From Anaerolineae bacterium (GTDB lineage Bacteria; Chloroflexota; Anaerolineae; JAFGEY01), in the NCBI GenBank assembly GCA_016929205.1, contig JAFGJF010000202.1, positions 1 through 30,113 of the forward strand: a stretch of DNA of 30,113 nucleotides. Direction: 5' to 3'. Under the pieces are notes generated by a model, which made no database searches, was not told the origin of the DNA, and worked only from the letters and a program-made list of their open reading frames with translations. The position numbers and the translations under genes are program-made. Shown here in pieces: positions 1 through 30,113 of the stretch; the stretch's first letter is position 1; each line of letters starts with the position of its first letter.

Positions 1-883
1 CCTTGAGCCACAGGCCACCTTTTGGCGAACCCAGCTTTTCGACCACCTCGCGAACATGATCGTCAATCTCGTGCGGCGTGCAAAAAGGAAACATCTGGCG
101 ATCCAAGTCGATATCCACGCACACTTTGTCCTTGCACACCGCCACTAGATTGTCCAACCCGTTGGCCCTAATCTGTGGATTGACAACATGGACCCCACAA
201 TCCACCAGATCGGAAATAATCTCGACAATATGTCCATCAGTATGCATATATACATAGTGTCCGGCATCACGAAACGGCTTGTAGATCTGGGCGTAACAAG
301 GTTTGAGATAGGTGCGCCATTTCTGAGGGCTGATCGGCAAGCTGTTTTGCATACCGAGATCGTCGCCAAAGTAAACGATGCTGCCCGGCTGGTCAACATC
401 AGCCAGATAAAGCTGTCCCTGCCGCAGGTTGTAGGCCAGGACGGTATCGATCAACATCTGTAGCTCGGGCGGCTCTTGTGCAAAATCGATCATCAAGGCT
501 TCAAACCCGCGCAGGTCGGCCAGACGCAGATACATAAATCCGTGCGGCAAGCCGCCATCCGCTTCCGGCATCTTGAGTGAATGTACCGCTTCTCGCGTCG
601 GTACCGGGTGGCCCGTCACGATCGATTCGCGCCCGGTCTTGACGTTGCTCCACACACAGCCCCACACGTCGATGTGCTCACCTTCGACGTAGGTGCCGCC
701 GACGGCGTCATAATCTCTGTCTCCCTTCTTGTACCCACCAAAAAGGATCGGATGACGGGAAACAATCTCGTCCAATCCCTCACGATATTTGATCCACGCC
801 GCTGGCAAGATGCCGGCGCTGATCGGAATATGCTCAGGATACTCGAACTTGAGCGCCTTTATTCGATCCACCTGCATTCCCAT
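1..883 (-). CDS. Uroporphyrinogen decarboxylase-like (UROD/MtaA superfamily) protein, partial
   Basis: The reading frame is open from an ATG at 883 to the left edge, so 294 residues are visible and the C-terminus is missing. A GGGAG Shine-Dalgarno lies about 6 bases before this ATG; a second in-frame ATG follows two codons later. Seen: a UROD-type TIM-barrel pattern with a late YMHTDGHIVEIISDLVDCG stretch and a following VNPQ segment, which in this superfamily form the C-terminal part of the active-site barrel. Family knowledge: UROD-like proteins outside haem operons are often corrinoid or methyl-transfer enzymes related to MtaA/CmuA, or proteins of unknown role. No other haem gene is nearby, so a HemE role is unlikely. 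It lies 29 bases downstream of a second UROD-like gene (913-2001) and is probably co-transcribed with it. The substrate is unknown. Confidence 0.82.
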   Translation of the reverse strand, partial: MGMQVDRIKALKFEYPEHIPISAGILPAAWIKYREGLDEIVSRHPILFGGYKKGDRDYDAVGGTYVEGEHIDVWGCVWSNVKTGRESIVTGHPVPTREAVHSLKMPEADGGLPHGFMYLRLADLRGFEALMIDFAQEPPELQMLIDTVLAYNLRQGQLYLADVDQPGSIVYFGDDLGMQNSLPISPQKWRTYLKPCYAQIYKPFRDAGHYVYMHTDGHIVEIISDLVDCGVHVVNPQIRANGLDNLVAVCKDKVCVDIDLDRQMFPFCTPHEIDDHVREVVEKLGSPKGGLWLK

Positions 884-912
884 ACCTTGCTCCCTGTTCC
901 GATTGCACCGTT

Positions 913-2001
913 TCAGTCGCTGACGATGCCTATAATCTGGTCAGCCTGCTGAAGCGTGTCTGCGCGTACCATCAGCATAAACTGCTTCAGCTTGGGGCCG
1001 AATTCCTTTCCCAGCGCGCGAATCTCGTCGATCCCGCCGGCGTCAATCATAATCTTTTTCCCGGCGTCAATGGTCTTGTGGTACAGCGGCCACCACCTTT
1101 TGTCTGTCGTGGGCACCGTACCGGCACCCGGCGTCCACTGCAGCATAGTGATCCCGGGAATCGACAACAGATGATCGTGGTGCGCAATCGCGCCCGGGCC
1201 GTCCCAATGATAGAGACAATAGTCGACGCGTTCAGACATCTCGGTGAGGACCGGGACCATCAGCTCGGCAAACATCTGTGGCGAGATCATAGCCGAGAAA
1301 TCGCACTGAAACTTGGACACGCGCCCTGGCGCCCAGGTCCAAAAGTGACTACCACCGCGTCCATCTTGGATCAGTTCATAGAGCCGATCGTAATACTCAA
1401 AGTACAGCTCGGTGATCCGGGCCAGCGAATCGCGTACCCAAGCAGGACGCTCAAGGAGATCAAATAGCAGAGCTTCGGTCCCTCGCATAGCCGCCAGCGT
1501 ATCCAACCCCTCGATCAGATCGGGAAAAGAGATCAAGAATTTGCCCTTGCCGATCTCGATCTGCTCGCGCGCCAGCTGCAGCGTGAATGTCCAATAAAAG
1601 TTGTCGGGGGCGAATTCGAAGCGAGCCGTGTCGGGCCGATCAATGCACGGCTCAAACCACACCGTGCCCGGCTGATCGACCCCGGTACACCCCAGGTATA
1701 GGGCCAGGCAATTCGCACCGAGATCGGGAGCAACCTGAGGTACGGCCTCGGCCAGGTAATGCGTGTGGATGCACGCACGTGCTGTCAGGTTGAGTCGATA
1801 TGCAAAATTGCTCGTTGAATAATGCGTCACCCAGCCTTCCGGCTTGGGCATAATTGGAATCATGTCGATCGGCGTCTCCCTTGGTACTGTGATCTGCATC
1901 GCCGGGCGGCCGATATCACCGCCATTCCACCACTGCGTCAGGCGATCGTAAACCTCATCGACATCCTGGCGGTAAAGCAAATAACTCATTGACTGCTCCA
2001 T
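913..2001 (-). CDS. Uroporphyrinogen decarboxylase family protein (UROD-like, non-haem type)
   Basis: A 362-residue protein. It opens with a short helical region containing WWNGGDIGRPAMQITVPRE, typical of the UROD-like subgroup sometimes labelled trimethylamine corrinoid protein 2. Later come the barrel segments GGSHFWTWAPGR, CLYHWDGPGAIAHHDHLL and IMIDAGGI. Two starts are possible: ATG at 2001 with GGAAGAG upstream, or ATG at 1989 with GGAG six bases upstream; the second has better spacing. It precedes another UROD-like gene (1-883) in the same direction. Paired UROD-like genes suggest two partners in one pathway, possibly methyl transfer, but no corrinoid-binding protein or methyltransferase partner is visible here. 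A promoter lies about 350 bases upstream at 2354-2382. Function remains open; membership of the superfamily is fairly secure. Confidence 0.82.
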   Translation of the reverse strand: MEQSMSYLLYRQDVDEVYDRLTQWWNGGDIGRPAMQITVPRETPIDMIPIMPKPEGWVTHYSTSNFAYRLNLTARACIHTHYLAEAVPQVAPDLGANCLALYLGCTGVDQPGTVWFEPCIDRPDTARFEFAPDNFYWTFTLQLAREQIEIGKGKFLISFPDLIEGLDTLAAMRGTEALLFDLLERPAWVRDSLARITELYFEYYDRLYELIQDGRGGSHFWTWAPGRVSKFQCDFSAMISPQMFAELMVPVLTEMSERVDYCLYHWDGPGAIAHHDHLLSIPGITMLQWTPGAGTVPTTDKRWWPLYHKTIDAGKKIMIDAGGIDEIRALGKEFGPKLKQFMLMVRADTLQQADQIIGIVSD

Positions 2002-2311
2002 TTCTCAATCTCTTCCAACCTGACCAACAGCTTGCGCCCCGGTTTTGCACCACCGGGCTGCCGGGTTGTTCAATTTGTACTGGCAGGGTAAACAATCGTG
2101 TTATGTGCGGGTAGAGATAATCGTGGTGATGGGCGGTGACTTTTTCGGCCGCATCTACGCAACACATCCTGACCAGTGCGCCATCGATCAAGATGTTTTC
2201 AAAGACGATGTCAAGCAGCGGCGAGTTTTCAAGCACGTTAACAACAACCCGATCAGCGCGATCAATCGACCGGAGATCGCCCCCATGGCGTTTTTGTAAC
2301 AACGAATGCAT
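1955..2311 (-). pseudogene. Possible gene remnant or small hypothetical ORF upstream of the UROD pair
   Basis: An open frame of 118 codons starts at ATG 2311, some 36 bases after the predicted transcription start, and ends inside the next gene. The middle looks like genuine protein: a stretch with LLDIVFENILIDGAL followed by VDAAEKV and a His-rich segment leading to YPHITRLF. The DIVFEN-like pattern recalls right-handed beta-helix glycosidases, but this is only a resemblance. The last 30 or so residues look non-coding (Trp/Arg/Cys-rich), as expected if the true end was lost. No strong Shine-Dalgarno is seen. It could be a decayed 3' part of a gene, a real small gene or chance. Together with the promoter and terminator it accounts for the 470-base gap between 2001 and 2472. 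Confidence 0.25.
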
Positions 2312-2353
2312 TGCGTCACTCTTTCGGAATGATTGTTTTCAGTGCCCACTTTA

Positions 2354-2382
2354 ATTGTATCAAAGAGAGAGCCAAAGTGCAA
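2354..2382 (-). promoter_or_regulatory. Sigma-70-type promoter for the UROD-like pair
   Basis: On the minus strand TTGCAC (2382-2377) is followed after exactly 17 bases by TACAAT (2359-2354). The -10 carries a TGn extension (TGATACAAT). Transcription would start near 2347 and run into the UROD-like genes. It sits just downstream of the exporter operon's terminator, a layout expected for a new transcription unit. Confidence 0.6.
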
Positions 2383-2413
2383 ACTCGCACCCTCGTTATA
2401 AATGCATTTCAGC

Positions 2414-2452
2414 AAAAAAAAAGCGGTGAGAGGCCAGTCGCCTTCTCACCGC
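2414..2452 (-). terminator. Intrinsic terminator of the ABC exporter operon
   Basis: Read on the minus strand, GCGGTGAGA pairs with TCTCACCGC (outer positions 2452 and 2423), with further GG/CC pairing inside. Nine consecutive T follow at 2422-2414. It lies 20 bases after the adaptor gene's stop codon. This is a textbook rho-independent terminator. Confidence 0.9.
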
Positions 2453-2471
2453 AAACCTGATCAAGCTCGGA

Positions 2472-3851
2472 TCATCTCGTGTTAATCTCGACCATGGTCG
2501 TCATTCCCCAACGTAAAGCGCCCATCTCTTGACCATTATCCAGGGTCACTGTCACCTGGTATACCACATCACCACGATAGTCCTGTCCCTGAAGGGCGAT
2601 TTCATCCACCCGACCCACGAACTTGAGCCCAGGCAGCGCATCAACGCTAACCTCGACCGGCTGTCCAACTGCCACTTGAGCGACATCCAACTCGGTCAAA
2701 TCAGTCGTGTGGATTTCCAGCTTGCCGAGCGTGGCGAGAACGACCATGACCTGCCCAGGGCTGACCTGATCGCCGACCTCGACCTGTACGTCGACAACAA
2801 TACCGGCAAAAGGCGCCGTCAATTCGGCATCCTCCATCGCCAGCCTGAGCGTCTCGACGCCGATTTTGGCCTTTTGGACCATGACCTCCAGTTGCGCGAT
2901 CTCTTCTGCAGAAGGGTCGTCACGATAGGGGTTGTCCCACGTTTCAAGCGCATCCAGTTGCAGGCGAGCCGCCTCGACGTCGGCCGCCAGAATATCCAGG
3001 GTAGTCGAATAACTCTGCTGCGCGACGAGCGACTGCGCGAGCTGCGTCTTGGCCTCCTCAATCTGCGCGGCCATAATGCTCAGCCCTACTCCATAAGCCG
3101 TTTTGTTGTTCAAGGCATTTTCCAGTTGCGCCTGTGCCAATTGATAATCCAATTGGACTTGTTCCAACTGCTTGGCCCACGCATCGCGAATTTCTTGATC
3201 TTCCCACGGACGATCGAGCGACTTGTTGTATTCATCCTGTACGTCAGCTAGCGCGATCCGCGCCCGTTCTAGCCCAACTTGGGCAATCGCAACCGCCGGG
3301 GCAGGGTCTTGGGCTCGCGCCTGGGTCAATTGAAGCTGCAACTGATCAACACGCGCCTGAGCAGCAGCCACACCAATGGCAGGATCCTCGGCACGCAACT
3401 TCTCCAACTGCAATTGTTTGGCCAACAAGGCTACCTCGGCCTGGGCGATCTGATCGTGATTCGCCTTGTCAGCACGTGCAATCACTTTTTCACTTGCCCC
3501 ATTTAGCAACTGCTGCAAGACAGCGTCTTGCGCGACCACATCCTGCTCGGCGCTCTGCAGAGATAAGGCCAGTTCTCTCGTATCAAGCCGGACCAGTGGA
3601 TCGCCCGCCTGAACCTGATCTCCAGTTTTGACCAGGATCTCGACAACATCACCGGGTATCTCGAAACCCAGATAACTTGACCGCGCAGGAACAATCACAC
3701 CTTCGGCAATAACGCTATCCGCATCCTTTTTACTGACGACTGGAACAACGTCCCCCGCAGGTGCGTCCGCCGCCGTGCCAGACTTGGCATTACAACCGGC
3801 GAGCAACAGTACGCTCACCCAGATCAAGACAACCAGCCACACCCTTTTCAT
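2472..3851 (-). CDS. Periplasmic adaptor / membrane-fusion-like lipoprotein of an ABC exporter (HlyD/MacA family)
   Basis: A 459-residue protein. It has a lipoprotein signal peptide with lipobox LLAGC, so Cys20 would be lipidated and the protein anchored outside the cytoplasmic membrane. Residues about 45-85 form the first lipoyl half-domain (ending GDQVQAGDPLVRLDT). Residues about 85-340 are a long Ala/Gln/Leu-rich coiled coil with many heptads. The second lipoyl half follows (VDVQVEVGDQVSPGQVMVVL), then a beta-barrel region ending at the C-terminus. Family knowledge: such adaptors work with MacB-type permeases, joining transporter and substrate in the extracytoplasmic space. AAGGAG lies five bases before ATG 3851. 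It is the last gene of the operon, 102 bases after the permease and just before the terminator at 2414-2452. The coiled coil is unusually long for MacA. Confidence 0.9.
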   Translation of the reverse strand: MKRVWLVVLIWVSVLLLAGCNAKSGTAADAPAGDVVPVVSKKDADSVIAEGVIVPARSSYLGFEIPGDVVEILVKTGDQVQAGDPLVRLDTRELALSLQSAEQDVVAQDAVLQQLLNGASEKVIARADKANHDQIAQAEVALLAKQLQLEKLRAEDPAIGVAAAQARVDQLQLQLTQARAQDPAPAVAIAQVGLERARIALADVQDEYNKSLDRPWEDQEIRDAWAKQLEQVQLDYQLAQAQLENALNNKTAYGVGLSIMAAQIEEAKTQLAQSLVAQQSYSTTLDILAADVEAARLQLDALETWDNPYRDDPSAEEIAQLEVMVQKAKIGVETLRLAMEDAELTAPFAGIVVDVQVEVGDQVSPGQVMVVLATLGKLEIHTTDLTELDVAQVAVGQPVEVSVDALPGLKFVGRVDEIALQGQDYRGDVVYQVTVTLDNGQEMGALRWGMTTMVEINTR

Positions 3852-3953
3852 TCAAACTCCTTGCAGCACCACTCGCCCAATTCCGTTTCTCGTTTTGCAC
3901 CCACATTCAACACATTTACGCACCAGACAGAAAAACAGTTTCGCACAGCGCCC

Positions 3954-6350
3954 TTATTCATAGGCCAGAACTTCACGGATCGTCAGTTTGGTCGCATTCC
4001 GGGCGGGAAGAATGCTGGCACCCACGGAAAGCACAGCCACCAACGCCAGCCAGATCAAGAATCCCGTCGCCGTAAAGGCAAGGTGTGCCGGCGAATTAAA
4101 GATCGACAGGCTGATCACATTCGACAGCAAGTTGGTAATGGGGAACGAAATCACAACCCCCAATCCATAGCTTATAAAACCGATAATGAGTCCTTCGACA
4201 ATAACCAGGGTGGACACAATCTGATTGTGAGCGCCAATCGCCCGCATCACCCCGATCTCACGCGTACGTTCCAAAACATTCATACTCATCGTGCCGGTCA
4301 AACCTATGCTGCCTACCAATGCCGTGAGCAGTGCCATCGCCAGCAAGATGATGATCAAAATACCCAAGACATCGGTGATCGACTGAGAAAAAGCCATGCC
4401 AGATTCGACTTTGGAAACGCGGAATCCCAATTCTTTGAAACGGCTTTCCAACACCGCACTGATCTGCCTTTGAAAAGCCAGCGAATGCTCCTTGGTCACG
4501 ATACGATAGACAGACGCGTGATAGACCTGGTCGAGCTCTTGAGCCAAATAGTCGTAATTCGCATACGCAATCAATTGGTCAACGCCCGTGTACTGAAAAA
4601 CGCCCACGACGGTCCAATCATCCTCTCGTCCGGCAACGTCAAGCCGAAGCATATCACCGGGACTCAAGTCAGGATAATCACTCCAGAACGCCTCATTGAC
4701 AACAATGGCATTCTCATCCCCGGGCAGCAGCCAGCGCCCTTGCAAAAGCGTCGGATCGACGAGAACACTATCAGCAGGTGGCGCAAGAACACTGATCACG
4801 GTTGGTGTAGAACCATCGTCGTGCACCAGCTCGGCGCCGGTCGAGGTCCAGATTTCAACGTCCTGAACCCCGTCAACGGCCATCACTTCCCGTACGACGC
4901 GCTCGATACGGTACGGGCGGGCAAAATCGAGATTGACGTCGGCCAAAAAATACTTGACGCTCTCGTTGACTTTGAGGTTCAGGGCCATCCTGGTGTTAAA
5001 GACCGCGATGAAAATAGCTCCGCCCAGCGTCAGTGTAAACAAGGTTAGCGCCAGGCGTCCCTTGCGTCTGAATGTGTTCCGGATCGAGATCAAAAGCGGG
5101 CGCGACAGGACACGAATGCGCTCCAAGATGCGATCCAGCCGTCCCTTTTCTGCGCTCTGGCCGCTCAGTCCGGTACTGCTCAGTGCCCTTTGCACCGTCG
5201 TCCGCGATCCCTTGATCACCGGCAGCATACCGGCTGCAAGCGGTGCAAGCAAACCTACGATCACCTGAAGGACAAGAGCAAAGGGGACAATCGGGATCAC
5301 CGGCCGATCGCGCAGCACAAAATTGACAATGTCAGCAGCCAGACCAGAAAGAGCAAACGCGCCCCATCCCCCCAGCGGAACGGCTATGAGCAATGCGATC
5401 AGGCCAAAAGATTCGATCAACATCAGATACATACCGATCACTTGAGACTGCCGCCCGCCGACGAGCTTCATCACGCCAATCTGGCGCAAGTGTTGGTTCA
5501 GCAAAGCCGACATAGTGTTGGAAATCAGAGACCCACTTAGAAAGACCACCAACACACCGAGAATGCCCAACACGCCAAGCAGCGCCTCGATGATCGAAGC
5601 CAGTGGATGCTCGGTTTTTTGGGACAACTCGGTACGATACACCTCGCGACCACTCTTTTCCAAACGATCCGTGATCGCCATAGACATAGCCTCTATATGC
5701 GCTTTATCGTCTGGCCGATCGTCCAGCGTGACCAGCAGTTGATTCAAATCAGACGGGTAATGCAACCACTCTAGTGTATCAAATGTCACAAACCCTTTCA
5801 GATCGCCAAGAATACCGCCATAGCCGGACGTCGGCTCTTGCGCCGCACCGGCAACGCGAATCTGTCGTAGCGTGCCATCGGCAAGTTCGATCTCGAGCAC
5901 CTGACCCACAGGCACGCCAATACTCTCGATCGTCTTGCGTTCCAGAATGACTTCCTGATCGTACGGCACGGCCACACCCTTCTGCGGCAGCAGTTGATTG
6001 ATCTGCATCTCGGCAAAATCGGGTACGGCAACCAGTTCCAGCACATCCCATTCGTCTTCGCCAAGCCTGACTCGGACCGTCGCGCTGCGGCGTCCTTCGG
6101 CTTCAGCCACGCCATCCATGTGTCGAATGACATCGACAAAATCCGGGTCAAATGGATCGGTTATCAGATCGATATTGGCCGGGTTGGCCCGCGCGTAGCT
6201 GGCGCTCAAATCCTCGGAAAGAAGCACATACGTGCCGGCAATGACGCCAATAGCAAATACGCCCACCGCAATCGAGGCAACGACCAGCAGTGTGCGTACC
6301 TTGTTATCCCACAGATCGTGAAGGACCTTACGCCAGCGAGGTCTGAGCAT
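3954..6350 (-). CDS. ABC transporter permease with two FtsX/MacB cores
   Basis: A 798-residue membrane protein starting at ATG 6350, with GGAGG about 8 bases upstream. A longer frame to 6431 exists but would overlap the upstream gene far more, so it was not chosen. The start overlaps the ATPase gene by 23 bases, implying translational coupling. Layout: TM1 near residue 25 ([20 protein letters not shown]), a large extracytoplasmic MacB_PCD domain, then an FtsX core with [18 protein letters not shown] second TM and MacB_PCD-like domain follow, then a second FtsX core with [16 protein letters not shown] and the terminal helices. Both RxxGVM(K/R)(L/A)(V/I)G loops are the coupling helices that contact the ATPases. 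One polypeptide with two cores makes a pseudo-dimeric permease, matching the two different ATPases next to it. Substrate unknown; macrolide, lipoprotein or peptide export are family options. Confidence 0.92.
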
Positions 6351-7482
6351 ATCCGATTCCTCCGCGCTCAAACAAGGCATTCTGCGCCAGGCGTTCCTGC
6401 ACGACCTGGACAAGCGCATCGCGCATTGCATTCGCTTCGTTCATCAGTTCGACAAAAGCGTGTTTTTCCAGGGTCAGTACCTCAACGGCCGAGTGCACTG
6501 CCGCCTTGACGCTGGCAACCGCCTGATCACGCCTTTGAAACAGCTCGACCTCACCAAAGTACTGCCCTGGCCCCAGGCGAGCTACCACCCCCGAACGCGC
6601 TTTCTGCTCGAGGTGAACTTCGGTATGTCCTTGGGCAATCATGTAAAAGCGATTGTTCTGGTTTCCTTGTTGAATGATCGTTTCCCCAGCTTCAAATCGG
6701 CGGGGCTCCAGTATCTTTGTCGCTTTGAGCATCTGGCGATGCGTCAACAAGGGTAGCGTTTTGGCCACCGTTTCGTTAATCATCTCTCCGTCGGCAAGCA
6801 GCACTTTGCGCGACGCACGGTCAGCCAAACTGCTGTCGTGTGTGACCATAATGATCGTCTTGCCTTGCGTGGATAACTCTTCAAAGATGCGAAATATGAC
6901 GTCTGCGGCGCGTGAATCGAGGTTGCCTGTTGGCTCATCGGCAACAATAAGCGGTGGATCGTTAGCCAGAGCGCGAGCGATAGCCGCACTCTGTTGTTGG
7001 CCTCCTGACACAGCAGCCGGCATTTTGTGGGCCACATCGGCCAACCCGACCATATCAAGCAGATTCATAGCTCGCGTTTCCCGTTCCGCAGGCGCGTACA
7101 TACCGCCAAAATCCATGGGCAGCATCACGTTTTCCAGAAGCGACAACATGGGCAGCAATTGGTAAAATTGAAAGACAATGCCCAGGTTGCGGCCGCGCCA
7201 CCGGGACATCTGGCTTTCGTTCAGTTTGTGAACGTACGTATCGCCGATCCTGACCTCCCCCGATGTGGGGTGATCGATGCCAGCCAGCATATTGACCAGC
7301 GTCGACTTGCCGCTGCCGGACTTGCCCACCACACTGACAAACTCACCCTTGTGAAAATCGGCATCGATGCCCTTGAGTGCAGGAAATTCGCCAGCCGGGG
7401 TGTGAAAAATCTTGACAATATTGCTCATCTCGATAAAGACATCGTCGGACTGCTTGGGTTTATTGAACAATTTTGATAGCAT
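6328..7482 (-). CDS. ABC ATPase fused to a C-terminal cyclic-nucleotide-binding-like domain
   Basis: A 384-residue protein. The N-terminal 235 residues are a LolD/MacB-type ATPase: Walker [10 protein letters not shown] (53-61), Walker B LIVADEP (178-184) with catalytic Glu183, and switch His215. The signature is VSGGQQQS, where the family normally has LSGGQQQR, so it is slightly degenerate. Residues about 245-370 form a CAP_ED/cNMP-binding fold with the phosphate-cassette-like [20 protein letters not shown]. The Arg that grips the cyclic phosphate in CRP-like domains appears to be Gln320, so binding of cAMP/cGMP is doubtful and another ligand or a structural role is possible. It lies 12 bases after the canonical ATPase gene and overlaps the permease gene. 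Likely the second half of an ATPase heterodimer whose activity can be tuned through the extra domain. Confidence 0.9.
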
Positions 7483-7494
7483 GTCTTCTCCTAC

Positions 7495-8208
7495 CTAATC
7501 GGCCTCCCGAGTTATCTCTCCATCTACAATCTTGAGTACTTGAGAGAACCGCCCTTTCAAGCTCTCGTCATGGGTAACCATCACAATGGTTTTCCCCTGG
7601 TGTACCAGGTCCTCAAACAAGGAGAAAATATCCTCTGCCGTCGCTGAATCGAGGTTTCCAGTCGGTTCGTCGGCAACAATGATCGGCGGATCGTTCGCCA
7701 AGGCACGGGCTATGGCGACTCGCTGCTGCTGCCCGCCAGAGATCTTGGTCGGCTGTTTTTCCATGTGCTCTTGCAGCCCAACTTGCGTCAGAAGTTCTTT
7801 GGCACGGGCTATGCTCTTACGGGGCTTGTACAGACCACAAAAGTCCATTGGCAGAACCACATTATCGATCAAGGTCAGCATGGGCAACAGTTCAAAAGAT
7901 TGATAGATCACGCCCACATTGCGTCCGCGCCAGGATGCCATCTGGTTTTCCCCGAGCGCGTGCACGGCCGTGCCATCGACCCACACCTCGCCAGAAGTGA
8001 TGTGATCGACGCCGGTCATCATATTGACCAACGTCGACTTGCCGGCGCCGGACTTGCCGACAATACCGACAAACTCACCTTTGCCAAAATTGGCACTGAC
8101 GTTCCTGAGAGCAGCAAAATTGCCCGCGGCGGTTTTATACGTTTTGGATACCTCGCGCAATTGAATAAGTGGCTCTCGATCTGCGGGCCATGCTCTACAT
8201 TCAGCCAT
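7495..8208 (-). CDS. ABC transporter ATP-binding protein (LolD/MacB type)
   Basis: A 237-residue ATPase starting at ATG 8208, with GGAG 5-6 bases upstream. An in-frame ATG at 8295 would add 29 residues unlike the family, and the promoter lies inside that stretch, so the shorter start is preferred. All motifs are canonical: Walker [10 protein letters not shown] (51-59), Q-loop IYQSFELLP, signature [15 protein letters not shown] (156-170), Walker B IIVADEP with Glu181, D-loop NLDS and switch His213. Family: exporters with FtsX-like permeases (Lol, MacB, BceAB/LiaFSR-associated). It is the first gene of the operon and is complete, whereas its partner at 6328-7482 has an altered signature, suggesting an asymmetric heterodimer. 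Confidence 0.92.
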
Positions 8209-8242
8209 ATCAGCTCCATTTTTCCAATTAACACATAACTTT

Positions 8243-8251
8243 ATTGTAGCA
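8243..8251 (-). promoter_or_regulatory. Extended -10 element of the ABC exporter operon
   Basis: On the minus strand TGCTACAAT (8251-8243) is an extended -10. The predicted start is near 8236, giving a leader of about 28 bases before ATG 8208. No good -35 is found at the usual spacing (CACAAA); a TTTACA lies four bases too far upstream. An extended -10 can act with a weak -35, or an activator may be needed. Confidence 0.4.
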
Positions 8252-8407
8252 CAATTGGCCCGAGATTTGTGTAAACACGACGTAAATTCCTGCACCGATC
8301 AGCCGATCACCAATGTGCTACCGACTTGGCCTATTGGCCTTTGTCAAGGATAACACATTTCGTCCCAGGGATATAGTGTATAAAATCACCATCTGCTGCA
8401 GGCAGAC

Positions 8408-8421
8408 ATGACATATGTCAT
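8408..8421. promoter_or_regulatory. 14-bp perfect palindrome in the divergent promoter region
   Basis: ATGACATATGTCAT is a perfect palindrome. It lies about 65 bases upstream of the predicted kinase transcription start and about 175 upstream of the exporter start. It is a candidate binding site for a dimeric regulator, the obvious candidate being the LuxR-type response regulator encoded at 9713-10369. The rest of the 271-base gap (8209-8479) holds only the two promoters. Confidence 0.35.
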
Positions 8422-8444
8422 ATCATCACGTGACTGCAATCAAT

Positions 8445-8473
8445 TTTCCAATTGGCGTCACTTGTGATATCAT
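8445..8473 (+). promoter_or_regulatory. Promoter of the two-component operon, probably leaderless
   Basis: TTTCCA (8445-8450), 17 bases, then TATCAT (8468-8473) with TGn extension (TGATATCAT). The expected start, 6-8 bases after the -10, falls on or next to ATG 8480. No Shine-Dalgarno precedes that ATG, which fits a leaderless message. Confidence 0.4.
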
Positions 8474-8479
8474 AGAGTT

Positions 8480-9709
8480 ATGAATAGACACCACCTGGAA
8501 CCCGGATTGTTATCGATATTCCGCCTGTTTCTCGTCCTGCGCCTGCTGTTGGTGCTGCTGACAGTCGTTTTTTACTTTGCCTGGAGTACAACCACCTTTG
8601 AACTGTGGCAGCTTTGGGCTGCATTGCCCTTTTTTGCCGATATTCCGTTTTTGTTCCTGTTTCTCTCCTGGCCATGGGGCCGTCGCAAGCTGGGACGCCT
8701 CTACCTGCCCACGGCATTGTTTGTCTCCATGATCAGCCCGATTGTAGAGATGAGTTACGTTTTTCCCCTGTACGACATTGACATTTCTCTGGCATTTCTG
8801 CTCATGTTTTTACTTTTGCTCGTCCCATTGATCCTGACTGCATGGCAATACCCGCTTCGATATGTGGTGCTCTTTAGCCTCGGCACCTCGATGTTGGAAT
8901 TTGGCTTGCTCAGTGGCACTCCAGGGTTCGGGTCAATTGGATCAGGGTGGGCCATTGTCGCCTTGCTTGGACGCTCCAGCCTATCCATTTTCGTGGGTTA
9001 TATCGTGTCTCGCCTGGTGACCAAGCAACGCAGACAACGGCGCGCGCTCGCCGAGGCCAATCGTAAACTGGTAAAATACGCGCTGACGCTCGAGCAACTG
9101 GCCATCAGTCGGGAGCGAAACCGGCTGGCACGCGAGCTGCACGATACACTGGCCCACGCGCTCAGCGGCCTGGCCGTTCAACTGGAAGCGATCCTCACGG
9201 TGTGGAACCCAGATGAGCCCAGGGCCAGATCAATGCTGGAGCGAGCCCTCTCTATCACCCGGATCGGCCTGGACGAAACACGTCGCGCCCTGCAGGCGCT
9301 GCGCGCCACACCGCTTGAAGATATGGGGCTGATTTTGTCCATTCACAGTTTGGCAGCAGGTGTCGCCGCACGCAATGCACTTGCCCTGAAACTTGATTTA
9401 CCTGAATCGATCCCGCATCTCTCTCCCGAAGTTGAACAATGCTATTACCGTACCGCACAAGAAGCACTGGAGAACGTTTCCCGACATGCCAATGCCGATC
9501 ACGTATCGGTGCTGCTCAAACAAATCACTGACAGGCTGGTCTTGGAAATATCGGATGACGGCCTGGGATTCGAAGGCACCGAGGACGCTTCAAAAGATCA
9601 ATTTGGCATCAAAGGAATGCAGGAACGTGCCGATCTAATTGGAGGCACATTGCAAGTCGAAAGCAGCGCGGGGCAGGGAACAACAGTCCGCCTCTATGTG
9701 GAGATATAG
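8480..9709 (+). CDS. Membrane sensor histidine kinase, HisKA_3 family (LiaS/NarX-like)
   Basis: A 409-residue protein. Residues about 12-180 contain five or six hydrophobic membrane segments with short loops and no large extracellular sensor, so it may sense the membrane itself or a partner transporter. A short coiled coil (about 181-212) leads into the HisKA_3 dimerisation helix with LARELHDTLAHALSG; His221 is the phospho-acceptor. The HATPase domain has its N-box around AQEALENVSRHA (Asn332), G1 box ISDDGLGFEG (357-366) and G2 region FGIKGMQERADLIGG. Its stop is three bases before the response regulator start, so the two form an operon. It is transcribed divergently from the ABC exporter at 2472-8208, the arrangement expected of a Lia/Vra-like envelope-stress or drug-response pair controlling its exporter; that link is inference from position. 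Confidence 0.92.
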   Translation: MNRHHLEPGLLSIFRLFLVLRLLLVLLTVVFYFAWSTTTFELWQLWAALPFFADIPFLFLFLSWPWGRRKLGRLYLPTALFVSMISPIVEMSYVFPLYDIDISLAFLLMFLLLLVPLILTAWQYPLRYVVLFSLGTSMLEFGLLSGTPGFGSIGSGWAIVALLGRSSLSIFVGYIVSRLVTKQRRQRRALAEANRKLVKYALTLEQLAISRERNRLARELHDTLAHALSGLAVQLEAILTVWNPDEPRARSMLERALSITRIGLDETRRALQALRATPLEDMGLILSIHSLAAGVAARNALALKLDLPESIPHLSPEVEQCYYRTAQEALENVSRHANADHVSVLLKQITDRLVLEISDDGLGFEGTEDASKDQFGIKGMQERADLIGGTLQVESSAGQGTTVRLYVEI

Positions 9710-9712
9710 GTT

Positions 9713-10369
9713 ATGATTCGCGTTTTGATCTGTGACGATCAGTGGATCGTCTGCGAGGGATTGGAGGCCATTCTGTCGTCCGATCCGGACATCCAGGTCG
9801 TAGGAACCGCAAACAACGGCCATCAAGCACTGGAAAAAATTCCCAATGCACAACCGGACGTAATCTTGATGGATCTGAAAATGCCGGGTATGAACGGCAT
9901 CCAGGCTACACAACAGATCAACGTCCAATATCCACAGATCAAAGTACTGGTGCTCACCACCTATAACGAAGATGAATGGATCCTGGACGCGATTCGCAGC
10001 GGGGCAGCCGGCTACTTACTCAAGGGAACGCCTCGCGAATCGTTGATCGAGGCTATCAAGGGAACCGCACAAGGACACACGCACGTGGACCCGGCCATCG
10101 CTGGCAAGTTGTTCGACCAGATCGCGCAACGCAGCGCGCCTCCGGCGGATACGTCTATTTTGCAGGCGCTCAGTGAACGCGAATTAGAGGTTTTGCGTCT
10201 GCTTGCGCGTGGTCTAAGCAATGCCGAAATCGCGGACCAGCTGTACCTTTCACAGGGCACGGTGCGCAACTATGTCAGCGCCATCCTGGCCAAGCTGGAC
10301 GTCGCCGACCGCACACAGGCCGCCGTGCTGGCGCTGCGATATGGGTTGGTCGACCTGAGTGAGCTTTGA
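9713..10369 (+). CDS. Response regulator, NarL/LuxR family
   Basis: A 218-residue protein. The receiver domain (1-120) has acidic residues Asp8/Asp9, phospho-acceptor Asp54 in VILMDLKMPGMNG, Thr82/Thr83 and Lys104 (GYLLKG). A GerE/LuxR helix-turn-helix covers about 150-210, with LSERELEVLRLLARGLSNAEIA and QGTVRNYVSAILAKLDV. It is the cognate partner of the kinase ending three bases earlier. The likely target is the exporter operon read the other way, perhaps through the palindrome at 8408-8421, but no site has been shown. Nothing follows on this strand for 230 bases and no clear terminator is visible. Confidence 0.94.
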   Translation: MIRVLICDDQWIVCEGLEAILSSDPDIQVVGTANNGHQALEKIPNAQPDVILMDLKMPGMNGIQATQQINVQYPQIKVLVLTTYNEDEWILDAIRSGAAGYLLKGTPRESLIEAIKGTAQGHTHVDPAIAGKLFDQIAQRSAPPADTSILQALSERELEVLRLLARGLSNAEIADQLYLSQGTVRNYVSAILAKLDVADRTQAAVLALRYGLVDLSEL

Positions 10370-10599
10370 TTCACTACGAATGATACGTGATGGACGAGAC
10401 CAGGCGCGCATCCAACACGCACTCTCAACTCGGGCACTCTATGACGCGTTGCCGTATCCAATGATCGACACAACACACTTGACGGTTCAACAAACGACAG
10501 ATCGTATCATAGAGATCGTACAGAGGACATAAACAGCCGAGATCCGTTTTGGTCCTCCCTCTTACAACAAAAAAGACTTCTCTAGCACAATATAGTACC
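10370..10599. other. Convergent intergenic region with no recognised element
   Basis: This 230-base gap separates the response regulator from the convergently transcribed xylanase gene. I see no hairpin with a T-tract on either strand and no convincing gene. A short direct repeat of GATCGTA occurs near 10500-10525. How either message ends is not evident. Confidence 0.4.
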
Positions 10600-12378
10600 C
10601 TAGCGTCCAAGTGCACTCTGTAGAGCGTGGTACGCCGGCTTGGGCTGGTACGTTTCGTCAAAGGGCAATGCGGCCTCAAACCCCTCAAAAAAGCCCGGCA
10701 CCCACGAGTAGCGATCGGTAAAACCCCAGGTGACAAAGGCCGTGCATTTTTCTGCCATCAGGCACGTATCGAGCACGTCACGATAAACCTGCGCTTGTTG
10801 GGCCAGCTTGACCTCTGTTGGCTCGCCAAGAATGCGCACGTCCAACTCGGTAATGTGCACCTCGAGGCCCAGCGCGTTCAGCCGGCCAATATTTTCCTGC
10901 ACATCCGCCCAGTCCGGCGGCTTGTGTGAAATGATGTGCATCTGCAGCCCCACGCCGTGTACGGGTACGCCTCGCTCCAGCATGCCTTTGACCAGTTCAT
11001 AGACCGCGTCCGATTTGCGGCTCATACCCTCTGCGCTATAGTCGTTGTAGAACAGCAGCGCATCCGGGTCGGCCTGATGTGCGAACTGAAAGGCCAGATC
11101 AAGATATTCCGGACCAATCGCCTTGTGCCAGAGCGTCGAACGCAGTGATGCGGACTGATCGGCAATCGCCTCATTGACCACGTCCCACACCTGCACGCGC
11201 CCTTTGTAGCGGCCAACGACGGTCGAGATGTGATCGCCCATCACCGTGAGCAGCGTTTCGCGAGTCCAGTCGCCCTGCTCGATCCACTGCGGCACCTGTT
11301 GGTGCCAGATCAAGGCGTGACCGCGCACCTGCATATCGTGCTGTTCTGCAAAGGCGACAATATCATCCGCATCCTGGAAAGCATAGCGGTCAGGCTGGGG
11401 ATGGATGGGGCCGAATTTCATGGCATTTTCGGTGGTGAGCATATTGAATTCGTGCGCCAGGGCCTCGGCATAGGCCGTTTCACAACGCAGCGGCCCAGAA
11501 GCTACGGCAGCTCCGATCTTGAGCCCGCGCGCATCAGCCAGCTCGCGCAAAGACGGCGTTGTGGGAGCGTAAATCAGCGCCCCGCCAGGCGTTACAACTC
11601 GAACCATTGATTCCTTGTCTTTCTGCGTTTCAACCCCAATCTCCTCGATGATCGTTTTGCCCCCCGGAGGAATGTTGGCGCCGAGGTAGACGCGATTATC
11701 GGGGAACATATCCCACTTGTCGTCCAAGCGACCAACTTGAGAGCCATTCACCCAAATCAGCAGTTGATCGCCTTGCTTACGAAACTGGATTTGCGCCTCG
11801 TTTGATGTCCCGGCAGCAGCGAACGAGGTCGAAAAAGCAGGGCTGTCCTTGCTGCCGTCCCAAACGACGAGACCAAGCTGCCCGCCGCCCAGGCTCAGAT
11901 CCAGCCGCTTGATTCCCTTCCACCACGCTCCTTGGGGCAGCGCGCCAACGAGGGTAAACGCGCCCCACTCACCTTCCAGCACATGCAGCGTGGCCGCGAC
12001 GCCAAAGTCATCCTCGAATTCGATCACCGGTCCCCGTTCGTGAACCACGGTGAGATAATCACCACCGGCCTCCAGTCTCAGCCCGCCGTCCACCACCTCG
12101 ACGCCGCCCACGCAAGCCCAAGATGGATCTTGGGCCAGATTGGCTGGAGGCTGCAAGTCCATCCACTCGACCTGGATCATGGCCGCCTCCGGCTGAGAGG
12201 TAGCAGTAGGACCGAGGGTGGCCGTCGCCACAGACGTCGGTGCCAGACTAGGCGTCTCGGTTGCCTGAAGAACGGCGACGTTGGATGAGGCCGCCGGTTG
12301 GCACGCAGCCAGCAGCAGGCACAGACATAACATCACTATTGCGAACCATCGCCCAGTGTGCATATCGCAATTCAACAT
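10600..12378 (-). CDS. GH10 endo-1,4-beta-xylanase-like lipoprotein with N-terminal accessory domain
   Basis: A 592-residue secreted protein. A signal peptide ends in lipobox LLAAC (Cys26), followed by a Thr/Pro/Ser-rich linker (about 35-65). Residues about 70-255 form an all-beta domain resembling LamG/concanavalin-like carbohydrate-binding modules. The GH10 barrel covers about 265-590. Seen: GHALIWHQQVPQWI, the acid/base motif VWDVVNEAI with Glu403, nucleophile motif HITELDVR with Glu511, and WGFTDRYSWVPGFF near the end. Family knowledge: GH10 enzymes cleave xylan or related beta-glycans with retention. The N-terminal domain probably binds polysaccharide. AGGGG lies seven bases before ATG 12378. 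It is the last gene of a minus-strand group beginning at 16332. Whether the substrate is xylan, arabinoxylan or something else cannot be read here. Confidence 0.92.
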   Translation of the reverse strand: MLNCDMHTGRWFAIVMLCLCLLLAACQPAASSNVAVLQATETPSLAPTSVATATLGPTATSQPEAAMIQVEWMDLQPPANLAQDPSWACVGGVEVVDGGLRLEAGGDYLTVVHERGPVIEFEDDFGVAATLHVLEGEWGAFTLVGALPQGAWWKGIKRLDLSLGGGQLGLVVWDGSKDSPAFSTSFAAAGTSNEAQIQFRKQGDQLLIWVNGSQVGRLDDKWDMFPDNRVYLGANIPPGGKTIIEEIGVETQKDKESMVRVVTPGGALIYAPTTPSLRELADARGLKIGAAVASGPLRCETAYAEALAHEFNMLTTENAMKFGPIHPQPDRYAFQDADDIVAFAEQHDMQVRGHALIWHQQVPQWIEQGDWTRETLLTVMGDHISTVVGRYKGRVQVWDVVNEAIADQSASLRSTLWHKAIGPEYLDLAFQFAHQADPDALLFYNDYSAEGMSRKSDAVYELVKGMLERGVPVHGVGLQMHIISHKPPDWADVQENIGRLNALGLEVHITELDVRILGEPTEVKLAQQAQVYRDVLDTCLMAEKCTAFVTWGFTDRYSWVPGFFEGFEAALPFDETYQPKPAYHALQSALGR

Positions 12379-12445
12379 TCTTTACCCCTTTTCCATAGCA
12401 CTCGGCTGAGCTGAGCAAGCCGCCGTCCATCCATCGCACAACAAA

Positions 12446-13348
12446 CTAACTCCCTTGTACGAGGTCAAAGAACCCGGACTGATCCAATGCATCGCGCAGA
12501 GCCGCCACCTCTTCTTCGCTCAGTCGCCGGAACGGGCGGCGGCAGTAACCGCAGTCAAAGCCGGCCATACGCATCATCTCTTTTAGCGCTGGCATGCCGC
12601 CGTGCGTCGTCCACACATCAATCACCCGGTTGGCCTGGGACTGGAGGCGGCGCGCCTCGTCCACGTCGCCGGCCCGAAAGGCATCGTACAGCTTGACGTA
12701 ATGCCGAGCCAACACGTTGTAGGTGGAACCGATGGCGCCATCCACGCCGACAGTGAGCATGGGCGCAAAAAGCTGGTCGGGGCCGCTGAACACATTGAGC
12801 GCACCCTTGGCCCGCGCCAGGATCTGCTCCAAGAGATACATATCAAACGAGGTATATTTGAATCCGCACACATGCTCAATCTGGCACAGTTCCCACATCT
12901 GGTCTGCGTTTACAGTTACACCGGTTGAACCGGGGATATAGTAGAGGAACAGCGGCAGCGATGAGGCCCCAGCAATCTGTTCGTAATGCTCTTTGATCGC
13001 CTGAAACCCCACATTATAGTAGAAAGGCGGGATCGCTGCCACGGCATCGGCACCGACCTCTTGCGCATGCGCAGCCAGCACCACCGCGTCGGCAGTGGCC
13101 GTCGCGCCGACATGGACGATGACCGGCACGCGACCATTGACGTGCCTGACCGCCGTTTCGACCATTGTCTTGCGTTCCTGGAGCGGCAGCAAAATGCCTT
13201 CGCCGGTGCCGCCACAGAGATAAAACCCACCCACCCCGGCGTCAATCAGATGATCGAGCAAACGACGGGTCACCTCGACATTGATCCGATCACCGTCTGG
13301 TGTGAGCGGCGTAACCAACGCCGGCCAAACCCCTGTAAAACGATCCAT
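12446..13348 (-). CDS. Dihydrodipicolinate synthase / N-acetylneuraminate lyase family aldolase
   Basis: A 300-residue class I aldolase, the normal length for the DapA/NanA family. Seen: the pyruvate-carboxylate loop GGTGEG (46-51, family GSTGE/GTTGE), catalytic Tyr136 before the IP pair of YYIPGSTGV, and Schiff-base Lys164 in GFKYTS. The late motif VDGAIGSTYN is typical of N-acetylneuraminate lyases rather than DapA. This suggests it cleaves or forms a sugar-acid with pyruvate as one product; sialic acid is one possibility, but the family is broad. AAGGTGG precedes ATG 13348. It lies 67 bases upstream of the GH10 gene and 59 downstream of the FG-GAP gene, so a role in sugar catabolism is reasonable. 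No sialidase or sialic-acid transporter is present here. Confidence 0.9.
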   Translation of the reverse strand: MDRFTGVWPALVTPLTPDGDRINVEVTRRLLDHLIDAGVGGFYLCGGTGEGILLPLQERKTMVETAVRHVNGRVPVIVHVGATATADAVVLAAHAQEVGADAVAAIPPFYYNVGFQAIKEHYEQIAGASSLPLFLYYIPGSTGVTVNADQMWELCQIEHVCGFKYTSFDMYLLEQILARAKGALNVFSGPDQLFAPMLTVGVDGAIGSTYNVLARHYVKLYDAFRAGDVDEARRLQSQANRVIDVWTTHGGMPALKEMMRMAGFDCGYCRRPFRRLSEEEVAALRDALDQSGFFDLVQGS

Positions 13349-13407
13349 TTATTCCACCTTTCCGTGATTTTCAGCGTTATGCGACATTTATCATCCTCTG
13401 TGTAAAG

Positions 13408-15405
13408 CTAAGGCGCATAATTGCGGACCACACATGGCATATAAGTACCATAGCCGTTGGCAATGACCGCGCTTTGGCGCTGAATCACGTTGCCCCGACC
13501 ATCATCGATCAGCGCCGTATTGACAATCATTTGCGGATCGGTAATCTCCTGGTCGACCTCACACCCAAAGGTGATCGTCACCGGCAAAGCCGCAGATACA
13601 ATTCCCGTCCAGGTGATGACATCCCCCGCCCAACCATAACTTCCAGATGAAGCCGTCAGGTTATTGAGATAATGGATTTGAGAAGGCAGCGTATCTGTGA
13701 CCTGAACGTCATATAAAATAGGCCCAGAATTGCGCAGGACGATGGTCGTCGTCAAAAGATCGCCGGCTCCAGGCAAAAGAGGCTGCATCCGGTAACTTGA
13801 TCCTTCCAGGTTGCCGTACAACAACGAACCACTACGGTAATAGTTTCCCCTGCCCGTTCCCCACAGAATGCGGGCCTGCGATGTGCCGGGCAGCTCGTAA
13901 GCCACAACCCCCGAGTGCGCGGTGTTCAACGCCACTTCCAGGTTGGCATCGGCGTCAATGTTAGCCACCGTGGGGGCAGCCAATGCCCCATTCCAGGCCG
14001 CACCTACCGGGCCGGGCAGATCAAACTCCTCCAAGAGCGTTCCCTGGTAACTCAAAATGTGCAGTTTGCCGGTGACCCCGCTCGTCTTTTGCGTCCACGA
14101 ACTGACGATAACCTCGGCATAACCATTGTTGTCCAGGTCCACCACCACAGGCTCAGACCCAAATCGGTAAAAGCCATCGCCGGGATCGTAAATCGAGTAG
14201 GGCCACTCGTGATGTTCTGTCTTGTCCAGCCAGAACGCATGAACGCGCCCGTCATAGGAAGAAAACAAGATCTCTTGTTCGCCGTCGCCGTCGAGGTCTG
14301 CAACGGCCGGGTTGGGCTGGTTGTTCTCGATAATGCCATAATTCTCGGTCAGCGGCGCGCCGGTGTCCCGAGGCACGCTCCGCCAATCATTTCCGTCCGA
14401 GTTGAAGCGACTGCGATCAGCGTTAAAAATGTACACCCCATTATACTTGCCGGGAGGATGTCCAACGCTGCAATCGTAGACGTTGCCTATCGCGACGACT
14501 TCCATCGCGCCATCACCGTTCACGTCGGCAATGACGGCCGCACCCGATGCAAAATTGGTGCGATAGCGTTCGTCACGTTCGTCATCAACATCGCAACTTC
14601 CCCAGCCGCGCAACTCGATGTCCAGGCTCTCCCACACGCCGACCTTGCCCCACCCTTTGCCATTGTACATCGTGTGAGCAGCAATCTGAACACCATTCGC
14701 CTCGTAGGCGCAGATGTAATGGACATCTGAAGGGACAATAACTTGGCCACCGCCTTTGCCGTTCAGGTCGCCGATCGCAGCGCTGTCATTATACACACCG
14801 GCCGCATAACCACTGTCATTGGCCAACTGCGGCCAGCCTGAACGAAGCTTGCCGTCGTGCTCGTAGACCCAGGTATTGATCTTGCTGCCCCACGCGCCAT
14901 TGACAACAATTTCCAGCGTACCATCGTCATCCAGGTCGTATACACCAAGCCCGCGCAGTTCAGTTGAAGCAGGGCTTTGATACCAAACGATACGACCCGC
15001 GTGATCGATGACACGGACATACCCATCATTATCGTGCGTGTCGAGGTCCACAGTGACGATCTCCAAGTCACCATCGGCATCAATATCAGCCACAACAACA
15101 CCAGGCCAAATGCGCCCGCCAGATGAGGGAACCTGCCACTGCACCGACCCATCCTCGCCATTCAAAGCCCACAGCGTATAAGCCGCAGCAATCACTTCCA
15201 TCGTTCCATCGCCATCCAGATCGGCAATGGCAGGAGAAGAATACCATCCCGTTTCACACCCCGACGTACATCCACCATATGCCCAGTCAAACGCCCGCGT
15301 CTGAACAGAGCGGGGAAGGGAAACGACATCAGACCGGCAAATCAAAAGATTACTGCTCGATGCAACAAAAACCAAAAATAGAACCCACCAAACCTGGCGC
15401 TTCAT
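13408..15405 (-). CDS. Secreted FG-GAP/VCBS beta-propeller protein with C-terminal DUF11-like domain
   Basis: A 665-residue protein with a Sec signal peptide (1 to about 25). About eight Ca-binding loops of the form D-x-D-x-(D/N)-G followed by EVI/EIV lie near residues 62, 107, 157, 212, 293, 370, 423 and 483, as in integrin-like beta-propellers. Residues about 535-650 resemble a DUF11/conserved-repeat domain (LPGAGDLLTTTIVLRNSG). The C-terminus reads TYMPCVVRNYAP, close to the Y-L-P-x-V-x-(K/R)-N tail I associate with many Chloroflexota secreted proteins. It may bind polysaccharide or surfaces; no catalytic motif is seen. AGGAGG lies eight bases before ATG 15405. It follows the isoaspartyl peptidase gene by 33 bases. 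Confidence 0.88.
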   Translation of the reverse strand: MKRQVWWVLFLVFVASSSNLLICRSDVVSLPRSVQTRAFDWAYGGCTSGCETGWYSSPAIADLDGDGTMEVIAAAYTLWALNGEDGSVQWQVPSSGGRIWPGVVVADIDADGDLEIVTVDLDTHDNDGYVRVIDHAGRIVWYQSPASTELRGLGVYDLDDDGTLEIVVNGAWGSKINTWVYEHDGKLRSGWPQLANDSGYAAGVYNDSAAIGDLNGKGGGQVIVPSDVHYICAYEANGVQIAAHTMYNGKGWGKVGVWESLDIELRGWGSCDVDDERDERYRTNFASGAAVIADVNGDGAMEVVAIGNVYDCSVGHPPGKYNGVYIFNADRSRFNSDGNDWRSVPRDTGAPLTENYGIIENNQPNPAVADLDGDGEQEILFSSYDGRVHAFWLDKTEHHEWPYSIYDPGDGFYRFGSEPVVVDLDNNGYAEVIVSSWTQKTSGVTGKLHILSYQGTLLEEFDLPGPVGAAWNGALAAPTVANIDADANLEVALNTAHSGVVAYELPGTSQARILWGTGRGNYYRSGSLLYGNLEGSSYRMQPLLPGAGDLLTTTIVLRNSGPILYDVQVTDTLPSQIHYLNNLTASSGSYGWAGDVITWTGIVSAALPVTITFGCEVDQEITDPQMIVNTALIDDGRGNVIQRQSAVIANGYGTYMPCVVRNYAP

Positions 15406-15438
15406 TGCGTTCCCCTCCTGTTTGGAATTCGTGCATAC

Positions 15439-16332
15439 CTAGACACTCACTACTGGCTGCTCAAACTCTTCTTGCATATAAGCAAAGGCCATACGCGGCG
15501 TATTAGACGCGTACCCGACCCGTCCATAGCGATCGAGGACAATGATCCCTCCCAGCCCATTTACTTTGGCCTCCAGGCGCGATATTCCCCAGTGCGCGGC
15601 CGTCATTGCGTCGTCAAGCTCGAGGCGGTCGATCGTCGTCTTGGCCAGCACGACGCGCATGATGCCTTCGCCCCAACCGGTGCAGGATGCACCGCCCAAC
15701 ACGCTGTCGGCATAATAGCCACTCCCCACCAGCGGTGAGTCACCAACACGACCCGGCAGCTTGTGCGGCGTCCCGCCAGTCGATGTCCCGGCAGCAATGT
15801 TCCCCTGAACGTCCAAGGCGACGGCGCCCACTGTGTCTCGCGCGTTGGTAAATGCCTGCCGGACGTGAAACCCAGCATTGGCAGCATTGGCAGCCCAACG
15901 ATCCAATTCCCTGGGAATGACCAACAGCGCCGACGGACAGCGCTCGACCTGGTGTTTTTGCGCAAAACGTTCTGCGCCCTGCCCGACCAACAATACGTGC
16001 TCGCTCTCCATTACTTTGCGGGCCAACGTGATTGGATGGCGAATCCGCTGTACAGCAGCGACACTGCCCACGGCCAGTGTCGTGCCATCCATCAACCCGG
16101 CATCCAGCTCGACTTCCCCCTCGGCATTGAGAAACGCGCCAACGCCGGCATCCAGCGCGGGATCGTCCTCCATCACTAGAATAGCACACTCGACAGCATC
16201 CAGCGCCGTTCCACCGAACTGCAACACGCGCCACCCGGCTTGTATCGCAGCTAAACAGGCTGTGCGATGTGCCTCAACCAATTCGTCCGGGATATCCCAG
16301 GCGCCACCATGAACGATCAGAGCTTTTCTCAT
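15439..16332 (-). CDS. Isoaspartyl peptidase / L-asparaginase (Ntn-hydrolase, plant type)
   Basis: A 297-residue protein starting at ATG 16332, with AAAGG five bases upstream. A longer frame reaches 16494, but the promoter lies inside that extension and the family begins at KALIVHGGAWDIP, so the short start is chosen. Seen: the cleavage and nucleophile site RDTVGAVALD with Thr167, and the substrate loop TSTGG...KLPGRVGDSPLVGSG. Family knowledge: the precursor cuts itself before this Thr into alpha and beta chains, then hydrolyses isoaspartyl dipeptides and asparagine. It is cytoplasmic and first in a minus-strand group with a strong promoter at 16391-16419. Its link to the carbohydrate genes downstream is unclear. 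Confidence 0.93.
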   Translation of the reverse strand: MRKALIVHGGAWDIPDELVEAHRTACLAAIQAGWRVLQFGGTALDAVECAILVMEDDPALDAGVGAFLNAEGEVELDAGLMDGTTLAVGSVAAVQRIRHPITLARKVMESEHVLLVGQGAERFAQKHQVERCPSALLVIPRELDRWAANAANAGFHVRQAFTNARDTVGAVALDVQGNIAAGTSTGGTPHKLPGRVGDSPLVGSGYYADSVLGGASCTGWGEGIMRVVLAKTTIDRLELDDAMTAAHWGISRLEAKVNGLGGIIVLDRYGRVGYASNTPRMAFAYMQEEFEQPVVSV

Positions 16333-16390
16333 TTTGGCCTTTACAAACGTGCAAATCATCATACTGAATGACATCCCAATCAGACCATTT

Positions 16391-16419
16391 ATGATAGCAC
16401 AAGAACAACCCTCCGTCAA
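16391..16419 (-). promoter_or_regulatory. Strong promoter for the isoaspartyl peptidase - GH10 gene group
   Basis: On the minus strand TTGACG (16419-16414), 17 bases, then TATCAT (16396-16391) with a TGC extension. Transcription would start near 16384, about 50 bases before ATG 16332. Confidence 0.65.
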
Positions 16420-16447
16420 TTCAGAACAACCATCCCTCATATCTGCG

Positions 16448-16476
16448 TTTGCGCTGGATAGTGTTTCGGGTATAAT
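16448..16476 (+). promoter_or_regulatory. Upstream promoter (P1) of the LCP gene
   Basis: TTTGCG (16448-16453), 17 bases, then TATAAT (16471-16476). The -10 is perfect and the -35 weak. It lies 57 bases upstream of a second promoter of the same design. Confidence 0.45.
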
Positions 16477-16504
16477 CAACACTGGCAGGCTCAAGATTTT
16501 TGTA

Positions 16505-16533
16505 TTTGCGTTTACAAGAATCCATGCTATAAT
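16505..16533 (+). promoter_or_regulatory. Downstream promoter (P2) of the LCP gene
   Basis: TTTGCG (16505-16510), 17 bases, then TATAAT (16528-16533) with extension TGCTATAAT. The expected start near 16540 gives a leader of about 73 bases. Both tandem promoters may also feed the hydrogenase cluster, since the LCP gene is only 33 bases from the next gene and no terminator intervenes. Confidence 0.55.
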
Positions 16534-16612
16534 TTGCCCGTTTGTCCGAGAGCAAGCACATCGATGTTGTTTTCACCATTTACTTGCCCGCGGAAACGTT
16601 GAGGAGATGAGG

Positions 16613-18067
16613 ATGAATCGTGAACGCGCCGACACACGTTCGCTATCTGTGGCATGGGGCCGTTTGCTATACCGTATCTTATTTGCCAGTATAATTGCCA
16701 TAGGCCTCTATGGCGGTTATTTGGCCTATACCCGGGTTCGCGTATTTGCCGCGCAGACGCCTTTCAAGACTATTCCGCCCATTTTGCGTTCTGCCAGTCC
16801 ATCTCAGCAAAGCATCGAGCAAGCTCGTCCGCCCGATTCACCCGAACTGACCGTACAAGAACAAGTCAAACCGGCCCCGGTCAACACAATTTATCCCAGC
16901 ATTGAAAACAAAGAGCCGATCAACGTTCTTTTTATGGGCATCGATCAACGGGCCGGTGAGAATACGACCTGCCGTACAGATACGATGATCCTGGCCTCGA
17001 TCAATCCTCAGGACAAAAGCGTCAGTTTGCTCTCGATTCCCCGTGATTTGTGGGTCCGCATTCCCCTTCCCAAACACGAGTTTGACAAGATCACAACCGC
17101 CCATTACTGGGGTGAAGTCGAAAACTATCCTGGCGGCGGTCCGGCATTGGCGATGCAAACGGTCCACAATACAATAGGGATCCGACCACACTATTACGTC
17201 CGACTCAACTTTACCGGATTCGAGAACATGATCGATCGCATCGGCGGCGTCGACGTCAATGTCCCCGAGACGATCGACGACGATCACTATCCCAACGAAA
17301 ACTATGGATACGAACACCTATATATTCCAGCGGGACAGCACCACTTTGATGGCGAAATGGCGCTCAAATACGCCCGGACGCGCTATGGCAGCGATGACTT
17401 TACACGAATGAACCGGCAGCAGCAGCTTATTCTGGCCGTGCGAAATCAAGTGCTTGACTTGGACAATTTGTCACAACTCATCGCTCAACTCCCGCAATTG
17501 TATCGTGATCTGGGCGATTCGCTCGAGACAGACATTCCCGTTGATTTGATGATCACGATGGCCGAATGGGCGCTTGATATTGACGGTGAGAATATTCATA
17601 CAGCTTCCATCGATCGACGAATGACCAAAGATTGGATGACAACGGAGGGCGTACAGGTTCTTGTCTACGAACGGGAAAAAGCGCGCCCTCTGATCAATGA
17701 CCTGTTCAGACTCTCTACGCCCGAAGCCGTACCGGTCGAGACCACCCAGGTTGAAAAGCTGGAAATCGAAAGCGCTCGGGTCACAGTCTACAATGGAACC
17801 ATTACCGCCGGATTAGCAGGACGTGTCTCGACCTTTTTGGGAAAGCAAGGTCTCGAGGTCAGCGAACCGCAAAACGCGACTTCGTCTGACTACAAGCACA
17901 CCATCCTGAACGTATACAACGACAAACCGTTCACGGTTGACTGGCTGGTCAATATGTTTGGGATCTCGAGTGAAAACATTATTTACCACCAGCAATCCCA
18001 GATTGATCGAGATGTAGATATTGCTATCGTCATCGGTCAGGATTTCCCGGCAGAACAATATAAATAG
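16613..18067 (+). CDS. LytR-CpsA-Psr (LCP) family cell-wall glycopolymer ligase with LytR_C domain
   Basis: A 484-residue protein. ATG 16613 is preceded by GAGGAG at six bases; ATG 16607 overlaps that site, and the much longer frame to 16334 runs through both promoters, so neither was chosen. One TM helix (about 18-40) anchors the protein. The LCP domain (about 102-285) has SIPRDLWV with Arg144/Asp145 and KYARTRYGSDDFTRMNRQQQ with Arg257, the residues that bind the polyprenyl pyrophosphate. The LytR_C domain covers about 386-478. Family knowledge: LCP proteins move glycopolymers from lipid carriers onto peptidoglycan or proteins on the outer face of the membrane. This supports a cell wall with attached polymers. 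It precedes the hydrogenase cluster, probably by chance. Confidence 0.92.
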   Translation: MNRERADTRSLSVAWGRLLYRILFASIIAIGLYGGYLAYTRVRVFAAQTPFKTIPPILRSASPSQQSIEQARPPDSPELTVQEQVKPAPVNTIYPSIENKEPINVLFMGIDQRAGENTTCRTDTMILASINPQDKSVSLLSIPRDLWVRIPLPKHEFDKITTAHYWGEVENYPGGGPALAMQTVHNTIGIRPHYYVRLNFTGFENMIDRIGGVDVNVPETIDDDHYPNENYGYEHLYIPAGQHHFDGEMALKYARTRYGSDDFTRMNRQQQLILAVRNQVLDLDNLSQLIAQLPQLYRDLGDSLETDIPVDLMITMAEWALDIDGENIHTASIDRRMTKDWMTTEGVQVLVYEREKARPLINDLFRLSTPEAVPVETTQVEKLEIESARVTVYNGTITAGLAGRVSTFLGKQGLEVSEPQNATSSDYKHTILNVYNDKPFTVDWLVNMFGISSENIIYHQQSQIDRDVDIAIVIGQDFPAEQYK

Positions 18068-18100
18068 TGGTGTCATTTTTTATCAAATGAGGTTTTTCAA

Positions 18101-18475
18101 TTGAAACTGCACAAGGTTATATCTATCGTGGATGGTGTTGCAGTCTCTGCTACTACCGATATGGATATGGATATTCGATGCGGGCTCAGCGCCGATTTGA
18201 TGAGCGATGTATTGAGATTCGGCCAAGCCGGTATGCTGCTGCTCACCGGCTTGACCAATCCCCAGGCCATTCGCACAGCCGACATGCTTGGCATTCCGGC
18301 CTTGCTCTTTGTGCGCGCCAAGCTGCCTGCGCAAGAAACAATTGCGCTGGCGCAAGAACTGGGGATCTCGCTGCTCGTTACTCGATTTACAATGTACGAA
18401 GCCAGCGGCCTTTTATTCCAGGCCGGACTCGCAGGAATAGGCCCTTGCGGCGAATTGACGCAGGCGCCTCGATAG
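18101..18475 (+). CDS. DRTGG-domain-like protein (first copy)
   Basis: A 124-residue protein with a TTG start; TGAGG lies about eight bases before it and no better start exists. It shows the alternating beta/alpha pattern of DRTGG domains, with a hydrophobic core GMLLLTGLTNPQAIRTADMLG and a C-terminal MYEASGLLFQAGL. Family knowledge: DRTGG domains occur in HprK-associated and CBS-associated proteins and are thought to bind a ligand, but no biochemical role is settled. Small DRTGG proteins of this kind often stand next to hydrogenase genes in Clostridia and Thermotogae. It starts a tight series: 24 bases to the CBS-HATPase gene, which is in turn followed by a second DRTGG-like gene. It may be a regulatory or adaptor subunit. 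Confidence 0.75.
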   Translation: MKLHKVISIVDGVAVSATTDMDMDIRCGLSADLMSDVLRFGQAGMLLLTGLTNPQAIRTADMLGIPALLFVRAKLPAQETIALAQELGISLLVTRFTMYEASGLLFQAGLAGIGPCGELTQAPR

Positions 18476-18499
18476 TGGTTTTGCCTTCGAACAGCGCCT

Positions 18500-19447
18500 A
18501 TGGTGGACATTACCAAGATTCAAGAAATATTTTATGAACTGCGCGTTCAAGAGGTGATGACCAGAGATGTGATCACCGTCACAACGCAAACGCCGATGCG
18601 TGAGTTAAAAGAGATCCTGCGCATCCGACGCATATCGGGCACGCCGGTCGTCGAAAATGGCAACCTGGTCGGCGTCATCAGCATGGCGAATCTGATCGAA
18701 GCGCTCGAAGCAGGCAAAATGGATGAAACCGTCAGCGCGCATATGACCCCTCAGCCAGAGGTGCTGTATGCCAGCGAAAGGGTCATCTCGGCGATTCGCA
18801 AGCTGGAAACGACAAACTATGGACGTTTCCCTGTGACACAGCGCAGCACGGGCAAACTGGTTGGTATCTTGACCAGAGGTGACATCATCCAGGGCACATT
18901 AAAACAGCTCGATGTCGACTACCGGAAACGTGAAGCAGAGACTCATCGAGAGCACTTTTTTTTCCAAGACATCACCTCTCGAGACACGAGCATCACGTTG
19001 CGCTATACCGTCGAGGCGAAGGATTTTGTAAACGGTGGCCAGGCAGCAAGCCAGATCAAGCGTTCGCTGCACAACCTGGGCATCTCGCCGACTGTATTGC
19101 GCCGTGTGGCGGTAGCCGCATACGAAGCAGAAATGAATCTCGTCGTTCATACCGACAATGGCGGCGACATTGTGGTCAGGATACGCCCTCACCTGCTGCA
19201 CATCGACATAACAGACAATGGTCCGGGCATTCAGGACGTAGAACTGGCTATGCGGCCAGGTTTCTCGACGGCTCCGCCCAGCATCCGCGAGATGGGCTTT
19301 GGCGCAGGGATGGGGTTGACCAATATCCAAAACTGTGCAGACGAAATGACGCTTGAATCTGAGATAGGCATAGGCACACATTTACAAATCCTTTTCCGGT
19401 TGGAACAAGAGGATGACTGGCAAACGGCAGCAAATAACAAGCCGTAA
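18500..19447 (+). CDS. CBS-domain pair fused to a GHKL/SpoIIAB-like ATPase domain
   Basis: A 315-residue protein. Residues about 15-75 and 80-132 are two CBS motifs (VQEVMTRDVITVTT; SAHMTPQPEVL to LVGILTRGDII) that together form a Bateman module, usually an adenine-nucleotide sensor. Residues about 160-305 are an HATPase_c domain of the anti-sigma/serine-kinase type: N-box AAYEAEMNLVVHT, G1 box ITDNGPGI, and GFGAGMGLTNIQNCADE. There is no His-containing dimerisation helix, so it is not a classical sensor kinase. It might phosphorylate a Ser/Thr or His partner or act as an ATP-driven switch. ATG 18500 lacks a clear Shine-Dalgarno. It sits between two DRTGG genes and is likely part of a control module for the hydrogenase downstream, tuned to energy charge; this role is inferred. 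Confidence 0.85.
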   Translation: MVDITKIQEIFYELRVQEVMTRDVITVTTQTPMRELKEILRIRRISGTPVVENGNLVGVISMANLIEALEAGKMDETVSAHMTPQPEVLYASERVISAIRKLETTNYGRFPVTQRSTGKLVGILTRGDIIQGTLKQLDVDYRKREAETHREHFFFQDITSRDTSITLRYTVEAKDFVNGGQAASQIKRSLHNLGISPTVLRRVAVAAYEAEMNLVVHTDNGGDIVVRIRPHLLHIDITDNGPGIQDVELAMRPGFSTAPPSIREMGFGAGMGLTNIQNCADEMTLESEIGIGTHLQILFRLEQEDDWQTAANNKP

Positions 19448-19469
19448 CAAGAACAGGTTAAAGACGACA

Positions 19470-19832
19470 ATGATGACACCGCAGACGATGATGCAAGCCG
19501 TGACTGTTCATCAGGCTGTCCAAGAACTAAACCTAACAACTGTAAATGACGCAGGTCTGGAGCGTGAGATCACTGGCGGATATGCTTCCGACCTGCTTAG
19601 CTGTGTTATGGCAGGTGCACGGCAGGGCAACGTCTGGGTTACATTGCAAGCCCATCCCAACGTCATTGCCGTCGCTTCGCTAGTTGGGCTGTCCGCCTTG
19701 ATCATCACCGAGGGTATCCAGCCAGATCCAGAAACCATTCGCAGGGCCAGAGAAGAAAGAGTCAACGTGTTAACCAGCACGCAAAGCACGTTTACCGTCG
19801 CCGGCAAGCTGGCAGAGATGGGCATTGACTGA
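19470..19832 (+). CDS. DRTGG-domain-like protein (second copy)
   Basis: About 120 residues from ATG 19470; starts at 19488 or 19491 fit the family equally well, and a longer frame from 19413 overlaps the previous gene. Seen: a GGYASDLLSCVMAGARQG motif near the start, matching the E-I-x-G-x-x-x-x-D-x-x-S pattern of DRTGG domains, then ALIITEGIQPDPETIRRA and a Ser/Thr-rich end VLTSTQSTFTVAGKL. It is the clearer DRTGG-like copy and differs in sequence from 18101-18475, so the pair may form a heteromer. Its stop overlaps the TTG start of the PHP gene by eight bases. Family members of unknown function cluster with hydrogenases; the role here is inferred as regulatory. Confidence 0.75.
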   Translation: MMTPQTMMQAVTVHQAVQELNLTTVNDAGLEREITGGYASDLLSCVMAGARQGNVWVTLQAHPNVIAVASLVGLSALIITEGIQPDPETIRRAREERVNVLTSTQSTFTVAGKLAEMGID

Positions 19833-20580
19833 CCCGATTCGAGACTTGCGCGTCGATCTGCACTTGCACACCGTGCTCTCGCCTTGCGCTGAAGTGGAAA
19901 TGATCCCACCACTCATTGTTCGCCAGGCACTGGCCTTGGGATTGGATGCCATTGCTGTTACCGACCATAACTGCGCCGACAATGTGTGCGCGGTGATGGA
20001 GGCGGCACGAGGCAGTGGCATCGTCGTTTTTCCAGGAATGGAAGTGCAAAGCCGCGAAGAAGTGCATGTGCTTTGTTTATTTGATACGCTAGAGCAGGTG
20101 AACGCATGGCAGGATATCGTTTCACCGACCTTGCCCGACCTTAAAAACAACGAGGATTTGTTTGGAGCACAATATGTCGTTGATGCGACTGGCGACCACG
20201 TGCGTACAGACAAGCGACTGTTATCAACTTCGACGCAGCTTTCGGTGGAAAATATCGTCGAATCGGTAAACCAATTGCAGGGTATCTGTTTGCCTGCGCA
20301 CGTCGACCGGCCTTCGTACAGCATTCTGGCCAACTTGGGATTCATTCCCTCAGATCTGGCCATTGCTGGTGTCGAGCTGTCATGCCATACAACGCCGCAA
20401 GCGGCGATCAAACGATTTCCACAGTTGGCTCAATACGGCTTGGTCGTCAACGGCGACGCACATCGCCTTGAGGAAATAATTGCACGCACCCTGATCCACG
20501 TAAGAGCGCCGACGGTCTCAGAATTACGTCTGGCCCTCAATCGTCAAGAGGGCAGATTTGTACGTGTCATTGAATCGTAA
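19825..20580 (+). CDS. PHP-domain phosphoesterase
   Basis: A 251-residue protein with a TTG start overlapping the upstream gene, which implies translational coupling. Metal-binding motifs of the PHP fold are visible: DLHLHT (His13, His15), an acidic residue in SPCAEVEM, AVTDHN (Asp47, His48), FPGMEV, PAHVDR and the final NGDAHR. Family knowledge: PHP proteins hydrolyse phosphate esters with two or three metals (histidinol phosphatase, TrpH-like 3',5'-nucleotide phosphatase). In this setting it could remove a phosphate placed by the neighbouring HATPase proteins, or degrade a nucleotide that these sense. The protein sits directly before nuoE. Homologues are typical neighbours of hydABC-type hydrogenase genes, as far as I recall. 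Confidence 0.87.
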   Translation: MTDPIRDLRVDLHLHTVLSPCAEVEMIPPLIVRQALALGLDAIAVTDHNCADNVCAVMEAARGSGIVVFPGMEVQSREEVHVLCLFDTLEQVNAWQDIVSPTLPDLKNNEDLFGAQYVVDATGDHVRTDKRLLSTSTQLSVENIVESVNQLQGICLPAHVDRPSYSILANLGFIPSDLAIAGVELSCHTTPQAAIKRFPQLAQYGLVVNGDAHRLEEIIARTLIHVRAPTVSELRLALNRQEGRFVRVIES

Positions 20581-20625
20581 ACCGTGTTCTCGAAAACACA
20601 CAACACACTTTCAGAGGAGCAGTGA

Positions 20626-21090
20626 ATGGAAGAACAACTCGATTTAGCCCCACTGTACGAGGTCTTGGATGAATACAAGACGCAAAAAGGTGCAGTCATC
20701 CCCGTCCTGCAAAAGGCTCAAGATATTTATGGGTGGCTGCCCAGAGAAGTACTTCAGGTCGTCGCCACTGGGATGAGCGTTCCCTTGAGTCAGGTGTACG
20801 GCGTGGTCACATTTTACTCACAGTTCTACCTGGAGCGTCGTGGCAGGAACATCATCCGCCAGTGCGACGGCACAGCCTGCCACGTTCGAGGTGCGGCCAA
20901 AATCATCGAGACCGTCGAAAAGCACCTGGGCATCAAGGCCGGTGAAACCACGCCCGATTACAAGTATACGTTCGAAGTTGTGTACTGTCTCGGCTCCTGT
21001 GGCCTGGCCCCGGTTGCCATGATTAACGATCAAGTTGTTGGACATCTTGTTCCTGACAAGCTGGTCGAGATCATTGACAATCTAGACTAA
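20626..21090 (+). CDS. nuoE: NuoE/HydC-type [2Fe-2S] subunit of the hydrogenase complex
   Basis: A 154-residue protein with an N-terminal helical bundle (about 5-65) and a thioredoxin-fold [2Fe-2S] domain. The four ligands are present: Cys80 and Cys85 (QCDGTACHVRGA), Cys121 and Cys125 (VYCLGSCGLAP). Family: 24-kDa subunit of complex I, HoxE, HydC of bifurcating hydrogenases and the gamma subunit of NAD-dependent formate dehydrogenases. No membrane subunits of complex I follow, so it belongs to a soluble enzyme. GAGGAG lies six bases before ATG 20626. It begins the structural genes of the cluster, 45 bases after the PHP gene. It should pair with the NuoF part of the protein at 22129-25272. Confidence 0.93.
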   Translation: MEEQLDLAPLYEVLDEYKTQKGAVIPVLQKAQDIYGWLPREVLQVVATGMSVPLSQVYGVVTFYSQFYLERRGRNIIRQCDGTACHVRGAAKIIETVEKHLGIKAGETTPDYKYTFEVVYCLGSCGLAPVAMINDQVVGHLVPDKLVEIIDNLD

Positions 21091-21105
21091 GACTGCAAAA
21101 GCGCA

Positions 21106-21672
21106 ATGCGCGAGCTTGCATTACACGTTCTCGACATCATCGAAAATGCGCTTGCGGCTGGTGCCGAGCACATCGATCTCGCTATCATCCAAGATATCGG
21201 CTCAGACCGCTTAACAATCAAAGTTCAAGATGATGGGTGCGGAATGGACGCCGCAACGATTCAAAAAGCGTACGATCCGTTCTATACGACACGCACAACC
21301 CGGCACGTTGGTCTGGGTATCCCGCTTTTCGCTGCTGCCGCCGAGCGGTGTGAAGGTGAACTGACCATCAAATCGGCGCCGGGCCAGGGAACGACGCTAA
21401 CAACGACGTTTCAACACAGTCACATTGACCGTGCACCCCTAGGGGATATGTCGTGCACACTGATGAGTCTCTTGATGCGAGACCAAGCGTTTGACTTGCA
21501 CTATCTGCACCAGATCAAGCGTCCTTGTGTTGAACACACATTCGAGTTTGACACAACCGAGATCAAACGCGAACTAGGTGACATACCGCTCACCTATCCA
21601 GATGTCCGAGACTGGCTGGCCGAGTTTATCCGTCAAGGAGAACAGAACATCACGTGCCAAACGTTATCCTGA
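21106..21672 (+). CDS. Stand-alone GHKL (HATPase) protein of hydrogenase clusters
   Basis: A 188-residue protein with an ATP-binding Bergerat fold in residues 1-105: N-box DIIENALAAGA, G1 box VQDDGCGMD, F-box region YDPFYTTRTTRHVGLGIPLF, G2 GQGTTL. It has no membrane segment, sensor domain or phospho-acceptor helix. Residues about 105-188 form a separate domain of unknown type. No Shine-Dalgarno is seen, and the frame is closed by the nuoE stop 15 bases upstream, so re-initiation after nuoE is likely. Lying between nuoE and a ferredoxin gene, inside the structural genes, it probably acts on the complex itself as a kinase or assembly factor. This is the second ATPase of this class in the cluster. 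Confidence 0.86.
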   Translation: MRELALHVLDIIENALAAGAEHIDLAIIQDIGSDRLTIKVQDDGCGMDAATIQKAYDPFYTTRTTRHVGLGIPLFAAAAERCEGELTIKSAPGQGTTLTTTFQHSHIDRAPLGDMSCTLMSLLMRDQAFDLHYLHQIKRPCVEHTFEFDTTEIKRELGDIPLTYPDVRDWLAEFIRQGEQNITCQTLS

Positions 21673-21703
21673 GCACGTGCTTGAGATTTGAAAGGAGTTT
21701 TTG

Positions 21704-22099
21704 ATGCCAAAAATAAAGTCGCTGGATGATTTGAAGCACATCCGCGAGAAAGCACAGCAGGAACTCAAGATCCGAACCGAAACAGGTACCAAAATCACCG
21801 TTGGAATGGGCACCTGCGGGATCGCCGCCGGGGCGCGCGAAACAATGCACGCCATCCTGGAGGAATTGAAAAAGCAGAACATCGAGGCGCACGTCACTAC
21901 CGTCGGTTGCATCGGTATGTGCTCCCAGGAACCGTTGGTCGACATCGAGCAGGCCGGCGAGGCCCGCATAACGTATGGGAACATCCATCCCGACATGGTG
22001 CCCCGCTTGATCAAAGAGCATTTGCTCGAGGGCAAAGTCGTTCAAGAATGGGCTTTTGGCCGCGTGTCCCCAGAGGGCATTGGCACCCAGGCTGAGTAA
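21704..22099 (+). CDS. Small thioredoxin-like [2Fe-2S] ferredoxin
   Basis: A 131-residue protein from ATG 21704 with AAGGAG six bases upstream (a TTG one codon earlier is less likely). An N-terminal helical region (1-25) precedes a thioredoxin-like ferredoxin fold. Cysteines are Cys38 (GMGTCGIAAGA), Cys69 and Cys73 (VGCIGMCSQEP). Compared with NuoE, the first ligand position is Gly, leaving three obvious Cys ligands. I recall that related small proteins next to hydABC share this pattern, so it may be a family trait with a different fourth ligand. It lies 31 bases before the NuoF-GltD gene. Possible roles are an extra electron-entry subunit or a redox sensor. Confidence 0.85.
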   Translation: MPKIKSLDDLKHIREKAQQELKIRTETGTKITVGMGTCGIAAGARETMHAILEELKKQNIEAHVTTVGCIGMCSQEPLVDIEQAGEARITYGNIHPDMVPRLIKEHLLEGKVVQEWAFGRVSPEGIGTQAE

Positions 22100-22128
22100 G
22101 ACAAACAGGATATAGCGAGGAGACAAGT

Positions 22129-25100
22129 ATGACTGAACCTTTATACCGCGCCAATGTATTGATCTGTGGCGGCACCGGGTGCGATGCATCCGGGTCGGAA
22201 AGCACAATCAAAGCAATGGTACAAGAGCTTGAAAAACGCAACCTCGAAAACGAAGTCCAGATCGTTCGTACCGGATGCCGAGGTTTCTGCGCGATGGGTC
22301 CGGTGATGATTATCTACCCCGAGGGCATATTTTACTGCCAGGTCGGGGCTGATGATGTACCCGAGGTGGTCGAAGAAACACTGATCAAAGGCCGCGTCGT
22401 CGACCGGCTCACCTACAAAACGCCCGACGTGCACCAAGATGTCCCTTTTTACGGTGACATTCCCTTCTACAGCAAGCAGATTCGGATCACACTGCGCAAC
22501 TGTGGGATGATCAATCCCGAGAACATTGAGGAATACATTGCTCGCGATGGTTATGCCGCGTTGAGCAAAGCCGTGTTTGAAATGACGCCCGACCAGGTTA
22601 TCCAGACCGTGCTCGATTCCGGGCTGCGTGGACGCGGTGGTGCCGGGTTTCCAACCGGCCTCAAGTGGCGGTTTACAGCCAGCGCCAAAAGCGACAAAAA
22701 GTACGTGGTCTGCAACGCCGACGAAGGCGACCCGGGCGCATTCATGGACCGTTCGATCATTGAGGGTGATCCCCACTCGTTGGTTGAAGGGATGACTTTG
22801 TGCGCCTATGCTGTCGGCGCAGATGAAGGATATATTTACTGTCGTGCCGAATACCCGCTGGCGATCAAACGCCTCAAGACCGCCATTGCCCAGGCAGAAG
22901 AGTATGGCGTTCTTGGCGATGGTATCTTGGGCACTGATTTCAATTTCCATCTCAAGGTCAAGGAAGGCGCCGGCGCCTTTGTCTGTGGTGAGGAAACGGC
23001 GCTTTTGGCTTCCATCGAAGGCCAGCGCGGCGAGCCGCGCCCACGCCCGCCGTTCCCGGCAGTCAAGGGCCTGTGGGCCGAACCAACCAACCTGAATAAC
23101 GTCAAGTCGTACGCCAACGTGCCGCAAATCATCGTGCGCGGAGCAGACTGGTTTGCCGGCATCGGCACGCCCAAGAGTCCGGGCACGGCGATTTTTGCCC
23201 TCACCGGCAACGTGAATAATACCGGACTCGTCGAAGTGCCTATGGGTATCACTGTCGGCGAGATCGTCTATGACATCGGTGGCGGCATCCCCAACGGCAA
23301 AACATTCAAAGCCGTACAGACTGGCGGACCACTGGGCGGCTGTATCCCGACCGAACACCTGAATGTCAAGGTCGACTTTGACTCGCTCAAAGAGATCGGC
23401 GCGGTAATGGGCTCCGGTGGTATGATCGTCATCGACGAAAACACCTGTATGGTCGAGTTTTCCAAGTTCTTTCTCACCTTTGCCCAGGCCGAAAGCTGCG
23501 GCAAGTGCATTCCGTGCCGCGTTGGCGGCAAGCGTATGCTCGAGATTCTAACCGACATCACCAATGGGTTGGGTACGATGGAAGACCTGGACACGATCAA
23601 ACGGATCGCCACCGGTATGCAAACCGGCGCCTTGTGTGCTTTGGGACAGTTGACACCCGGCCCAATTTTGTCGGCTTTGCGCTATTTCAGCGAAGAGTTT
23701 GAAGCCCACATCCTCGACAAACGCTGCCCGGCTGGCGTTTGCCAACCATTGGTTACCGCACGCTGCATCAACGCCTGCCCCGCCGAAATCGATATTCCAA
23801 GCTGGATCGCGCTCACCGCGCAGGGAAAAACGGCGGAAGGCATCGAAATCCATCGCCGTAAGAACCCCTTTGTACTGGCTTGCGGCCGTGTGTGCCCTGC
23901 CTTCTGCGAGACCCGCTGCCGCCGAGGCGACATCGATGAGCCGATCGCCATCCGCCAGATCAAGCGCTATATGGCCGATGAGGAAATGGCCCATCCGTGG
24001 ACACCGCCCAAAACCAGCGATGCCAAGGAAGAAAAGGTGGCTGTGGTGGGTAGCGGGCCGGCCGGCCTGACGGCCGCCCTGCGGCTGGCCCAGATGGGCT
24101 ACAAGGTCAAGATTTTTGAGAAACTGCCGGTACTCGGCGGTATGATGGCCGTCGGTATTCCCGACTATCGCCTGCCACGTGACGTGCTCGACTTTGAGAT
24201 CGAGGGTATCTTGAACGCTGGTATCGAGGTTCAGACCAACGTCAACATCGGTGTGGACATCACTTTTGAAGAACTTGCAGACGAATATAACGCCATCATC
24301 CTCGCTATCGGCGCGCACCACTGCCGTGGCCTGGGCATCGAGGGCGAAAAGCAGGAAGGCGTCTACCCGGGTGTCGATTTCTTGCGCGACGTGGCCCTGA
24401 ACAACAACGTGCCGGACCTGACAGGCAAGCGCGTGGGCGTGGTCGGCGGCGGTGACGTCGCCATCGATGCCGTGCGCACCTCCTGGCGATTGGGTGCGAG
24501 CGAAGTCCATCTCTTTTACCGGCGTGCGCGCGAGCAGATGCCTGCCCACAAAGAAGAGATTGCTGCAGCAGAAAAAGAAGGCGTCATTTTCCACTTTCTG
24601 ACCAACCCGACCAAGATTATCGGTAACGGAAGCGTCAGCGGCGTTGAGGTCCTCAAGCACGTGCTGGGCGAGTTCGACAGCAGCGGTCGCCGCCGCCCGG
24701 TCGCCGTCAACGGTTCAGAACAGGTTATCGGTCTGGATATCCTCATCCCGGCAATCGGCCAAGAGCCCGACATCCAGTGCTTTGACCCCGATACGGATTC
24801 GTGTGAAGCGTGTGGGATGGGATTCAACCGCAACTCGACCTTTATCGTTGACCGCACGTTGCAGACCACTCGCAGTGGCATCTTTGCTGCCGGCGACGTC
24901 GTACTTGGGCCAGCGACGGTCATCCAGGCCGTGGCGCAAGGCAACCAAGTAGCGCGCTCGGTAGATACATTCCTGCGTACCGGTGAGGCAACCTACGAAG
25001 TCATCTTGCCCGGCTACGAGGTGATCGAGCAACAGTTCGATCTCGACGATTACGCCGATGCCACACGACCACACGCTCGAGAATTGTCGATCAAGGAACG

Positions 25101-25272
25101 CAGAGGCAACTTTGAGGAAGTGGAACCATGCATGCCCGGAGAGGTTATCCGCGAAGAGTGCAAGCGCTGCTTGCGATGTGACTTGGAGTGGTTGCAGACA
25201 TTCAGCCTTCCGCTGGAGGCCAAACCAGACCGGCTGGCAGTAGAAGCCGAGTTCGCGGTCCTCAAAAAGTGA
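22129..25272 (+). CDS. nuoF: NuoF/HydB-type diaphorase fused to a GltD/NfnB-type oxidoreductase
   Basis: A 1047-residue fusion. Residues 1-95: thioredoxin-like [2Fe-2S] domain (Cys13, Cys18, Cys50, Cys54). Residues about 115-450: NuoF core with FMN/NADH motifs LRGRGGAGFPTG, CNADEGDPGAFMDR and CGEETALLASIEG, then the SLBB fold. Residues 450-510: [4Fe-4S] site (Cys457, Cys460, Cys463, Cys503). Residues 530-600: GltD-type double-cluster domain (Cys533, 538, 546, 550; Cys585, 589, 593, 597). Residues about 635-950: FAD site VVGSGPAG (639-646) and second Rossmann VVGGGDVAID (771-780) followed by FYRRAREQMPA, whose Arg pair usually marks NADPH preference. The tail has Cys-rich CKRCLRCDLEW. The fusion puts an NADH/FMN site and a probable NADPH/FAD site in one chain, linked by Fe-S clusters. 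GAGGAG precedes ATG 22129. Two strong hairpins follow the gene. Confidence 0.94.
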   Translation: MTEPLYRANVLICGGTGCDASGSESTIKAMVQELEKRNLENEVQIVRTGCRGFCAMGPVMIIYPEGIFYCQVGADDVPEVVEETLIKGRVVDRLTYKTPDVHQDVPFYGDIPFYSKQIRITLRNCGMINPENIEEYIARDGYAALSKAVFEMTPDQVIQTVLDSGLRGRGGAGFPTGLKWRFTASAKSDKKYVVCNADEGDPGAFMDRSIIEGDPHSLVEGMTLCAYAVGADEGYIYCRAEYPLAIKRLKTAIAQAEEYGVLGDGILGTDFNFHLKVKEGAGAFVCGEETALLASIEGQRGEPRPRPPFPAVKGLWAEPTNLNNVKSYANVPQIIVRGADWFAGIGTPKSPGTAIFALTGNVNNTGLVEVPMGITVGEIVYDIGGGIPNGKTFKAVQTGGPLGGCIPTEHLNVKVDFDSLKEIGAVMGSGGMIVIDENTCMVEFSKFFLTFAQAESCGKCIPCRVGGKRMLEILTDITNGLGTMEDLDTIKRIATGMQTGALCALGQLTPGPILSALRYFSEEFEAHILDKRCPAGVCQPLVTARCINACPAEIDIPSWIALTAQGKTAEGIEIHRRKNPFVLACGRVCPAFCETRCRRGDIDEPIAIRQIKRYMADEEMAHPWTPPKTSDAKEEKVAVVGSGPAGLTAALRLAQMGYKVKIFEKLPVLGGMMAVGIPDYRLPRDVLDFEIEGILNAGIEVQTNVNIGVDITFEELADEYNAIILAIGAHHCRGLGIEGEKQEGVYPGVDFLRDVALNNNVPDLTGKRVGVVGGGDVAIDAVRTSWRLGASEVHLFYRRAREQMPAHKEEIAAAEKEGVIFHFLTNPTKIIGNGSVSGVEVLKHVLGEFDSSGRRRPVAVNGSEQVIGLDILIPAIGQEPDIQCFDPDTDSCEACGMGFNRNSTFIVDRTLQTTRSGIFAAGDVVLGPATVIQAVAQGNQVARSVDTFLRTGEATYEVILPGYEVIEQQFDLDDYADATRPHARELSIKERRGNFEEVEPCMPGEVIREECKRCLRCDLEWLQTFSLPLEAKPDRLAVEAEFAVLKK

Positions 25273-25284
25273 TTTCAGCTATGA

Positions 25285-25319
25285 TGCCGGTCGCGCTTTT
25301 TCCACAAACGCGACCGGCA
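25285..25319 (+). repeat. Intercistronic hairpin 1 (after NuoF-GltD)
   Basis: GCCGGTCGCG (25286-25295) pairs perfectly with CGCGACCGGC (25309-25318), and an outer T-A pair makes 11 bp with a 13-base loop. It starts 13 bases after the stop codon. No T-tract follows on either strand, so it is not a standard terminator. mRNA end protection or processing are possible roles. Confidence 0.7.
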
Positions 25320-25340
25320 AAAATCAAGGTTGATTGCCTT

Positions 25341-25374
25341 TCCCGGCACGGCGCGCACCCGAGCAGTGCCGGGA
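25341..25374 (+). repeat. Intercistronic hairpin 2 (before NuoG-like gene)
   Basis: CCCGGCAC (25342-25349) pairs with GTGCCGGG (25366-25373), with an outer T-A pair giving 9 bp around a 16-base loop. It lies 21 bases after hairpin 1 and 34 bases before the AAGGAG of the next gene. There is no T-tract. Confidence 0.65.
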
Positions 25375-25422
25375 GCAAAAGACCATTACAATCCATCTTT
25401 CATCAGAAAGGAGTTCCCCGCA

Positions 25423-27129
25423 ATGGCATTGGTAAACGTTACCATCAATGACAAACAGATTGCCGTCCAATCAGGACTGACAATCCTCAATGCAGCCAAA
25501 GAAGCCGGGATCGATATTCCTACGTTGTGCGACCACCCGGCGCTCGAACCCATTGGCGCGTGTCGTATGTGCCTGGTCGAGGTTGAGAAGCAACGCGCGT
25601 TGCAGCCCGCATGCAGTTTTCGAGTTTCTGAAGGTATGATAGTACACACCGAATCCGAAAAAGTGGTCGAAACGCGCAAATTCCTGCTCGAGCTGCTCTT
25701 TTCCGAGCGGAACCACTATTGTATGTACTGCCAGATGAGCGGCGACTGCGAGTTGCAGTCTCTGGCATACCGCTATGGGCTTGATAGCTGGCTCTATCAG
25801 CGCCCTTATCCGCCGCTGCCGGTCGACGCCACGCGACAGTATTTCGTGATGGATCACAACCGCTGCGTGCTTTGCCGTCGCTGCGTCCGCATGTGCGGTG
25901 AACTGGTCGGCAACCACACCCTGGGATTGGGGGACCGTGGCGCGAACACGATGATCGTTGCCGATATGGACGTACCCTTTGGCCAGTCTTCCTGCGTCTC
26001 TTGCGGCAACTGCCTGCAGGTTTGCCCGACCGGCGCACTGATGGATCGCAGGAGCGCTTATCGCGGCCTGGAAAAAGACCTGCAACACGTCAAGAGCTCC
26101 TGCACGGCGTGCAGCGTGGGCTGTGGTATGCAACTCCTCACCCGTGACAACCAACTAATCCGCATTGAAGGCGATTGGGATTCAGTCGAGACCAAGGGCT
26201 TGATGTGTATCGCTGGACGCTTTGAGCCGCTGGACGAGAAGCGACGCCGTGCTTGGACACCGATGATCAGGCGAGACGGCAGGATGTGGCCGGCGACCGT
26301 AGATGAAGCGCTGAACGCGGTAGCCGCCAAGCTAAAGGGTGGCTCTGTCGCAGCAGTGACCTCAACGCACGTCAGCAATGAGGCGCTCCAGTTGTTTGCC
26401 AAGGTGTTCGATGGTGCCCAGAGCGTTGGTAGTTTGACCCCCGTCCCGGCATTTATGGCCGAGGCCGAAGGCACGCTTGCGTCGCTAGACGAGTCGGACT
26501 TTTACGTCATCGTCGGCACAGACCTGACCACCGATCACCAGGTAGCCGGATTTGCCGTCAAACGCAACGTCACCAACAAGGGAGCGCGCATGATCGTTGT
26601 CGACGACAAGGCAAATGGTATGGATCCCCTGGCCTATAAACACTTGAAAGCCAGTGAGGTCGATCAAGCTATTGACCTGGCCAAGCGCGCCGAAATTCCT
26701 ACTGTCATCTATGGCGCCGGCGCTGGCGATGTGCTCCCCGCATTACGCGAAGCTCTGGCCGGCAAGGCGCAGTTCGTGGGCCTCGTGCCGGGCAGCAATG
26801 GGCGCGGTGCAGTAGCGGCCGGACTGAACGGTGGCTTTAAAGTTGATGGTGCCAAAATCGTCTTTGTGCTGGCTGCCGACGATACAGTAGACGCATCACT
26901 GTTGGCCGGCGTGGCCGACGATGCCTTTGTCGTGGTACAGGCCACCTACGAAAGCGCGTTGACCGAACGAGCGGACGTGATCCTGCCTTGCGGCGGATGG
27001 GCCGAAAAATCGGGTACGTTTACAAACACAGAAGGTCGTGAGGTCGCAGTCACCGCAGCATTGCAACCGCCGACCGGCGTTCAGAGCGACGAAGAGATCT
27101 TGCAGGCCCTGGCCGAAAAACTGGGCTAA
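25423..27129 (+). CDS. nuoG: NuoG/HydA-N-type Fe-S subunit with a molybdopterin-oxidoreductase-like C-terminal domain
   Basis: A 568-residue protein from ATG 25423 (AAGGAG nine bases upstream); the frame opens earlier but the ferredoxin fold starts here. Clusters in order: plant-type [2Fe-2S] (Cys36, 47, 50, 64); His-ligated [4Fe-4S] (His98, Cys100, 103, 109); two ferredoxin-type [4Fe-4S] (Cys148, 151, 154, 158; Cys191, 194, 197, 201); and the fourth [4Fe-4S] of molybdopterin enzymes (Cys227, 230, 234, 262). Residues about 270-560 resemble a shortened molybdopterin-oxidoreductase fold, too short to bind a full bis-MGD cofactor. The H-cluster domain of [FeFe] HydA is absent. Role: electron wire between the diaphorase and the [NiFe] pair. 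It is larger than HoxU, which has only the first 240 or so residues, and resembles complex I NuoG instead. Confidence 0.92.
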   Translation: MALVNVTINDKQIAVQSGLTILNAAKEAGIDIPTLCDHPALEPIGACRMCLVEVEKQRALQPACSFRVSEGMIVHTESEKVVETRKFLLELLFSERNHYCMYCQMSGDCELQSLAYRYGLDSWLYQRPYPPLPVDATRQYFVMDHNRCVLCRRCVRMCGELVGNHTLGLGDRGANTMIVADMDVPFGQSSCVSCGNCLQVCPTGALMDRRSAYRGLEKDLQHVKSSCTACSVGCGMQLLTRDNQLIRIEGDWDSVETKGLMCIAGRFEPLDEKRRRAWTPMIRRDGRMWPATVDEALNAVAAKLKGGSVAAVTSTHVSNEALQLFAKVFDGAQSVGSLTPVPAFMAEAEGTLASLDESDFYVIVGTDLTTDHQVAGFAVKRNVTNKGARMIVVDDKANGMDPLAYKHLKASEVDQAIDLAKRAEIPTVIYGAGAGDVLPALREALAGKAQFVGLVPGSNGRGAVAAGLNGGFKVDGAKIVFVLAADDTVDASLLAGVADDAFVVVQATYESALTERADVILPCGGWAEKSGTFTNTEGREVAVTAALQPPTGVQSDEEILQALAEKLG

Positions 27130-27174
27130 AAGATCGGTTGGTGTCATATCGAAAAGCCGTGGTGGTCAAAGTGA

Positions 27175-27193
27175 GTTTTGTCATAAACAAAAC
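27175..27193. promoter_or_regulatory. Inverted repeat overlapping the hoxYH promoter
   Basis: GTTTTGT (27175-27181), spacer CATAA, ACAAAAC (27187-27193): a perfect 7-bp dyad. It overlaps the -35 position of the promoter at 27184-27212, the usual place for a repressor. The half-site spacing differs from Rex (TTGTG...CACAA) and from FNR/CRP sites, so the regulator is unknown. Confidence 0.4.
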
Positions 27194-27212
27194 GGCCAAA
27201 ATGTGGTATAAT
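27184..27212 (+). promoter_or_regulatory. Internal promoter driving hoxYH
   Basis: TAAACA (27184-27189), 17 bases, then perfect TATAAT (27207-27212) with extension TGGTATAAT. Transcription would start near 27219 and give a leader of about 90 bases before hoxY. It lies in the 180-base gap after the NuoG-like gene, so the [NiFe] subunits can be transcribed on their own. Confidence 0.6.
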
Positions 27213-27309
27213 GAAACAGATTTGTTCCATCAATGCCTTTTTGTCTGATTGTTCGCGACATTGTGCACTGCGACCACCACACACTGATATCTGTACAGGA
27301 GGAAATCCA

Positions 27310-27855
27310 ATGGCTAAAGTCACGTTGGCCAGTGATTGGCTGGACGTTTGTTCGGGCTGTCACATGGCCTTGCTCGACATTGACGAACGGATCGTCGAAC
27401 TGATCAAGCACGTTGACATCCTATCCACACCGATCACCGACCTCAAGCACCCGCCAGAAGAAGGCGTAGACGTCGGCATCTTGACCGGTGCGGTGAGCAA
27501 TACCCATCAAGTCGAGGCCGCCGAGCTGATGCGCGAACGATCGAAAATACTGATCGCCATGGGCGACTGCGCAGTTTTCGGCGGTATCTGCACCATGCGC
27601 AACTTTTTTGACAAAGAAGAAGTCTTGCACTACGGCTATGTCGATAGCGCCAGCACCGACTCAGAAGGCAAAGTACCCCGTTCACCCGAGTTGGGCGTGC
27701 TGCTCGACAAAGTCAAGGCCGTTAACGAAGTCGTCAAGGTCGACCTGCACATTCCAGGTTGTCCCCCGCCCGCAGATGCGATCTGGTACGCCATCACCGA
27801 GTTGCTGGCCGGCCGGATCCCCGTGCTCACAGGCGAAAACCTGACGTACGAATAA
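27310..27855 (+). CDS. hoxY: [NiFe] hydrogenase small subunit, HoxY type (group 3)
   Basis: A 181-residue protein from ATG 27310 with AGGAGG upstream; a longer frame from 27211 crosses the promoter and is rejected. It is the short cytosolic form: no Tat signal and a single proximal [4Fe-4S] cluster. Ligand candidates are Cys14 and Cys17 (DVCSGCHM), Cys87 (AMGDCAVFGG) and Cys151 (IPGCPPP); Cys94 is also present. Length and motifs match HoxY of NAD-linked group 3d enzymes and the small subunits of related soluble hydrogenases. It passes electrons from HoxH to the Fe-S protein encoded before it. It is followed by hoxH after 13 bases. Confidence 0.95.
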   Translation: MAKVTLASDWLDVCSGCHMALLDIDERIVELIKHVDILSTPITDLKHPPEEGVDVGILTGAVSNTHQVEAAELMRERSKILIAMGDCAVFGGICTMRNFFDKEEVLHYGYVDSASTDSEGKVPRSPELGVLLDKVKAVNEVVKVDLHIPGCPPPADAIWYAITELLAGRIPVLTGENLTYE

Positions 27856-27868
27856 AAGGAGAGTGAAT

Positions 27869-29299
27869 ATGGGTCAGAAAATTACAATCGAACCCGTAAC
27901 CCGCATCGAGGGTCACGCCCGCGTGACCATTCACCTGAACGATGCAAACGAGGTCGAACACGCATACTTTCACGTCGACCAATTCCGTGGTTTTGAGAGA
28001 TTCTGCCAGGGGCGTATGTTTTTCGAAATGCCGGCCATTACCCCTCGCATCTGCGGCATTTGCCCGGTAAGCCATCACCTGGTTTCGGCCAAAGCCTGCG
28101 ACCAGATCGCCAATGTCGATCCGCCGCGCCCGGCCAAACTGCTGCGCGAGCTGATGCATATGGGGCAGATGATCCAGTCACACTCAATGCACTTTTTCCA
28201 CCTGGCTGCACCAGACCTAGTGTTGGGCTTTGACGCCGACCCGGCGATCCGCAACGTGATCGGCATCATCAATGCCAATCCTACACTGGCGCTCAAAGCC
28301 ATCGCGCTGCGCAAATACGGCCAAGAGATCATCAGCACGCTGTCAGGTGGACGACGCATCCACCCCAAGTTCGCCGTTCCCGGTGGCGTGAACAAGGCGC
28401 TGACAGTCAAGGAACGTGATGGCATGCTGGCTCCCCTGGACGATATGATCAGCCATATGCAGGAAGGGCTGGCCATTGCCAAGCAGTGGATGGAAGCCAA
28501 CATGGATGTCGTGCTCCGGTTTGCCAATTTCCGCTCCGGCTATATGGGCCTGGTCGACGAGGAAACCGGCGCACTTGAACTGTACGACGGGCCAATCCGC
28601 TTGATCGACCGCGATGGCAAACTGCTGGAGCAGTTTGAGAGTCCCGACTATCTCGACTATATCGCCGAACACGTTGAAGATTGGTCTTACTTGAAATTCC
28701 CGTACTATAAAAAGATGGGCTGGCCCGATGGCGTTTATCGCGTTGCACCGCTCGGTCGCCTCAATGTGGCCGACTGCATCAGCACACCGTTGGCCAACGA
28801 AGAATTTAAAAAATTCAAGGCCATTTCCAAAGGCCCGATCGAACCGTCTTTGTACATGCACTATGCCCGGCTGATCGAAGACATTTACGCCGCCGAACGG
28901 GCACGCGAACTGCTCGAAGATCCGGACATCCTGTCTACCGACATCATCAATACCAACACCGAAATCACCACTGGCAGAGGTGTCGGCGTCATCGAAGCGC
29001 CGCGCGGCACCTTGTTCCACCACTATGAGACGGACGAAAATGGGCAGCTCACCAAAGTCAACCTCATCGTCGCCACCGGCAACAACAACTGGGCGATGAG
29101 CACTTCGGTCGATATGGTCGCCAAAGAATTCATCGACGGCAACAATATCACCGAAGGCATGCTCAACCGCGTTGAAGCCGCGATCCGCGCTTACGACCCC
29201 TGCCTGTCCTGTTCGACGCACGCTATCGGCCAGATGCCGATCATCGTCGAGGTACGCGACGCACAGGGTGACTTGATCAGGACCTTGAGACGGGATTGA
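27869..29299 (+). CDS. hoxH: [NiFe] hydrogenase large subunit, HoxH type (group 3d-like)
   Basis: A 476-residue catalytic subunit. ATG 27869 has AGGAG seven bases upstream; a GTG two codons earlier is less well placed. The Ni-Fe(CN)2CO centre ligands are all present: L1 motif [11 protein letters not shown] (Cys62, Cys65) and L2 motif DPCLSCSTH (Cys445, Cys448). A 25-residue tail beginning AIGQMP follows His451 and should be removed by the specific protease encoded at 29416. Family knowledge: group 3 enzymes are reversible cytosolic hydrogenases linked to NAD(P). With the partner subunits here it would oxidise or make H2 in exchange with pyridine nucleotides and possibly ferredoxin. The Hyp maturation genes are not in the window. 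Inactive or truncated features are not seen. Confidence 0.96.
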
Positions 29300-29345
29300 T
29301 TAGGACAAAACCTGAACCGTTTGTCCGAAACCTGCGAATTTGATG

Positions 29346-29382
29346 ACAAGGAGACAAGGAACGCGCGACCTTGTCTCCTTGT
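29346..29382 (+). terminator. Strong hairpin between hoxH and the maturation protease gene
   Basis: A 14-bp perfect stem, ACAAGGAGACAAGG (29346-29359) with CCTTGTCTCCTTGT (29369-29382), around a 9-base loop. TTTGTGT follows, which is only moderately T-rich. It may terminate part of the transcripts or protect the hoxYH message, lowering protease expression relative to the enzyme. The left arm also contains ACAAGG twice. Confidence 0.5.
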
Positions 29383-29415
29383 TTGTGTCAATGATTCTAT
29401 CTGGAGGGACACTTT

Positions 29416-29925
29416 TTGCCGAACACACTCGTAATAGGCTTTGGCAACATCTATCGACGCGATGATGGCGTTGCTTTCCATGTCGTCAATGCGCTGCGCG
29501 AAAAGCTCGAGCGATTACCATTGGCTTGGGAAGATGACGGCTTTGACGATCTGGGCCACTCGGTCGACACCGTCATCCTGCATCAATTGGTACCGGAAAT
29601 GGCCGAAACCATTTCCGGATACGATCGGGTCATCTTTGTCGATGCCCACATCAGCCAAATAGAAGATCCGGTTCGCACCGAAACGATCGACGCCTGCTAC
29701 AAAGAAGCAACCGTGCCGCACCAGCTCCATCCCTGTTCGATCCTGGCCATGGCCAACGAATTGTATGGATGCGCGGTCGAAGGGCTGCTCGTCTCCATCC
29801 GCGGCCACGATTTTGACTTTGGCGACCAACTGTCAGCGCAAACGGCCAGCCTCGTGCCGCAAGCGACGGACTGCATCCTCGCCCAGATTGCGGCCGCAAC
29901 AAATCGAGAGGATGGCGAAACATGA
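29416..29925 (+). CDS. [NiFe] hydrogenase maturation protease (HoxW/HybD/FrhD family)
   Basis: A 169-residue protein with a TTG start; GGAGG lies eight bases upstream and the family motif VIGFGNIYRRDDGVAFHVV begins almost at once, fixing the start. Predicted Ni-sensing ligands are the acidic residue in RRDDG (Asp16/17), Asp76 in VIFVDAH and a His in HQLHPCS (His102 or His105). Family knowledge: the enzyme checks nickel insertion and then cuts the C-terminal tail of its one large subunit, here the 25 residues after His451 of HoxH. It follows hoxH by 116 bases and overlaps the next gene by four bases (ATGA). Confidence 0.92.
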   Translation: MPNTLVIGFGNIYRRDDGVAFHVVNALREKLERLPLAWEDDGFDDLGHSVDTVILHQLVPEMAETISGYDRVIFVDAHISQIEDPVRTETIDACYKEATVPHQLHPCSILAMANELYGCAVEGLLVSIRGHDFDFGDQLSAQTASLVPQATDCILAQIAAATNREDGET

Positions 29926-30113
29926 AAATCCGTTCGATCACCATCTTTGCTAACGTTACCCCCAACCTGGACATGGATTTGCTGGCACGATTGGGCACAT
30001 TTGCCCGCTCAGCCCGGCAGCGTTACGAGAAGGATGGGTTCGAAGTCCAAACCACCCGACTGGCGATGGATATTTTCCCGGCCTTGACCGGCTCCGAGTG
30101 GGCCAAAAAACCA
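29922..30113 (+). CDS. DUF711 family protein, N-terminal part only
   Basis: ATG 29922 overlaps the protease stop (ATGA), so the genes are translationally coupled. The 64 visible residues begin MKIRSITIFANVTPNLDMD and continue through a helix to a GFEVQTTRLAMDIFP strand, the typical start of DUF711/UPF0210 proteins. The gene runs off the right edge. Function of the family is unknown; being last in a hydrogenase cluster may be accidental. Confidence 0.75.
   Translation, partial: MKIRSITIFANVTPNLDMDLLARLGTFARSARQRYEKDGFEVQTTRLAMDIFPALTGSEWAKKP

Follow-up and report, generated by a model that had tools for sequence, protein, structure and literature searches.

The window, that is, the whole stretch of DNA that we analyzed, comprised 30,113 nt of the forward strand of contig JAFGJF010000202.1 from an Anaerolineae bacterium (GCA_016929205.1). 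The cluster of 12 genes described in an earlier note was present in full, and all 12 genes were co-directional. The genes, and the stretches of the fused HydB gene that are discussed below, were as follows.

18101..18475, +, small DRTGG-like protein of 124 amino acids that opens the set (Pfam DRTGG, E value of 0.057 only)
18500..19447, +, protein with two CBS domains and a HATPase domain (Pfam; CBS, 86 bits)
19413..19832, +, DRTGG domain protein (35.2 bits; cutoff, 25.2), whose real start is probably slightly inside the open reading frame
19825..20580, +, PHP domain protein (Pfam)
20626..21090, +, HydC/BfuC (NuoE; 2Fe-2S_thioredx, 177 bits)
21106..21672, +, HATPase, a HisK-like accessory protein (Pfam; HisK is named in the A. 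mobile operon)
21701..22099, +, thioredoxin-like ferredoxin with three Cys residues (Pfam, 24.0 bits, slightly below the cutoff of 24.8), possibly equivalent to HydD of A. mobile
22129..25272, +, HydB/BfuB-GltD fusion protein of 1047 amino acids (Pfam scan, alignments, and fold model)
23446..23448, +, Cys440, a hinge/B2 residue (C438 of A. mobile; alignment)
23707..23742, +, hinge residues His527, Cys533, and Cys538 (H525, C531, and C536 of A. mobile; alignment)
23743..25272, +, GltD/NfnL-like module, in the position of the A. mobile bridge ([4Fe-4S]2) domain (domain scan and alignments)
23764..23919, +, GltD [4Fe-4S] ligand stretch with Cys546, Cys550, Cys589, Cys593, and Cys597 (motif and alignment)
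25168..25179, +, C-terminal Cys1014/Cys1017 (RCLRC; motif and weak alignment to NfnL)
25423..27129, +, HydA/BfuA (NuoG-like; Fer2, NADH-G_4Fe-4S_3, and Molybdop_Fe4S4)
27310..27855, +, HydS (HoxY; Oxidored_q6)
27863..29299, +, HydL (HoxH; NiFeSe_Hases)
29416..29925, +, HydP-type hydrogenase maturation protease (TIGR00072, 69 bits; cutoff, 47)

The likely starts of HydA and HydS were the ATG codons at 25423 and 27310, both of which are internal to the listed open reading frames. The window ended 188 bases past the protease gene, and the downstream neighbors were known from relatives only. As for the two DRTGG genes that had been claimed, the second one was clear; the first one was sub-threshold when taken alone (13.7 bits), and its product gave no BLASTP alignment to the second DRTGG protein. 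The homologue of the first gene in related locus L056 encoded a protein of 556 amino acids with a clear DRTGG domain in the homologous part, and further homologues were located upstream of the set in related loci L009, L063, L075, L077, and L080.

The combination of a HydABC-type core with a [NiFe] HoxYH pair (HydS and HydL) in one cluster was seen as the earlier note had claimed, and the best solved relative of the NuoF part of HydB, HydA, HydS, and HydL was the NiFe-HydABCSL hydrogenase of Acetomicrobium mobile. HydC contained the [2Fe-2S] ligands Cys80, Cys85, Cys121, and Cys125. HydA contained sets of Cys residues for [2Fe-2S] and [4Fe-4S] clusters, one of the Molybdop_Fe4S4 type, and its domain scan yielded neither an H-cluster domain nor a Molydop_binding domain. 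HydS had ligands for one [4Fe-4S] cluster only (Cys14, Cys17, Cys87, and Cys151), and HydL had the Cys pairs RICGIC and DPCLSC and an extended C terminus. The absence of an H-cluster domain also held across the 25 window open reading frames scanned with Pfam, in which no PF02906 match was found; Pfam was used instead of regular expressions for H-cluster motifs, which missed four of five [FeFe] control loci.

The GltD module of HydB, which had been singled out as distinctive, proved to be a real difference from HydB of A. mobile. Going beyond the earlier note, we found that the module occupies exactly the place of the bridge domain. HydB matched Complex1_51K (158 bits), Fer4_20 (73 bits), and Pyr_redox_2 (120 bits), and the GltD module, with its cluster ligands and its FAD and NADP(H) motifs, started directly past the Cys/His hinge. 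The alignment of the window HydB with 7t2r_B ended at residue 542, which is at the hinge, and the alignment of HydB from related locus L009 with the same chain spanned the bridge (residues 33-626 to 3-596). Pfam found no Fer4-type domain other than Fer4_20 in the window HydB, and the bridge motif CxxCxxCxxxC occurred past residue 480 in 0 of 138 fused homologues. This fused set included 110 of the 120 listed database proteins, as 10 proteins below 950 amino acids were excluded, and one row was a duplicate (P0152 = L003). We found no description of a NuoF-GltD subunit in a [NiFe] hydrogenase in searches of open-licence literature.

Of the Bfu hinge/B2 residues, C438, H525, C531, and C536 were kept in the window HydB, and their positions (C440, H527, C533, and C538) were conserved in 138 of 138 fused proteins. 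The GltD ligands C546, C550, C589, C593, and C597 were likewise present in all 138, C1014 and C1017 were present in 137, and the residues of the GltD YRR motif were present in 138, 137, and 138 proteins, respectively. Because these ligands and the YRR motif are conserved across the fused proteins, the GltD module looks active. Cys1014 and Cys1017 are probably a permuted form of the N-terminal ligand motif of NfnL, as a weak alignment suggests. The N-terminal [2Fe-2S] residues Cys13 and Cys18, both of which were present in the window HydB, were each found in 110 of the 138 fused proteins. At C476 (A. mobile numbering), a further residue of the Bfu hinge/B2 set, inspection by eye placed a T, which T. 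kivui HydB and StnB also have. As to the bifurcating FAD environment of NfnL (R201 to N5), inspection by eye placed an Arg at the position of StnC R239 (YRLP); StnC also has this Arg, yet it is non-bifurcating. The nearest solved GltD modules were those of the NfnABC/Stn enzymes, and the modeled module gave a TM-score of 0.76 (by target length) against 5jca_L. The single-chain fold model of the whole fusion had a pTM of 0.57 and a low-confidence linker (residues 539-548).

In the NuoF phylogeny (35 of 69 rows), which the earlier note had proposed as a check, the NuoF part grouped with HydB/StnB of bifurcating enzymes and was split from the plain NuoF' copies with support of 100/100. We also observed that the NuoF-part tree and the GltD-part tree conflicted. 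The bridge and GltD seem to have been exchanged at one junction more than once, and this apparent exchange suggests that they occupy one common slot; the exchange counts are minima, obtained by parsimony from rapidly built trees whose forks have weak support, and five solved references were scored as bridge from alignments and papers. AU tests rejected a single origin of the fusion, with log-likelihood gaps of 366 and 429, when 19 of the 69 rows were left out (the 16 NuoF' copies, HoxF of L126, and both HydB proteins of L122). The groups were defined after the first tree, which makes the p-values sharper than they should be; the gaps in log-likelihood are nonetheless large.

Two lines of evidence that might have been read as marks of bifurcation lost weight. 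In PMC9304861, the hinge His is reported to be missing in only 8 of 1558 BfuB proteins and absent from non-bifurcating homologues. In our comparisons, the His was absent in both HoxF proteins (C. necator and Lichenicola), but the hinge motif H..C....C was also present in 15 of 16 NuoF' copies that had no C-terminal module, which weakens the His as proof of bifurcation. The second line was HydL. In the HydL tree (50 of 65 rows; left out were the 3b outgroup, one partial row, one divergent row, and 12 for thinning), HydL was set apart from the HoxH proteins of C. necator, H. thermoluteolus, and Lichenicola (100/98), and the cyanobacterial (Acaryochloris) HoxH joined A. mobile HydL (99/90). A clade of these hydrogenases and A. 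mobile HydL that excluded known HoxH was disfavored in an AU test (p 0.002). Because cyanobacterial HoxH groups with A. mobile HydL, the proposed HoxH check on its own does not support the term bifurcating, and we dropped HydL phylogeny as proof.

The fused arrangement was not isolated, as the fusion was present in 14 of 80 related loci; a fused place was found in 21 of 400 sampled Chloroflexota genomes, among the matches listed. The regulators had been described as the usual company of electron-bifurcating [FeFe] hydrogenases. However, of 53 related [NiFe] loci with at least 9.5 kb upstream of HydL, 35 carried all five tested accessory genes in that upstream stretch. The regulators are thus not odd here, and their value as evidence for descent from an [FeFe] system is weakened. 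HisK, HydD, and HydP genes are also named in the A. mobile operon (PMC8880783 and PMC9304861).

Our main reading, to which we give a probability of roughly 0.42, is that the cluster encodes a NiFe-Bfu-type hydrogenase in which GltD replaces the HydB bridge and a bifurcating/confurcating cycle most likely links H2 to NAD(H) and NADP(H) together. We infer the coupling and direction as well as the electron route, the last from homology to 7t2r. Specifically, H2 would be split at HydL, and electrons would pass via HydS and HydA to the FMN of HydB, the NAD(H) site; the cycle would sit at the FMN-hinge-C1 core. The hinge is the route toward B3/B4 and ferredoxin in A. mobile; here, it would connect instead to the clusters and the FAD of GltD, and NADP(H) would accordingly take or share the low-potential place of ferredoxin. 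The reaction, 2 H2 + NAD+ + NADP+ -> NADH + NADPH + 2 H+, would be reversible. When NADPH substitutes for ferredoxin, the break-even H2 pressure that we computed from the potentials in PMC9304861 shifts from ~15 kPa to ~145 Pa. A bolder version, which we advance only tentatively, is that the enzyme may be a ferredoxin-free bifurcating hydrogenase that sends H2 electrons via the hinge to NAD+ (FMN) and NADP+ (GltD FAD), and that the C-terminal socket of BfuB may have switched several times between bridge and GltD, retuning the turning pressure of H2 by about two orders of magnitude.

The main reading is favored by the NiFe-HydABCSL subunits as best PDB relatives, by the invariant hinge of the fused proteins, by the place of the NuoF part with HydB/StnB, by the end of the 7t2r_B alignment at the hinge, by the conserved GltD motifs, by the apparent exchange of bridge and GltD at one junction, by the shift in break-even H2 pressure, and by the NfnABC/Stn enzymes as nearest solved GltD modules, since the GltD module of Stn is described as NADPH binding. 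The main reading is disfavored by the loss of B3/B4: in PMC9304861, the BfuBC cofactors are called absolutely conserved, and ferredoxin is taken to be reached through the B3/B4 bridge clusters. The literature also reports that all of B1-B5, B3/B4 included, are apparently necessary. It is further disfavored by the hinge motif of the NuoF' copies, by the inseparability of HydL from cyanobacterial HoxH, by the incomplete conservation of Cys13 and Cys18, and by the modest pTM and low-confidence linker of the fold model, which bear on the reach of GltD to the hinge. Finally, a GltD-type module may also serve ferredoxin, as NfnB does in Nfn.

This last point leads to a rather unlikely alternative, a four-carrier hub in which ferredoxin docks at the GltD [4Fe-4S] clusters and H2, NAD(H), NADP(H), and ferredoxin are coupled. 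In Nfn, the two [4Fe-4S] clusters of NfnB carry electrons to ferredoxin, and both the conserved GltD cluster ligands and the intact FMN part of HydB would suit a hub. Against it, the GltD module of Stn, which is among the nearest solved ones, is described as having lost its own bifurcating role and relaying NADPH electrons. Moreover, the bridge, at which ferredoxin is proposed to dock on HydB, was found neither by Pfam in the window HydB nor by motif in the fused proteins. Independent reduction of NAD+ at FMN and of NADP+ at FAD, with coupling ended by the loss of B3/B4, is another reading that we consider improbable rather than remote. Papers link B3/B4 to bifurcation, HydL is close to cyanobacterial HoxH, and the hinge motif in module-free NuoF' copies led us to raise the weight of this non-bifurcating reading and lower that of the bifurcating ones. 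However, an uncoupled enzyme would need the hinge residues less, and the hinge His and Cys residues were kept in every fused protein and missing in both HoxF proteins compared.

Two other explanations appear very unlikely. A standard HoxEFUYH enzyme of group 3d, to which a domain without a redox role has been appended, would fit the 3d neighborhood of HydL and the grouping of Acaryochloris HoxH with A. mobile HydL, but the NuoF part belongs with HydB/StnB, the PDB ranking for HydL put 7t2r first and HoxH 5xf9 fifth, the HoxF proteins of C. necator and Lichenicola have no hinge motif, and the GltD motifs are conserved in the fused proteins. There is similarly little to expect from a NuoEFG-GltD complex that serves another dehydrogenase ([FeFe] HydA or formate dehydrogenase elsewhere) and leaves HydSL as a separate enzyme. 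Fused subunits adjoin [NiFe] subunits or, in some genomes, formate dehydrogenase-type subunits, and PF02906 was found in 3 of the 19 genomes searched. Nevertheless, HydSL follows NuoG in the window, HydL lies in the same gene run in 13 of the 21 fused places read, and 12 of the 14 fused-type draft genomes searched were without PF02906. In fused-type genome G003, the match was on a contig other than that of HydL, and in L056, it was a DRTGG-bearing protein without NuoG-type domains.

Natural enzymes without B3/B4 but with the FMN part, the hinge, and an NADP(H)-type module offer a ready test of Bfu bifurcation, namely, whether B3/B4 are required or the FMN-hinge-C1 core suffices. If the main reading is true, NADP(H) joins as a low-potential partner of bifurcating NiFe-Bfu enzymes. 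The range of these enzymes, whose previously named hosts include Synergistetes and Halorhabdus, would widen to Anaerolineae and Syntrophaceae-like MAGs.

Among known systems, the Bfu family offers a general yardstick. The Pfam domains of NuoF and NuoE, which we take to be equivalent to the Bfu InterPro entries, were found in the window, and the 4Fe-4S ferredoxin domain of BfuB was not. The definition in PMC9304861, to which the bridge domain is essential, asks for IPR011538, IPR019554, IPR019575, and IPR017896 in BfuB and for IPR002023 in BfuC. The [FeFe] HydABC enzymes of T. maritima, A. woodii, and T. kivui share the HydB/HydC core, but they have the H-cluster in HydA and keep the bridge in HydB, neither of which was found in the window. 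Group 3d HoxEFUYH enzymes (5xf9, C. necator, Lichenicola, and Acaryochloris) are alike in their HoxY/HoxH-type subunits and NuoE/F/HoxU homologues, but their HoxU is short, unlike in the window cluster, and HoxF (C. necator and Lichenicola) has neither the hinge motif nor the C-terminal module, both of which the window HydB has. NfnL/NfnB (4ylf and 5jca) share the GltD fold and cluster motifs; however, NfnL is a separate subunit, and its N-terminal ligand motif seemingly lies at the C terminus of the window GltD. Stn/NfnABC (Nfn-Bfu; 8oh5, 9bov, and 9n5u) have the BfuBC core and the nearest solved GltD sequence in common with the window, but they have no NiFe subunits, the alignments of their BfuB chains extend across the bridge whereas that of the window HydB stops at the hinge, and their GltD (PMC7483475 and PMC10482914) lies within the NuoG-like subunit and feeds electrons in, rather than being carried on HydB. 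NiFe-HydABCSL of A. mobile (7t2r/7t30; PMC8880783 and PMC9304861) comes from Synergistota rather than from a Chloroflexota-like host, and its B3/B4 bridge was not found in the window HydB, which has GltD instead, but the hinge residues and the single HydS cluster are alike.

The cluster consisted of 12 plus-strand genes, which were mostly separated by tens of bases or slightly overlapping, with wider intergenic gaps preceding HydA (NuoG-like), HydS (HoxY), and the protease gene. Domain scans identified the genes, in order, as follows.

18101..29925, plus strand, genes 1 to 4: DRTGG-like protein (sub-threshold alone), CBS+HATPase, DRTGG, PHP
18101..29925, plus strand, genes 5 to 8: NuoE, HATPase, thioredoxin-like ferredoxin (21701-22099), NuoF-GltD (HydB, 1047 residues)
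18101..29925, plus strand, genes 9 to 12: NuoG-like, HoxY, HoxH (HydL), maturation protease

The gene listing and domain scans bore out the co-directional 12-gene set described in the earlier note. The absence of an H-cluster domain from the cluster, also claimed there, held as well, since none of the 25 window ORFs scanned contained PF02906, the [FeFe] H-cluster domain. The window genes outside the cluster were unrelated (a LytR-type protein, asparaginase-2, DHDPS, GH10, a two-component pair, and an ABC transporter). The small ferredoxin contained three cysteines; such a [2Fe-2S] domain usually has four.

For all four subunits compared, the closest solved sequence relative was the NiFe-HydABCSL of Acetomicrobium mobile (7t2r). 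In the PDB sequence comparison, HydB matched 7t2r_B (E 8.5e-256), HydA matched 7t2r_A (7.2e-84), HydS matched 7t2r_E (1.2e-54), and HydL matched 7t2r_D (4.4e-174). HydS contained the ligand set for one [4Fe-4S] cluster, as published for A. mobile HydS, and the two NiFe-site Cys pairs were present in HydL. HydA contained Cys sets for a [2Fe-2S] cluster and several [4Fe-4S] clusters, one of them Molybdop_Fe4S4-type, and the domain scan found neither an H-cluster domain nor a Molydop_binding domain in it. Judged by its sequence, the anatomy of the window enzyme is that of a NiFe-HydABCSL in a new form, with a NuoF-GltD subunit; the open-licence literature searched yielded no account of a [NiFe] hydrogenase that carries such a subunit.

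The HoxH phylogeny suggested in the earlier note pointed in two directions. In the HydL tree, three HoxH proteins (C. necator, H. thermoluteolus, and Lichenicola) stood apart, but that of Acaryochloris clustered with A. mobile HydL (99/90), and an AU test rejected a clade made up of A. mobile and the hydrogenases under study without Acaryochloris HoxH (p 0.002). Because this cyanobacterial HoxH joined A. mobile HydL, HydL left the hydrogenase class unsettled.

The new feature of the enzyme was located at the C-terminus of HydB. The last domain of A. mobile HydB holds two [4Fe-4S] clusters (B3/B4) and is the proposed ferredoxin route in PMC9304861; the matching T. maritima domain is named the bridge. 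HydB of L009, a relative's locus, aligned with A. mobile HydB through the bridge (query 33-626), and its NuoF part was 73% identical to that of the window. The alignment of window HydB ended at residue 542, just beyond the hinge EAHI..KRCPAGVC, and was followed by a GltD/NfnL module. The nearest solved relatives of this module were NfnABC and Stn transhydrogenase subunits (E 4e-116 to 7e-92), then NfnL. The HydB C-terminus aligned weakly (6.7 bits, independent E 21) with the N-terminal RCLxC stretch of NfnL (4ylf 8-43), and NfnABC and Stn chains carried a similar stretch after their GltD domain. From this order of segments, the module seems to be permuted relative to NfnL. An AlphaFold2 model of HydB-GltD (pLDDT 80.9, pTM 0.57; mutual placement of the two halves unreliable) matched HydB/StnB-type PDB chains at ranks 1-12 and NfnABC/Stn/NfnL chains at ranks 19-26.

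We compared 138 fused proteins (the window, 27 from loci, and 110 of the 120 database matches listed; one pair was the same protein). The hinge residues C440, H527, C533, and C538 and the GltD ligands C546, C550, C589, C593, and C597 were invariant, C1014 and C1017 were kept in 137, and the GxGPAG, GGGxxAxD, and YRR motifs were nearly invariant. N-terminal Cys13 and Cys18 were each present in 110, and the bridge motif CxxCxxCxxxC occurred beyond residue 480 in none of the 138. The hinge motif was absent from both HoxF proteins compared (C. necator and Lichenicola), but H..C....C was also found in 15 of 16 NuoF' copies lacking any C-terminal module, which weakened any special meaning of the hinge.

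A quick tree of NuoF parts required at least nine changes between fused and bridge forms on 52 labeled rows, and 7 on 50 rows. In a careful NuoF tree, bridge-type L009 paired with fused L007 (99/80; NuoF parts 79% identical), and fused L008 and L070 branched off early in the bridge group of Anaerolineaceae, close to its base (100/97), their NuoF parts being 74-75% identical to that of L018 (bridge) and 58% to that of the window. Fused L032 grouped with L018 with weak support (88/52). In the GltD tree, the L008, L032, and L070 modules were inside the window's 13-row clade (SH-aLRT 100). The simplest reading of these trees is that bridge and GltD have been repeatedly exchanged at the hinge. AU tests rejected monophyly both for the complete set of fused rows and for ten Anaerolineae-type fused rows.

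Among the best 80 of 204 HydL-matched genome loci, 14 contained the fusion (3 were cut, with little visible beyond the GltD end) and 44 a bridge-type NuoF. Many Anaerolineaceae loci combined a bridge-type HydB with a second NuoE'-NuoF' pair, and such hydrogenases may therefore carry two diaphorases. The pair was located between HydB and NuoG in L008, L017, L021, L032, L070, and many Anaerolineaceae (e.g., L023:5335-7468); it had neither bridge nor GltD, and most copies had the hinge motif.

In 400 Chloroflexota genomes, with two candidates scored per genome, at least 23 fused places were found in at least 21 genomes. Neighboring genes were read for 21 of these 23 places: 13 had HydL, 6 adjoined a formate-dehydrogenase-type NuoG, and 2 were assigned to neither partner. 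Five of the six NuoG proteins were typed by Molybdopterin and Molydop_binding domains; the sixth was a split gene. In L107, L108, L110, L118, and L122, NuoF-GltD adjoined subunits of the molybdopterin formate-dehydrogenase type; here the module swap recurs in a different enzyme. In L111 (genome G386), a large NuoG/FdhA-like gene (5326-8022) lay in two frames of 538 and 356 aa, and a selenocysteine codon is one possible cause. A separate Chloroflexota lineage (L119, L120, L121, L123, and L124) combined NuoF-GltD with a short, HoxU-size NuoG and HydL, and some of these loci also showed NuoE and HydS. HydL of this lineage grouped with A. mobile and cyanobacterial HoxH.

Accessory genes were counted by best label per ORF in 53 loci whose sequence reached 9.5 kb or more upstream of HydL, some of them clipped by the 10-kb flank. 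CBS-HATPase was found in 35, DRTGG in 36, PHP in 37, HATPase in 40, and ferredoxin in 42; all five occurred together in 35, and the first DRTGG-like gene occurred in 6. A looser count gave 38 for PHP, 41 for HATPase, and 10 for the first DRTGG-like gene. PF02906 was detected in 3 of 19 genomes searched. In one of these, the Deltaproteobacteria MAG SURF_34, it was part of a 556-aa protein (L056:1-1671) that also contained two [4Fe-4S] motifs, a PF04060 motif, and Fer4 and FeS domains. We infer that this protein is regulator-like rather than a HydA because it ends in DRTGG, heads its cluster, and had no NuoG-type domains in the domain scan. It occupied the place of the window's lone DRTGG-like protein, whose gene may be a remnant of such a regulator.

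In PMC9304861, BfuB (HydB) is defined by four domains, including that of the bridge, BfuBC cofactors are reported as conserved across all members, and the NiFe-Bfu hosts named are Synergistetes (clade 49) and Halorhabdus (clade 19). In the window enzyme, the GltD module behind the hinge would lie on the branch that serves ferredoxin in other systems. With E' values from PMC9304861 (-280 mV for NAD, -380 mV for NADP, and -500 mV for ferredoxin), the computed break-even H2 pressure would be ~145 Pa for NADH plus NADPH versus ~15 kPa for NADH plus ferredoxin. The arrangement differs from that of Stn, in which the GltD module delivers electrons into the NuoG chain, whereas here the module hangs on BfuB.
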